This document shows, piece after piece, positions 1 to 64,000 of a stretch of DNA of 64,000 nt. The number at the start of each line of letters is the position of its first letter. The first letter of the stretch is position 1. The stretch is taken from assembly GCA_006503475.1 (NCBI GenBank), contig RSEH01000224.1, forward strand, positions 1 through 64,000. The letters run 5' to 3'. The notes beneath the pieces were generated by a model that did no database searches, was not told the DNA's origin, and saw nothing but the letters and a program-made list of their open reading frames with translations. The DNA is from Stentor roeselii (lineage: Eukaryota; Ciliophora; Heterotrichea; Heterotrichida; Stentoridae). Made by a program: the position numbers and the translations under genes.

Positions 1-1212
1 GGAATTTGGAATAATGCGTTCAAATTTTTTTCCACAGTAATAAACTGGCTCACGAGGACCTCCTGCATTGGAAAAGATTAAAGTTGCTTTGTTTACCAGG
101 AAGAAGACTAAATTTTTCATTATGAACTTCGGTAAAATACTTACACCTAGTTTCACGGAATAAAAAGAAACCAATGGATCAATTGAGTTTTTCATTTCGT
201 TAAAAATTTTAGAGCAGTGATAAAGAAGATCTTCAGAAACTTCTGGAAATTTAGTAGAAACAACTACTAGATTATTTTCTAATTTCATTAGAGAGCCATC
301 TTCCGGTTGCCCTACAATTGAAACAGGAATATTAGCAGTGACTGTTCCTAGTTCACATCCAGCATATTCCTGAAGACTTTGCAAGACATTCGCAGTTAAA
401 AAATCATTAAAAGTAATCTTTTTTTCCTTACAGTATTTAAAAATTCCTTTCAACCTGATTTTATCAGTCCAACAAAAAGTCTTCTCTCCTGAAAGTTGAT
501 CTTTATGCAGAATATTCACATCTTTTTTCTTAGTCATCAACTTAATCAAAAAATAAACACTTGCAAGTCCCGTGACAAGTATCACAAATATTTTCTTAAA
601 GAAACCCAATCCTTTCGGCGAATAAATCTTTTTACAAGACCCTTCATCCGCGCACCACAGAACAAAAGACGTGATAGAAAGCCCATCAGCGATTGAATGA
701 TGAAATCGGAAAACGACTGCTGAGGTTTTTTCAAAGTTTTCAAAAAGATGAAGCTGATACAAAGGTTTGTCCAAATCCAGAGATTTTGACGAAATTTCTG
801 ACATAAACTTTTCTAAGTCTTCTTTGGAAACTTGTTCTGTGTGAAGGACGAAGTGATTGTCTAGGTTGAATGATGTGTCTTGTTTCCAGTAGTACCTCCC
901 TAAAATCTTTGCCACTTTTGAGGTCAATTTTCGGTCTTTTGGTAAACCTCGTGAAAAACAGAACTTGTACTCGCCGATTGTTATTTTTTCTGAAAAAGTT
1001 ATAATGCTTGTCACTATCAACTTGTTGGTATCGGTTTCGTAAAACATCAGAGAGTCGAATGATGACATTGGCTCCAGGCCGAAGAACTTTGGAAAGATGT
1101 TGATGAAGAAGTAAATGAGACATAAAGAGAGAAGGGATTCGAAATAGGAGAAGTAATGATAGCTGAGAATCGGAGGTATGAACCATGCTATGGTATAGAG
1201 AATGTCGAGCAT
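1..1212 (-). CDS. WS/DGAT-type O-acyltransferase, 3' end outside the window
   Basis: Predicted wax ester synthase/diacylglycerol acyltransferase, which would esterify a fatty alcohol or diacylglycerol with acyl-CoA, probably at the ER. The frame is open for 404 codons from the ATG at 1212 to base 1. Two hydrophobic stretches fill roughly residues 1-45. The catalytic HHxxxDG motif is present (HHSIADG, H171-G177). Near the visible end, SNAGGPREPVY matches the family's C-terminal SNVPGP-type motif. The start is preceded by AATAAAAATG. No intron is seen. The family call is firm; the substrate is not known. Confidence 0.85.
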   Translation of the reverse strand, partial: MLDILYTIAWFIPPILSYHYFSYFESLLSLCLIYFFINIFPKFFGLEPMSSFDSLMFYETDTNKLIVTSIITFSEKITIGEYKFCFSRGLPKDRKLTSKVAKILGRYYWKQDTSFNLDNHFVLHTEQVSKEDLEKFMSEISSKSLDLDKPLYQLHLFENFEKTSAVVFRFHHSIADGLSITSFVLWCADEGSCKKIYSPKGLGFFKKIFVILVTGLASVYFLIKLMTKKKDVNILHKDQLSGEKTFCWTDKIRLKGIFKYCKEKKITFNDFLTANVLQSLQEYAGCELGTVTANIPVSIVGQPEDGSLMKLENNLVVVSTKFPEVSEDLLYHCSKIFNEMKNSIDPLVSFYSVKLGVSILPKFIMKNLVFFLVNKATLIFSNAGGPREPVYYCGKKFERIIPNS

Positions 1213-1717
1213 TTTTATTATTTTGTGATTTTAATTGAATAGATAATTTACAAGAGATGTAAGAATTAGTTAGAATTTTTGAAAATTTCAAGTTTTTATT
1301 TTGCTTTGATTAAATATATTACTATTTAAAGGATTAATGAATTGTAAGATGATTTTTATTTAAGATATCATCAATAAAGAAATCTTCAGTGCTAGGATTA
1401 TAGTTTTCAAACAAAGAATTATTTAATAGTGAAGTTTTCTATCATTTTATAGTTCTGTCCTTTTAGTATTAGTACTATTGATTTGATAAATTTGATATGG
1501 AAAGCTTAAAACTTCGTGTTTCGATAATTAGAATGATTATCTCAATTCACTTTGTTCCTTAAAATAATCTTACATTTGTGAAAATCGATGATGTTCATGC
1601 ATCTCTTCTCAATCTAAAATTTTAAAAGATCTTTATTTTCAGTGTTTTGTATTATTTCTCATAAATTAACCATTCCTTCCCAATAAAACCATTAAAAATT
1701 TCCAGAACCTATCTTAA
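1213..1717. other. Intergenic, no gene seen
   Basis: About 500 nt of AT-rich DNA between the start of the acyltransferase gene and the stop of the next gene on the same strand. It should hold the acyltransferase promoter and the 3' UTR of the J-domain gene. No long frame, tRNA-like fold or repeat was recognised. Confidence 0.6.
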
Positions 1718-3079
1718 TTATAAATCCTGTTTGTGTCCAATCTCCAGCCCCCCATCCAAACTGAAAAATTCTCTAGCATTATTCAAAGACCCAACTAAAG
1801 CATCCACAAAGCACTCAGCACCTTGTTCATCAGAACAAAAAACAGGGCTAAACTTCTGCTTCTTTCCTCTAACAATAACATTTCGACTTCCAAGTTTTCT
1901 AAGAACTTCTGGGAATTTTCTGCTACTGACCCAAAAAATACTAACAGGATCCGACGAGAACTGTTGAACAAGGTAATTAAGAACCTCTCTCATTTTTAAA
2001 TCAGGGTCAAAAGCAAGAAAACAGAACTTTCCATCATTTTTTCCACATCTTCCCTGATCTAAAGCAGCCTGGTCAAGTTCTTGATTGAAACTAACAACGA
2101 CATGTTCACTTTTCTTTATCCTGACCCAGTCCTCCAGATGTCTTCTCTGCAAAGGTGCCCTGAAAAGTTCAAATCCTTTCTGAGTCACGACGATTAAACT
2201 CGGAAAACTTTCAACATTGTACTTCCTGACAAGTTCTCTTTCATTGCTTCGAACCTCGCCAAACATTGCCTGGTCCAGAAAAGTCAACGCGACTTGTTTT
2301 ACAACAGGCCAGATTTCTTTATTTTCACAGAACAAGATGAACTTGGGCTTATCAGGTTCTGTTGCCAAGAACTGAAGAAAAGAAGAACTTGTTAAAGACT
2401 CGAGTTTTCCTGGCAAGTTAGTCAAAACAAAGTCGTTAATCGACCTGTAGTCTTTAGACCCAGTGTAAAGAAAAGCTTCATCTTCACCAGGAGGAAAGAT
2501 GTAAATAACAGGGTATTTCTTAACGTTGTATTCCCTGCAAGTGTCTTCATTGATGTCACAGTTCACAGCAGCGATCTTCGCGAAGCCTTCCAAGCGATTA
2601 GCAAGATTATTCCAAACTCCTGTAAATTCTCTGCTTTTTCTACTTCTAGAGCCGTAGAACTGAACAATCCACATTAAATTCCGAGATTTCAAAGAATTCA
2701 TGTTCATTTCTGTCAATTCCACCACTGATGACCCTCGAAAAAGAAGGTTGTACCAGCGGTGCTTTCCTGGGTAGTCAACTCCGAAGTAGTTGTCGTAGAT
2801 CTCTTCGACGTTGTACTTCAAGCCTCCTACTGTGATGCCTTCTTCGCCGAACTTGTCGTATACTTCCCGCTTGGCAGGGTTTGTTAGGACTTCGTAGGCT
2901 AGAGAAAGTTTCATGTAATGATCTTGAGTGTCTTTGTTTCCTCGGTCTGGGTGGTACTCTAGACTCAACTTTTTAAAGGATTTTTTTATGATTTTGTCGT
3001 CAGCGTGCTTGTCCACTCCAAGCAGTTTGTAGTAGTCTTCTGAGGAGACTAGAGTGAGAAATGAAATTAAAAGGAACAT
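1718..3079 (-). CDS. ER J-domain protein with thioredoxin-like folds (ERdj5/DNAJC16-like)
   Basis: 453 aa. Residues 1-13 form a signal peptide. A J domain follows (about 14-82) with the HPD motif at 43-45, which would stimulate an Hsp70 such as BiP. From about residue 120 comes a thioredoxin-like domain, and further Trx-like sequence probably follows. Where PDI has a CxxC active site this protein reads FYGSRSRKS (141-149), so no redox cysteines are seen there. The last four residues are KQDL, close to the KDEL retention signal. I infer a soluble ER-lumen co-chaperone with a non-redox Trx fold. DNAJC10 and DNAJC16 are the nearest named relatives by architecture. Confidence 0.8.
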   Translation of the reverse strand: MFLLISFLTLVSSEDYYKLLGVDKHADDKIIKKSFKKLSLEYHPDRGNKDTQDHYMKLSLAYEVLTNPAKREVYDKFGEEGITVGGLKYNVEEIYDNYFGVDYPGKHRWYNLLFRGSSVVELTEMNMNSLKSRNLMWIVQFYGSRSRKSREFTGVWNNLANRLEGFAKIAAVNCDINEDTCREYNVKKYPVIYIFPPGEDEAFLYTGSKDYRSINDFVLTNLPGKLESLTSSSFLQFLATEPDKPKFILFCENKEIWPVVKQVALTFLDQAMFGEVRSNERELVRKYNVESFPSLIVVTQKGFELFRAPLQRRHLEDWVRIKKSEHVVVSFNQELDQAALDQGRCGKNDGKFCFLAFDPDLKMREVLNYLVQQFSSDPVSIFWVSSRKFPEVLRKLGSRNVIVRGKKQKFSPVFCSDEQGAECFVDALVGSLNNAREFFSLDGGLEIGHKQDL

Positions 3080-3523
3080 TTATTGATCATTAAATTTGGA
3101 TTTTTTTTGAGTTGGAATTATGAAGTTTTTGGGTTTTTTCGGTTTTTTTTGGTTTTTTTGGGATTTTTAGGATTTGGAGATTGGTTGGGTGGTTTGAGAT
3201 TTGGATGAATAGAGTTTAAATTTTTTTTTGGATTTGGAATTATTTGAGTTTATGAGAATGGGATGGTGAGGTTGGGATTTGAGGTAAATTTAAATTTTTA
3301 AGAGTTTTGAGGATTTGAGGGTTTTGTGGATTGATTTCACTTGGAGCTTCTTCGCAGGTTAAAAATTATTATTAAACTTTTTAATAATAAATGATTGAAA
3401 AGTCTGTGAATAAGGTTTGATTAGAAAACAGATTATCATGAACATCTGAATTAGATAACTCTGATAATTTAAACATAACTTTAATAAATTAGATGGTAAT
3501 GTATATTCCAATATCTTATAAAA
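3080..3523. promoter_or_regulatory. Divergent intergenic region with T/G-rich tract and a hairpin
   Basis: Separates two head-to-head genes (starts at 3079 on minus and 3524 on plus). From about 3110 to 3310 the plus strand is strongly T/G-rich, so the coding strand of the J-domain gene is A/C-rich here. Positions 3366-3390 form a perfect 11-bp inverted repeat with a 3-nt loop. A TTATAAAA run directly precedes the plus-strand ATG. Promoter role is inferred from position. Confidence 0.5.
3366..3390. repeat. Perfect 11-bp inverted repeat (hairpin)
   Basis: TTATTATTAAA at 3366-3376 is the exact reverse complement of 3380-3390, leaving a loop CTT. It lies between two divergent promoters. AT-only palindromes arise easily in DNA of this composition, so function is uncertain. 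Confidence 0.6.
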
Positions 3524-4633
3524 ATGGGCTGCTGCAACAGCAACACTAAACTTCCCCCTGAAGCCATAATGCTCGAGCGTTTACGAGACTCAATCGCTTC
3601 CGACTCTCCCGAGCGTATTCGATGTGTTCTAAACCTGATGATCCAGTCAACCGAGGAAAAGAAGTACAACATTGACTCTGCAATACTAGTACTAAAAGAA
3701 ATAACCCTGAACCCATTAGGATACGCTCTCTGGACAGGAAGTTTAAAATCATTTAAATGCATCTTACAAGAATACCACGCGTCTCCAATAGAGATGGAAA
3801 AGATTTTACTTGAACATCATTTCACCGGGTTTGACATCATTTGTGAGAGGAACTATTCTCAGCTCTTCCAGTTTTACGTTCCGGTTTACTTAGAACTAAG
3901 CACAAGGATACCTGTCGCCGGTGCCGACAATCACCTTACAATTGAATTCGACAAGACCGTCGACGTCTCGCCGAAGTACCTTTATACCCCTGTTCATAAA
4001 GCATGTGACCTTGGAAATATTTCAGTCCTTCTCAACATCTTCAATTACTTCAAAAATAAAGACTATAAACCTCATATCCTCGACCTTGAATACCAAGACG
4101 AAACAACTGGGGAGAACTGTGTTTTAATCTCTTGTAGAAATGGAAATTATCCTATGATCAAGTTTTTACATGAAGTCGTTAAAGCGGACTTCTCGAAAAG
4201 AAATAGCAAAGGGGAAGGACCTGTCCTTGTATTACTTGCAGCTAGTAGAAAAACTCCTAATCAAGTTTATTTTCAATGCTTGGTTTATCTTGTTGAAGTC
4301 GTTGCAGTGGACTTGAGAAGTCAGTTTGAAGAATGTCTTTTGTTGGCTCAAGATAGGCAAACTGTTCAGTTTTTAGAAAGTTCTTTGGCGAAACTTGGAG
4401 TGGAAGCGGATAAGCAGACTATAGAAGAAAGTAATAAAATTTTTAGCAAGCCACAGCCTAAAACGGATCTTGAGATTAAACTGGATCAAGAGGAAGATGA
4501 TGATTTTTATGTGGGTGATTATATTGAAGATAAGGATGTTGACAGAAGTGCTTTGAGTTCAATTGCGAACTTCGAGTCGCATATTGAACCTTTTATTAGC
4601 GTTCTGGGTAATAACAACTCAATACTTAAATAA
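3524..4633 (+). CDS. N-acylated ankyrin-repeat protein, paralogue of 23452-24486
   Basis: 369 aa starting MGCCNSN, a strong signal for myristoylation on Gly2 and palmitoylation on Cys3/Cys4, so a membrane-anchored protein is expected. The middle (about 150-260) has ankyrin-like helical pairs such as TPVHKACDLGNISVLL and NCVLISCRNGNYPMIKFL. The C-terminal 60 residues are acidic. It aligns along its length with the minus-strand protein at 23452-24486, which also begins MGCC. The ATG is preceded by TTATAAAA. The stop lies inside a 28-bp direct repeat shared with the convergent neighbour. The ankyrin call is moderate because the repeats are degenerate; function unknown. Confidence 0.8.
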   Translation: MGCCNSNTKLPPEAIMLERLRDSIASDSPERIRCVLNLMIQSTEEKKYNIDSAILVLKEITLNPLGYALWTGSLKSFKCILQEYHASPIEMEKILLEHHFTGFDIICERNYSQLFQFYVPVYLELSTRIPVAGADNHLTIEFDKTVDVSPKYLYTPVHKACDLGNISVLLNIFNYFKNKDYKPHILDLEYQDETTGENCVLISCRNGNYPMIKFLHEVVKADFSKRNSKGEGPVLVLLAASRKTPNQVYFQCLVYLVEVVAVDLRSQFEECLLLAQDRQTVQFLESSLAKLGVEADKQTIEESNKIFSKPQPKTDLEIKLDQEEDDDFYVGDYIEDKDVDRSALSSIANFESHIEPFISVLGNNNSILK

Positions 4634-4685
4634 CTAAGAATATCATTCCTAAAACAGCAACTCAATACTTAAATAACTAAGAATA
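4615..4685. repeat. 28-bp perfect direct repeat spanning two convergent stop codons
   Basis: Positions 4615-4642 and 4658-4685 are identical over 28 bp. Copy 1 contains the last codons and TAA of the plus-strand ankyrin gene (4631-4633). Copy 2 contains the TAG of the minus-strand Mios-like gene (4677-4679) and its last residues. This looks like a small local duplication at the shared 3' end. Confidence 0.9.
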
Positions 4686-5987
4686 CTGGTCAAGACTTCC
4701 ACAAGGACATCCGCATCCAAAAACAGGACAAGCCGAGTTCTCATTAAACCATTCAAAAACATGAGCAGAGTGTCCACCATGATGACATTTTTCACACCAA
4801 ACAAAAAGTCCAACATTAACTTCTTTTCCAGTCTTATTGATAAAAAAGGGGTTCATAGGTTTGAGGCTAATCAAACAAACACAACATCTTGCCAAAGCCG
4901 CAGGGCAAGAAGGACAATGATTTAAAATAGCCTGATCATGAGACTGTCCATCAAGTTTCTTGGTAGGTCCAGCAAGAACATCATTAACAGCAACAGAGGA
5001 CCCACAACAATAACATCTCATAGACTTCCCTTTTTCTTTCTTCTTTCCAAGCATTTTCGCTTCCTCTATTTCAAAATGACACTTCAAGTTAAACATCTCC
5101 ATCCTCGTCAAATGACTTTTATAACTCGCCACTAACCCTTCCAAAACTTCCGACTTATTCACCTGCAAAGCAAAAAGACTTAAAATCGCTGAAGTCTGCA
5201 GGTCTGAAGTCCTTTCGAAGTACTTTTGAATTAAATTCGCAGTTTCTGAAGTGAATCCAGAAATCATCAAAGCTTGCAAGTCGCCAGTTTCTTCTCCTTT
5301 CACCAGAAGACTTCGCAGATGAAGCTTCAGGTCTTGATCATTTAAATACCTCAAGGCCAGGCCTGCGCTGTCGACTGTTGAAAGACTTGCTAACACCCTG
5401 CCTAGGTTTTTAGCACCTGAAAGAAATAAAAGACTTGCTTGAATAAAAGGGTCGGACTGGGTCTTTGAAAGACTTTTGCACATTTTTAAGAAGTTTGTGT
5501 CACTTTCGTTGAAGTTTGGCAGAACTGCTGATAAGATGCTGGATTCAGAGGCTTCTTGAATGGCTGAATGGTAATTTAATGCGAAAATGCTTAGCATTGA
5601 TAGTTTTGAATCAGGAACTCGTGATTTTAACTCTGAAAGTCGATCTTCTAGAGATTTTGAGGAACTGAAAAAGTCCCATTCGCAGAGCTTTAAACATTTT
5701 TCACGTTCTTCACTTTGATATGTTGTGAAAAGACTTTGGACTTTTGATTTACTTTCGGATTTTTCTATGATTTGAAGAAGACCTTCGAAGGGCTGGTTGG
5801 ATGTTTTACAGAAGTGAAGCCAGTGCCAGATTGGGTAAGTTTCTGGATTTGATTCTGTCAGTTTTAGGTTTTGTTCGAGGTTCTAAGTGAAGCATACGAA
5901 GCCGTAGTCTTTTTCGATCTTTTCCATTGGAAAAAATGTGTCAAATGATGTTTTGCGAGATTTTCCGAGAAGAGGAGAGTTGTCCAT
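4677..5987 (-). CDS. MIOS: Mios-like GATOR2 subunit lacking the WD40 propeller
   Basis: 431 aa from two exons (5987-5898 and 5882-4677) joined across a 15-nt intron that carries an in-frame TAG. The N-terminus contains a segment like the Mios region just after the propeller (EKDYGFNLEQNL then PIWHWLHF). A helical solenoid follows. The C-terminus has the cysteine/histidine zinc modules typical of Mios: HCPSCPAALARCCVCLISL, then FVWCEKCHHGGHSAHVFEWF and ACPVFGCGCPCG. In other eukaryotes Mios works in GATOR2, upstream of TORC1. The usual N-terminal beta-propeller of about 350 residues is absent, and only 282 nt separate this start from the next gene's stop. Confidence 0.85.
5883..5897 (-). other. 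15-nt intron in the Mios-like gene
   Basis: Reads GTATGCTTCACTTAG on the coding strand. Its removal joins GGC TTC to AAC CTC, removes an in-frame TAG and restores a segment that resembles Mios. A is at position 10. Confidence 0.9.
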
Positions 5988-6269
5988 ATGAGTTTTTTTG
6001 ATTATATTAAACTGGGTGTTAATGGTTGGGTGATTGATAATATTTCAGGAAATAATTGACTCTTTTTTTACTTGAAAAAATTTAGGGTTGATGAAAATTT
6101 CGAAATTGGTGAATTTTTGATTTTTATGTTTAGAAAAGAATGATTAACTCAATAATAAAATGAATAATAAAGGTTATTATCTATGATTAAGATAAATGAT
6201 TTAGGTTAGGGTAATTAAATCGTAAATTATTTCATAAATTCATTGATGATTATAGAAATCTAAAGTTAA

Positions 6270-9200
6270 CTAATTATGGCTCGCACTGATATCAGGAGAT
6301 ACTTTTGCTTGGTTAAAAAAATCATTTTTACGGATTCCTCCTGCTCCTAATTTGATTTCACTCATCTCATGATTGATCTTTGACGATACAAGATTTTTCT
6401 TTCTGGTTCCAAATAGTGCAGAAATAGTAATAAGTACCAATAAAACTCCAGCTAGAATAGCAATAACCCAGTCACTCATGGCATTATTAAATTTGCTATT
6501 CTTACTGCCTCCTTTTCCATTATTTTTTCCAGTAGGGTCATTTTGATCCCCTCCTTCATTGCCAGGATCCACATCCGAGTCGTTTTCTTCATCTGATTCA
6601 CTGTTAGTTTCACTTTCCTCTATATCAGTCTTGACAGCTTCCACAGTATTCACCGTAGATGAGTATTTCAAAACAGTGACGTCAAGAGAACTTGCAAGTT
6701 GCCCGTTTTGTGCTGCCAGGTCCAATTTCTCCTTAATCCCCTGAAGTTCATCCTTAGACTCCTGACTAGTTTCCAAATTATTCAAAAACTGATCACTTTC
6801 CAATATTTCCACATCAGTGATAACAGATCCTTTCCTAACATTAACAATTCTGATCCTATAGCTTGGAATATCCAGCATAGCAGCAAGTCGATCCACGAAC
6901 AAAGTAGGTCCATCAGTTGAGTAAAACTCATCTAAAGTCAAATCCATCTCAAGGTTCATCTGAACCACTGCGATTTTCTTCAGCACCAAGGCGTCGCCCT
7001 TGCGAATAACGACTTGGACAGTGTTTTGCTCGAAGAACCATCGATTGCACCCATGGGGGTCTGAAAAGGTGCAGTCGCTGATGCCGGCCTTTGTGTATTT
7101 CGCTGCTTCAACTAATTTCTCGTTCTTGTAAACTACGACACTGCGAGGGTCTTGATACCAAATCGCGATTATCACTCCTTGGCTCTCTGAGTCTGTCTCG
7201 AGAAGCTCGAATTGCAAGTTGTTTGCCCAGGTACCTGTCGCTGAAATGTTTAGGTAAAGACCTGTTTTTACTATTGCTGGGTATATTGAGGACTTTAAGT
7301 GAGCTGTGTAGAAACCGCTCCAGCTGTGGTCCATGAAGTTCTGCATTTGGTTGAAGAAACTGGAACCGTGGTAAGTTTCAAAAGGTGTGCAACAAGAAGT
7401 AATATTAATAGGACTGAAAGTTCTAATAAGTTTATCCTCATCCAGACTCTGAAACAATAAAGTCGCATAAGTTTCAGTGGTACTTCCTTTTTCACAAACA
7501 TACCCATTACTAGCCTGAACAAATACACACTTATCACGTTCGGCGATTCCAGGATTATTCGGTAAGAAATACGCTCCTCCATCAATTCCTGAGAACAATC
7601 CATCACTATCCTTAACATAAGCATTATTGGGTCCAGTGCACTGATAAATTCCGCAGTCATCTTCATTGATCCACCCTTCAAGCGGCCCGGTGAAGTTGAC
7701 TTTGCAGTCCGCATCACTCATCAAAAACTGAGTATTACTGACTTTCATGGGAAAAATCCTATCAGGTCCATATTGAGTTGTTTGAATAGCATGATCATAA
7801 AAGTTGCAATGAGAATTTTTCACAAAGTTATAAAAAATACAAGAATCTACTTCTAACTGTCCATATAAATGAGGGTCTTTATCAATATCTCCTAAAGGAA
7901 GCATCAGTTTCACATCCAATCCAAACATTTCAGTCTTAGGAGTCCCGATAGTACTTATCACACCTGCCGTGTTGTTGCATTCAAGACTTGAACAATTCAA
8001 ACAAGCTGCATGAATTGTTTTACCAACGAATAAAGAATTAGTCACTTTCATCACACCTTCAGTGGTGGATTCAACATAACGAATAGGAGGAGCAACTCCC
8101 AGAAGACACTGAGCAATTTTCAAGTTTTCATAGTATAACTGAGGAGAAGTTGCGATATTTTCAACGGCTTCTACTGCGAATAAAACTGTCGAGGCACTTA
8201 CCTTTGCACAGTCGTGGATTCCACTTGAAATGACTCCCATATTGCAGGACCTGAAAAGATTATCATAAATTCTGTTGGTTTCACTGCAGTCAAATGGCGA
8301 GTAAAGTGCTCCGATGTTTTTTACTCCTGTTACTCGGTTGCCTGTCATTGAATAGTCGCATTTTTGACTGAAACAAACGTGAAGACCTATGCTTAAAAAC
8401 TTTTTGAGCACTGGAATACTTTGATTGTTGTCGACTCGAATGATGAGGTTGTTGGTTATTGAACTTTGCTCCAGGTACTCTGCTATCAGACCTTTCATCA
8501 TCACGTTGAAAATCACGTTCGAGTCAAATATGAAGTTCTTTGCTGATACTATGTGATAACCGAAACTTGAAGCGTCTCGGAAAACTGTGCTTTTTATTGT
8601 TGAGTTGCCTGTCATTGCGTTGAAATATTTTATACCTGCACGTTTAAAGTCTATTTGGCCTAGGTTCTCGAATTGGATATTCTTTAAATTAAGACTACCT
8701 CCTCTTAACACGGCCTCATCCCCGCCTTCATCTAAGTAGTCAGTGACGAAGATTTCTCCGGGCCATCCGTTGTTTTCTCCAACTATTTTTATATTTCTAG
8801 TGAGAAGGGCGACTTCAGTTCTCATATCGACAAGAACCCCCTCCACAATTATTGAGGCTCCTGAGTGGTATAATTCAAGTGATTCGTTTAGAATTAGTTT
8901 CACTACTGAAGTAGGAATACTTGAAACTGTGTCCATCGGCGAGTTGGTTGAAATCTTTCCGGTTGATCGTTTTGACTCGACTTGAATCCAGTCGGGGTCG
9001 GTTGAGAAATCTTGATTGGATAAAATCTCTGATATTGTAAATGTTTCACTTTCATTGAAAAGGAATCCAGAACTAGCGATAACGATTTCATCTCCAACTT
9101 TCCAACCTGAAGCTGATTCTACGAAAATGAATTTGTGACCAGGGTATGCGTTTTGAGCTAGGTATGTATAACTTTCGACATCGTTTCCATACAAGTCTAG

Positions 9201-12200
9201 TTTTCCACTAACAACCATAACTTTATTACTCTGTTCCACATTCTGATCAAAGTAGAACTTCGGGTCAGTAGCAGTTCCGATTAAATTGATAGTATGAGTA
9301 ACCGAATCACTAACAGGATGAGTCGAGTTCCCACTAACAATCTGTCCAGCCCTAACAAAAATCCATTTCGAGTTGATACTAACACTTTTCGTGCTATCAA
9401 AAGCAAGTATCCCATTAACCTCCAAGTACTGCAATCTAGGAGTATCCTGATCAAGTATTAAAATCCATTCAGGTTCAACAATAACAAGACTTCCATCAAC
9501 CGGTACCGTCGAGTTAACCCAAGTATCACTTTCAGACCATTTCAATACTTTCTGACTTCCATCAGTAGTAACAACTCCAGGAGGAACAGGAGGACTAGCA
9601 AGTATCTTACTAACTGAAATATCTCCAATTTGAGCGGCATTAAAAGCATCTCCAGAAATAATGATCTGGAAGAACTTAGTCACATTATCAAAAGTATAAG
9701 TACAAGACGGGTCACTTGACAACAAAGGCCGAGCGACTTTTTGACAAAGGTTTGTCTTTGCCGGGTCTGCCAGGTCGGCAGAAGCTGCAGATCCTCGAGT
9801 GACTTTAAAGTCGATAAAGTCATCAGTTAAGTTAAACTTCAAAATCACCCAATCTCCAGGTTCAAAGATATCTTGTTCCAACTTGAAGAAAGAAGGGTCT
9901 AAAGGAGAGTCCCCAGCGAAGAAGACGTCATATTCATAGCCTGTTACAAGAGGAATCGTTTGGCACTTGCCGATGCGATGATTGTTTTGACCTCTTGTGA
10001 AGTTGATTTTGCTGTAGTTAGGCTGAGTGACTCCATCAACAGTAGTTGAAGGGATGCCAGAGCCTGTGGTTCTTAGGACTTTCACACTTGCCTGAATGAG
10101 ATAATCAGGCTTCGGCGAATGAATCACGACTCTTCTGACCTTTTCCCCTGAACAGACGTAGGCTAGATGGTCAGCACTGTACTGACAGTTAGGAGTCTCT
10201 ATGTGAGTAAGTGGAGCAACTACATGACTCCCAGCAGGCAGAAAACTATTCTCATCTGAAAGCATTTCGAAGAACCCCATATGAGGATATCCCCAATTAA
10301 ACCTCTTCACAGAGTCAAAAATCTGAATCTTGTCTATTTTCACAAGTCGACCTCCTGAATCCAAAACAGGACATCGACTAGAATGAGAAGAATCTCCAAA
10401 AATAAACTGGTCACTCTGAAAGTTATAAAATCTTACATTTTCTATCAAAAAACCATCAGTCTGAGGTGCAATGATTCCTTTACTCCCCCTGCAATTTTTC
10501 TCAGAATTTCCAGAATCGCCAACAACGACAGCATCAGTAATCCTGGTAGTCTGATACCAATTAGAATAATGTGCATAAGTGACTTCAAGTCCCGCTAAAA
10601 GGTTATCCGCGACTTTAAACCCTTCAAACCTGACATCTCCAAGTTCTTCTCCAATAGCAGCATTACGTTTACATTTCCAGGCAGTGAGTCTTTTTAAGGT
10701 AGTAGTGATGAATGGGTTAGAAGTCCCTGCAGGTGAGCAAGGGTTTTGAAGAGGCATAAATCTTTGCCAGATCCTGAGGCCGTACTTGCCGTAAGAGTGA
10801 GCAGTGTTGTCTTCAAAAGCGCCAAGTTCCGTGAACTGTGGGCAAACGGTCGTTGTTGCAGAAGGTCCTGTTGGGTGAGGGTCGAGCATGATCCAGAAGC
10901 CGTAGTTGGTCCCTCCTCCTGCATGGTTATTTCTCACAAAGTTATTCGGGTTCGTGATCCAAAATGTCGCAGGTGCCTGGTCTGTGTTTAAAAGACTCCA
11001 ACTTTGAACAGTCTTCAGACCTAAGTTCCCTTCGATGCGGTTTTGACTTTCAATGCCGTCTTCAATGAAGTAAGTGTGTCCTTTGATGTTGTAAGCCACG
11101 TTGTTCATCACTCGAAAGTAATGAACTCCATGAATTGTTACTGCTCGGTTGAATGTGTCATGAATTGAGTTGTTTTTAACGTAACTTTTGCTTACTTTTC
11201 CAATCATGTGGAAGTGAATCGGGTATCTTCCTAGTGTGAAGGCTTGCCCTGCGTAGAAAAGTTCTAAGTTTTCAATGCGGCCTATGCAAGACTCGTCTCC
11301 AGTCTTGTGAAACATGATGTGAACTCCGTGTTCTTCATTTCGTCCTTCTTCACTGCCCCGGATTTTTATGTTCCTGGTCAAACAGCCTACTTCTGCTCGG
11401 ATTTCCATGGAATCTGAATGTAAAGTCTCTGTATTCGCGTAGTGCTTGTAATTCAAAGGCGCGTCTAAGGTCAAAGTATTTCCTGAGATCGAGGTTATCG
11501 TTCGGACTTCAGCTTCATCAAATTCAAAACTCGTTGAAGCGATGACGATTTGATCTCCAACAAGCCAGTTAACATTAGAAGTGACTGTGATGACTGAAGA
11601 CCCTGGAGTTACCGTAGTAGCTAAAGTGGTCCAAGAAGGACTCTTCGCAATTCCATGAATATCGACAAGTCCTCCACGAATTGCAATGACTTTATTGCCG
11701 TACATGGGAAGGGCTTTGCTGTGACGATTTCCATGAAGAGTGATAATGATTTCGTTTTGAAAGGGAAGTGATTCAGTGCCAATCTGCAACATTCCGCCAC
11801 TGACGAAAATGTAATTCGCGTCTATTGTTAACCCTGGGATGTCGTCGACTATCAGGTTGCCTTCAATTAAAACAAGCCCCAGGTGCCCGGTGGGCATGTC
11901 AAGAATAATATTTTGTCCTTTGGGGATCCAGACACTTTCCCCAGCCCTTGGCGGGACTTCCCCTCCCCAAGTGGTTGATTCAGACCAGAGGTCCGCGTAT
12001 AAAAAAGTCAATCCTTGAGTCGCTGCAAGGCCTTGCCCATCGATTTTCACTTCTAAAGACGCAGGAACAAAAGTAGGTCTTGCTCCAGTTGTACAGACTA
12101 TAAGACTATCTGAAATTGATTTTAAAGAACACTCGATATCGTCGATTAAAACTTGGACTTTCGAGGAATCTGAACCGAAACCGGATCCAGTTAAAGTGAC

Positions 12201-15200
12201 TTCAACATTTCCAAGAGTCGTGCCTCGAACAGGGTCGATTTCAGTGATTTTCGCTGTTTTCGAACTGTCATAAGTGATAGTTCCTGTTGGAGTTACCTTT
12301 GAAGAGCCGTATTCAACACTTACTGAGCAGGTCATAGAAGACAAGTCGTTATCCTCGAAGACGATTCCATGCCACTCGACTTCATTAATAGCAAATCCGC
12401 TGGCAGGACTAGAATGAAAGAGTCTAAAATATCTATATTCATAAACAGGAAGACTATCACCAGGCTCCTGGTTTTCTTTGACTTCCCAAGTATTCCAGTA
12501 GTTGGTCACTCCATTAAAAGTGTTTATATCGCTCCAAGTACTCCCGTCGTCAGAACCTTGCAAGACGAGGCCGATGAGAAGTTTATAGTTAACTGAGTTG
12601 CTTCCTCCTCCAATGAACCGAACCTGGGAAAGTCTCAGGGTCCTTCCAATTCCGAAGTCTGCTCCGATGAAGACTGTTGTGCTTGTTTTACTTGCGAAGA
12701 CTGAAGGGTCGGAATCGTATACTTTGGAGGCAAGGTCTAAACCTGAGGAAATTATTGTGAAACGAGTCATGTGAATACCTTCTGTTTGGATTTGGTAGTT
12801 TTCGAAGGAATATTGAGATACTAATGATGGAAGAATGCATTTTAAGGAGTTTCCTAAGGCTGTTGAGGTCTCGCATTGTCTATTGCAGATGAAGACTTCG
12901 AGGTCTTCGTGAAGACCTGAACCTGTTAGAGATAATTCGCAACCGCCTTGGAATGAACAGCTTGTTGATGTGAATGGATTCACTGATAGGGTTATGGTTG
13001 TTGATACTGATGATGTGCTGAAACCGTAGTTTGAGATGTGTACTGATAGTTGATAGGTACCTGGAGGAGCATCTGCAACACAAGTTATTGTATTAGCATC
13101 CTCAGAAGTGACTACACAATCATAAATGCCAAGCATAACAGTTACTTCAGAAACAGTCACAGTAGGGAAACTTCCTACAATAGTTACAACTCCTAAATTT
13201 GAGGTCGTTGCTGAGGTTATGCTAAAAGATTTAGCAATAGACTGTACAATAGTGCACAAGCTAGAATCACTACAACTAGCCGTCCCAACATTCAACACTT
13301 TTCCATCAGCACTATTACTACTGGGGACTCTACAAGTAACCATCTCATCAAAGACCCGAACCTCACTACAACTCATCCCTCCAAAGCTAAAAACATCCGA
13401 TTCACTAAACCCAGATCCAAAAATAGTAACCATTTCCCCCCCCTGCGAGAATTCTCTAGGAACCACCTGCAAAACATTAACCAAATTACTAACCGAAGCT
13501 TCAACAAGCCCCCGTCCCCTTCCATCAACGACCAATTCCAATTCACAACTATTTCCTTTAACACTGGGCCAACTACCTTGAATAGATCCATTATCAACAG
13601 CACTAAGAGTGGCCTTAACTCCATTAACAGTCAAAGTGACTTTACTTAAGTCATTTCCAAAATTACTTCCAGTGATAGAAAAGCTGATTCCCGCCTTTAA
13701 ATTCGCAGGACTCACTGCAGAGACCTTCGCTGACATCGATTCAGTTCTAGTGAACGAGCAGGTTCCAGTGCAAACAGCTCGGTCAGTCAGTCTTCCATAA
13801 ATAATGAACTCTTGAGAGGTTCCTACTGATGAACCCTGCTCTGATGTGATGCAGGTGAATTGAGTGTCGCTTATTAAATTCTCGATTTCGCAGGGAAAGT
13901 CTTCTTGCTCGATGAAAGCGTACATCATTTTTGATATTGTTGAAAAACCGAAACCTGTGACTGTGATTTTCGTTCCGCCGTAGATTGAACCGGATGTTGG
14001 AGATATGCTTGTTATCTCGAATTTTAAGGAAAAGGTTGGAGATATTAAGTCGGAAAATTGGGCTAAACCGTTGTTTTCGAACTCGATTGATATCTCGTAG
14101 GAACCCGGAGGACCTCCGAGTATGTTGCAGTTTATTTCGGTTGTACTTGATGATGTTACTAGGCATTCAATGGATCCCATCATTACTTTGATCTTGGATT
14201 TGACTGTTTCGAAATTTGTTCCGGAGATTGTGACTTTTGTGGATGTTATCGTGCTTCCGTATGTCGGTGACACGCTTGTCACAGTAGGGGCATCAGTATA
14301 AGTCGCTAAATCCGAAGTAACTGAATCTGTTCCAACTGAAACTGTCAAGCTATTTAAACTATCAGTAAAAGCTGAAATCTTACACAAAAACGAGCTAAAA
14401 CTCGAAGAAATAACCTGACAATTAGAACTTCCAATCATAACAGTCAAACTCTGAGTATCCAAAGGAAACCCTCCACCAACAACTTTCAAGACAGCTCCTC
14501 CAGCCTTACTAAAAGTTGTTGGAAAAACATCAGAAACCGTTAAACTCTGCACAACAACTCCACTGACTCCATCATCAAAAGGAAAACTTCCAACAAAAGT
14601 ACCTCCAATTAAAGGAATATGACTTCCAACAACAGTAGTTTGAATATTGCATAAAATTTGACTATCATCAATAAAACTAATCAAACATTCACTTCCTTGA
14701 ACCCTGACATAAAAGTCCTCGAGATTACTTCCAGCTTTAGTGAAGCCATTTCCAGAGACAGTCAAAATGTCTCCACTTTGAACATATCCAGTGACTAAAG
14801 GCAAGTCATCTGAAGTTAAGTATTGAAAGGAACAGTCATCTTTGCACATGATCCTCCTGCCGTCGATGTCGACAAGCACCTGCTGCTTTGTTTCAATATT
14901 TCGTAAGAAGTCTGAAGGGATTACTTGGTAGTACTCGCTTGTCAGGTCTTCGTATTGCACTTGGCTTGTTAATTTTATGTTGTTTGGAGTGTCTGAGCCT
15001 TGGATTCCTCCTCCTGTCAGTCCGGAGATGTCTGCTGAGAAGTAATCAGATGGCCCTGATATCATGCTTCTTGGAAGGTATAACCAGTAGTCAGCTTTTT
15101 GACTGTTTATTGTCGAGTATACTTGCACTGAGTTCTTTATTGATGGGAGTTCACTGTTTATTGCGTATTCTAATGTCAGGGATGAGGAACCGAAGGCGAT

Positions 15201-16943
15201 ATTTGATGTTGATGTATTGTTGTGGATTATCGTGAAATTTCCTGCAATACTCGAAGTTCCAGGTATCTTAGTCGTGGTAGTTAAAGTCCCAGGAGGAGTA
15301 AGTCCAGTAAAATCTCCAGTAATAACTTTCCTAGTACTCGACCAAGGTTTAGTAAAAGTAATATTAAAAGCAACCGAGGTACTATCAACAATAGCCTTAC
15401 ATTCAAAACTCTCTCCAGTCTGCAACTCATCCAAAGCAGCTAAAACCTGATTACAAGTCCAAATTCCCGCATTGACATCAACATCAAACTTAGCAGAGGC
15501 CTTTCCTCCATATTTAACCGCGAGTTTTCCCCCAGGTTTTCCAGAAGGTGCTTGAACAAGCAACACCTGGACCTCATTGACGACTTCAGGAGGACTGATA
15601 GTTAATTTCTGTATAAAAGGCACTTTATTGCTCTGACTTCCATCAGCAGTAACTTTGACTCCCATGTCAAAATGCCCGGCGCCTCCAGAGTTCGAATGAA
15701 GTACTTCTAAGTAATAAAGACTTCCAGCAGTTAAATCAACAGGAGTAGAAATCGTTTTTTCAAAGAACAACTTTTGTTTATACCCAGTCCAAGCAGCGAA
15801 ATTAATGATTTTCTGTTTGCTAGCTTCAGAAGAGTCAGTTCCCAGGAACACTTCACAAGCGTCGTCAGAAGAGACGAAAAAAGTATAAGTTCCTGTTTTA
15901 GGAGCTTTGAACAATCCTTGAATTTTCGACTTGGTATTGACGTACTCGTCTCTTCTGATCTCAGTGGTCGCTTCTGTGAACAAGTAAGTGGGGGTCACAT
16001 CGACAAGTTCAGCGAAAGAAGCTTTTGTATCATTCCAAACAGTTCTTCTCACCCCTGCTCCCCCCTCAGTCACAGTGACCGATGGTGAATTTCCAGGTGA
16101 TGTAGTACATCGAATAGAGTGATAATCAACAAAACTTACATCACATTTCTCTCCAGAAGTCCATACCTGAATCCTGCTCTTATTACTAGGAAACCCTGCG
16201 CCAGTGATTTCAAGGTCAAGTCCTCCAAGAAGACTTCCCGAATGAGAAGAAATTTTATCAATTTTCGCAATGACTCTAAAATAATACCCATTTCCACCTA
16301 AGTCAAAATTCTTTCCCAGGGGGTAAAACCCTGCAGCTCCAGTTGTAAGAAGAACGGCTGGATTAGTGTCTCCATGAAGGTTATTCCCGATTTGAGCACT
16401 GATGTTATAAGTGGCCCATTTAGAGAGAGTTGTCGTGTCGTCTCTAAGCACTTCTAACAGCTTGTCTGACAATGAGGCCGACGTTACTTTTGCCCAGTCA
16501 TTTGTCATCCACCGGCCAGCGAAGGCGATGATGTCTCCTGGAGCGGCTTCTGTGGGGATCGTGTTGTAAACCATTGGAGTGTAGTCTAAAGAGAACTGAA
16601 ATTTTAAAGTCACGGAAGGCGAGATTACCACTTGGCCTTGAGTTGAACTGAAGGTTATGTCGACTAGTGATGGTGAAGGGTCTGTTGGAGCGGAAACTGA
16701 ACATTGGAAGTAATTTGAAGACCAACGGAATTCGATTATTGAACAGGAATTTTCTCCTACCTTCACTGAAAGCGCCTCGGCTTCAATGTCCAGGAAGTAC
16801 CCGGAAATGTGAAGAATCGTCCCGCCGTAGAGGGACCCATAAAGAGATTTTTGGTTTGTTACTCCTGATTCTGTTGATATCCCTTGGATCTCAACTGAAT
16901 TGCTTATTCGTAGCAGTGATATTAGAATGAATGAATACCACAT
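6270..16943 (-). CDS. Giant fibrocystin-L (PKHD1L1)-like type I membrane protein
   Basis: 3,557 aa in one exon. Residues 1-17 form a signal peptide. Many IPT/TIG Ig-like domains fill the N-terminal 1,600 residues, with a PA14 domain at about 318-435 and a discoidin (F5/8C)-like domain at about 1405-1528 (DGSTWSDI, YRYFRLFHSS). Two G8 domains follow at about 1650-1770 (WSESTTWGGEVPP) and 2465-2590 (WSESDTWVNSTVP), each followed by parallel beta-helix repeats such as YPIHFHMIG. A membrane helix lies at about 3489-3512, before a tail of roughly 45 residues. TIG, PA14, paired G8 and PbH1 is the fibrocystin-L plan; mammalian PKHD1L1 is about 4,250 aa. A cell-surface or ciliary coat role is inferred. 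The upstream 150 nt are A/C-rich on the coding strand. Confidence 0.88.
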   Translation of the reverse strand: MWYSFILISLLRISNSVEIQGISTESGVTNQKSLYGSLYGGTILHISGYFLDIEAEALSVKVGENSCSIIEFRWSSNYFQCSVSAPTDPSPSLVDITFSSTQGQVVISPSVTLKFQFSLDYTPMVYNTIPTEAAPGDIIAFAGRWMTNDWAKVTSASLSDKLLEVLRDDTTTLSKWATYNISAQIGNNLHGDTNPAVLLTTGAAGFYPLGKNFDLGGNGYYFRVIAKIDKISSHSGSLLGGLDLEITGAGFPSNKSRIQVWTSGEKCDVSFVDYHSIRCTTSPGNSPSVTVTEGGAGVRRTVWNDTKASFAELVDVTPTYLFTEATTEIRRDEYVNTKSKIQGLFKAPKTGTYTFFVSSDDACEVFLGTDSSEASKQKIINFAAWTGYKQKLFFEKTISTPVDLTAGSLYYLEVLHSNSGGAGHFDMGVKVTADGSQSNKVPFIQKLTISPPEVVNEVQVLLVQAPSGKPGGKLAVKYGGKASAKFDVDVNAGIWTCNQVLAALDELQTGESFECKAIVDSTSVAFNITFTKPWSSTRKVITGDFTGLTPPGTLTTTTKIPGTSSIAGNFTIIHNNTSTSNIAFGSSSLTLEYAINSELPSIKNSVQVYSTINSQKADYWLYLPRSMISGPSDYFSADISGLTGGGIQGSDTPNNIKLTSQVQYEDLTSEYYQVIPSDFLRNIETKQQVLVDIDGRRIMCKDDCSFQYLTSDDLPLVTGYVQSGDILTVSGNGFTKAGSNLEDFYVRVQGSECLISFIDDSQILCNIQTTVVGSHIPLIGGTFVGSFPFDDGVSGVVVQSLTVSDVFPTTFSKAGGAVLKVVGGGFPLDTQSLTVMIGSSNCQVISSSFSSFLCKISAFTDSLNSLTVSVGTDSVTSDLATYTDAPTVTSVSPTYGSTITSTKVTISGTNFETVKSKIKVMMGSIECLVTSSSTTEINCNILGGPPGSYEISIEFENNGLAQFSDLISPTFSLKFEITSISPTSGSIYGGTKITVTGFGFSTISKMMYAFIEQEDFPCEIENLISDTQFTCITSEQGSSVGTSQEFIIYGRLTDRAVCTGTCSFTRTESMSAKVSAVSPANLKAGISFSITGSNFGNDLSKVTLTVNGVKATLSAVDNGSIQGSWPSVKGNSCELELVVDGRGRGLVEASVSNLVNVLQVVPREFSQGGEMVTIFGSGFSESDVFSFGGMSCSEVRVFDEMVTCRVPSSNSADGKVLNVGTASCSDSSLCTIVQSIAKSFSITSATTSNLGVVTIVGSFPTVTVSEVTVMLGIYDCVVTSEDANTITCVADAPPGTYQLSVHISNYGFSTSSVSTTITLSVNPFTSTSCSFQGGCELSLTGSGLHEDLEVFICNRQCETSTALGNSLKCILPSLVSQYSFENYQIQTEGIHMTRFTIISSGLDLASKVYDSDPSVFASKTSTTVFIGADFGIGRTLRLSQVRFIGGGSNSVNYKLLIGLVLQGSDDGSTWSDINTFNGVTNYWNTWEVKENQEPGDSLPVYEYRYFRLFHSSPASGFAINEVEWHGIVFEDNDLSSMTCSVSVEYGSSKVTPTGTITYDSSKTAKITEIDPVRGTTLGNVEVTLTGSGFGSDSSKVQVLIDDIECSLKSISDSLIVCTTGARPTFVPASLEVKIDGQGLAATQGLTFLYADLWSESTTWGGEVPPRAGESVWIPKGQNIILDMPTGHLGLVLIEGNLIVDDIPGLTIDANYIFVSGGMLQIGTESLPFQNEIIITLHGNRHSKALPMYGNKVIAIRGGLVDIHGIAKSPSWTTLATTVTPGSSVITVTSNVNWLVGDQIVIASTSFEFDEAEVRTITSISGNTLTLDAPLNYKHYANTETLHSDSMEIRAEVGCLTRNIKIRGSEEGRNEEHGVHIMFHKTGDESCIGRIENLELFYAGQAFTLGRYPIHFHMIGKVSKSYVKNNSIHDTFNRAVTIHGVHYFRVMNNVAYNIKGHTYFIEDGIESQNRIEGNLGLKTVQSWSLLNTDQAPATFWITNPNNFVRNNHAGGGTNYGFWIMLDPHPTGPSATTTVCPQFTELGAFEDNTAHSYGKYGLRIWQRFMPLQNPCSPAGTSNPFITTTLKRLTAWKCKRNAAIGEELGDVRFEGFKVADNLLAGLEVTYAHYSNWYQTTRITDAVVVGDSGNSEKNCRGSKGIIAPQTDGFLIENVRFYNFQSDQFIFGDSSHSSRCPVLDSGGRLVKIDKIQIFDSVKRFNWGYPHMGFFEMLSDENSFLPAGSHVVAPLTHIETPNCQYSADHLAYVCSGEKVRRVVIHSPKPDYLIQASVKVLRTTGSGIPSTTVDGVTQPNYSKINFTRGQNNHRIGKCQTIPLVTGYEYDVFFAGDSPLDPSFFKLEQDIFEPGDWVILKFNLTDDFIDFKVTRGSAASADLADPAKTNLCQKVARPLLSSDPSCTYTFDNVTKFFQIIISGDAFNAAQIGDISVSKILASPPVPPGVVTTDGSQKVLKWSESDTWVNSTVPVDGSLVIVEPEWILILDQDTPRLQYLEVNGILAFDSTKSVSINSKWIFVRAGQIVSGNSTHPVSDSVTHTINLIGTATDPKFYFDQNVEQSNKVMVVSGKLDLYGNDVESYTYLAQNAYPGHKFIFVESASGWKVGDEIVIASSGFLFNESETFTISEILSNQDFSTDPDWIQVESKRSTGKISTNSPMDTVSSIPTSVVKLILNESLELYHSGASIIVEGVLVDMRTEVALLTRNIKIVGENNGWPGEIFVTDYLDEGGDEAVLRGGSLNLKNIQFENLGQIDFKRAGIKYFNAMTGNSTIKSTVFRDASSFGYHIVSAKNFIFDSNVIFNVMMKGLIAEYLEQSSITNNLIIRVDNNQSIPVLKKFLSIGLHVCFSQKCDYSMTGNRVTGVKNIGALYSPFDCSETNRIYDNLFRSCNMGVISSGIHDCAKVSASTVLFAVEAVENIATSPQLYYENLKIAQCLLGVAPPIRYVESTTEGVMKVTNSLFVGKTIHAACLNCSSLECNNTAGVISTIGTPKTEMFGLDVKLMLPLGDIDKDPHLYGQLEVDSCIFYNFVKNSHCNFYDHAIQTTQYGPDRIFPMKVSNTQFLMSDADCKVNFTGPLEGWINEDDCGIYQCTGPNNAYVKDSDGLFSGIDGGAYFLPNNPGIAERDKCVFVQASNGYVCEKGSTTETYATLLFQSLDEDKLIRTFSPINITSCCTPFETYHGSSFFNQMQNFMDHSWSGFYTAHLKSSIYPAIVKTGLYLNISATGTWANNLQFELLETDSESQGVIIAIWYQDPRSVVVYKNEKLVEAAKYTKAGISDCTFSDPHGCNRWFFEQNTVQVVIRKGDALVLKKIAVVQMNLEMDLTLDEFYSTDGPTLFVDRLAAMLDIPSYRIRIVNVRKGSVITDVEILESDQFLNNLETSQESKDELQGIKEKLDLAAQNGQLASSLDVTVLKYSSTVNTVEAVKTDIEESETNSESDEENDSDVDPGNEGGDQNDPTGKNNGKGGSKNSKFNNAMSDWVIAILAGVLLVLITISALFGTRKKNLVSSKINHEMSEIKLGAGGIRKNDFFNQAKVSPDISASHN

Positions 16944-17399
16944 TTTTATTATGTCTTTCTTTGGAATATTTTGGAATGATTTTTTTGGTTAGAGGGAAAA
17001 GTTGGGGAAGAAATGGCTGAATGAAGAAAAGTGGAATAGGGTTTCAATGGGTTTTAACTTTTTGATAGAGATTTTTTTGTGTGGAGAAGAGGAGAGACTG
17101 AATTTACTTTGAAGTGCTGGGTTAGTATGATGAGGAATGGTCTCATATAAGGTGCCTGTTGTAATATCAGGGTTTTGAATTCTTTTTATAATGATAACAG
17201 AATCACTTACTTTCTAATAATAACGACCTGTTTACTTCCAATGACTTTCTATCAGAACCTTCTCTGAAGTCTTGAAATCATGAAGTATCTGCCAAAAATA
17301 AATCAATGGTTAAAATAGTCCATATCCTTCAAATATTTACCAACAAGACTTTAATAACTAATATTTTCATTACGTTAATCAACTCCTCATCCCTTATAA
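16944..17399. promoter_or_regulatory. Divergent intergenic region
   Basis: Lies between the ATG of the giant gene (minus) and the ATG of the IMP2-like gene (plus). The left 150 nt are G-rich on plus, so A/C-rich on the giant gene's coding strand. The right end reads CTTATAAATGAG, with a TATAAA run touching the plus-strand start codon. No gene seen. Confidence 0.5.
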
Positions 17400-17897
17400 A
17401 TGAGTCTAAAATCAATCATAAAAGCAAGTCTTTTAATAGCTCCAACTTTTCTAGTGCTCAATCATGATTTCTTTACAATTCGTAAGATTTATAAAGGCAG
17501 GGTGAAAGGAAACGATTTTTGTCCTACTTTCAACCCGAAATTCGAGTCTTCTTCAAGTTTTTTAGAAGACGATTATGTCCTTGTTCGGGTCCTCGGCGAG
17601 ACTTATGAGCCTAAAGACATCAAGCAAAAATTCGTCAGTGTTTTGAAGGCAGACGGATCGAGTGAGATCAAACTCGTTGAATGCATTGAAGGCGAATGGT
17701 GCCCCAGTCCTTTTGGATTCACTTTTGTTCAGTCTGGACATGCCTGGGTTAAAACTTTTAAAGATGTTGGAGATACTGTAGGGAAAATTTAGGTTCCTCT
17801 CGCTTCGATTGAAGGAGTCGTTGAGAAAGTCATCTGGCCGCCTGATAGGTTTGGAGCACTTGAAGATGACAACGTTTTAAAGATAGTGAATGATTAA
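17400..17897 (+). CDS. IMP2-like mitochondrial inner-membrane protease homologue, catalytic Ser replaced
   Basis: 160 aa from exons 17400-17777 and 17793-17897. An N-terminal hydrophobic helix (about 6-21) precedes signal-peptidase (S26) motifs. The family's WPPERW-like end is clear (VPLASIEGVVEKVIWPPDRFG), but only after the 15-nt intron is removed. In IMMP2L the active-site box reads VEGASMQPSLNP; here it reads VKGNDFCPTFNP, so the Ser position is Asp39 (codon GAT). The general-base Lys position appears kept as Lys91 (EIKLVECIEG). The family normally cleaves presequences on the outer face of the inner mitochondrial membrane. I infer an inactive or altered member. Confidence 0.8.
17778..17792 (+). 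other. 15-nt intron in the IMP2-like gene
   Basis: Reads GTAGGGAAAATTTAG. Splicing removes an in-frame TAG and joins GAT ACT to GTT CCT, restoring the conserved VPL...WPP end of the protease family. A is at position 10. Confidence 0.92.
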
Positions 17898-18916
17898 GAT
17901 ATACCAAGTGATTTTTCTAATCAAACTTAGTCTAAGAATTTGTATAGTACTTCAAAACTTGAAAATTAGAAATTTTAGATGAAATAATGTTTTCATTGTT
18001 GAATTTTCTCTTATCGATTAATTTAAGTATATTTATTGTCTCTCCAGTATAAATTAACTCAAATCCTTGAGCAAATAAGTTAACAATCCAGAAATCGATA
18101 ATTGATACAAATACCAACTATCAATACTATAATCCCAAAATCATTTTATAAATTTTTATGATCGATAAAAATCTTCAATTTATAGAGATATTATTCACAG
18201 TTATCCTTATAATGTTCAAAATTTCATTCGAACAGTAATATAATTATTTAGCTTGTAGAATTATGTCGAAAAAGTTATTTTATGTCTTGAATATGGATAA
18301 AGCATCTTAGATGTGATATGGTAATATAGCTTAATGAGATTAAAAGAATTTGAATAGTTAGCTATGATAAGCGATGAGAGCCAGAATATGCAGTTTTATG
18401 TGATATACTAGAGATTTCACTATATCTACTAAATTTAGACGAAGAATGAGCCAATGTGTTTAATATTCAAGTTGATCAATGGAGTTTTATTTTCATGAAG
18501 AATAAACGAAAATTTACTTGATATTTTTAAATTCGCTTTCAATAATTTTATACTTAAGAATTCAATCATAATCAACAATATCATGAAGGTTTATTCGTCC
18601 AGCCTCGTCAATAATAATCAAATAAAATGATTCTTCACCTCCAATAAGATCACCTGGCTTCATTGTGGAAATCTCACTCTAGCCAAAAATCAACAATTAG
18701 AGAATCTAAATAGAATATAGATAAAAATCTAGAAAATCAACGATTTAAACCAAAAGAAAATAGACTTTCAAATTTTTAAAATAATTCCAACCCCGAATCT
18801 CCCAAATTTATCGAATAAAAAATATAGAGTCATGATCAAATCGAAAATTTTTAGAAATGAAAATAAATTAAACCTAAACTTACCATCGTAGAGTTAATTA
18901 TGGGCTATAAATAACA
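17898..18916. other. Intergenic, about 1 kb, no convincing gene
   Basis: AT-rich, with scattered stops in all frames. A 33-codon minus-strand frame (18562-18663) was considered and rejected. The last 30 nt before the zinc-finger gene contain GGCTATAAATAAC, similar to the motif at other starts. Confidence 0.55.
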
Positions 18917-19219
18917 ATGGATACCCCAATTGAAAAGACTTTCAAATTGTTCTGCTGTGGAATTATTAATTGCTATCGAGAATTTTCATCTACTGAAAAT
19001 CTCAGAAGGCATTTCTTGATTCATCACAAGAGGGTACGAGAAACACATTGTTCAGAATGCGGAAAATATTTCAAAAATAAACAAAATCTAAAAGAGCATC
19101 TCTTTATTCATAGAGATCTGAAACCTTATCAATGTGAAGGCTGTGAAATTTCATTCAGGCATAAAACAGCATTTATAAGGCACAAAAAATATTGCATAGG
19201 ATCTAATTTGAATAATTAG
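18917..19219 (+). CDS. Small three-finger C2H2 zinc-finger protein
   Basis: 100 aa, almost entirely zinc fingers. Finger 1 is CGIINC...HFLIHH with C-x4-C spacing. Finger 2 is canonical (HCSECGKYFKNKQNLKEHLFIH). Finger 3 has Cys as its last ligand (YQCEGCEISF...HKKYC), so C2HC. The link between fingers 2 and 3 (HRDLKPYQC) resembles the TGEKPYxC linker of DNA-binding fingers. It stands alone between gene-poor stretches, with TATAAATAACAATGG at the start. A nucleic-acid-binding role is expected; targets cannot be told. No intron is needed. Confidence 0.8.
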   Translation: MDTPIEKTFKLFCCGIINCYREFSSTENLRRHFLIHHKRVRETHCSECGKYFKNKQNLKEHLFIHRDLKPYQCEGCEISFRHKTAFIRHKKYCIGSNLNN

Positions 19220-20179
19220 TTTATCTTTCATGGAGAATTTTGTTGTTAAAGAATAACAGATATTATTTTTCAAGGTTTTGGGAGAATTAAATTGGTTTTA
19301 TGAGAATAATCGTCAAAGAATATGAAAAAATAACTGATTTTTCCTGACAGAATTTAGATATTTTAAGTATAGAAAGATAATCAAAAAGTTTAAATGTTTT
19401 TTAGTAATTCTTTAAAGATCCTTTGAGATTATTAATCAAATTTAATAGAAATTTTAAATTTATATCCTGTTTAAAATATGATTCTATTAGCAGCCATTTT
19501 CAAACATCTGCTTGTTAAGAATTTTGGGAAATGAAGCTTTATTTATTGGTTTTTCTCTTTGGTTTATCGCTTTAGGATAAACATTTCGTGTGCTAGGATA
19601 CCTGAATAATAATTGCATTATAGATTAAACATTAAACATATAAAAACATTTTGTATGATATAATTAGATACTAGTATAAAATAACTAGAATTTAAAAAAC
19701 TGACCTTCTCACTCGAAACTAATCAATATAAGGATTATCTTAATGGGGTTAATGATTCTGTGATTTTAAACACAAACTCTTAAAATTTAAGAAATTGGTA
19801 TAAAATAAAAAGAGTTTTCAAATAATCAATTTCAAGTATTATTTTCTTGATTTTTTACTTGTTATATAGATTTTTTCAAGCCAGAATATTTAAAGACACT
19901 GCTTGATCAGAAACTTTAGAGTTTAAGAATAATTCGCCTTTGATACTGAGAGTCTTTAAAAACAAGTAAGTCTTAAAGAATACTTTATTAAATCTAAAAA
20001 CCATAATCATGTGAGATTTCTTATAAACGTTATTCAACATTTATAAAGTATCAAAAATTTTCTTTACAACAATATAATTCCTTGAAAATATTCCTATATA
20101 ATTTTTATCATCTTCACCATTTTGATAAATTTTGTGAAAGTAACACCCAAAAATTATATCTTCTACTAATAATAATCGA
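19220..20179. other. Intergenic, 960 nt, nothing recognised
   Basis: Very AT-rich sequence between a plus-strand stop and a minus-strand stop, so only 3' UTRs are expected. No long frame, repeat family or structured RNA was seen. Confidence 0.55.
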
Positions 20180-21112
20180 TTACTTAATAACCGGAACAAT
20201 ATTATAAGCCCCAGGCCCAGGTACATCCTTTTTACTAAGAATTGCACTTTCAGCAAGCCCTTTAAGCTTATAAGGTAAAATCATAGCAGCCCTTACTTTT
20301 TTCACCATCGAGTTAAAAAACGCTTTTTCAGCTCCTTGATAACTTCCAACTCCAGGTGTAAAACTTTTATTAACAATATTTTTTTCAGTTCTAGATTTCG
20401 CAAAGCTATACCTCGGAGGGTTAATCACAGTCAAATTATACCCTTTCTGCATTCCTTCCGCATATTTTCCAGGTCCAACCACATCTTTTCCAATCTTTTT
20501 CTCCCTAGCAGGTTTAATCCACTTGACACTTTGAATTTTCTTGATTTCCCTAACCTTATACTCACAAGCAGAAGGAATTTCTTCCGCATAACTTTCAGCA
20601 TTGGTCAAAAACGTGAGTCTTTCACTTTTACTATCTTTCACTTACTCAAATTTTCCAAAAGGTGACTTGCTTCTAAAGGTCTCTTTTTTTTCATAACTAC
20701 CAGGCCCTGGGTTGCTTTTACTTCTGTTCAGCTCATCTTGCAAGTAACTCGTTTTTTTACTTGTGGAAAACTTGCCAATCGATGACTTCCAGTAAGTTTC
20801 TCTCATTTTTTCCAATGTCGGGGAGTATTTGGAAGGGTCAGGCCCTGGCTTGGTCTTTTGGACCAGGGCAGGTGAGCGAGGAGGAGAAATTTTAACACCT
20901 TTGTTAAGCAAGTGGCTTGTTTTTGCTACTTTGTACCCTGGGATTCCGAATTCTTGCTTAGGAAGGCCGAGAAAGCCTTTGATGTCTTCCATTGAATTAT
21001 TTGAGTAAAGAAGGTCTTTGGATGAAGAGGGTTTAATGATTTCTTTAGATTTGTTTAAAAGTTGACTGGATGTAAGATTATTCAAACTATAAATGGGAGC
21101 GAAGAAGACCAT
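20180..21112 (-). CDS. STPG (sperm-tail PG-rich) repeat protein
   Basis: 305 aa from exons 21112-20646 and 20630-20180, joined across a 15-nt intron with in-frame TAA. It carries repeated Pro-Gly motifs at intervals: KPGPDPSKY, NPGPGSY, VGPGKY, TPGVGSY, VPGPGAY. Such SHIPPO/STPG proteins bind axonemal or other stable microtubules, which fits a ciliate. The upstream ATG at 21112 lies 20 nt inside the divergent bL33 gene; a start at 20992 (MEDIKGFLGL) would avoid this and leave 100 nt between the genes. The intervening 40 codons are open and Ser/Lys-rich, so I keep the longer form with caution. Confidence 0.75.
20631..20645 (-). other. 15-nt intron in the STPG-repeat gene
   Basis: Reads GTAAGTGAAAGATAG on the coding strand. 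It interrupts a GA/T codon, removes an in-frame TAA and fuses two frames that both carry STPG motifs. A is at position 10. Confidence 0.9.
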
Positions 21113-21278
21113 TATGTGCAAGCTTCTCAGTACAGCAGAAACTGGTTATTTCTACGTGTTTAAAAAGAACGCAAGGTACGCCAACCGCAAGTTGGGCTTT
21201 ATTAAATACGACCCGATCGTAAACAGTCATATTTTATTCCTAGAGTCCAAATTAGCTTCAGGTCGTAAAAGAACCTAA
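21093..21278 (+). CDS. Mitochondrial ribosomal protein bL33
   Basis: 61 aa. The sequence MGAKKTIMCKLLSTAETGYF followed by VFKKNARYANRKLGFIKYDP and NSHILFLESK matches bacterial and mitochondrial L33 along its whole length (AKKKTRIVKL, TGYFY, KYDPRVNRHVLF, E-K). It is a component of the large mitochondrial subunit near the tRNA exit site. Basic and short, as usual for the family. The start codon sits in CTATAAATGGG. Its 5' end overlaps or nearly meets the divergent STPG gene, and its stop is 75 nt before the next plus-strand gene. Confidence 0.9.
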   Translation: MGAKKTIMCKLLSTAETGYFYVFKKNARYANRKLGFIKYDPIVNSHILFLESKLASGRKRT

Positions 21279-21353
21279 TCTAACCAAGTCATCTTTTCAT
21301 TAAACCTCTTCTAATATCCATGATTCCAACGTAATTCCATATAACAACCCGAA

Positions 21354-22442
21354 ATGAACTCTTATGTCAATGAAGAACAAGCGATTCGTGCAACTAAACA
21401 AGCCATCGAACTGATAAAACAAGAAAACTTCGAGAAAAGTCTCGTTCTTTTAAAGCAGGCTCTTGTGATTCTAAAAAAAGTGAAAAACGAGCCAGAAAAA
21501 AGTAAGATTTTGACTCAGGTCTTTAACACCTTTGGAAATCTCTTTAAAAGGACTCAGAACTTTCAGGAGTCTATCAAATTTTTCTTGAAGTCTGTTGAAT
21601 TAGAAGGGAATCTTCCTGATGAGGACAAAGGGTACATCGCTTTGTCTCATTTGAACCTTTGTACACTTTATTCTCAACTTGCTGATCATCGAAAGGCGAT
21701 AAAAAGTGGAATCTCAGCTATAAACTTACTGAAAAAGTTAACAAAGTTCTCAGAAAAACTGAAAAACTCGCTGATTATCGCTTATTTTAACCTTGCGAAT
21801 GAGTATAAAGCTGTGAATCAACTAGAAAGATGTGAAAACTTGCTTAGGACAGGACTGAACCTCAGTCGGGACTTTTTAGGAGCAAGTCATGAACTGACAG
21901 AAACACTTTCAAGAGGTTTGAAGTCGATTTTAAACCCTTTTCCTCAAACTTTTCCAAAGAACACCCAAAAGATCATCAGAAAAAGTGTCGACCAAGAGTC
22001 AAGAACACGTTTTCCTGACATTTCTCGTTACAAGCAAAGGTCAAGCAGTGACGACAACGACTACTACAAAAGTTTATTCGTGAGTCAGATGAAAGGAAAA
22101 AGTCGTAATGAAAACAACTTCACTTTTTATAAAGAACATAAAAAAAGAAAGCCTTCAAAGCCGCTCAGTGAAGAAGAAGAGTCGACAAGGACTGACAGGT
22201 CTTACACTGGATATGCTTGGTATAAAAAGTTTGATATTGCAAAACATAAACAAACTGAAAGAGAAGCTGCTGTCGTCATTCAAAGCTGGTGGAGAGGACT
22301 CAGGGATCGAAGGCTTTTTGCACAGATGAAAGTCCAGTTTGAACTTAAACAAGCTGAAATTAAAGCAAAACATGCTATTGAGGAATATGAAAAAGCAAAG
22401 TTAAAAGCTAATAGGTTTAAAAAACTGCAGGGGAAAAAATAG
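21354..22442 (+). CDS. TPR-repeat protein with C-terminal IQ motif
   Basis: 362 aa. The N-terminal 200 residues contain at least four tetratricopeptide-like helical pairs, for example FNTFGNLFKRTQNFQESIKF and LNLCTLYSQLADHRKAIKSG. A basic, Ser-rich linker follows. Around residues 302-320, AAVVIQSWWRGLRDRRLF is a good IQ motif (IQxxxRGxxxR), so calmodulin or centrin binding is likely. The C-terminal 45 residues are a charged helix, possibly coiled coil. This architecture is common in ciliary and cortical ciliate proteins, but no specific orthologue is recognised. Confidence 0.8.
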   Translation: MNSYVNEEQAIRATKQAIELIKQENFEKSLVLLKQALVILKKVKNEPEKSKILTQVFNTFGNLFKRTQNFQESIKFFLKSVELEGNLPDEDKGYIALSHLNLCTLYSQLADHRKAIKSGISAINLLKKLTKFSEKLKNSLIIAYFNLANEYKAVNQLERCENLLRTGLNLSRDFLGASHELTETLSRGLKSILNPFPQTFPKNTQKIIRKSVDQESRTRFPDISRYKQRSSSDDNDYYKSLFVSQMKGKSRNENNFTFYKEHKKRKPSKPLSEEEESTRTDRSYTGYAWYKKFDIAKHKQTEREAAVVIQSWWRGLRDRRLFAQMKVQFELKQAEIKAKHAIEEYEKAKLKANRFKKLQGKK

Positions 22443-23451
22443 ATGTTTAAATTTTTAAGGTCTCTTTGATCAAGGCAGGGTAAATTTTTTAGGGGTAAAT
22501 AATTTTAGGTTTTAGGTTAGGATGGATTTAATTTTTTTATTAAAGTGATGAAATGTTAAATATTGAAGTAAAATAATATTGAATTAATTCAGAGATCATT
22601 CAAAAATTTTACCAATTAAGGGTTTTTTTGTTAATTTCTAGAATTTTTATTAAATTCATGTCTTGAGATTCACATTTAAAGAAAAACAATAAAGTATAAA
22701 AATAAACCATTGATTATTTTACACATTCATATCTTTTGAATTAGATCAAATGTAAGTTATAAAAACTCATGCTTTACATTTTTACAAGATACATTCACTA
22801 TCTTTAGAAGCTCTTTCAAAGGCTTCGGAGAATTGAAAAACTTGAAATCTTGAATCTATTTTCTGGTGGTTAGAAAAATTAATGAATAAGTGAAAAAAGA
22901 TATAAAATGTAACCTCGTCCGCCCATCCAACATTGAAAACCTTTAGATATTTTTTAAACTACTCTCAAAATTTCTTTTTTATCACAACAAAATAGGTGAA
23001 AATATCTTTTTAGTATTCAGCAATCCCCACCAATGATAATTTTCATTAATAATTGAAAATTATTAAGAAGTAAATGATTGAATTTTAAGGATAATACTTG
23101 GAAAGAGGTAGGTATTGATGAATGTTGATAACTCACTAGACATGTCCCTCTTTTGATGAATAGTAAAATTTATATCAATTAATTAAACTTGTTAATATAA
23201 AACTTAGTCAAAATCCTCAACTATCAATATTAAATTTTTTATCTTTTCACCAAATTTATCATTTAAAGATTACTGAAATTCTCTTTCCAATGAAAACCTA
23301 AATTTTTCTCAAAACATTAAAAAAACTTCCATTTTTCCTCAAATAATAATCAAAAAATCCTTTAAAACCAAATTTGAATAACCCTTAACAACCACTTAAC
23401 CAAATACTAAAACCAATCCAAAATTAATTTTTTTAAAATAATAAAAAATCC
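22443..23451. other. Intergenic, about 1 kb, between convergent genes
   Basis: AT-rich region between two stop codons. A short, more GC-rich patch at about 22910-22935 stands out from its surroundings but has no recognisable RNA fold or reading frame. The 150 nt before 23451 are A/C-rich and G-poor on plus. Confidence 0.5.
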
Positions 23452-24486
23452 TCACTCATCTTGAAATCCTTTCAAATATTCTCCATTACAACTCCTATCC
23501 TGAACCAATTCCGGAAAGAGCCGAGTAAATGTAAACCGATTTTCAATATTATTACAAACAGTCCTCTTATGTGAAAACTTTTCCTGCTCACTTAAAAGTT
23601 CATCCCTTTTGACAATAACTCCAAGTTTTCCCAGCACTTCCTCAAGATACCTAACAGACTTATCCTCTTCCATTAAAATCAAAGTTTCCTGCCAATTAAA
23701 CAAAGGATCAACTTCCACTTTTTCAATTAAATACTTCAAACAATTGAAAGTCTCTACTTTGCACTTTTGACTTCCGACCGCCAAGACATTCAAAGCGTTT
23801 TCCGAGCACAAGTTAACAACAGAAAAATCAGCAAAGCACTGCAAATGTAAAAATTTAATCATCGAGAAATTATTCTGTTGACAAGCGATCAAAGCACAGT
23901 TATTTCCACTGACAGGGTCAATATAATGCAGATCGACTTCATAAGGGACAAGACAACAGTCCAAAAAATAGTTTTTTAAAAAGTTGACAGTCGAGATGTG
24001 TCCTTTTTCACATGCGAGTTGAATTGGAGAATAAGAAGAAGCCACATTTTCATTCACTTTCGCTTCTTGGTCAAGTACCAACGTTGACTTCAGGTTTATC
24101 TTCGATTCTCCGCGACTTTTGTGACTTAGGAACAGTGGAAGGTAGCTTTCAAAGCAGGAAGTGTAGTTGTTTGAACAGATTATTGAAAGACCTGAAGTCC
24201 CTGTTGTATAAAATAAGTCTTCCATTTGGCTGAAACTTGCTCCTAGGGAATGAAGGCAATCAAATGTTGCACTTTGACCGAATATCAGACTGAAACCGAG
24301 AAGGGAGACGGTTAGGCTTCGGTTTATTGAAATTTTTAAGGAATTTATGTCGAAATCATGGTTTTTGTTTTGGAAACAGGTTAGAAGCTCATGGAGCTTT
24401 AAGTGGTCGCCTGATTGGATTAGCGTTTTGCAGGTTTTTAGAAGATCTGATGCACTCCATCTCTGTTTTGCTTCACAGCAACCCAT
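23452..24486 (-). CDS. N-acylated ankyrin-repeat protein, paralogue of 3524-4633
   Basis: 344 aa beginning MGCCEAK, again fit for myristoylation and palmitoylation. It matches the plus-strand protein at 3524 in order and motif: SYSPIQLACEKGHISTVNFL, NCALIACQQNNFSMIKFLH, NCLKYLIEKVEVDP, and a C-terminal block ending near EVLGKLGV. Two or three degenerate ankyrin repeats lie at about 150-260. It ends with TGA, the only TGA stop assigned here. The two paralogues lie 19 kb apart on opposite strands, so a dispersed duplication is more likely than a recent tandem one. Function unknown; a membrane-attached scaffold is inferred. Confidence 0.8.
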   Translation of the reverse strand: MGCCEAKQRWSASDLLKTCKTLIQSGDHLKLHELLTCFQNKNHDFDINSLKISINRSLTVSLLGFSLIFGQSATFDCLHSLGASFSQMEDLFYTTGTSGLSIICSNNYTSCFESYLPLFLSHKSRGESKINLKSTLVLDQEAKVNENVASSYSPIQLACEKGHISTVNFLKNYFLDCCLVPYEVDLHYIDPVSGNNCALIACQQNNFSMIKFLHLQCFADFSVVNLCSENALNVLAVGSQKCKVETFNCLKYLIEKVEVDPLFNWQETLILMEEDKSVRYLEEVLGKLGVIVKRDELLSEQEKFSHKRTVCNNIENRFTFTRLFPELVQDRSCNGEYLKGFQDE

Positions 24487-24734
24487 TTTTTTGATGAATT
24501 TTTTAGGTTTGGCTTTGGGTGGGTTTATTGAAAGATTTTATAATTTCTTGAAGTTTTGGGTATATTAGAATTAATATATCAAAAATTAGTTTTTCTGTTG
24601 TTTTTAAAATTTCCATGAGAAAAGATCTGTTTAATTTCTAAGAATTTCTTAAAAATCCACCTTTTCTTAGAATTTCCCTAAAATCCACTTTTTATAATAA
24701 AACAAATTAATCTAAAAACCCTGAAAAATTCAGT

Positions 24735-26594
24735 CTAAAGCAGTACTTCAATGACCTTAATAATATTTTCCCTGGCTTCCTGCAAGTTACTTTTAAGTAT
24801 TTTCAATTTTTTCTTCGTCCAATCAATATCACTCTCAACCTTTCCAAGTTTATCTTCAATGAAAGTATTATAAACATTTCTAGTCTTAAACTCATCATTT
24901 TCATTAACAGTATTAGCAGGAATGACATGAATAGAAGAAGTCAAAAACCCTCGATCAGTAGTTTCCTGGTCATCAACCTGCATAGGAAAGCTGATATGTT
25001 TTCTAAACATTTTATTCTGCAAGAAAATATCAACAGCGGCCTGTTGATGTTCTTTAAGTCTAACATTGCGTCCACAGGCGAGGTTCATGATCAAAGTGCT
25101 TTCATCTTCAAATCGTTTAAGAAGAGTTTCAAATCCTTCTTTGCTGAGAACTAAAAGTTCAGTTTTTTGAGTTGCTTTTGCATTGTAGGACCTTTCACTG
25201 CTTTCTGAGAATAAAAGATCGGTTTCTCCGAAGTAGTAACCTTGCTTCAGCAGGTTGAATGGAATTTCAAGGTCGTTTAGACTTAAATCGTCTTTGTAGT
25301 CGAGACTCATCTCGATTTCGCCTGATATTATGAAGTACATCTCGCAGGCGAGTTCTTTTGTTTTAAATACGTAGTCACCTTGCTCGATTCGCATTGGTTT
25401 TAGCATTGGAGCCACGAAGGCTACGAAGTCGGTGTTTTTGTTTTCGAAAAAAGCGTTTCCTTGTAGGTCTTTTTGGTAGATTACTATTAGAAGCTTTGTT
25501 CGAAGGGTTAGAGGCAGGTCATTTATCAAAGAGTCAATATTAGACTTGGTATTTTTATGTCGATATTCAAGAGCAGTTGCTATTTTCTTATAAAAACTTT
25601 TATCAATACTGGGATATTCACGATGTAATCGATTAACAATATCTAATTTTCTGGTTAACTTAGCTTCTCGAACATCCAGATTAGAAAGCAGGTTAGTAAG
25701 AGACCCGATAATATAAGAATAAAGAAAAATTCCAATAATCATACTCAAACAAGCAAAAACCCTTTCATTGCTATTATAAGCCTTGATATCCCCATACCCA
25801 ACAGTAGTCAAAGTAGTAGTCGCCCAATAAACAGCAGCTAAATAAATCTGCCAATCTCCATAATCCTGCATTTTCGTCATATAAATCCAGTTCCTATCAC
25901 TTTCCTGCTGATCAAACTTCCCAATAAACACCCAAAAGCAAGCCAAAATATGCACAAGCAATAAAAAAGTAATTAAAAACCAAATCAACCTTTCCAAAGC
26001 GATATGCACCCTGAAAATCGTGCTCATATATCTCAAAATCTTGTTATTTCTATTCACAAGTTTAATCATTCTCAAGAACCTGACAAGTTTCGCAAGTCGA
26101 TAAAGCTTTGAAACTTTAGTAATCCTTAAAAGTGACGAGTAGTTCTTTTCAGCGAACATGTACTGAACCTGAACACAACTGACTAAATCAACAATCATCC
26201 AAGATTTAAGATAATTCAAAAAAATCTTTTTTCTGTCAGTGACCAAGTTGCTTTCTTCATCGTAATACGCGAGAAGACTGTTAATCACGACGTCGACGAA
26301 GAACAAAGAGTCGACTGTTATGTCGATGATCATCCAGTCGGCAGTTTCGGTCTCAGAGACACAAACTCGGTAAGGAGAAATGATGCAGGTGTAGAGAAGA
26401 AGCATTGAAATGAAGTAGCTCCAGTATTCAAAAAAAGAGTCGTCTGGGTAAATGATTAGTTTTATGTGTTTGTATTCTTCACAGTCACGGGTTTTAGGAG
26501 ATTCTTTTTGAAGGTCTTCTGCTACTACCTTCCAGATTGTTTTTGATGTGCCTTTGCTTGATGCGATCTTTTCTACTGGGTAGATTTTTGACAT
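24735..26594 (-). CDS. Voltage-gated K+ channel with cyclic-nucleotide-binding domain (HCN/EAG type)
   Basis: 619 aa. S1-S4 occupy about 55-180, with a basic S4 (LYRLAKLVRFLRMIKLV). The pore loop carries the K+ filter TTVGYGD at 263-269. S6 follows, then a C-linker and a cNBD at about 382-495 whose phosphate-binding cassette reads GYYFGETDLL...ERSYNAKA. The arginine that contacts the cyclic nucleotide in HCN channels appears kept. A C-terminal helical tail ends the protein. The start lies only 56 nt from the start of the first anoctamin gene on the other strand, so the two may share a promoter. Ion choice follows from GYG; gating direction cannot be read. Confidence 0.9.
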   Translation of the reverse strand: MSKIYPVEKIASSKGTSKTIWKVVAEDLQKESPKTRDCEEYKHIKLIIYPDDSFFEYWSYFISMLLLYTCIISPYRVCVSETETADWMIIDITVDSLFFVDVVINSLLAYYDEESNLVTDRKKIFLNYLKSWMIVDLVSCVQVQYMFAEKNYSSLLRITKVSKLYRLAKLVRFLRMIKLVNRNNKILRYMSTIFRVHIALERLIWFLITFLLLVHILACFWVFIGKFDQQESDRNWIYMTKMQDYGDWQIYLAAVYWATTTLTTVGYGDIKAYNSNERVFACLSMIIGIFLYSYIIGSLTNLLSNLDVREAKLTRKLDIVNRLHREYPSIDKSFYKKIATALEYRHKNTKSNIDSLINDLPLTLRTKLLIVIYQKDLQGNAFFENKNTDFVAFVAPMLKPMRIEQGDYVFKTKELACEMYFIISGEIEMSLDYKDDLSLNDLEIPFNLLKQGYYFGETDLLFSESSERSYNAKATQKTELLVLSKEGFETLLKRFEDESTLIMNLACGRNVRLKEHQQAAVDIFLQNKMFRKHISFPMQVDDQETTDRGFLTSSIHVIPANTVNENDEFKTRNVYNTFIEDKLGKVESDIDWTKKKLKILKSNLQEARENIIKVIEVLL

Positions 26595-26650
26595 TTATTT
26601 TTGGGTTAATGAAGTTTTAGGTTTTTTGAAGAGAAGTGGGGTGATTATAA
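26595..26650. promoter_or_regulatory. 56-nt bidirectional gap between K+ channel and anoctamin 1
   Basis: Two start codons on opposite strands are separated by only 56 nt. The plus-strand ATG sits in GATTATAAATGG; the minus-strand ATG in AAAATAAATG. Any promoter for both genes must fit here or extend into the coding sequence. Confidence 0.6.
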
Positions 26651-28990
26651 ATGGAAATCGATGATTGTAATGGATGTAAGGTCTGGGCTTCGTTGATTGA
26701 AGTTTTTAAGTTTTTTAATCCTTTTAAACAAACTGGAAAAACGAATATTACGATTGATCAGGCTAAGGAAACTATTTTTCGCTTGTTTAAAACTGATGAG
26801 AATAGTGAAAGGGAAAAATTTAGAAAAGCTAAAAGTGAGGAAGTTAATATTCTTACACCTTCTTCGAAAAGGAGGAAAATTGAAATGAAGAAATCGACAT
26901 CGATTCCTATTGAGATACTTGAACAGATTCCGTGGATTTTTCAGAATAAAAATGATGAAAAGATTAGCTTGAAGGAATTCAATATTATTATTATTTCTAT
27001 TGTTGCTTATACTATGAGTTCTCAAGGGTTTTTATACAGATTTCAAAAGTCAGCAGATGAGAAAGGATTATTTTTAAAGGTCTATGCAATCGAAGATATG
27101 CTAATCAGAGCAGCTAAAGACATGAAGTATCGTCTTAAAGTAAAACCTCAGCCAGACTGGGACGAAGCAGTGAAAAACTTTCCACTTTACTCCCCAATAA
27201 GCATCTCAAAAAACATAAACAAGAAAGACATTTTCTTAAAATACGATGAAAACGGAGAAGAATGTAAAATCAACTGTAAAATCGACTGTCCTCACAAAAG
27301 CCACTTCACAGTAACCGACAAATACCGTATTTTTCAAGGACATGTAAACCAAAAAATGGACCTAAGTATCTTAAAAAAGTTAAAACTCACCAACAATCGA
27401 TTTGTCCCTCATCAAGAGTTACCTTTACAAGACCTAAAAAAAGAATGGGCCGATTTTTGTCGTCTTGCCGCAAAGAAAAATACCAGAAAAGTCCGTACAT
27501 ACTTTTCCGAACAGATAGCTTTTTACTTTTGTTTTAGTGATGAATTAAAAACTTTTGTTAAAGTTTTAGCACCAGTTGGATTAATAGTATACATGATTCG
27601 TGTGATAAATTATTATACTTATAAATTTCAAGAAATGATTTACATTTACTTATTTTATGCTATTTTTCTTATTATCTGGTCAATTAGCTTCAATAAGCAT
27701 TGGGAAAGAAAAGAAAAATACTTGGCTTGGCAATGGGGAACTCTTGACTTTTCCGATCAAAAGATCCAAAGAGAGCAATTTAAAGGCTCCTACTCGATAG
27801 ACCCAGTGACGGACCAAATGAAACTAATCCGAAAGAACCCAGGGAAATACCGTCTGATTTACATAATAAGTCAACTAATCACAATCACATCTTTACTCTG
27901 TTGTCTTGCCAGTACTTATTTAATAAGTCAGATCGACTACCCAGACTTCATCACAGATAAAGAACTCGTTCAAGGAATAACAAATTCAATTCAAATCACA
28001 GCCTACAACTGGATTTACGCTTACATAGCAGAAAGTCTCACATCCTGGGAAAATCACGAAACAATTCAAGAACATAACGACTCTTTCATCTTAAAGCTCT
28101 TCATTTTCCGATTCATCAACTCGTACTCCAGTCTTCTCTACATCGGAATCATAAAAAGACTAAGAGGCGAAATATGTAGCGATGGAAGCTGCATGAAAGA
28201 ATTAGAAAAGCGATTAGGAATTATCTTCATTTCAGGAATTTTCTTTAATATCTTCGAAATCCTCTCTCCTTTGCTGGTCTTTTATTATAATTCTGGACTT
28301 TGTAAAAGAAAATTCGAGAACTTGCAAAATGAAGAACTGAAAAAACTTGAAAGAGAAGCTTTGCTGGTTCCTTATGATTATGCCTTAAGGGACTACATGG
28401 AACTTTGCATTCAATTTGGATATATTTCGATGTTTGGAGCTTCTAATCAGTTCCTCGGAGCTTACGCCTTAGTCGCTGCTTATTTAGAGACTCGCATCGA
28501 CTCTTTGAAACTTTGTAAAATCCTTAAAAGACCTGAACCTTGCAAAACTGAAAATATCGGAGTTTGGAAAAAAATTTTCTTTTTTATATCGATTTGTGGA
28601 GTTTTTAGCAATTTGGCGATAACTGTCTTTAATACTGGCCTGCTTAATGAGATTAATAATTTTGAAAAATTGAAAATTTTTGTATTTTGTGAAAAAACTG
28701 TTTTGGTTTTATGGTTTTTGATTTGGCTTGCACTTCCTAACTGTCCAAAAGCGGTTGTTGATGGAAAATGTTGGGCGAATAGGATGAATCATGAGTTTTT
28801 GGTTAAGGAAGTCAATGCGGCTTCTGTGAAAAGTACCTGGATGGCAAGGAAGTCTATAGTGTTTAAGTTTGGAGATAGTTTAGGAGTTGGAGAAGCTCGT
28901 CCTCGATTTCTTAGCGGGTCTGATAAAAGTTGTGGAAGTTTTAATGATGAGAAGAAGTTTTTTATAGAGATAAGTGACTTTCAATATTAA
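26651..28990 (+). CDS. Anoctamin (TMEM16) family protein 1
   Basis: 779 aa. The C-terminal two thirds match the anoctamin fold of ten membrane helices, with family motifs WENHETIQEHNDSFILKLF, CMKEL, DYMELCIQFGY and IGVWKK. The acidic residues that bind Ca2+ in TMEM16A have counterparts: E536 (E654), D581 (E702), E584 (E705), E613 (E734) and D617 (D738); the Asn650 position is Phe. The N-terminal 250 residues are soluble. Anoctamins are Ca2+-activated chloride channels or lipid scramblases; which applies here is not decided by sequence. It is divergent from the K+ channel and convergent with the next anoctamin (87 nt between stops). Confidence 0.88.
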   Translation: MEIDDCNGCKVWASLIEVFKFFNPFKQTGKTNITIDQAKETIFRLFKTDENSEREKFRKAKSEEVNILTPSSKRRKIEMKKSTSIPIEILEQIPWIFQNKNDEKISLKEFNIIIISIVAYTMSSQGFLYRFQKSADEKGLFLKVYAIEDMLIRAAKDMKYRLKVKPQPDWDEAVKNFPLYSPISISKNINKKDIFLKYDENGEECKINCKIDCPHKSHFTVTDKYRIFQGHVNQKMDLSILKKLKLTNNRFVPHQELPLQDLKKEWADFCRLAAKKNTRKVRTYFSEQIAFYFCFSDELKTFVKVLAPVGLIVYMIRVINYYTYKFQEMIYIYLFYAIFLIIWSISFNKHWERKEKYLAWQWGTLDFSDQKIQREQFKGSYSIDPVTDQMKLIRKNPGKYRLIYIISQLITITSLLCCLASTYLISQIDYPDFITDKELVQGITNSIQITAYNWIYAYIAESLTSWENHETIQEHNDSFILKLFIFRFINSYSSLLYIGIIKRLRGEICSDGSCMKELEKRLGIIFISGIFFNIFEILSPLLVFYYNSGLCKRKFENLQNEELKKLEREALLVPYDYALRDYMELCIQFGYISMFGASNQFLGAYALVAAYLETRIDSLKLCKILKRPEPCKTENIGVWKKIFFFISICGVFSNLAITVFNTGLLNEINNFEKLKIFVFCEKTVLVLWFLIWLALPNCPKAVVDGKCWANRMNHEFLVKEVNAASVKSTWMARKSIVFKFGDSLGVGEARPRFLSGSDKSCGSFNDEKKFFIEISDFQY

Positions 28991-29077
28991 TTTGAATAGT
29001 TTTAAAGTTTAGTGGTTGGTCTTAGATTATAAAGAAAATTGTTGAATTTTTTCTTAGATGATTTAAAAAATTAATAA

Positions 29078-31603
29078 TTATCTATAACAATTTTCATCTA
29101 AATACTTTAAACTCAACTCATTCATAATCGGTTGAGAAGACCTGTCATTTTCTATACAACAAGTCCTTCCCTTGTCCACCGAGGCCTTAACCCATTCCAA
29201 TCCAACCCTCTTCCCCCAGTTCTTTCCCCGAGAAACAACTAGAGGCATCTCAGGAACCCCATTCCAAAAGCTAAGAACAAGTAAAATAAAAACATGTTCA
29301 ACAATCCAAAAAACAAGAACCCTATCAAACCTGAAGTCATCACTGATAAACCCAAGATTATTCCCACTTTCATCATGTCTAGCCTTAAGCAGGCCAGTTG
29401 TAAAAACACTGATACCAGAATTAGTAAAAATTCCACAAATTGCAATAAACATTAAAATATTCTTCCAAACTCCAATATCTCCAGTTTTCGTCGGTTCCTG
29501 TCTTTGAAAAAGTTTACAAATTTTAACAACATCAATTTTCAACTCAATATAAAGACCTACAACAACAACAAGTCCAAATAAATGATGGGCAGTTCCAAAG
29601 AGAATCAAATACCCGATACGAGTGATGATTTCCAGATAATCTTTAATGGCGTAGTCGTATTTTTCTAGAATTAATTGCTTCTCGATTCTTTGCAAGTCTT
29701 TATCTTCCACTCCTGTGAATTTTGACTGATGAAGAAAGAAACCTTTTCGAGATTTGAAAATTTTTTTCGCATAAGGATGGCCGATTTCGATGATGTTGAA
29801 TAAGATGCTTGTGGAAAAAATAGTGAAAAGACGGTAGGTTAGTTCACGCATGCAACTTCCTTCGCTGCATCTTCCTTCGTGTTCTCTTTTGTAGAATGCG
29901 ACGTAGAATAAACTGAGGTAACTGTTGAAGAACTTGAAGATGAATAATTTTATGATCATTGAATCGTTGTGGGATTGAATTGTTTCGTGGTTTTCTAAGG
30001 ATGTGAGTTTTTTTGAGAGAGAACGAAAGATGAAGTCGAGGAAGTAGATTTGAAAGGTTGTAACCACACCGATTATTAACTCTGTTGAATGCATACTGAA
30101 ATTTGATAATAGAAGAATTGACTTTAATTGATCGGTTAGCACCACGGAGATCATTGTCAGGGAAATGAAGGAAAATGTGAAAAAATAGTTCAGGATTTTA
30201 AATAGGTCGTATTTTAATGAACCGTTGCTTAGGACTCGCATTTGACCGGTAACTGGATCTTCGCCGAAAGTCCCTTTAAAATTACTGCGTTGAGACTGTT
30301 TCTTATCAAATTTCAAAGTTCCCCACTTCCAAGCCAGGTACTTCTCCCTTCTTTGCCAAGTTTTCATGAGCCAGAAAGTCCAGAAAATCAAGAAGAAGCT
30401 GAACATGAAATAAGAGATCAAGATATTGCTTTTATTCTCAACATCAACTGAGTGATGAATAATTCTGATTAAATGAACGACGACTCCAACTAGTGCAAGT
30501 AAAATAGTGAATCTCATGAGTACTTTGACGAAAGCGAAGTAAAGCGCAACCTGTTCAGCGAAGTAGTTTTTTATTTTCCCAAGAGGTAAGGTGTTAGTAT
30601 AAATCACTCCAGTGAACTGATGAATTTCAGCAGCAAGTTCATCATCGTGAAGGACCATTCTTTCTAATAAAATCTTCCTTTTTTCTGATAAAACACTCAA
30701 ATCCATGAACTGATTAAGAACCTGGTTCATTATTCTGAACTTATCAGTAAAACTTAAAATACTTCCTTCTTTTCCTGCTTCAAAAGGCACTTCTTCACCT
30801 TTATCATCAAATCGAACAAAAAGGTTCTTAAAGTCTTCTTTTATTACATTGTCAGAAGCAGTGATTTCCCAGTAAGATGAAAACTTTTTGAACTTTTTAT
30901 CAGAATTTGACTGATTTCTGAGTTTTAATCTGTAGTTCATGTTGGAAAGATATGGCCAGAGGTCTTCTTCACTTGCCTGAATGAGTACAAAAATTTCTTT
31001 TTTATTAATTGATTGCTTTAAGTGATAATTGAATTGACATTCCTTGATATTGGCTAAAACTCCTAATATTAGGATTAAGTCGAAGTGGGTCTCGTGAATA
31101 GCTGAGTTTTTATCTGTCTTTTCTTGAATGAATTTTATTAGCTTTTTTATTAGATATGGAAAGTCCTTTAAAGGGTCTTGATGAAGTTCCAGGTTATTAA
31201 ATCCAGCCCTTAATGAGTTTCTTTTTGGCCTTTCAGAGATTTTGTCTTCATCGATTTCTTTAAATTCATCTCCTAGGATATCGGAATAAGATTTTGAATT
31301 ATGATATTGTTTAAATCGTTCAAAAGCTAAGTCTTCATTGTTGTCTATGTTGAATTGATTTGTGAGTATTTTTACTTCTGGCTTGTTTTTGTATAACGAT
31401 TCTGAAAAACTCAAGATTTTTGACTGGCTTGTTGAAGAGAAATGTGATCTAAAAAGATTGAAAAGGATTTCTTTTGATTGAGAAAGTATTATTGTTTTGT
31501 TTTGTTTAGACTTGATGTATGACGGGTGAAGAGGATTTTTGAATACCAGGACTTCGATAAACTCTTTTGTATTTTGCTCACTCTTTGATGAATTTGCAGA
31601 CAT
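29078..31603 (-). CDS. Anoctamin (TMEM16) family protein 2
   Basis: 841 aa, the longest of the five, with an extended N-terminus of about 300 residues before the first helix. Diagnostic blocks are present: LENHETIQSHNDSMIIKLF, CMREL, FNIIEIGHPY, KDYLEIITRIGY, GLYIELKIDVVKIC and IGVWKN. The Ca2+-site acids are kept (Glu in NIIE, Asp/Glu in DYLE, Glu and Asp in IELKID). It is the most divergent member and is tail-to-tail with anoctamin 1. The start is preceded by AATTCTAAAAATG. No intron is needed. Confidence 0.87.
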   Translation of the reverse strand: MSANSSKSEQNTKEFIEVLVFKNPLHPSYIKSKQNKTIILSQSKEILFNLFRSHFSSTSQSKILSFSESLYKNKPEVKILTNQFNIDNNEDLAFERFKQYHNSKSYSDILGDEFKEIDEDKISERPKRNSLRAGFNNLELHQDPLKDFPYLIKKLIKFIQEKTDKNSAIHETHFDLILILGVLANIKECQFNYHLKQSINKKEIFVLIQASEEDLWPYLSNMNYRLKLRNQSNSDKKFKKFSSYWEITASDNVIKEDFKNLFVRFDDKGEEVPFEAGKEGSILSFTDKFRIMNQVLNQFMDLSVLSEKRKILLERMVLHDDELAAEIHQFTGVIYTNTLPLGKIKNYFAEQVALYFAFVKVLMRFTILLALVGVVVHLIRIIHHSVDVENKSNILISYFMFSFFLIFWTFWLMKTWQRREKYLAWKWGTLKFDKKQSQRSNFKGTFGEDPVTGQMRVLSNGSLKYDLFKILNYFFTFSFISLTMISVVLTDQLKSILLLSNFSMHSTELIIGVVTTFQIYFLDFIFRSLSKKLTSLENHETIQSHNDSMIIKLFIFKFFNSYLSLFYVAFYKREHEGRCSEGSCMRELTYRLFTIFSTSILFNIIEIGHPYAKKIFKSRKGFFLHQSKFTGVEDKDLQRIEKQLILEKYDYAIKDYLEIITRIGYLILFGTAHHLFGLVVVVGLYIELKIDVVKICKLFQRQEPTKTGDIGVWKNILMFIAICGIFTNSGISVFTTGLLKARHDESGNNLGFISDDFRFDRVLVFWIVEHVFILLVLSFWNGVPEMPLVVSRGKNWGKRVGLEWVKASVDKGRTCCIENDRSSQPIMNELSLKYLDENCYR

Positions 31604-33165
31604 TTTTAGAATTATTTGAAGATAGTTGCATATTTAGTTATTCGAGTTGGGTATGTGAGTAAATGAAAATTCCTTTGAATTTTTAACTATAATTCAATAA
31701 ACTTACTAGAAAAACTTTAATTTTCTTATTTGTTGAATTCAAATGTTTGATTCATTTATTTCAAAGATTCACAGGCTTATATGCCCAGAACGGTTAAGTT
31801 TAATATTTTTTAAAACTCTCTCTTTCCAATAGGCTTCTTTAACTTCACTATCCTCATTTACTTGTTAATACATCAACCTTATCAAGAAGTTTTTATCAAC
31901 TCTTGAATTTTTTGGTAAAGTTAATAGATTTGAAATATTTCTAAATTAAAATAATCAAAGTTTTCCAGAGTTATAGAAATCATAATTTTGGACTATTATT
32001 TTATTCAATATATCAATCCAGTAGTAAAGGATGTCTACCAAGTTTCAACAGTGACAAATAGGAATAAATTATAAAATTATTGAAACAAGACAAACTATTC
32101 GATGACATTGAAAAGAGGTTTGTATCAAAGATAGTCGTGGTAACCAATTTACTCGTCCAACTTCCTGAATATAATTTTTCTATTTTAAATGTAATTAAAT
32201 ACAAGTTTATACAACTGTTGATGAATTTAAAGAGAAAATAATTGATATGGTGTAATTGTAAGGTACTTGAATATTCTCATTGTTTTCAACATTTGTGAGT
32301 ATTGCAAGGTTTACTATAAAAATATTAAAAAAAACGATTTTAATACTAACTAGTATTCCCCCCAGCAGGTGATTGATCTACTATAATCCTCACTTGTGAT
32401 TTCAACTTCACTTGTATAACAAAAGATAGCAAGAATAGCTGAATTAATTAAAATAATTAGCTAAATGAAAAATACGGAAGCGATAAATTCACTACTCTTG
32501 TCAGAAAACAACAAAAATATTTAGCTTTGATAATCATTTGACCTAAGACTAATCTTTTTGTATTTCATTTCCACACTTGTCTCTAGATTCGATAATGTTA
32601 AACGTTCTAATTTTCCTATTCAAGCACTATTTTTAATGATCTTTGAAAAATTTCTGTAAAGTGATCCCATAGATAATAAGAAAAACTAATTAAAACTGGT
32701 AAGATTAGGATTGATTTTAGAAACTTAGTGATTTAAAATTTGATTAGAGTATATCAGCGAGAATCCTAAAGATATATAATCATTTTTAAGGTTTTTAGAA
32801 AAGTTTTATTGTTGATATCTAGGATTACGCTTGGTTTATATATGAGAAAGTTAGTCAAATTAATTGGAGTATTGCAATTTGAGTGAATATCATCCTAGTG
32901 AATCTATTTTTTCATTAATTTTCGTTACAAATATATTTATTTTTGAGTTTCAATATATGATTTTAAATATAATTGTAGAAAGTGATGGAAATAATATTGT
33001 CTAATTGGAATTAAACAGATTATTGTGAGTAGTCTCAAATATATCAATCTAAAATTAGGTGCATTCTTAAACAATATTAAATAATTTTAAAAAAATTCAA
33101 ACAATCTCTTATTCTTTAAATTGTATAAAAGGCTATTTAGAAAGTTCATCTATTATCCTAACTAA
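31604..33165. other. Intergenic, 1.56 kb, nothing recognised
   Basis: AT-rich and stop-rich in every frame. It holds the promoter side of anoctamin 2 and the 3' side of anoctamin 3. No remnant of a further anoctamin copy was recognised. The rightmost 30 nt belong to a block that is repeated at the 3' end of anoctamin 4. Confidence 0.5.
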
Positions 33166-35547
33166 CTACTGCTGAATAGTATTCGCTCTTCTCCTATTCA
33201 AATCAAATTGGAAATCAGATTTTTTAACAAACCTTGATCTACTCCAGAAACTCTTAGTGTAAGGATTTTTTTCTATTTCATGCGAAATTCTTTTAGCCCA
33301 GTTGGTACTTCTAATGATAACATCAGGGACAGGAGATACCATGGTCCACATCACAGCAGCAACTAAAAACATCGAGTTTTCAACAAAGATAAATAATAAA
33401 ACTTTATATCGAGGGTCGATATCATTAAGTAAACCTGTTGTAAAGATACTGATTGCAGTATTTGTGAAGATTCCGCAAAGTGATACAAATAAAAACAACT
33501 GTTTCCATACTCCGATACTTTTTGATTTAATTGGTTCAGGTCTTCTTATTATTGTGCAGAGCTTTAGAGAGTCGATTCTTGACTCTAAGAATAATGCAAT
33601 TAATGCCAGAATTCCTATAAGATGATGAGAAGCGCCGAATAATGCGATGTAACCAAACATGGTGAAGATTTCCATGTAGTCATTGATTGTGTTGTCATAA
33701 GGTTCTAACAATGACTCTAGCTTTATTTCGAAATCTTCATCTTTTTTTTTTAAATTTTTTAGGCTAAAGGTTTTATATGTGATCAATATCCTAAACCAGT
33801 ACTTCACCCAAGGCAACCCAATCTCAACAAAATTGAAAACAAGACATGTTGAAAAGATAATCATAAGTCGATACCCAAGTTCAGTCATACAACTTTTATT
33901 TTGACATTTTTCTTTATCCTTCAAAAATGCAATTTCAAACAAGTTCCAGTAGCTGTTAACGAATCTGAAAATAAATAATTTCAAAATCAGCGAATTATTA
34001 TGTTCATGAATAGTTTCATGGTTTTCAGCATCAGTCAATTTTCTTGCAATAAAATTATAAGAAATATTGAAAACATTGATCTGGATACCAAACATAATCC
34101 CTCCAAGCAGTTGGTAAATTTGACTATTTGCATAAACTTCACTAGCGTATTTAACTCCAGTTAAATATTGAAACAGTAAAGGAATCTGAGAATTACAAAG
34201 AATTCCAAGAATCATAAAACTGCCAGACCCTATAAAACTTGCAACTTTTATAAAAAAATAACGAACTGGATATTCATTTATAATTTTCATCTTGTTGGTT
34301 ACTTCATCTTTCTTATATTTCCCTTTGAATTCCTGTCTTTGGATCTGATCATGTGAACAATTCAAAGTTCCCCATTTCCAAGCTAATATTTTTTTTTTTC
34401 TTTGGAAGACTTTGTTGAAAGTCAAGCCCCAAATGATGAGAAAAACACTGTAAAAGTGGTATAAGATGATTATTTGATGCGATTTTATGAAATAATAGTT
34501 GATGATTCTAAATGAATAAATAATCAAGCCTAAGATCGCTAAAACCTTGATAAAGTCTTTAAGGAGATCTAGGAAGTTGAAGTAAAATGCGATTTGTTCA
34601 GAGAAGTAGGTTTTGATGAGATCAGAAGGCATTGGCTTCAGGAAATTCGAGAAGCCAGCCCATTTCTTGCTCAGTTTTTTAATTGGAACTTTTTGATGCA
34701 AAATAAAACGGTCAAGCATAATATCTTTAGACATCAAAACACTAAGATCAATGTTTTCTGCAAGTAAAGAGTTTATAATAATATACTTATCATTAAAGGT
34801 AAGAATTCTACCATCATCTACTTCTTTATCTATTTGGTCATAATTCACGAAAGTCCTATTTAGTTGATGTTTTTTTATGAAATGAATTGGTATATAGAGA
34901 GAGTGTTTTTGGAAATCATTAACCCATTCAAGTTTTTTTTTCAATTTTAGCTTGTAATGCATTTTCATTGCATTATCAATAATGGTTTCTTCACTCGCTA
35001 TAACTCTAACATAAATTTCTCTTTTAGAACTTGAATCTAAGAATTCAAGTTTAAGATTGTGAAATTTTAAAACAGCAAAAGTTGACTCAATCATCAAAAT
35101 ATAAAAATCGCTTTTTGTATTTATAATAGAACTTTTTATGATATCTTCAACTATCTGATAAATTTCTGAGTCTGTTTTTGGTGAAGAGAGTTTATTTGTT
35201 ACAAATTTTTGCATTTCTTCTATTTTTTTTAAAGGCTTATCATTTTCTTCTTTCGGATTAGATCCTGTTGATTCTGTTAATTTTTTTTTATTTATTTCGA
35301 TTTGATTAGCTTCAGATGAGACTGCATTTTTGTTTTCTGCTGATGAATCTTGATCAGTTTCGGGCAAGCTTTTTTTAAAGAGTCGACGCATACTATTGTT
35401 GACTTCATCCATTTTACATGGGGTAGTCCAGAGTTTTTTATAGTCTTCATGCTGTATATTGATGAATTTTAGCATTTCAATCACTGTTTCATCAGGAACT
35501 TGAGGACTTACTCTAGGTGTCTCCATACTATTTACAATTGAGGCCAT
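33166..35547 (-). CDS. Anoctamin (TMEM16) family protein 3 (recent tandem copy)
   Basis: 793 aa. It is very similar to the next two genes, from the N-terminal ETVIEMLKFINIQ block to the end (SDFQFDLNRRRANTIQQ). Family motifs: AENHETIHEHNNSLILKLF, CMTEL, FNFVEIGLPW, NDYMEIFTMFGY, LFLESRIDSLKLC, IGVWKQ. All five acidic Ca2+-site positions are kept. The start ATG (MASIVNSMETP) has no TATAAA run beside it. Similarity to anoctamin 4 extends about 35 nt beyond the stop and into at least 150 nt of upstream DNA, so duplication is recent and included flanks. Confidence 0.9.
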   Translation of the reverse strand: MASIVNSMETPRVSPQVPDETVIEMLKFINIQHEDYKKLWTTPCKMDEVNNSMRRLFKKSLPETDQDSSAENKNAVSSEANQIEINKKKLTESTGSNPKEENDKPLKKIEEMQKFVTNKLSSPKTDSEIYQIVEDIIKSSIINTKSDFYILMIESTFAVLKFHNLKLEFLDSSSKREIYVRVIASEETIIDNAMKMHYKLKLKKKLEWVNDFQKHSLYIPIHFIKKHQLNRTFVNYDQIDKEVDDGRILTFNDKYIIINSLLAENIDLSVLMSKDIMLDRFILHQKVPIKKLSKKWAGFSNFLKPMPSDLIKTYFSEQIAFYFNFLDLLKDFIKVLAILGLIIYSFRIINYYFIKSHQIIILYHFYSVFLIIWGLTFNKVFQRKKKILAWKWGTLNCSHDQIQRQEFKGKYKKDEVTNKMKIINEYPVRYFFIKVASFIGSGSFMILGILCNSQIPLLFQYLTGVKYASEVYANSQIYQLLGGIMFGIQINVFNISYNFIARKLTDAENHETIHEHNNSLILKLFIFRFVNSYWNLFEIAFLKDKEKCQNKSCMTELGYRLMIIFSTCLVFNFVEIGLPWVKYWFRILITYKTFSLKNLKKKDEDFEIKLESLLEPYDNTINDYMEIFTMFGYIALFGASHHLIGILALIALFLESRIDSLKLCTIIRRPEPIKSKSIGVWKQLFLFVSLCGIFTNTAISIFTTGLLNDIDPRYKVLLFIFVENSMFLVAAVMWTMVSPVPDVIIRSTNWAKRISHEIEKNPYTKSFWSRSRFVKKSDFQFDLNRRRANTIQQ

Positions 35548-36976
35548 TAATCATCTAATCTAATATACTTGAGTAGCTTTTAATGAAATTAAGTTTGACT
35601 TGATTTTTGGATTTTTTATCTGGAATAGCGAGGCTTAGAACTTTTTCAATGAATTAATTCATTTGAAAAGGCCTGGATGCCTTAAAGTTCTTTGATTTGG
35701 TATTTAAAGAATTCGGATAATTTTTGCACCAGAGAAATGGGTGACAAGTAGCAAATGTATTAGAAATTGAATATTATTTGATTATAGTTAGATTAAATTT
35801 GCCTATGAGATCAAAGAGGGTAAGAATCGTATTTACTAGAGATAAGTAGGATTGTTGATGATTATTATCGGTTTTTTATTTTAGATGAGATTTGTTGAGT
35901 GAAAATTTATATGAAAGCTGTGTTTTTTTGATGAGAGTGGAGAATCTGATGTGATTAGTAATGATACTGGAAATTTACTTAATTTAGATCTTTAGCAGGT
36001 AAATTTCTCAATTTTCTGTTTTGATTAGCTCTATGGAATTGTTGAATAATGCATATTTTTTCCGAAATTCTATGGAAGCTTCTAACATCATATAGCCTAT
36101 CAAACTATTAAAAGCATCAGATATTTGTTCAAATATCTTCATTCTTTTTAAAGGAAATCCCAAATTCTAAAAATTTTAAAAATTCTAATCAAGGAATGAT
36201 ATCTTATCATAAAATCATCTGAAGAATGAATGCTGAGATCTTTGAATATAGAAATCCTTCAAGCATTCTATAATTTAATCAATTGCACAAAATTTTAAAT
36301 TGGATTTATATTTTACCCTAACTATATCAATTTAGATGGGATAAATTAACAATAAGAGTCAAAATTATAAACTCTTAAGGATCATCTAATGCATTTAATT
36401 CCTTTGTCTCATAATTTGGGATTTCAAAAAATATAGTCTTAGAACTTCATATTTCCTCAACTAAATGTATCAGTTCTAGATAATGATAAGAAAAGAAGAA
36501 AATCATGATGCTGAATTGACCTTATTAGTTAATAAATATCACGATAGAGTTTAGCTAAATAAAGCATTATAATTATTAAACTGTAGATAATTATGTAAAT
36601 ATAAAATCCCAATATGGAAAAAACTATTAGTTCTTACTTAGAATATTTAAACAAAATCATGCTACAATTTCTATAAATCAGATAACAGAAAGAGTAAATT
36701 GATCTATTTTTAATTATTGAATTAGGATTCAAGGTTTTTGAAATAATTTTAGCTCATCAAGACTTATATTAATAAAAGATCTTCTAAAGCTATAAAAGTA
36801 TTCAAATGTCCAAATAGTAGCCTCATATAAATTCCTATAAAATTATCACAAATTAGTAGCCTCATATAAATTCCTATAAAATGATCACAAATCATAAAAA
36901 TCTTACACAAAATCAAAAAATCTGATTCTTTGATTTTAATAGTCTATTTAGAAAGTTCATCTATTATCCTAACTAA
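35548..36976. other. Intergenic, 1.43 kb, duplicated promoter segment plus a 39-bp tandem repeat
   Basis: The first 200-400 nt resemble the region upstream of anoctamin 4 (39392-39850), including a shared block AAGGCCTGGATG about 125 nt before the start codon. A two-copy 39-bp tandem repeat lies at 36815-36892. The rest is AT-rich and empty. Confidence 0.65.
36815..36892. repeat. Two-copy 39-bp tandem repeat
   Basis: Units 36815-36853 and 36854-36892 are identical except for one base (T versus G near the end). It lies 3' of anoctamin 4 and is not seen beside the other copies. Confidence 0.9.
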
Positions 36977-39391
36977 CTAGTGCTGAATAGTATTCGCTCT
37001 TCTCCTATTCAAATCAAATTCGAAATCAGATTTTTTAGTAAACCTTGATTTATTCCAGAAACTCTTATTATAAAGATTTTTTCCAATTTGAATTTCATGC
37101 GAAATTCTTTTAGCCCAATTGATACTTTTACCGACAATATCAGGGACAGAAGATACCATAGCCCAAATAACGACAGCGACTAAAAGCATTGAGTTTTCAA
37201 CAAAAATAAACAATAAACCTCTATCATAATTGTCTACATCATTAAGTAACCCTGTTGTAAAGATACTGATTGCTGTATTTGTGAAGATTCCGCAAAGTGA
37301 TACAAATAAAAACAGCTTTTTCCATACTCCGATACTGTTTGTTTTTATTGGTTCAGGTCTTCTTATTATTGTGCAGAGCTTAAGAGAGTCGATTCTTGAC
37401 TCTAAGAATAATGCAATAAATGCAAGAATTCCTAGAAGATGGTGAGATGCGCCGAATAATGCGATATAACCAAACATAGTGCAGATTTCCATGTAGTCAT
37501 TGATTGTGTTGTCATAAGGCTCTAACAATGACTCTAGCTTTATTTTGATATCTTCATCTTTTTTATTTAAATTTTTTAGGCTAAAGGACCCAAATGTTTT
37601 CTTTATCCTTATCCAGTACTTCACCCAAGGTTTACCTATTTCAATAAAATTGAAAACAAGACTAATTGAAAAAATGACCATAAGACGATACCCAAGTTCA
37701 CTCATACAACTATGTCGTTGGCATTTTTCTTTTTCTTTCAAAAATGCGATTTCAAACAAGTTAAAGTAACTATTAACGAACCTAAAAATAAATAGTTTCA
37801 AAATCAGTGAACTATTATATTCTTGAATAGTTTCATGATTTTCAGCATTAGTCAATTTCCTTGCAATAATATTATAAGCAATATTGAAAACATTGATCTG
37901 TACACCATACATAATCCCTCCAAGCAGTTGATACCCTTTACTATTCGCATACTCTTCACTAGCATATTTAACTCCAGTTAAATAATAAAAAAATGCAGGA
38001 ATTGAAATATTCGTCAGAATCCCAAGCATCATAAAACTGCCAGACCCGATAAAACTCGCGACTCTGATTAGGAAATAAAGAAATTGATGTTCATTTATGA
38101 TTTTCATTCTACCTGTCGGTTCATCTATCTTGTAAGTTCCTTTGAATTCTTGTCTTTGGATCTGATTATCTGCAAAGTCCAAAGTTCCCCATTCCCAAGC
38201 CAGTTCTTTTTCTTTTCTTTCGAAGGCTTTGTTGAAAGTCAATCCCCAGATGATGAGGAAAACACAGTAAAAGTGGTATAAGACGATTATGTGATTTGAT
38301 TTGATGAAATAATGGTTGATTATTCTGGATATATATATGATCAAACCTAAGATCGCTAAAACTTTGATAAAGTCTTTGAGAAGATGAAGGAAGTTGAAGT
38401 ATAATGCGATTTGTTCAGAGAAGTATGTTTTGATTAGGTTTGAAGGCATTGGTTTCATGAAACTTGAGAAACCAGCCCATTTTTGTTTCAGTTCTTTGAT
38501 TGAATCTTTCTGATGCAAAATAAAACGGTCAAGCATTAAACCATTTGATATCAAAACACTGAGATCGATGTTTTCTGCAAGCATGGAATTGATAATTATA
38601 TATTTATCGTTGAAGGTTAGAAGACTGCCGTTATCTACTTCTTTACCATTTTTGTCGTAATTGACGAAAGTAGTTTTCTGATTATATATAAGGATGTGGT
38701 TAAGTGGCATATTGAGAGAGTGTTTTTGGAAATCATGTACCCATTCCGGTTGTTTTTTCAATTTTAGCTTGTACTGCATTTTTTTGGCTTGATTTATAAT
38801 GTTTTCTTGACTTGATTTTATTTTTACATATATTTCTTTTTTAGAACTGGATTCTAAGACTTCAAATTCAAGACGATGAATTTTTAAAATAGCAAAAGTT
38901 GATTCAGTCATCAAAATAAAAAGATTCAATATTGTCATATTTTCATCAGAGGCGTTTATGATTTTTTCGACTATCTGATAAATTTCAAGAACTTTTCTTT
39001 TATTCGACAATTTTTCTTTTACATAATTTTGTCTTTCTGTTATATTTTCCATGTTAACAAACTTTGATTGTATTTCTTCTGATTTAATCTCCTCAGCTAC
39101 AGGATTGTCTTTATTTTGGATTTCTTGTACTAATTTACTCAGACCTTCGAAAAAGTTAACTTTTTTTGGATTTTCTTCTTCTTTTTTCTTTTCTTCTTCT
39201 TCCTTTGATATTTCATTCTGAATCGATTCTAAGTCTTTTTTTAAGAGTCGAAGTATTTCTTCAATAGCTTTTTCCTTAGAAATCTTCCTATTGCAGAGGC
39301 TTTCATAGTCTTGATGCTGGATATTGATGAATTTAAACATCTCTATCACTGTTACATCACTAACCCGAGGATTGACTACAGGACTTTCCAT
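36977..39391 (-). CDS. Anoctamin (TMEM16) family protein 4 (recent tandem copy)
   Basis: 804 aa from the ATG at 39391 (MESPVVNPRVSDVTVIEMF). The ATG that corresponds to the anoctamin 3 start is still visible about 20 nt upstream but is out of frame here, so the downstream Met is the likely start. The soluble N-terminal part is longer and rich in Glu/Lys (about 60-130). Membrane and Ca2+-site motifs match copies 3 and 5: AENHETIQEYNSSLILKLF, FNFIEIGKPW, NDYMEICTMFGY, LFLESRIDSLKLC. The 3' end and stop region are nearly identical to anoctamin 3. Confidence 0.9.
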   Translation of the reverse strand: MESPVVNPRVSDVTVIEMFKFINIQHQDYESLCNRKISKEKAIEEILRLLKKDLESIQNEISKEEEEKKKEEENPKKVNFFEGLSKLVQEIQNKDNPVAEEIKSEEIQSKFVNMENITERQNYVKEKLSNKRKVLEIYQIVEKIINASDENMTILNLFILMTESTFAILKIHRLEFEVLESSSKKEIYVKIKSSQENIINQAKKMQYKLKLKKQPEWVHDFQKHSLNMPLNHILIYNQKTTFVNYDKNGKEVDNGSLLTFNDKYIIINSMLAENIDLSVLISNGLMLDRFILHQKDSIKELKQKWAGFSSFMKPMPSNLIKTYFSEQIALYFNFLHLLKDFIKVLAILGLIIYISRIINHYFIKSNHIIVLYHFYCVFLIIWGLTFNKAFERKEKELAWEWGTLDFADNQIQRQEFKGTYKIDEPTGRMKIINEHQFLYFLIRVASFIGSGSFMMLGILTNISIPAFFYYLTGVKYASEEYANSKGYQLLGGIMYGVQINVFNIAYNIIARKLTNAENHETIQEYNSSLILKLFIFRFVNSYFNLFEIAFLKEKEKCQRHSCMSELGYRLMVIFSISLVFNFIEIGKPWVKYWIRIKKTFGSFSLKNLNKKDEDIKIKLESLLEPYDNTINDYMEICTMFGYIALFGASHHLLGILAFIALFLESRIDSLKLCTIIRRPEPIKTNSIGVWKKLFLFVSLCGIFTNTAISIFTTGLLNDVDNYDRGLLFIFVENSMLLVAVVIWAMVSSVPDIVGKSINWAKRISHEIQIGKNLYNKSFWNKSRFTKKSDFEFDLNRRRANTIQH

Positions 39392-40516
39392 ATATTTACA
39401 TTTGAGGCCATTATTGATCAAATCGAATGTTCTTGAGAAGGTTTAAATTATATCATGTCTGACGTAAATTTTCAAGATTTTGGATTTTGATCTGGAATTG
39501 ATACGCTTTTGGACTTTTTAATAAATATAAGTTATTCGAGAAGGCCTGGATGGGTTAAATCCTTTGATTTGGATTATTTTCCACAGTGAAATAATTGAAA
39601 TGCAGGAGAGGTCTCTGTGGTTGAAGGATATTGATTTTAGTTAGGATAGCAATTTAGATATGAGATGAAAAAAGCTGAGAATTGGTAGTGACTAGAGATA
39701 AGTAAGAAGTTTGACGATTATTATAGTGTTTTGGTATGAGATCAAATTTTTAGAAAGTATTTTTATATGAAAGTTGTGACTAATTGGATTTGGAGTCAAA
39801 GTATCTGGATATGATTAGGGATGATAGTAGTTTATTCGCCTTACTTAGGTTGTTATATAGCTTAGGCCCCTAAATGTTTCTGGCTTAATTATCTGTATAG
39901 ACAATATAGAAAAGTTCATGTGTTAACTAAAAATTTTCCAAGATTATCGTTTGTATAACTATTAAAGGCATCAAATATTAGGTTAAATGCTATTGATTAT
40001 TAAGAAAAGCAATCCTTGGGCCGATGAATTCACAATTATAATCATCACAGAACATATTATATTTGATTGAATAAATATCCTTTAGTATTAATATATAGAA
40101 TCTTATTAGAAATTGTATATATAATCAAATTATACACAAAGTTGAAATTTGAATATATATTAGATACTTTATCTAGTTGGTCATTCTTTATTTATTAGTA
40201 AATTACTTGAAAATTTTCATAATTACCTGGCTTAAGTCTTTAAAATATTCCTGGATGTATATAATTTTTAGCTTAATACTATAACACATAGAAGATACCT
40301 GCTGCGATGACCAACTCATAACTGCAGTGAATAATTACAATTATTATCATATAAGAGGACTTACTTCTCATGAAATATTTTAAACATCTCTAATTCATCA
40401 AGAGCTCTAAAATATTAAACCCTAAACAAAAAAAGATCTTTCAAGAGACAACATGAGTTCAATAAATCTAAAGATATCCAAGTTTCTCTAATTGAATTAA
40501 AAATTAATCTATAATC
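39392..40516. other. Intergenic, 1.1 kb, duplicated upstream segment
   Basis: The first 200-450 nt match the upstream region of anoctamin 3 in patches (TTTTGGATTTTGATCTGGAA, AGAAGGCCTGGATG, CTTTGATTTGG, AGAGATAAGTA). The remainder is AT-rich without recognisable genes. Confidence 0.6.
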
Positions 40517-42886
40517 CTACCCTACGATCACATTTTTTCTATTAATATCGAATTCAAAACGACCAATATTCCCATATCTCGTTTTTCGCCAGATAGTCGA
40601 CTTTAAATTCCTATCTCCCAGTTTGATTTGATTTGCAGTTATTTTTGCCCAATTTTTACCTTGATTGACAACATTAGTTACAGAAGAGACCATGGCCCAA
40701 ATGACAGCAGCGGCTAAAAGCATAGAATTTTCTATAAAAATAAATAATAAGGCTCTATGACCCCTGTCTAAGCCATTAAGCAGACCTGTTGTAAAGACGC
40801 TGATCCCAACATTGGTGAAGATTCCGCAAAGTGAAATAAATAAGAAAAGCTTCTTCCAGATTCCAATGCTATTCGTTTTGAATGGCTCCGGTCTTCTTAG
40901 TATTGTGCAAAGCTTTAATGCGTCGATTCTTGACTCGAAATAAAGAGCGATCAATGCGAGAATTCCAACCAGATGATGAGAAGTACCAAATAGTGCGATG
41001 TACCCGAACATGGTGCAGAGTTCCATGTAATCATTTATAGTATTATCATAAGGCTCTAACATTGACTCTTGTTCTATTTTTAGAAGATCTTCGCTGATTT
41101 CTACTGAATTGCGTAAGTTGAAGCTTCCGAATGTTTTCTTGGTCCTGATCCAGTACTTCACCCAAGGCATACCAATTTCAATAAAATTGAAAACAAGACA
41201 TGTTGAAAAAATTGCCATGAGACGATATCCAAGTTCACTCATACAACTATGTCCTTCACATTTTTCTTTCTTTTTCAAAAATGCGATATGAAACAAGTTC
41301 AAGTAACTATTAACAAACCTGAAAATGAATAGTTTCAAAATCAATGAATTATTATGTTCTTGAATAGTTTCATGATTTTCAGCATTAGTTAATTTTCTTG
41401 CAATAATATTATAAGTAATATTAAAAACATTGATCTGAATCCCAAACATCACCCCTCCAAGCAATTGATATTCTTTACTATTAGCATAAACTTCACCAGC
41501 ATATTCAACTCCAGTCAAATATTGAAAGAGTAAAGGAATTGCCAAATTTGACAGAATTCCAAGCATCATAAAGCTACCAGATGCAATAAAACTCGCGATT
41601 CTTATAAAAAAATAACGAATAGGATGAGTATTGATTATTTTCATTTCGCCACTTGGTTCATCTTTCATATAAGTTCCTTTGAATTCTTGTCTTTGAATAT
41701 GATCACCTGAAAAATCCAAAGTTCCCCAAGCCAAAGCCAGTTCTTTTTCTTTTCTTTCGAAGACTTTATTGAAAGCCAATCCCCAGATGATGAGAAAAAC
41801 GCAGTAAAATTCATAAATGACGAACATATAATCTGAATTAATAAAATAATGATTGATTATTCTGAGACTGTATATAAGTAAACCTAAGATTGCTAAGACT
41901 TTTATAAAGTCTTTGAGAAGATGAAGGAAGTTGAAGTAAAATGCGATTTGTTCAGAGAAGTAGGTTTTGATCAGGTTTGAAGGCAGTGGTTTAAAGAATT
42001 TAGAGAAATCTGCCCATTCTTCTTTCATTTCATCAATTGGGACTTGCTGATGCAAAATGAAGCGATTAAGCATGATACCATTAGATGCTAAAACACTAAG
42101 ATCGATTGTTTTTGCAAGAACAGAATTGACTAGAAGGTACTTATCGTTAAAGGTTAGAATACTTCCATTATCTGTTTCTTGGCCATACTGATCGTAGTTC
42201 ACAAATGTATTCATTTTATCTAGGTTTTCGTTAGTGGTTATTGGGATATAAAGTGACTGTTGTTGGAAATCACTCACCCATTCAGGTTTTTTTTTCACTT
42301 TTAACTGATATTTCATATTAAAGGCATAATTCAACAGGGTATTTTCACTTGCTATGACTTTCACGTAAAGAGCATTTTTCGAAGTGGAATCTAAAATTTC
42401 AATTTTAAGATTATGAACTCTTAAAAGAGCATAAGTACATTCAATCATGTACTGAAAAAACTCATATTTAGAGATGCTTTCAGTGCTTTGCTTCATCTTT
42501 TCGCTATCAATTATCAATGGGCAAATTTCTTTCACTTCATTTGGGATGAGAAGGTATTCTTTTTTCACTGAAGAAGAATTTTCAGAACTTGAGACAAAAT
42601 TTTCAAGTTTTTTCTTACTTTTCGTTTTTTTCTTTAACTTTTTTTCTTGTTTCTTTAGTTTTTTTTGTCTTTTTTTGGCTTTTCTTACTTCCTGAGCTGT
42701 GAATGAGATTGTTTTGAAAAGTCTGAGTATTTCCTTAGTGGCTTTTTCCTTTGAAATTTTTTCATTTTTAAGATCTTGGAAGTCTGGGCAGTCGATATTG
42801 ATGAACTTGAGCACTTCGATGACTGTTTCTTCTGTTTTCTCAGAGTTTATCACAGGGATCTCCATTGTATTTATATTTGAGGTCAT
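40517..42886 (-). CDS. Anoctamin (TMEM16) family protein 5
   Basis: 789 aa from the ATG at 42886 (MTSNINTMEIPVINSEK), a start that aligns with anoctamin 3 (MASIVNSMETP). A hydrophobic stretch upstream in the same frame has no ATG and is probably not translated. A Lys-rich run (about 85-110) marks the soluble N-terminus. Family motifs: AENHETIQEHNNSLILKLF, CMSEL, FNFIEIGMPW, NDYMELCTMFGY, LYFESRIDALKLC, IGIWKK, with all five acidic Ca2+-site positions. It is clearly in the clade of copies 3 and 4 but more distant, and its flanks show no obvious duplication. Confidence 0.9.
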   Translation of the reverse strand: MTSNINTMEIPVINSEKTEETVIEVLKFINIDCPDFQDLKNEKISKEKATKEILRLFKTISFTAQEVRKAKKRQKKLKKQEKKLKKKTKSKKKLENFVSSSENSSSVKKEYLLIPNEVKEICPLIIDSEKMKQSTESISKYEFFQYMIECTYALLRVHNLKIEILDSTSKNALYVKVIASENTLLNYAFNMKYQLKVKKKPEWVSDFQQQSLYIPITTNENLDKMNTFVNYDQYGQETDNGSILTFNDKYLLVNSVLAKTIDLSVLASNGIMLNRFILHQQVPIDEMKEEWADFSKFFKPLPSNLIKTYFSEQIAFYFNFLHLLKDFIKVLAILGLLIYSLRIINHYFINSDYMFVIYEFYCVFLIIWGLAFNKVFERKEKELALAWGTLDFSGDHIQRQEFKGTYMKDEPSGEMKIINTHPIRYFFIRIASFIASGSFMMLGILSNLAIPLLFQYLTGVEYAGEVYANSKEYQLLGGVMFGIQINVFNITYNIIARKLTNAENHETIQEHNNSLILKLFIFRFVNSYLNLFHIAFLKKKEKCEGHSCMSELGYRLMAIFSTCLVFNFIEIGMPWVKYWIRTKKTFGSFNLRNSVEISEDLLKIEQESMLEPYDNTINDYMELCTMFGYIALFGTSHHLVGILALIALYFESRIDALKLCTILRRPEPFKTNSIGIWKKLFLFISLCGIFTNVGISVFTTGLLNGLDRGHRALLFIFIENSMLLAAAVIWAMVSSVTNVVNQGKNWAKITANQIKLGDRNLKSTIWRKTRYGNIGRFEFDINRKNVIVG

Positions 42887-44465
42887 TAATGACAGAAGGA
42901 GACTTAAGAGGATTGTGTATAAAAGATATTTATTCAATCTTTAGAGTATTTTGGAAGTTGTTTTTTACTGTCCATGCTTGGGTTCTTTAGGGATATTTTA
43001 TTGTAGCCAAATAGAATCGAGTTAATTTGATTTTCTTGTTACTGGAATTAAGATTAGCTTATTGAAGGTAATTATGATGCTTAGCTTGAACTTGAAGGAC
43101 TTATCATATGTGATCTATCGTAGGATTATTGGAATAACATATAAAAGATTTAGACTAATTCTTAGGTAAGAACTTTTTGATTTTATCAAAGATTGAATTC
43201 CAGGTTTATCAGATTTCGGATCTAAATATAATTTAAAGAGACCTGATTTAGAAAAATTTTTGAAATTTCATCGCTACTTTGAAATTCTGCTTGAAAAGAT
43301 TAAATAGTTTAAGTAAGTAAATTCATCAACAAAGGAATCTTAAAGTTTCTTAAATTATGTTGAAAGCCTTATATTTGAAAGATTAAATATTTTTGGAAGA
43401 TTCAAAATCCAGAGCACAAAGGATAAGAAACAATTATTTTTTAGAGAAATTTGGTTACTTGAAACTAAATAAAACTATAGGATAAATTAAAATATGAAGA
43501 CAAAAGAATGCAAATTTTATATGTTTTTATGTCTATATTTATCTAGAAAGATTTTCTTCATGTATTTTCTTTACTTTTTTCAAAAGTTTTGTATCAAAGT
43601 GGAAGATAAGCTTGAGAACCTTATGTTGTATAAAAATTTCAAATTTCGTAAACTATAACATTTAAAATTAATAAGTATCAAAGATTTTCTTAGAAGTTTT
43701 AAGGGTTCAATATGAGTTCTCATAATGAATTTAGAATGATGTGATATTAAATAATTTTTTTATAGTGTAAATAATTTAAATATATGATATATACTGTACT
43801 ACCACTTAAATTGGATAAATAAAACTATTTTTCATGATTTCTGGGCATTAATTTAAGGACTTTTATGAGATTTCTAGGCTTATAAATTTTAAGTATCAAA
43901 AACACAAAGAAGACCAGATACAGCATTGATTTTAAAATTTATGAATCAAAGAACAATATTTTGGTCTCGTCCAAAGCACTATATTTAAAACTATTTACTA
44001 TAAGGCAAGCATCTAACTTATCTACCGATAAGCCAATACAATAAAAATAACTATAATTTATTTATACTCAAACAAATTTCTCAACAAACTTTGAAGTTAT
44101 TTTGAGTTTCCTCCTCGATGACTCTCTAATTACAACTTAAGCAAAATATATAAATAATCAAGTCTCTTTAAATTCTTATAAACTTAATCGATTTCTTGAA
44201 CATCTTATCATATTCTAAACAATAATTTTTATTGAAAATGGAAATCCTACAAGGAAAAAAAATCATGAAATCCAATTTCCCTAAAATCCTCAGTCCCTAT
44301 CTTCAAATCCTCTCCAATCCCCATAAATGATCTCCTAATTTTCCTTCCACAAAAACTTCTACTCACCAAATCCAATCTCCACTCCTCAGAAATCCTAAAA
44401 AATCTTATCAAATAATCTCATCATTCATAACCAAAATCTTGATCCATCAATCCAAGCCAATAAAA
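42887..44465. other. Intergenic, 1.58 kb, between divergent genes
   Basis: AT-rich with no recognised gene, RNA or anoctamin remnant. The last 200 nt before 44466 are strikingly G-poor and C/A-rich on plus, as upstream of other plus-strand genes here. Confidence 0.5.
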
Positions 44466-45425
44466 ATGAAGAAGAGTTTGCCGGAACTGCCCACAAGATG
44501 CTTATCCCCATCAAAGTTCAAAATAAAGCCTTCGAAGTGCATATCAATCACTCCATCTTCAATGAAATCACGTCAGTCCTCGAATTCTCCCTTGCGAAAA
44601 GTCTCAAACGATTCACTTTGCGGGATAAGATCAATCTCAGACGAGTTAAATTCCTTGAAATCTTTAAAATCCTCAAAAAACTCGATTCCTGGAAAGATGA
44701 GTCCAATGTTGGCAGACCTTGATTCAAAGTTTTTCCGAGAAAATTCGAGGCCAAGTAACTTAAAACTCAAGCAAAAAAAGTACCTGGAGATAATCGACGC
44801 TTTATTTTCATTGTGCAATGCAAGTGACTCTTTCTGCACCGCTACAGCTGCAAGTTCATTATTCGTTTCTTTGAACTACACCTTTGACTATGAAAGTTTA
44901 TCTCTGATGTTCAGAGGTTCTTTTGAAAAACTTGGAAATTCTTCTGTTTCTTTCTCGAAGTCGAAGTTGTTTCAGTTGTGTCAAGATTCGAAAGTTGATA
45001 ATTGCTTGAAAGTGCTTCTGCAGGGATTAAAAGATATGAAAAATTATGAAAAGTCAGAATTTGATGCTATGGTCGTTTGTATTAAAAAGTGGTGGGCTCG
45101 GCTGGATTTATCGAAAAATGGGTTCGTGCTTACTGAGGATGTTTTACAGTTCTTGATTAGTTTGAATATATTTGAGAACTCGGTTCATGTAAGAAAGTCT
45201 TTTACTAAAATGAACATTTTTATGAATTATTTGGATTTTTTTAGTCTTTTTGCGAAAGGATTATTGAAGTTTTTGATTCTTTCTTTATGTGATGATGCTA
45301 AAGATAGGGGAAGTGTGGCCGCTGATATTGTCATCAATGCGAAAAGAAGGAAGGCGATTTTGAATGGCATCAGCGGTGGGAATAAAGTATTTGATGCTTT
45401 TTTACATTATCGTAGATTAAATTAA
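44466..45425 (+). CDS. Unknown protein with Ser-rich head and EF-hand-like segment
   Basis: 319 aa from the ATG at 44466 in the context AATAAAAATG. Residues 1-95 are Ser/Lys/Pro-rich and probably disordered. The rest is helical. One segment (WWARLDLSKNGFVLTEDVLQFL) resembles an EF-hand with a loop that keeps D, N-G and E-D but lacks some ligands. No family name can be given; a relative of ciliate EF-hand proteins is a guess. Its TAA shares a TTAA palindrome with the stop of the convergent DHHC gene, so the coding regions overlap by 4 nt. Confidence 0.7.
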   Translation: MKKSLPELPTRCLSPSKFKIKPSKCISITPSSMKSRQSSNSPLRKVSNDSLCGIRSISDELNSLKSLKSSKNSIPGKMSPMLADLDSKFFRENSRPSNLKLKQKKYLEIIDALFSLCNASDSFCTATAASSLFVSLNYTFDYESLSLMFRGSFEKLGNSSVSFSKSKLFQLCQDSKVDNCLKVLLQGLKDMKNYEKSEFDAMVVCIKKWWARLDLSKNGFVLTEDVLQFLISLNIFENSVHVRKSFTKMNIFMNYLDFFSLFAKGLLKFLILSLCDDAKDRGSVAADIVINAKRRKAILNGISGGNKVFDAFLHYRRLN

Positions 45426-46237
45426 AAGATAGAGATGTTCACCCCAACGTCGTCTTCACTCACACTATGAGCATGCTCATTTCCATTTTCCTCACTTGAC
45501 TCTCTACGTGTTCCTGAGTCCAAACTTTTACTTGCGAAGACCTTTCTCTTCGAATTCAAAGAAACCTTGTCAATCTTTTTCTTAGGTACCACTTCAGTAG
45601 CAGGCCTTCTTGATTTAATGAACTCGTATGTTGAAATCCCTGAAAAGTAAAGATAAATATGAAAACCTGCCAAATAAAGCACTGTGAGAAGTGAAAAAGA
45701 ATTAATAGCTAAGTCAATTGAAAGGATTGCTATTAAGAACTTTTCGTGTTTTGTTAGATAAAAACTCTCGAAAGCGCATAAAATGGAAAGGTTCAGAATT
45801 GTTGCGATCAGAAGAATAATAAACTTGGAGTAGTTCTTAGAGCCGATGCAGTTATTCAGCCACTTGCAATGATGATCAAAACTCTCAATGCACTTATTGC
45901 ATTGGCCACAATGACGCACCTGCTTCCCAACATAAGCCCTACAGACGGTGCAATAGTAACTAAAAGAATCTCCTGTATTAACACTGATTATTTTTTACTA
46001 TTCAACTTCCAAAGGAGTTTTATAAGCGCCTGGGTCCGACTTGGTGACGACGAACCCTGAAACTACTAAAATTACTGAAGAAATGTAAAAAAGCACTGGA
46101 AACGTAAAGGACAGTTCTGAAAAAGGAGACACTATTTGAGTTATAATAGGAATAAACAAGTGCCAAAATACCAGTAACCAAGTCCCCAGCTGGTACAAAT
46201 GCAGAGGCAAAGAAAAGCCATTAGTTTTTTGTTTCAT
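45422..46237 (-). CDS. DHHC protein S-acyltransferase (palmitoyltransferase)
   Basis: 266 aa from exons 46237-45999 and 45983-45422 around a 15-nt intron. Two membrane helices come first, then the DPG motif (KSDPGAY). The cysteine-rich domain YYCTVCRAYV...RHCGQCNKCIESFDHHCKWL contains the catalytic DHHC and is followed by NNCIGSKNYSKF. Two more helices follow, and STYEFI fits the TTxE motif. The tail is basic then acidic. It would attach palmitate to cysteines of membrane-associated proteins, and several proteins in this window have such cysteines, though no substrate link is shown. It is divergent from the SRPK-like gene by 178 nt. Confidence 0.9.
45984..45998 (-). other. 15-nt intron in the DHHC gene
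   Basis: Reads GTAAAAAATAATCAG on the coding strand. Removal joins GAA TA to T GTT AAT, eliminates an in-frame stop and reconnects the DPG half to the DHHC half of the enzyme. A is at position 10. Confidence 0.92.
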
Positions 46238-46415
46238 GGTTTATTTTAAACTTCCTGATTTTTAATTGAAAAACTTTAAAATAAAACAATTCAATCCCTA
46301 AAAATTTTCCTAATTTCCCCAAAACTCCAAAAATTCTCAGAAATCAACTCCATTTAATTCTACCTTCTATCAAAACCTCATCAAATCACCCAGTATTATT
46401 TCTAAAATCATTCGA

Positions 46416-47849
46416 ATGCAAAACGCGTTTGACTCATTTTCAGAAAACTCAGACACTTCATTTGACCACTACGCCATCTACGACTTAGATTCAGAACCAG
46501 AAGATGACTACGGGAAAGGAGGTTTTATGAAGATTCCAGAAGAGATTGAAATCGGAGGACGATATGAAATAATTCAGAAGATCGGCTGGGGCCACGGAGG
46601 TTTGGTTTATTTAAGTAAAGACCTGAAGACTGACACTTTTGTTGCATTAAAGATTCTAAAGAGTCACCGTTATTACCGGTCCGAGTTCAAAGACGAGGTC
46701 AAAATGAGGGAAAGACTGAGTTCAAGTGAATTTATCGTCAATTTGAAAGACCACTTTAAAGTCGAAATGGACGGAGAGGACCATACAGTCGCTGTGTATG
46801 AATTAATGGGAGTTTCTTTGTATGAGATCTTGAAATACTATAAGTTCATTGGACTACCTATCGCTTTATGTCGCTTTATTGGGAAGGAAATTTTAAAGGC
46901 TTTGATTCACTTTCACCAAGAATGTGGAATCATCGTTGGAGACCTCAGATTGAAAAATATTCTCATTCAGATGACTGCTGCTCAAGAAACTAGTCTGCAA
47001 GAATCTGGCTCAATGAGGGAAAAACTTGATTTTTCAGTCTTCAGACATACCGAGACACCCTTGGTCATCTTAAACAAACACCTCGGATGCAACTTCGTCC
47101 TTGACTCGACAAATCCAGTAAAAAAAGGCAAACCTGGAAAGGGAAAAAAAGGAAAAAAACCAGCGAATCCTAAAGACATCTTAAAAAAACTCAATAAAAT
47201 CGGCCTTATCAATGAAAAATTCGTTTTAAAGTTCTCTAATCTCGCAAGTGCCTGTCCAATCGGCGAGAGTCCAAAACGTGAAGTGCCTTCAGTCAATTAC
47301 TTGAGTCCTGAAATCGTTTTAAAGCTCGGGTATTCTGAAAAAGTTGATATTTGGAGCTTTGCTTGCTTGATGTTCGAACTGGTCACTGGGCAGTACTTGT
47401 TTGAGCCGTTTAAAGGAAAAGGTTACAGAAAAGAAGATGATTTGTTGGCGCAGATTAGAGAAGTTTTAGGACCTTTTAATCAAGATTTTTTGAGAAATTC
47501 GAATGTTTATGAGAAATATTTTGATCAGCAGGGAAAAGTTAGACATGTTTTGATTGAACGACAATGGCCGCTTTTTGATTTACTTGTTGAGAAATACTTT
47601 TTGGCTCCTGAAGAAGCGAGACCTTTTGCACAGTTTTTAACGGATTTGCTTGTGGTTGACTCTTTTAAAAGACCTTCTGCTGCGCAGGTCTTGGAACATC
47701 AATGGTTTAAAATGCCTCCGAAGGAAGTTACTCATTTGAATAAAGAGAAAATTAAAGAAACTGAAGAATATGTTAGGAAAAGGGAATTTGAATTTTGGAA
47801 TATTACTTTGAGAGGAGAAGAGTATAAATTTAACTCAAGGTATAAGTAG
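46416..47849 (+). CDS. SRPK-like protein, predicted pseudokinase
   Basis: 477 aa with the split kinase layout of SR-protein kinases: RYEIIQKIGWGHGGLVYLSK, FVALKILKSH, CGIIVGDLRLKNIL, a short Lys/Gly-rich insert (about 235-255), then SVNYLSPEIVLKLGYSEKVDI and LEHQWF. The ATP-anchoring Lys79 and the Asp of the HRD motif (D176) remain. The His of HRD is Val174, the catalytic-loop Lys is Arg178, and the Mg2+-binding Asp of DLG is Asn275 (KFSNLASAC). Loss of that Asp normally abolishes catalysis. SRPKs phosphorylate RS-domain splicing factors; here a scaffold or regulatory role is inferred. The upstream 160 nt are G-poor. Confidence 0.82.
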   Translation: MQNAFDSFSENSDTSFDHYAIYDLDSEPEDDYGKGGFMKIPEEIEIGGRYEIIQKIGWGHGGLVYLSKDLKTDTFVALKILKSHRYYRSEFKDEVKMRERLSSSEFIVNLKDHFKVEMDGEDHTVAVYELMGVSLYEILKYYKFIGLPIALCRFIGKEILKALIHFHQECGIIVGDLRLKNILIQMTAAQETSLQESGSMREKLDFSVFRHTETPLVILNKHLGCNFVLDSTNPVKKGKPGKGKKGKKPANPKDILKKLNKIGLINEKFVLKFSNLASACPIGESPKREVPSVNYLSPEIVLKLGYSEKVDIWSFACLMFELVTGQYLFEPFKGKGYRKEDDLLAQIREVLGPFNQDFLRNSNVYEKYFDQQGKVRHVLIERQWPLFDLLVEKYFLAPEEARPFAQFLTDLLVVDSFKRPSAAQVLEHQWFKMPPKEVTHLNKEKIKETEEYVRKREFEFWNITLRGEEYKFNSRYK

Positions 47850-47903
47850 TTAAATTCTATAAACTATAAAAAAATTAAAAGTCTTCCCAAACTCATTAAC
47901 CAA

Positions 47904-50048
47904 CTATTTCTTATTCTGAATCAAATCAAACAGCTTCTTCAAGTTATCCACCAAAGACTCCTGCTGAGGAGGAGGTGATTTAATTTTTTTTTCAGTAAAG
48001 CTTTGTCCAACAATAGGCTGATAACTAACAATTTTCTGTGGTTTAGTTTCACTTTCCATGACATTAAGTGCAAGATATTTTGAAATCATATTAATCATTC
48101 CAGTAGCTCCAAAGCCTCTTCTATCCCCAGCCCTAAAAACACTTTCATCAATTTCAACAGGAACATCAAGAACTCCATCTAATTTTTTCGACAAATGTTT
48201 CATTTTCTGATGATTTTGCACAACATCAAACTTAACTCCAGTCTCATCCAATCGATGATAAATCGTGAACTTCGCCGTCTTTCCAATAAACCTCATATTA
48301 ACCCCAGGCACATCACGATTCGAATACAAAAAAGTCTCTCCAACTGAATTCCTCATAATTTCCTCATTACTCAACATCGAGCTCTTATCTTCAATAGCAG
48401 CTAAAAGTCTATCTTCTTCAATAAAAGGCAACAAAATAACTCCTTGCCAAGCAAATCTTTTCCCATTGATATCAAGTTTAAAGTCCTTCGGGTAAAAGTC
48501 AATAATTTCTGACTCTTCTTGCAAAACCAGCTCTTGAAGCACGACTGGCAAGGCTGAACAACTTTCACTAGGAAGGACTGCCAGAAGCTGTGCATAAGGC
48601 TGGAAAGGACGGCCTAGGTCGAACTTAGGCATCAGCTTGTGAGACGCGAACAAGTCACTAGCGAAAGGCGCGTAGTGGAAGGGGAAGTACCAGCTCCAAG
48701 ACACGCAGCCTTGGTGGTAGTACTCGAAGACCCAGGATAGTCCTTCCATGTAACTTGAGTGGATTCGATTGCGGAATTCTTCTACTTCGTCACCTGATAC
48801 TTTGAACTTTTCGCTGTAGTAACGCAGTTTCCAACCTTCTTGACCCATTCGGATTGAATCTTCTGTGTCTTCGGGTTGGTCGGAAGATTGGGTCGGCTTT
48901 TCTTCTGGTTCGGGTCTTTTACGGGATTGGTCGAGGTTACGCTTTTTTATGAAGGACTCACGTTCTTCTTTTTCTTTGAAGTAGTCTTCTTCGATTTTTG
49001 AAAGCTCTTGCATTATTATGTCGACTCGGTATAGAATTACTTTGCCTTGGTCGGTCAGATACCCTCCTAACCTAGAAAACACCCTAGTATAAAGATAAAT
49101 CAATCCATCAATAGCTCCATCCCTAATATGAAGCGAAGGCAGGTGAGGTAAAAAGTCATTCCCAACAAAAAAGCAAAGAAACACAAAATCATCAATAATC
49201 CTCTCCAAGTCAAAATAGCTAAACCTAGTCAAACTTTTAAACTCATAAAACAAATACTGCCTCAAAACAGGAATCCTAATAAACTGAAACTTAGAATTAG
49301 GCAAACTTTCTCCAGAGCTAGTCCTACTCAAGCAATCATATTCAAAATGTCCAGGTTTTCCACAAACCTTGCAAAAAACACTTCTAAAGTCAATCAAACT
49401 TTCCCTAACAACATAAAAGTGCGCTTCATGCGTGATGAGACTAAGCATGATAAGATCCGCATCAGGTCCATAAATAACATGCTTTGTATTCGGGTTATAA
49501 TTAGGCAAAGTCCTCTGAACCCTCACAAATTCCAATATTTTATGTTCCCCTTCCCCAGGGTTATTCGAGTCAGAAAAAATAACCTGTAAATGTTTCCATT
49601 CATTTTCAAGCTTCCTTAAAATAAACCTATGAAGAGCAGCAGCGAGATTAAACATAAAAGGCGTTCCAGGAGTGATAACATTAGAGTCAAATCGAAAAGA
49701 GTCCCCATTTTTTCCCCTTTCTTTCTCTTCCTGCACCTTTCTAAACCTTCTAGCTCGTTGTTGGTTCATCTTTGCCCTGGGAGCGACTCCATCGATAGCC
49801 ATATAAATCAAGTTCTTCGGCTTTACCAATTCAACCAGTTCTTCCAAGTACCTGAAAATATTTTCAAACATTTCAGATTCAGACTCAGGCTTTTTTCCTT
49901 CTGGAGGATTGCAGCAAGGATGAATGATCCCGTTCATGTCAAGGTAAAGATTGTCGAATGAGGGCAGTTCGTCTTGAGAGTTGCTTGGCTGGCAGATGCA
50001 TTTTGGGTAGCGCAGACTGAGCCACTTGAAAAATGTTGGGACTCCCAT
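47904..50048 (-). CDS. 5'-3' exoribonuclease of the Xrn family (Xrn2/Rat1-like)
   Basis: 714 aa. The N-terminus MGVPTFFKWLSLRYP is diagnostic, which fixes the start. LYLDMNGIIHPCCNP (about 34-48) and AIDGVAPRAKMNQQRARRFR (about 84-103) are active-site segments, and YGPDADLIML is a further acidic site. A CCHC knuckle (CKVCGKPGHFEYDC) points to the Rat1/Xrn2 branch. The protein is shorter than typical Xrn2 (about 950 aa), lacking the extended tail. It degrades 5'-monophosphate RNA and in the nucleus aids termination. Its ATG lies only 11 nt after the stop of the upstream gene, in CTTATAAATGGG. Confidence 0.9.
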   Translation of the reverse strand: MGVPTFFKWLSLRYPKCICQPSNSQDELPSFDNLYLDMNGIIHPCCNPPEGKKPESESEMFENIFRYLEELVELVKPKNLIYMAIDGVAPRAKMNQQRARRFRKVQEEKERGKNGDSFRFDSNVITPGTPFMFNLAAALHRFILRKLENEWKHLQVIFSDSNNPGEGEHKILEFVRVQRTLPNYNPNTKHVIYGPDADLIMLSLITHEAHFYVVRESLIDFRSVFCKVCGKPGHFEYDCLSRTSSGESLPNSKFQFIRIPVLRQYLFYEFKSLTRFSYFDLERIIDDFVFLCFFVGNDFLPHLPSLHIRDGAIDGLIYLYTRVFSRLGGYLTDQGKVILYRVDIIMQELSKIEEDYFKEKEERESFIKKRNLDQSRKRPEPEEKPTQSSDQPEDTEDSIRMGQEGWKLRYYSEKFKVSGDEVEEFRNRIHSSYMEGLSWVFEYYHQGCVSWSWYFPFHYAPFASDLFASHKLMPKFDLGRPFQPYAQLLAVLPSESCSALPVVLQELVLQEESEIIDFYPKDFKLDINGKRFAWQGVILLPFIEEDRLLAAIEDKSSMLSNEEIMRNSVGETFLYSNRDVPGVNMRFIGKTAKFTIYHRLDETGVKFDVVQNHQKMKHLSKKLDGVLDVPVEIDESVFRAGDRRGFGATGMINMISKYLALNVMESETKPQKIVSYQPIVGQSFTEKKIKSPPPQQESLVDNLKKLFDLIQNKK

Positions 50049-50059
50049 TTATAAGAAGG

Positions 50060-51823
50060 TTAATTTTTAGGATTAATTAATAAAAATAAATCTGAGAGAA
50101 TTTCGCTGAGTCTTGATGAGTTGTAGGAAACTGAGGAAAGAACATTTAATTTTATCACTTTTCCACCGTTTGTGCAACAAGGACATGAGTCTAGGAACAT
50201 TGCACAGTTTTTACAGAGGAGGTGATCGCAGTTAAGTCCTGAGAATTTTACTGAGTCGGTTATTTTGCATTTTTCACATCTGAGCTTTTCACTTAAAACT
50301 CTTAGAAACCAGTGACATCTTCCACTGAGTTCTTTGATTTTTACACCAAGGGCTTCTTTTGCTAGGTTGATTCCGTCTTCTATGTCCTTTTGAGCATTTT
50401 TTTCTAACTTTTGAATGATTTCTGCTTTTTCATCAGTGATTTTTTTAGAGTATTCGAAATTTTTCTTGAATTTTTCCTTTTCTAGTCTTTCAGTTTGAAG
50501 TTCTTCTTCTAGGTTTGAGATTTTTGAGTAAAGTCTTGCGAAGTTTTCCTTTTGTTGAGTGTCGCCTGAGGAAGAAACGGTAGAAAGAGTTAAAGTTCTT
50601 CGTAGTCTTTGAGGGTTGCTGACAGGGATTGTTGGTGAACTGGCTTCTGAGAGTTTTTCTTTTGTTTCTCTTAAAATTTCTTCTTTTTCCTTGAATCTTG
50701 TCTTAAGTTGAGAATATTTTGCTCGAAGTGATGAATAGTTCGAAGTCGTGAATTCCAAGGTTTTTTGAGTGGATTTCAAAGAATCTTCAAGACCTTCGAA
50801 CTTTTCCTTCATTGAAAGAAACTCAGAAGACTGGTCTTCGAATAGTTTCAATTTTTCTCTTTCGTTGAAAAGATTTTCTGCTGCTATTTTCAGTTCGCGT
50901 TTCTGACAATTCAAGTCATTTTCAAGGATTTTATTTGATTGGGTAAGAATTGAGATCTGTCTTTGAAGTTCTTTAAAAGTGTCGTCTTTTACCCTTTTTT
51001 CATTTTGAATTTTACGAAGGATTTCAGATAATGAATACAATTCAGTGTTTTTTTCTTTAAGATTAGCATTTATCGCATTTAACTTGATTTCGTATTCATC
51101 TGTTTTTTCATAAGATTTTTTCTGCAGTTCTTCAAGGTTCTTGACGAGACTTTCCACTCTCCCTTTCAAATTCAAGTTATCTGCATCGAGTTTTTTGAAG
51201 GTCAGCTTGAGTTTCTCGTTTTCCCGTTTTAAGGAATTCGTGTCAATCCAGTACATTTCTTCAAGTTTCGCATAAGCTTTAGTCTGCTCCGAGATGATTC
51301 CTTTAAGGCTTTTCACCTCTTCTTCAACAGTTTCTCCTTCTTCTGATTCTTCAGATTTTTCTTCAAAATTTTCTTCTTTTACATTAACTCTTTCTTTGAA
51401 CTGTAAATTTAACAGTTTTTTAGTGATATGTTGAATGATTTGCACTTTTTCTTGATAGTTTTTTTTTAATATTTCAGCTTCTTGTTGAAGTTTTGTTAAA
51501 TCTTCTGAAAGCTTTTCTATTTGTTTAGTGTCGTTTTCAGGAAGTCTATCGAGTGCTAGTGATGATTTTTTATCGAGGGATCTTATTTTAAGCTCTTCTA
51601 GTTTCGGGTATGGAAAGTTGGTTTGGCTCTTGAAGGGCCTTTTTAGTCTTGGCGATAGTTTTTCGTCGTTTAGAGTTTTTGGTGAAAGTAACTGGTTTGG
51701 GGACTGGGATAATGGAATTGAAGGAAGATCAAGTTTTGGACTTTTTGGGATTGCTTTTGGTGATTTTATTGACAAACGAGCGCCTAGTGAAAGTTTAGAT
51801 GTTCGCTTCATTGGTTTTGACAT
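50060..51823 (-). CDS. Coiled-coil protein with C-terminal RING-like zinc finger
   Basis: 587 aa. The first 90 residues are basic with repeated Ser-Pro sites. Residues about 95-490 are a long Glu/Lys/Leu-rich coiled coil. Near the end, CEKCKITDSVKF...CDHLLCKNCAMFLDSCPCC gives C-x2-C, C-x-H, C-x2-C and C-x2-C ligands, a C3HC4-type RING-like finger. E3 ubiquitin ligase activity is possible but not shown. The next gene (Xrn) starts 11 nt after this stop on the same strand. The start context is GTATAATATG. Confidence 0.8.
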   Translation of the reverse strand: MSKPMKRTSKLSLGARLSIKSPKAIPKSPKLDLPSIPLSQSPNQLLSPKTLNDEKLSPRLKRPFKSQTNFPYPKLEELKIRSLDKKSSLALDRLPENDTKQIEKLSEDLTKLQQEAEILKKNYQEKVQIIQHITKKLLNLQFKERVNVKEENFEEKSEESEEGETVEEEVKSLKGIISEQTKAYAKLEEMYWIDTNSLKRENEKLKLTFKKLDADNLNLKGRVESLVKNLEELQKKSYEKTDEYEIKLNAINANLKEKNTELYSLSEILRKIQNEKRVKDDTFKELQRQISILTQSNKILENDLNCQKRELKIAAENLFNEREKLKLFEDQSSEFLSMKEKFEGLEDSLKSTQKTLEFTTSNYSSLRAKYSQLKTRFKEKEEILRETKEKLSEASSPTIPVSNPQRLRRTLTLSTVSSSGDTQQKENFARLYSKISNLEEELQTERLEKEKFKKNFEYSKKITDEKAEIIQKLEKNAQKDIEDGINLAKEALGVKIKELSGRCHWFLRVLSEKLRCEKCKITDSVKFSGLNCDHLLCKNCAMFLDSCPCCTNGGKVIKLNVLSSVSYNSSRLSEILSDLFLLINPKN

Positions 51824-52162
51824 ATTATACTGGAATAATCGGATGAATGCTCAGTAGTTTCATTTATTGTTCGTCTTAAATCATCGAAATTATTAATTTA
51901 AAGCTTTAGGGTTATTGATAAGGTTTTTAAAAGTTTAGAATAGGGTAAATTTTTTTAAAGGAAATGAAACATTTTTATTGAATATATGGGGAAAGATTGA
52001 TTACTAATTAAAACCAGGTACTTTAAAATTATGAAAATAAGTGATTTCTAAATAGTTTTACTAATTAACCTTGAAAATCCAAGAGCTCTTGTTTAATATT
52101 TCAACCAAATTTACTGAACCCAACTCCACACAATAATTCTAATCATCATTCATTAACCTAAC
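51824..52162. other. Intergenic, 339 nt, no gene seen
   Basis: AT-rich spacer between two same-strand genes; expected to hold the promoter of the coiled-coil RING gene and the 3' UTR of the next. Confidence 0.5.
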
Positions 52163-53158
52163 CTAATTATCGCTATTGATCCTAATATCCCTATAATCAA
52201 TCATAGGTTTAAACTTGTTTTTCAATTTCGAAGAGTATCCATGCTTATAAGTAAGTTTCATTTTGATCGGAGAAACCTTACTATAAGTAGTCATAGCAAA
52301 GTACGGGTTTTCATTTAAAAAAGCCCTGGGAGTGCTCATAACCGACGAGTTCGGTTTAATAAGTCTGCTAAGCGAAGCCGAAGATTTCGAAGTCTTCGAG
52401 CTGGACCCTCTCAATCCCCTAACAGCGACTTCAGAGCAATTGCTAGAGCTAGACCTCGAAGAAGCTCTTTTAAACTCAGAACAATTTCTAGTTTCCAATT
52501 TTGGTTTAAAAGTATAAAGTCCTTTATTCTTACTTTCAAGACTCGCCTTGGCCTCCTCGATTTTCTTCTGTTTTTTCATTAACCAGAACTGAGACCTTTT
52601 GCTGATGTCTTTCAAGTCAGGAGGTTCAGTATGTTCCACATGAAAGCCTCGAGTTGAAGCAGCTTCTCTTAAGTTATATAAAAGCTTGTTTCTTGACTCG
52701 ATGTCCTTCGGCAGTTGTTGACTTTTGTTCTTTGATAAAGGTTTGCCCTTCTGGATCAACGAAGGGTAAAACTTGGGAGAGTCTGATCTTTGACTCACTA
52801 CTGTGAAGCAGTTTTCACTTGGTCTTGCCTTGATTTCTGGAGTCTCTGGAAGTTCTGAGTTTTGCAGAGAGAAAAGAGATACTTTTATGTTTTTTGGCAT
52901 AAAACGAGACTTTTGAAGCACTTGCTGGGTTTTTTCCATTCTTGATAAGGATGAAACACTTTCTGATTTTTTTACTAGCTTACGTGATAAGGAGTTGATT
53001 TTTGGAGTCGACCTTGATTTTGATGACTCTCGGATTCGAAGCTTTGCTTTTAAGTTGTCTAACTTGCGAAGTGTTGATTTGTGACGGTCTAGCATTGAGT
53101 CTGGGTAAGAGAATCTAGACTTGTGAGAAGGTCTAAAATTTTTAGAACTTGAGCTCAT
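52163..53158 (-). CDS. Basic Ser/Lys-rich protein of unknown function
   Basis: 331 aa, strongly basic and Ser-rich throughout, with little predicted fold. A short helical charged stretch (RSQFWLMKKQKKIEEAKASL) occurs around residues 185-205, and the motif KNKGLYTFKPKL follows, similar in style to ciliate cytoskeletal proteins. No domain recognised. The start is in the context CTATAAATATG. Codon use resembles its neighbours and the frame is long for AT-rich DNA, so it is probably real. Confidence 0.65.
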   Translation of the reverse strand: MSSSSKNFRPSHKSRFSYPDSMLDRHKSTLRKLDNLKAKLRIRESSKSRSTPKINSLSRKLVKKSESVSSLSRMEKTQQVLQKSRFMPKNIKVSLFSLQNSELPETPEIKARPSENCFTVVSQRSDSPKFYPSLIQKGKPLSKNKSQQLPKDIESRNKLLYNLREAASTRGFHVEHTEPPDLKDISKRSQFWLMKKQKKIEEAKASLESKNKGLYTFKPKLETRNCSEFKRASSRSSSSNCSEVAVRGLRGSSSKTSKSSASLSRLIKPNSSVMSTPRAFLNENPYFAMTTYSKVSPIKMKLTYKHGYSSKLKNKFKPMIDYRDIRINSDN

Positions 53159-54000
53159 ATTTATAGCTGGGAATATGGATTTGAGGTTTATTGGTAGGTG
53201 GATATGGGTTTTTAATGTGGCTTGGTTATTTGAATGCTTTTTAAATCAGATGTTGAAAACAAGAAATAGAATATTAAGCTATTTTCAAGTGAATTTGATA
53301 ATTTATATCGCCCTAATCTATTTATTAATTTATTGGCATCGCTTTATTAATTCGGAATTATGATACCCTTTCACTTCTTAAAGTTAGTAATTTGAACACT
53401 TCCAATAATCTAGAAATTTTCTCATCACAGATAGATTTACTTATTCAATTCTTATTCTCAGCTATGATTATTCTCTGAGTTTTCCTTAAATTAATGTAAA
53501 GCGTATAATTATTTGATTTCTTTCGGCATAATTCAAAACAGTAGTCTACCGTAGCAAGTAATAAAAATCAGTATTTAAATACGCGAGCTGTGATAAAATT
53601 TGTGAAAATAGTGTTTGTGATTTACAATAACAACTTTTGGAAGCGAATATGTGATATGGTAGTAACTTAAATTTAAAATAAGGTTTAAGGGGATAGAATA
53701 ACAAATTGGAAAGAATTGTTAATTCTTGAATGCCTAATTAGAAAATTAATCATTTTAATAGAATTAACTTTTTCTTATGTCTATTAATGATCAAATATTA
53801 TACCAGATCTCTGAAAATGCTATGAAATCTTAAAATCAATATAAGTATTCATGTAAACTTTGTGAAAATTATATAGATTTAGATTTCTAAATTGGCTTTC
53901 CAAAAGATTTAGCCTAATAATATTATACTCAATTTGATTTTCTAATAAATACTTTTAAATATATAGTAAAACACTTATAACCCTTGTCTAAAAATATAAA
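53159..54000. other. Intergenic, 842 nt, nothing recognised
   Basis: AT-rich with frequent stops. The first 60 nt should contain the promoter of the basic-protein gene. A short plus-strand frame here lacks coding character. Confidence 0.5.
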
Positions 54001-54747
54001 CTAAGAAATAGATAGATTAAAATAATCATCTTCACTCAGCTGAAAGCTCTGAGGAGTTGATTTCGACCTTAGGTGTTTTGGAGATTGTAATGGGGTGATT
54101 TTACCTTGCTTGGAAAAGACCTCAAAACAAAAACTCCTGAGTTTTCTACCTTTGAGTAAAAATTGAAGTTCCTCATGTTTCCAGAAAGCACTAAGCATCT
54201 CTTTGAAAGTTAGGTCGAGCTCGTTATTCATCATTTTTCCAATAAAATACTTCAGCAAAGAATTAGTAAATAAGCTCATCTTAAAGTAATAATTTTGAAG
54301 CTCTACCTCATCATTCATCACAAAACTGCAATATCCAGGAACTGAGGTAAGCTGAATCAACAAAATATGACTAACCATCAACTCAGCTTCACTCTTGAGT
54401 AAAAATCTAGGCCTTGTCTCTGCATAAAATTTGAATAGCAGTTTGATTTTTTCTTTTAATTTCGATTTTCCAGCAAGGATAAGCAGAGTCTGGACTTTTT
54501 TGATTGAAATAGGGGCTTTTCTGGTGAAATATTTCAAAAATTCGAAACAGTGTCTTTGATGGATTCCTAAAGACTTGATAGAGTTCTTTAAAGAGTTATA
54601 AGTGATATTTGAAGAGTCTTCTTCTGATTTGAGGCATGAGACAAGAGAAACGCTACTGAATTCACTTAGGTTCCAGTTTTGTATTATTGACTTTATTAAA
54701 TTCTCTTCAGTTGAGAGTCCTGGCTTTTTCGAAGTAATGCAACCCAT
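54001..54747 (-). CDS. Small N-acylated MGC protein, EF-hand-derived fold suspected (copy 1)
   Basis: 248 aa beginning MGCITSKK, a good myristoylation and palmitoylation signal. The body is helical. CFEFLKYFTRKA...KIKLLFKFYAETRP resembles the helix pattern of calcineurin-B and neuronal-calcium-sensor proteins, but Ca2+-loop residues are not visible. It shares order and several motifs with the next gene on the same strand (55070-55789), so the two are probably an old tandem pair. Function unknown; Ca2+ sensing should not be assumed. Confidence 0.65.
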   Translation of the reverse strand: MGCITSKKPGLSTEENLIKSIIQNWNLSEFSSVSLVSCLKSEEDSSNITYNSLKNSIKSLGIHQRHCFEFLKYFTRKAPISIKKVQTLLILAGKSKLKEKIKLLFKFYAETRPRFLLKSEAELMVSHILLIQLTSVPGYCSFVMNDEVELQNYYFKMSLFTNSLLKYFIGKMMNNELDLTFKEMLSAFWKHEELQFLLKGRKLRSFCFEVFSKQGKITPLQSPKHLRSKSTPQSFQLSEDDYFNLSIS

Positions 54748-55069
54748 TTTGAGGTTTATCTAGAAGTTTAAATGGATTAAATGTCAATAATTTTAAGTTT
54801 GAGATAAGGTTGAATTAAATTTAGTATTTTTTCGTATATTGAGGGTAGAATGTTTACTTTGATGCATTGAAAATATTTAATTAAAATTCTTAATTTACTT
54901 AACTTCTTTTGAGGTATTCTATTTAAATATCTTTATTGTACTTAATGCGGTTTTCATATCTTCTTATATGAACGACCTTTATGAGTTAATATAATTATAA
55001 ATAATCAACATGAAAGGAATATAAACTTATTTAAATGTTTATAAATCAACCATGCTCCTATTAATTCCT
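54748..55069. other. Intergenic, 322 nt, no gene seen
   Basis: AT-rich spacer between the two MGC paralogues; presumably promoter of copy 1 and 3' UTR of copy 2. Confidence 0.5.
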
Positions 55070-55789
55070 TCAAAATTTACTTAAATCCGCATTTACGTCA
55101 TTACTTAAGCCGCTCTCATCATCTTTAATATTCCTATTTTCTAGATTCTCTTCAAACTCAAGAGCAAACTTTCTCATGTTATTAGAGTTTGCTAAAAGTG
55201 CTATTTTTGAATCCTGAAAAAGTTGGATAAAATCATTTTCTCGGATTTCTTTTTGTAAAGGTAAAATTTTTTTTAAAAACCAATCGATTAGAAAAGGTTT
55301 TACAAGTGAAAATTTTTGAATGCAGTTTCGAACAAATCTTTGATTTTCTTTTAGAGTTTCAATGTTACGAGGAACAACTTCTAAAACAATAAATAAAATA
55401 TCTTCAATCATTTCTTTCAATGTACTTGAATCAATACATTTTGAATCAACTGAGGTGTAGTTCATCCAAAAGAGTATAGCTTTTAAGTTTATCGGGACAT
55501 TACCAAATAAAATAATCAAGTTAGACAATAAACGTGAATTGTAAGTCGACTCTGATTGTTTTGATAGAAAATATGAGTAAAATTTGAGGTTTTTCGATAT
55601 TTTCAAACCTTTTTTTAACCAGATTAATTCAGCCGTTTCTTTTTTTATTAAGGTTTGACCCCTTCCAGCTGCTTTCAATAAAGATTCAAAGAGAAATGAA
55701 GCGTCAGTCGAGTGAATTTTCAAGGTACCTTCGAAGTTCTCAAAAATTTCAAGTCCATTTTGCCTACTGACCAAACACACACAACCCAT
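55070..55789 (-). CDS. Small N-acylated MGC protein (copy 2)
   Basis: 239 aa beginning MGCVCLVSR, with Gly2 for myristate and Cys3/Cys5 for palmitate. Segments such as NLKFYSYFLSKQSESTYNSR and LSNLIILFGNVPINLKAILF align in position with CFEFLKYFTRKAPISIKKVQ and TLLILAGKSKLKEKIKLLF of copy 1. The family is not recognised beyond a loose likeness to degenerate EF-hand sensors. It is followed by the second paralogue 322 nt downstream. The start is preceded by TTATTATAATCAATGGG. Confidence 0.65.
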   Translation of the reverse strand: MGCVCLVSRQNGLEIFENFEGTLKIHSTDASFLFESLLKAAGRGQTLIKKETAELIWLKKGLKISKNLKFYSYFLSKQSESTYNSRLLSNLIILFGNVPINLKAILFWMNYTSVDSKCIDSSTLKEMIEDILFIVLEVVPRNIETLKENQRFVRNCIQKFSLVKPFLIDWFLKKILPLQKEIRENDFIQLFQDSKIALLANSNNMRKFALEFEENLENRNIKDDESGLSNDVNADLSKF

Positions 55790-56019
55790 TGATTATAATA
55801 ATTTAAAAATAAGAATATATAGAAGTTTAAGGATTAATCAAATTTAAAAAATCTAAATTATTCGATATAAAAGCAGCTATAAAATTCCACTTTTTTTGAA
55901 AATTCTTCAGTTTTAACACTAAAGAAATTCTAATAAACCTCCAAATTTCAACCCCAAAACCTTAAAACCCAAAAACTCACAAAAAAAACATACCAATTTA
56001 CCCTTATTAATCCAAAACA

Positions 56020-56943
56020 CTACTCCTCAGCCCCATGCTTAATAAGCAAATTAACCATTTCTCCCTTTCCAAACTTAGTAGCAGCAAACATCAAAGGTGT
56101 ATCCCCATTGAAATCCCTGAACCTAAGTGCCTGGTTCTTAACACCTAATTTATCAAGTTTAGCAAGAACCATATTCATAATATTCAAGTTGGTCTGAGCA
56201 GCGAAATGCACAACACTCCTCGATTTATGCGTAACAGCAGAAGGGTCTCCACCCGCAATTAAAATCATAAAAATAATATTTTCATTCTGCAAAAAGCAAG
56301 CAAGATGCAAAGGAGTCCACAACTTTTCATTAATCGGTAAATTGCAATCAACTCCCATAAGCAAAACTTTCCTAACAGCAAATTCATCAGCATTTTCAAT
56401 TCCAGTGATCAAAGTCTGCACATCTTCAGTACTTCCAGTTAAAGTAAAAAAGTTTCCTTCACTATGAATTTTTTCATCTTCTCTACAAAGCAAGCAAATA
56501 GGCGCAATAGACCCTCCCTTTTCCAGATAACTTCCCCATTCATAAAGCTCTGGGCCTCTAAGTCCAGGAGGGTTTCTAGCGATTGCCTTGAGTTCTTCAA
56601 GAGTCACCCAAGCGGCTTCTTCACTTTCCTTGTCTTTTTTTTTCTTCACTGCCTGGGTGGGGTCGAGAGGAACTGCGAAAAAAGTGACTCGCATTCGAGC
56701 CTGAGTCGGGGCGTAGACTGAGTGCTCTACTCGAAGAATGCCTTTAAGCTCTACTCTTATTCCGGCCTCTTCAAGGACTTCTCGGTGAGCTGCTTGGGAA
56801 AAGGTCTCGCCCATGGACACCAAACCCGCCGGAAGCCACCAGCCGCGGTTTCGAGTTTCTTTTACTGCCAACCAACGACCGTCTGGATGCCTGCAGACTA
56901 CTAAGGCGAAGTTATGGGTCATAAATGGGACGCGTTCTGCCAT
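56020..56943 (-). CDS. Nudix hydrolase fused to ankyrin repeats
   Basis: 307 aa. The Nudix domain (about 8-140) contains a complete box Gx5Ex7REUxEExGU at 40-62 (G40, E46, R54, E55, E58, E59, G61), so Mg2+-dependent cleavage of a nucleoside-diphosphate-linked substrate is expected. The C-terminal half (about 170-307) has three ankyrin-type repeats: TPLHLACFLQNENIIFMILI, SVVHFAAQTNLNIMNMVL, TPLMFAATKFGKGEMVNLLI. Animal NUDT12 carries the same two modules in the opposite order, so this is not a simple orthologue. The ATG lies 2 nt after the stop of the upstream kinase gene; Met8 is an alternative start, leaving 23 nt. Confidence 0.88.
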   Translation of the reverse strand: MAERVPFMTHNFALVVCRHPDGRWLAVKETRNRGWWLPAGLVSMGETFSQAAHREVLEEAGIRVELKGILRVEHSVYAPTQARMRVTFFAVPLDPTQAVKKKKDKESEEAAWVTLEELKAIARNPPGLRGPELYEWGSYLEKGGSIAPICLLCREDEKIHSEGNFFTLTGSTEDVQTLITGIENADEFAVRKVLLMGVDCNLPINEKLWTPLHLACFLQNENIIFMILIAGGDPSAVTHKSRSVVHFAAQTNLNIMNMVLAKLDKLGVKNQALRFRDFNGDTPLMFAATKFGKGEMVNLLIKHGAEE

Positions 56944-56945
56944 AA

Positions 56946-58028
56946 TTACTTTTTCTTACTAGGTGCTGAATTATCTTCTTGAATATTAAACAAATACTCA
57001 GAGAATAAGTCGTTTTGTGATTTTTCTTCCTTTTCTGTCAGCTTTGCTGATTCTTCGACTTCTCCGTTTTCTGAGTCTGTTATGCTTAATCGCCGGTCAA
57101 AATTATCAAGTGAATTATTCGGCTTATAAGGAGGTTCAGCAGTCATATCACAAATTTTTTTCCAATTGATATCCTTAAGCCAAGGATGAGCCTTTACCTC
57201 TTCAGGTCCATTAAGTCCAAGCCGATGCACAGGTTTCCTCTTAATAAGCTAAATAAGCCTCACCTTATTGATAAAATCCGCAGATTCAACACTCCACCCT
57301 TGAGGGATTTCATCATGAGTGATCTGAACCTGTTTCGCAAGTATCTGATCCCTGATATCCTTTCTAGATTTTCCCTTATAAGGTCTAGTTTTCATCATCA
57401 TTTCATAAGCAATGATTCCCAATGCGAAGTAATCAGCAGCGACTCCATGATTTTGCCGACACATGACTTCAGGAGCCATGTACCCAGGAGTCCCGCTTGT
57501 TTCTTTAGCATTGTCCGCGTTCCAAACCCGAGAAATGCCAAGATCAGTGACGTGCAAATAGCCTTTTTCATCAAATACCAAATTTTCAGGCTTGATATCA
57601 CGATGAATGACAAGATTACTGTGCATGTACTCCAGTCCCACGATGATGCAGCTCATGTAAAACTTGCATTCTTGCTCATTGAAGACTTTTTTGCAGAGAT
57701 GAAAGCGAAGGTCACCTCCTGGCATCAAGTCCATCACCAGGTAAAGGTTTTCTCTGTCTTGAAATGCATAATGCATGTTTACTAAGAATTTATGCTTCAG
57801 CTGGCTTAGCAAACGACGCTCGTTTAAGACTGACATCACGCTTTTCTTTGAAATTATCTTTGATTTTGACATTTCTTTCATTGCGAACGTCTCTCGGGTC
57901 TTTTTCATCTCGACTTTCCAGACTTTTCCGTAGCCTCCTTTGCCGATTACGAATTGGAATTGGAACATTGACTTGGAGACTGAGACGGTTGTTTCTTCGA
58001 TGTCGGATTTAAAGTTGCAGCTTCCCAT
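56946..58028 (-). CDS. N-myristoylated AGC-family kinase, YANK/STK32-like
   Basis: 355 aa from exons 58028-57264 and 57248-56946 around a 15-nt intron. MGSCNF suits myristoylation plus palmitoylation. The kinase domain is complete: GKGGYG 29-34, Lys51, Glu70, HRD 142-144, DLG 162-164, then TSGTPGYMAPEV. The second exon supplies VHRLGLNGPEEVKAHPWLKD and an AGC-type tail (PPYKPNNSLDNFDRR). Human STK32 kinases also begin MGxN and carry the GGDLRYHL motif matched here (GGDLRFHL). A membrane-bound Ser/Thr kinase, likely active. The stop is 2 nt from the Nudix start. Confidence 0.88.
57249..57263 (-). other. 15-nt intron in the YANK-like kinase gene
   Basis: Reads GTGAGGCTTATTTAG on the coding strand; the only one of eight with GTG at the 5' end. 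Removal joins FINK to LIKRKPVHRLG, the standard end of an AGC kinase lobe. A is at position 10. Confidence 0.93.
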
Positions 58029-58117
58029 TAGGAATGCGTTAATTTATAACCAAATTTATGGAGTTTGAATATTAACTGCTAAGGGTAATTCGAAATCTCT
58101 CATTTAGTCGAAATAAG

Positions 58118-58864
58118 CTAAGGTATTCCCTTTTCAATCTTAGGTTTCGGAGGAGCAAGTCCCAACCGTTTCCTCAACTCAAGCCAATATTCATCAGTTT
58201 CAGGAGCAGGTTCTTTCTGCGGGTTCATTCCTCCAGTGCCCAATTTCGCTTTTTTCTTAACCTTACTCAAGCCAGTAACATTAGAAAACTTATCCTCATC
58301 ATCCTTCTCATCCTCAAACTTCAATTCCGGTTCTAAAACACTAACACGAATCGGTAAATTTTCATTTTCCTCTAAAACAAACCTTTTCGGTAATTTCGGC
58401 AAAACAATTTCCAAATAAACTTCTTTGTTCAACAACTCATCAGCCATTTCATCCATAAAGCTCTTTCGAAAGTCGCCTTCCGGACTTCTCACCTTAATTT
58501 TTCGATAATCATTCAAAACAGGTTCAAGGTTCAAGTAGACCTCAGCAGGTTTCGCAGTGAGTCTTACATAAAAACAAGCCAAAGCCCTTAAATACTTAAA
58601 ATCAGATTCGATGTACTTTTGAATGATTTCTTTTTCAGGGGATATCTGCAGAAGTTTCAGTAAAAGACATAAGAATGGAGTAGGTTTTTTAGTACTTCCG
58701 AAAGTTCCTCCGATTGAATGGAGTTCGACTGCTCGGTCTACAAGTGTTTTAGCGTCAAGGGCAAAGCATTTTTCTTTGTAGAAGGGGCAGGCGTATATCT
58801 TGGTTCTTACGATTTTGTCGATTAGGAAGAGAGGGTTGGTGCCGTGGGTGTAGGACTCGCTCAT
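58118..58864 (-). CDS. PRP38: Pre-mRNA splicing factor PRP38
   Basis: 248 aa. It matches PRP38A along the fold: THGTNPLFLIDKIVRTKIY, then GGTFGSTKKPTPFLCLLLKL, DFKYLRALACFYVRLT, LEPVLNDYRKIK, FMDEMADELL and LPKLPKRFVLEE. PRP38 belongs to the precatalytic B complex of the spliceosome and is needed for activation. The Ser/Arg-rich tail of the human protein is replaced by a short charged tail. Its start faces that of the AKTIP-like gene across 14 nt. In a genome with 15-nt introns the core splicing machinery is of particular interest. Confidence 0.92.
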   Translation of the reverse strand: MSESYTHGTNPLFLIDKIVRTKIYACPFYKEKCFALDAKTLVDRAVELHSIGGTFGSTKKPTPFLCLLLKLLQISPEKEIIQKYIESDFKYLRALACFYVRLTAKPAEVYLNLEPVLNDYRKIKVRSPEGDFRKSFMDEMADELLNKEVYLEIVLPKLPKRFVLEENENLPIRVSVLEPELKFEDEKDDEDKFSNVTGLSKVKKKAKLGTGGMNPQKEPAPETDEYWLELRKRLGLAPPKPKIEKGIP

Positions 58865-58878
58865 TTTGTTTGATATAA
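58865..58878. promoter_or_regulatory. 14-nt gap between two divergent start codons
   Basis: TTTGTTTGATATAA separates the ATG of PRP38 (minus) from the ATG of the AKTIP-like gene (plus), giving GATATAAATGAC at the latter. If both starts are used, both 5' UTRs and both core promoters must fit in or overlap coding sequence. Met29 is an alternative AKTIP start. Confidence 0.6.
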
Positions 58879-59547
58879 ATGACTGAACTTCCTGCTTCTG
58901 AGAACCTTTTTGGGGATAAAGGAAACCAGGCTACTTTATTGCAGAGTCGTGAGTATCAGATTATGTTTGAATATGAAACTTTGGTTCATTATCTACCAAA
59001 AGGAATATTCGTTATGCCTGATATCAGATCTATTCATGTCTGGCATGGAATTCTTATTGTTAATAGTGGAGCTTATGCGGGAAATGTGCTTAAGTTCACT
59101 ATTGATATACCGCAAAATTACCCACTGGTCTCTCCGAAGGTATTTTTCAACACTCAAGTTTTTCATCCTCTTATCGACTCAGCCACTGGAGAACTGAATC
59201 TTCAGCCAAAGTTTCCAGTCTGGAGAGCTAAAAGAGACTTTTTGTTCATGGTCTTGATGTATATTAAAGCTTGTTTTTTGCAGCTGGAACTATGGACTGA
59301 AAGAAATTCAAAAAATAAAGAAGCTTTCTTAATATGCAAAAATGAGTCCTTGTTGAAGGAAAAACAAGCTGAAGTCTCGAAAGTCCCTGACAGAAAATCG
59401 AGTGGAATCATTCATAAATTTGATGTCAATGAAAAAGAAGATGAACAAAGTTCTTTAGTTTTAAAGATGTTCAGAAATATCCGCAGCGAGGAAAACGTGA
59501 AAGAGTTTTTAGAATGGTTTCACAGTCGATATAGAGTAAGTGATTAA
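58879..59547 (+). CDS. AKTIP/FTS-like inactive E2 (UEV)
   Basis: 222 aa. The UBC-like fold resembles AKTIP: LVHYLPKGIFVMPDIRSIHV, KFTIDIPQNYPLVSPKVFF, VFHPLIDSATGELNLQPKFP, FLFMVLMYIKACF. AKTIP has the same FHPLVDPxxGEL in place of the HPN...Cys active site, so no ubiquitin transfer is expected. In animals and fungi FTS works with Hook and FHIP to link vesicles to dynein. A Hook/dynein adaptor role here is inferred. It is followed by VPS26 on the same strand 286 nt later. Confidence 0.85.
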   Translation: MTELPASENLFGDKGNQATLLQSREYQIMFEYETLVHYLPKGIFVMPDIRSIHVWHGILIVNSGAYAGNVLKFTIDIPQNYPLVSPKVFFNTQVFHPLIDSATGELNLQPKFPVWRAKRDFLFMVLMYIKACFLQLELWTERNSKNKEAFLICKNESLLKEKQAEVSKVPDRKSSGIIHKFDVNEKEDEQSSLVLKMFRNIRSEENVKEFLEWFHSRYRVSD

Positions 59548-59833
59548 AAGTGTGTTAGAATTATTAATATCTAAGTGAACACCAAGTAAATCCTACCCTT
59601 ACAGTTAATCAATTCACTCATCAAAAGCCTCTCCAAATATCCCCAAATAACCTTCAAAAAAAAGTCCTAACACCCTCCCTAAAAAAACCATAAAAATTCC
59701 TAATCTTTCCCAAGATCACCCATCATTCAACCCATTCCACATTTTCCACCCACAACCATCATCAAATCTAATCCAAGCCGATACTCCAATCAATCTCTGC
59801 CAATACCTGTCGAAAAAATGTAAGGCAGATAAA
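59548..59833. promoter_or_regulatory. G-poor, C/A-rich region upstream of VPS26
   Basis: Between about 59580 and 59815 the plus strand has very few G and many C/A runs (for example ACACCCTCCCTAAAAAAACC). The same composition precedes other plus-strand genes, and the complement precedes minus-strand genes. Probably promoter DNA; no gene. Confidence 0.5.
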
Positions 59834-60760
59834 ATGGTAAAGTCTACCTAGTTCGGAGCATCCGGTGAGCTGTCAATCGAACTCGACGGTATAGAGCAAC
59901 GAAAAAAAGTGCCATTCAAGGACTCATCAGGAAAAGATGTCCAACTTCCAGTCTTCTCAGTATTTTCCAAATAGGCCGACGAGGACATCGTGGGCAAGCT
60001 GAATTTCGTTCTAAAGAAAGGGAAGAAGTTCGAGCATCAAGGCATTAAAATCGAGTTATACGGGCGAATAGGTATTTTTTAATAAGACATCACCTATGAA
60101 AAGAACCAAACCAGTGACTTCATTTCATTGTCTCGAGAACTGGAGCCTCCTGGAGCGATCACTCAAAATGTGTCGATTCCTTTTTCATTCAACAAGGTGG
60201 ATAAATCTTATGAGACCTACACAGGTCGGTATTGCAAGCTGAGATATTACATCAAAGCGACTATCACCAGGAAGGTTTCAAGCAATATGGTGAAAGAAAT
60301 CGAATTCGCTGTGTTGAACTGTCAGAATGAAGTGGAAGAAAACACTCCTATTAAGATGGAAGTCGGAATTGAGGAGTGCCTGCATATTGAATTTGAGTAT
60401 AATAGGCAGAAATACCATTTGAAAGATTGCATCATTGGAAAAGTTTACTTCTTGTTGGTTAGGATCAGGATCAAGTATATGGAACTCGCGATTATTCGAA
60501 GGGAAACTATTGGAGCTGGCGCTCAGGCCACTAATGAAAATGAAACTATTGCCAAATATGAGGTCATGGATGGAGCTCCTGTTAGAGGGGAAAATATTCC
60601 AATTAGGATGTTTTTGAGCGCTTTTGAACTTACTCCTACTTATTATAATGTGAATAACAAGTTCTCTGTTAGACATTTCTTGAATTTAGTACTGGTTGAT
60701 GAAGAAGATAGAAGGTACTTCAAGCAGCAAGAAATCATTTTATGGAGAAAAGAATTGTAG
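59834..60760 (+). CDS. VPS26: Retromer subunit VPS26
   Basis: 293 aa from four exons (59834-59836, 59852-59959, 59975-60071, 60087-60760) with three 15-nt introns, each holding an in-frame stop. The product follows VPS26 throughout: [125 protein letters not shown]. It lacks the disordered tail of animal VPS26. Retromer recycles cargo from endosomes. The first coding exon is the ATG alone; the ATG at 59818 is followed at once by TAA and is not used. Confidence 0.93.
59837..59851 (+). other. 15-nt intron 1 of VPS26
   Basis: Reads GTAAAGTCTACCTAG, directly after the start codon. Removal joins ATG to TTC GGA, giving the VPS26-like start MFGASGEL. A is at position 10. Confidence 0.88.
59960..59974 (+). 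other. 15-nt intron 2 of VPS26
   Basis: Reads GTATTTTCCAAATAG, phase 0, with in-frame TAG. Removal joins GTC TTC TCA to GCC GAC GAG. A is at position 10. Confidence 0.92.
60072..60086 (+). other. 15-nt intron 3 of VPS26
   Basis: Reads GTATTTTTTAATAAG, phase 1; the only one of eight ending AAG rather than TAG or CAG. Removal gives ATA GAC ATC ACC. A is at position 10. Confidence 0.92.
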
Positions 60761-60858
60761 GGTAGATAAGTTAGTTTGAAGTTATTGAAAGATGTTTTTT
60801 AGGTTTGATCTTTAAGAGCTTTAAAATATAATCGACATATATAAAACTATCTAACTTA

Positions 60859-62061
60859 TTACTGCAGTTCACAACAGTGAGTTCTTTTCTGATTCTCTTT
60901 TCCAACATCCGGCACCTTCGCCCTTCGTGTTTCAAGAGTCCTAAAAAAACTTGCAGTTTCTACAACATTTCGATACTTCGGAGGTCTCGGCGTTCCATAA
61001 GCAAGTGAGTTGATGCCAAGTTGAATATCAGCAAAAGGGTAAAGATCAACCATCGGCTTGATCTTATTCAACCGAATGAACTCAACCATATCCATAATAT
61101 CAAGTCTCGAAGCAACAGCACTTCCAACTAAAGTCTGCTGATTCATCAACATCTGAAAAAGGTTCAACCCAAGATCATGCTCAACATCAGGCAATGCAAC
61201 TACTGCGCAAGTTCCTCTTTTCTTAACCAGTCCAAAGTCAACACCCAAGTTAATCTTAATGGAAGTATCAAGAATAAAATCCAAAGACCCAGAAGCCCTT
61301 TTAAGCTGTTCCGGGTCATTTAAATTCAAAAAGTTTTGAGCACCTAAAGACCTTGCTTCTGCTTCTTTGCTAGTCGACGTTGAAATAGCAGTCACTTCAC
61401 ATCCGAACTTCCTGGCAAACATTATCGCCAAGTGGCCCAGGCCTCCAATGCCAACGATTCCGACTTTATGGGTGGGAAGAACATGTCTTTTTAAAGGCGC
61501 GTAAACCGCTGCACCTGCACAGAAGACTGGAGCGGATTCTCCTGGAAAGCTGTCATCAAGTTTAAAGAAAAAGTCTTCCTTTGCCTGGAAAGAAGTCGCA
61601 TACCCTCCGAAATGAGGTTCGTAAGTGTATCTTAAGTCACTGCATAAGTTATCTTCTCCTGTCCTGCACTCGAAACAGTGATGGCAACAGTCTCGAAACA
61701 CTCCGAAACCGACTCGGTCTCCTTCTTTCAAGTGAGTCACTTTTTCGCCTATTTTTTCTACAACGCCTACAATTTCATGCCCTGTCACCAATGGCAGAGT
61801 CAACTCGTTTCCCCAAAGACCTCGCGCATGGTGGATGTCGCTTTGACAGAGACCTGAATGCTCCACTCGAATCCGGATCTCGCTGTCCAGGAGGGATGGA
61901 TGGCGAAATGGCAATGGAGACACAGTTGTTCCCTTTGACATAAACGCCATTGCTACTCCTTCACAGTCGCCGTAGTCGCAAGCGACTGGAGCTCGACTTC
62001 CGAGTACTTCATATGTGGACATTATTACATGATTTTTTGAAAGGTTTATTAGAAAATTCAT
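60859..62061 (-). CDS. Zinc alcohol dehydrogenase, cinnamyl-ADH/YahK type, with possible CaaX end
   Basis: 400 aa, or 387 aa from the ATG at 62022 (MSTYEVLGSRAP), the more usual start for the family. Catalytic zinc ligands lie in SGLCQSDIHH and TGHEIVGVV; the structural zinc site in CCHHCFECRTGEDNLC; the dinucleotide fold in GIVGIGGLGHLAIMFARKFG. Such enzymes reduce aldehydes with NADPH. A C-terminal extension, basic and unusual for the family, ends HCCELQ, whose last four residues (CELQ) fit a farnesylation CaaX box with X = Gln. The upstream DNA is G/T-rich on plus. Confidence 0.88.
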   Translation of the reverse strand: MNFLINLSKNHVIMSTYEVLGSRAPVACDYGDCEGVAMAFMSKGTTVSPLPFRHPSLLDSEIRIRVEHSGLCQSDIHHARGLWGNELTLPLVTGHEIVGVVEKIGEKVTHLKEGDRVGFGVFRDCCHHCFECRTGEDNLCSDLRYTYEPHFGGYATSFQAKEDFFFKLDDSFPGESAPVFCAGAAVYAPLKRHVLPTHKVGIVGIGGLGHLAIMFARKFGCEVTAISTSTSKEAEARSLGAQNFLNLNDPEQLKRASGSLDFILDTSIKINLGVDFGLVKKRGTCAVVALPDVEHDLGLNLFQMLMNQQTLVGSAVASRLDIMDMVEFIRLNKIKPMVDLYPFADIQLGINSLAYGTPRPPKYRNVVETASFFRTLETRRAKVPDVGKENQKRTHCCELQ

Positions 62062-62301
62062 TGTTAGGAGTTTTTTTGGAAATGGTTTTGATTGAGAAAT
62101 AGATTTTTAGTAAAAGGTAATTTTTTATGTTGAGAATAGAGTTTTTGATTGAGTTAATTTTTTGAGGGATTCTTATGAATGAATTTTTTGTTGGGGAATT
62201 TTTTGGATTTTTTTGGGGATAAGGCTGATTTAATTTTAAGTGGGTAACTTGAAATTTCTAGAAAAGATAAATGCTTAAAGACTAAATGTAGATACTTAAT
62301 A

Positions 62302-64000
62302 ATGGAAATAGATTCTGATAATGAGTCTCAAGGGTCTACTGATTCAAAAAATTTAAAAGAATCCCTGCATGAGTTAAAGAATCTTCAAGTTAAAGACCCA
62401 ATTCAAAATAGCAAAGATAATGAAGTTTTTTCTGAAATACCAATTGAAAAATGTGAAATTTCCCTACCTCTTTCTGAGCCTCTAGAAAAACAAGTATCTT
62501 TTCCAATCTTTCCTGGCAGCTCTATATCCAGTCAGCCAACAAATCCACTATTTCCTGATAATTCATTAAGAAAATTACCTCCCTTCATCCCAGTTAATCC
62601 TCCACCTTATACTTTCGTTAACCTTCCGCCAAGCCAACTGCCGATGCCCTCTCTGCCAGTTTTTCCAGGCCCTCCTGTTATTCCTAGCATACCGCAAGAA
62701 AAAAAAGCAGATCTTTTTACTTTTCCACCACCTGTGAGTGAAAGTAATCCTCCACCTAAAGATACATCAATGGATAAAGTGAATCCTTCTCCTCTATCAA
62801 AAGAAAAAACTTATAATGAAAAAATCAGTGATTTGCGCTTTCAATTCAAAAAGCTTCTTAGACTTAAAGGAATAAGTGAAATTGACGTTTATGAAATCGG
62901 TAATAAATGCTTTAGTAAACACTTTGCTTTTATAATTTTAGGAATTCCTGATAATTACAGTTTTTTACCTATTGAATCTATCCTTCTTACCCACGTTGCA
63001 TCGAAAACAAAAATTAAGGAGAATATCAGAATGGCATTAGGACAAATACAATCTGTTAATTATCATCAATTGAATCAAGAGAATCCTATGTGGAAAGAGA
63101 CAGGTCCTCCTTTAATTAAAGCTGGTATCAGTGAAGGCTCATCTATTCTTCCAACGAAATCATTTGAGCCAATCAATTATAATATTAATAACTCCATGAA
63201 TGAAGTACAAAAAATGCCATCAATTCCTCGTCCTTTTGTTTATAGGAATTATAACCCACCAGATGCAGAAGAATCAAGGTTAAATAACCCTCTTTATATG
63301 GAAGAAAAGGTTAATAAAAGCCTAAATTCTTTTGATAATCATTTTTGTAGTGAATCTGGGAAAGCAGTTTCAAGAGATAATGTTGTGCCTGGTTATAACC
63401 CTAATCTTCATTATAGTGATCCTAATAAAGCTTCCGTTGATCATCTTAAAACAGAATTTGAAGTCAAGGCTTTAAAGATAAAATCAAATCTTATGGAATA
63501 TGGAATTCCTGAGGACCAAGCTAACACTTTAGCCTCTATATGCAACTCAACTGATGAAGCGATACAAATTTACCTAGAAAACATGGAGAAAAATGATAAA
63601 ACTGTAGATACATCAGAATTTTATCCATCATATAATTTCTCTGAATTCAAAGGCGAGAAAAAATACGGAATATTGATTAATCAAAATAAACTCTTTATGA
63701 GAGAAACATCATTCAGAATAAAATCTAATAAATCATACTCAAATTTAACCATAATGAAGGGTGAATATCCTAAAAACTTCACTAATTTCAATGAAAGATT
63801 AATAAAAATTAAAGAATTTTCAATGAAAAACCAACAAAAGAAAGCCCCTCAAATCATCGAACCACCAACTACCTTAATTCCAGAGCCATTAATTCATGAA
63901 GACAACTACTCATCAGAAATGAGAGAATTAGTCATAACATATTCAGCTCAACCATTTTCCTCCTTTTCAATCGACGATGAGGATTCTTCAGGTCTTTTAA
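62302..64000 (+). CDS. Pro-rich protein with UBA-like segment, 3' end outside the window
   Basis: At least 566 codons, open from the ATG at 62302 to the window end. Residues about 60-170 are rich in Pro, Phe and Ser (for example LPPFIPVNPPPYTFVNLPPS), probably disordered. A globular segment around 180-270 is not recognised. Near residues 388-430, LKIKSNLMEYGIPEDQANTL followed by NSTDEAIQIYLEN resembles a UBA domain, which would bind ubiquitin. The rest is polar and Asn/Lys-rich. The call is limited to these features; no family name is justified. Confidence 0.7.
   Translation, partial: MEIDSDNESQGSTDSKNLKESLHELKNLQVKDPIQNSKDNEVFSEIPIEKCEISLPLSEPLEKQVSFPIFPGSSISSQPTNPLFPDNSLRKLPPFIPVNPPPYTFVNLPPSQLPMPSLPVFPGPPVIPSIPQEKKADLFTFPPPVSESNPPPKDTSMDKVNPSPLSKEKTYNEKISDLRFQFKKLLRLKGISEIDVYEIGNKCFSKHFAFIILGIPDNYSFLPIESILLTHVASKTKIKENIRMALGQIQSVNYHQLNQENPMWKETGPPLIKAGISEGSSILPTKSFEPINYNINNSMNEVQKMPSIPRPFVYRNYNPPDAEESRLNNPLYMEEKVNKSLNSFDNHFCSESGKAVSRDNVVPGYNPNLHYSDPNKASVDHLKTEFEVKALKIKSNLMEYGIPEDQANTLASICNSTDEAIQIYLENMEKNDKTVDTSEFYPSYNFSEFKGEKKYGILINQNKLFMRETSFRIKSNKSYSNLTIMKGEYPKNFTNFNERLIKIKEFSMKNQQKKAPQIIEPPTTLIPEPLIHEDNYSSEMRELVITYSAQPFSSFSIDDEDSSGLL

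Follow-up and report, generated by a model that had tools for sequence, protein, structure and literature searches.

An array of five anoctamin (TMEM16) genes and one decayed copy in the ciliate Stentor roeselii, probably a lineage-specific product of local duplication

In anoctamins, or TMEM16 proteins, the binding of Ca2+ at helices 6-8 gives lipids and ions passage through an opened groove. Humans have ten of them. The group of cells to which Stentor belongs is known for its Ca2+-triggered responses. A third Ca2+ site of TMEM16A, allosteric and composed of E425, K428 and D884, is described in passages of PMC8640346. OSCA/TMEM63 proteins are placed in the same superfamily as TMEM16 in parts of PMC5868767 and PMC11534332.

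Within the open-access literature searched (subscription papers and preprints lay outside its scope), nothing was found on anoctamin with Stentor; anoctamin with Paramecium returned a chloride review only, and with Tetrahymena only papers on other subjects. TMEM16 combined with protist or ciliate phylogeny gave nothing on ciliate anoctamins in the accessible parts of the open-access sources, and among the matches listed for TMEM16 with "ciliate", a term that also catches "ciliated", none concerns ciliates by its title. Anoctamin and TMEM16 are not mentioned in PMC4685582, PMC7935092 and PMC8208649, nor are channel, calcium, chloride, scramblase and TMEM in PMC9371601, nor ciliate, Paramecium, Tetrahymena and Stentor in PMC5868767. 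TgDAT1, considered as an alveolate parallel, is an MFS protein and not a TMEM16 according to the available text of PMC13298984.

The window analysed here is a stretch of 64,000 nucleotides, positions 1-64,000 of contig RSEH01000224.1 of Stentor roeselii (assembly GCA_006503475.1). A first-pass annotation had reported five anoctamin genes at 26651-42886, the first of them inverted. All five open reading frames are present there, each matching the Pfam profile PF04547 (Anoctamin) with 271-295 bits, and the first indeed lies on the plus strand and the other four on the minus strand. The decayed sixth copy was absent from that description. The features of the locus are as follows.

24735-26594, minus strand: K+ channel with cyclic-nucleotide domain, 619 aa; Ion_trans and cNMP_binding (Pfam)
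26651-28990, plus strand: anoctamin A1, 779 aa, PF04547 295 bits; the inverted copy
29078-31603, minus strand: anoctamin A2, 841 aa, PF04547 278 bits; an old copy
~32098-32805, minus strand: decayed sixth anoctamin copy, from frameshift-aware alignment to A5 residues 319-570
33166-35547, minus strand: anoctamin A3, 793 aa, PF04547 271 bits
36977-39391, minus strand: anoctamin A4, 804 aa, PF04547 283 bits
40517-42886, minus strand: anoctamin A5, 789 aa, PF04547 283 bits

With a bit-score cut-off of 28, the PF04547 matches of A1-A5 are far beyond chance, and in all five the profile is covered from position 1 to 452-456 of its 460 positions. The genes can be read as long open frames requiring no intron; tryptophan is encoded by TGG, and the frames remain open when TGA is counted as a stop, which speaks against the genetic code of Blepharisma. 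A5 matches the human TMEM16K structure 5oc9 with an E-value of 2.8e-33 (phmmer). A family profile built from 16 proteins (A1-A5 and 11 relatives from the same genome) finds TMEM16F with an E-value of 9e-104, over the N-terminal domain and the helices as far as helix 10. It also finds the structures of TMEM16K, TMEM16A, nhTMEM16 and afTMEM16, with matches down to 5e-61. The OSCA/TMEM63 domains PHM7_cyt and RSN1_7TM are absent from all five proteins in Pfam scans; PF04547 is their sole Pfam match, which sets them apart from OSCA/TMEM63. The array consists of genes of a known type with some unusual Ca2+-site substitutions, and its proteins are most likely new members of a known family, Ca2+-activated scramblases or channels.

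Three further observations concern the window. A 39-nt tandem repeat of 2.4 copies (36804-36892) occupies the spacer immediately downstream of A4. Loose 15- and 17-nt intron patterns are no more frequent in the window than in shuffled sequence. An open frame of 3557 aa (6270-16943, minus strand) contains about ten TIG and two G8 domains, a CEMIP beta-helix and a PA14 domain, an architecture that resembles fibrocystin/PKHD1-like proteins.

The profile search of the whole assembly (44.4 Mb, 522 contigs) gave at least 40 PF04547 matches, read as 25 full-length genes, three contig-end fragments, one decayed gene and 11 weak places. The 25 full-length genes among the matches listed comprise the five of the array and 20 elsewhere, and on no contig besides that of the window is there a second intact anoctamin among these matches. 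The fragments are broken at contig ends, one at the start of contig C520 (L029) and two on C296, one at each end (L030 and L031); they suggest one or more extra anoctamin copies split by the assembly. A decayed anoctamin (L038) lies on C383 at ~66000-67500, within a locus of 64500-68500, with an intact relative ~52 kb away on the same contig. Its frameshift-aware score to this relative is 492, and 200 shuffles reached at most 62. At seven of the 11 weak places the proteins were scanned, the other four being one each on C186, C5, C127 and C117. Because all seven carry PHM7_cyt (six above the cut-off), they look like OSCA/TMEM63 proteins; RSN1_7TM was found in three of them (one above the cut-off). 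Three weak matches fall on C186 (L034; two scanned) and two on C5 (L035; one scanned), where OSCA/TMEM63-type genes seem to be locally clustered too. No relatives were confirmed in viral contigs. The anoctamin on C355 (L028) contains a 15-nt in-frame intron, GTAAGAAAAAATTAG, at reverse-strand position ~3572, with an A at its position 10; introns of Stentor are described as 15 nt long and with such an A, as in this gene, in passages of PMC9505925. This one clear intron makes a heterotrich source likely.

Relationships among the copies were examined in a maximum-likelihood tree of 28 rows, the 25 full-length genes and parts of three mammalian proteins; the contig-end fragments were dropped. A1-A5 are monophyletic with support of 100/100, in keeping with the single-family origin assumed at first pass: the five genes remain in one clade and are not scattered over unrelated ones. 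A wider group of seven, also supported 100/100, adds one gene each on contigs C510 and C71; its inner order is poorly fixed, and a genome search with A5 likewise gave these two as the nearest anoctamins outside the array among the matches listed. A3-A5 constitute a subclade with 100/100 support. They are the closest tandem copies, with identities of 70% (A3/A4), 63% (A4/A5) and 61% (A3/A5), and all three lie on the minus strand, as had been proposed. The further proposal that copy 2 is older than these three holds. Its order relative to A1 is less firm: A1 is the first to branch within the array, the node joining A2 to A3-A5 is weak (88/64), A1 and A2 are 34% identical, and A1 is old as well.

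Since dS among A3-A5 is 0.48-0.97, their duplications are old, not recent. Their dN/dS is 0.28-0.39 overall and 0.17-0.26 in the membrane part, and A3-A5 evidently evolve under purifying selection, stronger in that part. DNA homology between A3 and A4 is confined to two blocks (33080-35166 versus 36896-38986, and 35429-35922 versus 39294-39778), which reach beyond A3 by ~375 nt on its upstream side and by 86 nt on its downstream side; the duplicated unit therefore contained these lengths of flank. In Tajima relative-rate tests, array genes had changed more than the C510 or C71 gene in 39 of 40 comparisons (p<0.05; p=0.059 in the exception), which are not independent of each other, and the control comparison of C510 with C71 was not significant in 4 of 4. 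By this measure the array evolves faster than the single-copy C510 and C71 genes, its nearest relatives.

The spacer between A2 and A3 gave weak colinear tblastn matches on the minus strand, and frameshift-aware alignment matches residues 319-570 of A5 to 32098-32805 with two stops and ten frameshifts. The score of this relic against A5 is 219, compared with a mean of 44.6 (sd 5.4, maximum 57) in 100 dinucleotide shuffles, and A5 scores at most 49 in the six other spacers on either strand. Scores against A4 (226), A5 and A3 (218) exceed those against A2 (115) and A1 (85), and the relic appears closest to A3-A5. No other convincing relic emerged when both strands of the six other spacers were searched with two array proteins (A2 and A5) and with the C510 protein; scores were 35-49, except that the C510 protein scores 61 on the plus strand of 39392-40516, where 200 shuffles reached at most 60. 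Array proteins A1-A5 score just 39-49 there, and this match, one of about forty comparisons, is taken as chance, which is not proven.

With five intact genes and a relic between A2 and A3, the cluster is therefore a tandem family of the birth-and-death type, and a clear case of this mode in the anoctamin family. We consider it probable that this is a lineage-specific tandem TMEM16 array derived from one ancestral gene by local duplication, with proteins acting as Ca2+-gated TMEM16s.

The K+ channel gene beside the array had been noted at first pass, and the open frame, its domains and the 56-nt gap separating it from the divergently oriented A1 were all found again. Its translation carries the TVGYGD filter and matches 5v4s, HCN and SKOR chains (cyclic-nucleotide-gated and plant K+ channels). 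From this arrangement a membrane-excitability or membrane-repair locus had been suggested. A rival reading makes array and channel one functional excitability module under a shared bidirectional promoter. The divergent orientation, the short gap and the nature of the neighbour, a K+ channel with a cyclic-nucleotide domain, would fit such a module, as would the anoctamin on C355, which has a related channel ~4.7 kb away (midpoint to midpoint). Channels of this kind are, however, numerous: a search with the K+ channel gave at least 71 genomic matches, one of them the channel itself. Among the matches listed, anoctamin and channel lie within 10 kb of each other (midpoint to midpoint) in two pairs, this one and that on C355, against 0.77 expected at random, a rough test that covers 10-kb proximity and not immediate adjacency by itself. 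Gaps of 56 nt or less separate three of 13 divergent open-frame pairs in the sequence examined, the pair of channel and A1 counted; these pairs are ATG frames of at least 180 aa, with gaps distorted by introns and small genes. Moreover, no gated channel was recognised by Pfam among 30 open frames at 17 other anoctamin loci, nine of the 30 having no Pfam match; these loci (16 of the 20 other full-length ones and one fragment locus, some neighbours only, with L010, L011, L019 and L023 outside the scan) carry kinases, RING proteins, one eukaryotic porin, a sugar transporter and others. A bidirectional promoter could in any case serve only A1. By these rough tests the proximity and the 56-nt gap are compatible with chance and need no functional explanation, and the idea of an excitability or repair locus found no support; a common module is very unlikely, and the K+ channel probably does not belong functionally to the array.

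As the first-pass annotation had stated, the acidic Ca2+ positions are kept in all array copies, where the equivalents of TMEM16A Glu654, Glu705, Glu734 and Asp738 are accompanied by Asp at position 702. The former four are retained in all 25 full-length genes (the counts exclude contig-end fragments). At position 702, where TMEM16A has Glu, 23 of the genes carry Asp and two carry Glu. In the second fragment on C296 the helix-8 Ca2+ residues are changed.

At the position of Asn650, four residues before Glu654, Phe had been reported for some copies and is found in all five, so that the array has no Asn there. Phe there is not special to it, because none of the 25 genes has Asn at this position (8 Lys, 1 Arg, 6 Phe, 5 Leu, 4 Met, 1 Ala). 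All 25 have Asn three residues before the Glu654 equivalent. Both helix-6 positions are occupied by Asn in mammalian TMEM16A and TMEM16F, and the human TMEM16K chain has Asn four before its Glu by direct count, although MAFFT shifted it by one column. Either the ligand was lost, or a small shift of helix 6 lets the neighbouring Asn serve; we treat the Asn650 ligand as a supporting feature that membership of the family does not require. The Lys or Arg present in nine genes (L011, L013, L014, L017, L018, L021, L022, L023 and L026) might substitute for bound Ca2+.

The third site, likewise not required for membership, is absent from all five array proteins: Lys replaces E425 throughout, the K428 position is Glu/Gln/Gln/Glu/Glu in A1 to A5, and the D884 position Asn/Glu/Pro/Ser/Ser, an acid being retained in A2. 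It is intact in eight of the 25 genes, all of one clade (Arg counted as Lys), and incomplete in 12 of the 20 full-length genes outside the array. Judged from these residues, the array has lost this regulatory site in all five copies, which suggests an altered Ca2+ sensitivity. The helix-6 Asn displaced in all 25 genes, the Lys or Arg in nine and the broken third site of the array could be read together as a ciliate lineage that rebuilt TMEM16 Ca2+ sensing. The array proteins would then be of low affinity, opening only at very high Ca2+ such as at a membrane wound, and the Lys/Arg paralogues would hold a built-in cation and act without Ca2+. We regard this as a speculative reading with little probability.

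The same substitutions bear on whether the array proteins have lost Ca2+ control and drifted to a structural or tethering role. Some TMEM16-like proteins, yeast Ist2 among them, are tethers and not transporters. Loss of the third site, Phe at the Asn650 position, a decayed copy within the array and the faster change relative to the sister genes (39 of the 40 non-independent tests, none of the four controls) all point in this direction, but the acidic primary site is intact in five of five and A3-A5 are under purifying selection that is stronger in the membrane part. Such a drift seems improbable to us.

Proteins acting as Ca2+-gated TMEM16s remain the preferred reading, and by analogy with the family the following mechanism is proposed. 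Each array protein would most likely be a dimeric TMEM16 of ten helices. Ca2+ entering the cytosol would occupy the acidic site of helices 6-8, opening the membrane-facing groove, through which phospholipids would cross between the leaflets, with or without ions. The paralogues are probably tuned to different times, places or Ca2+ sensitivities. Structural prediction adds little detail: an AlphaFold model made from the five array sequences has a mean pLDDT of 44, too low for conclusions on the Ca2+ pocket; Foldseek with this model ranked TMEM16 or Ist2 at all of positions 1-47, with weak TM-scores of 0.14-0.25; and a hydropathy scan gave overlapping peaks and no clean helix count.

We favour, with some reserve, a scramblase or scramblase-channel and rank it above a pure Cl- channel, since TMEM16 proteins more commonly scramble lipids. 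That A1-A5 are Ca2+-activated Cl- channels like TMEM16A, and not scramblases, is a doubtful though not negligible alternative, resting on TMEM16A belonging to the same family and on the retained acidic primary site. Over the compared parts, though, all five are less identical to TMEM16A (24-25%) than to the scramblase TMEM16F (25-27%), by small differences, and channel-only behaviour is called exceptional within the family in portions of PMC11534332. A role of the array in behaviour or wound repair, also raised at first pass, is a guess. At least 25 full-length anoctamins in the genome of a single-celled organism do provide a natural series of Ca2+-site variants.

Among known systems, TMEM16F shares homology with the array over the N-terminal domain and the helices as far as helix 10, and TMEM16A, TMEM16K, nhTMEM16 and afTMEM16 share it through the membrane part. 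The array has the acidic Ca2+ ligands of helices 6-8 in common with TMEM16A, TMEM16F and TMEM16K, at an identity of 23-27% (23-27% also for TMEM16K alone). Unlike mammalian anoctamins it has Phe at the Asn650 position and a lost third site at helices 2/10, and unlike mammalian and fungal TMEM16 genes it comprises five adjacent copies and a decayed one. OSCA/TMEM63 proteins differ in carrying PHM7_cyt, whereas the array proteins carry PF04547 only. Within the genome, the C510 and C71 genes and the eight-member long clade have the same acidic Ca2+ residues as the array and the same Asn three before the helix-6 Glu; C510 and C71 evolve more slowly, and all eight genes of the long clade retain the third-site triad (E, K/R, D), which the array does not. 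The other anoctamins of this genome have no second intact copy on their own contig among the matches listed, in contrast to the array, where five stand side by side.
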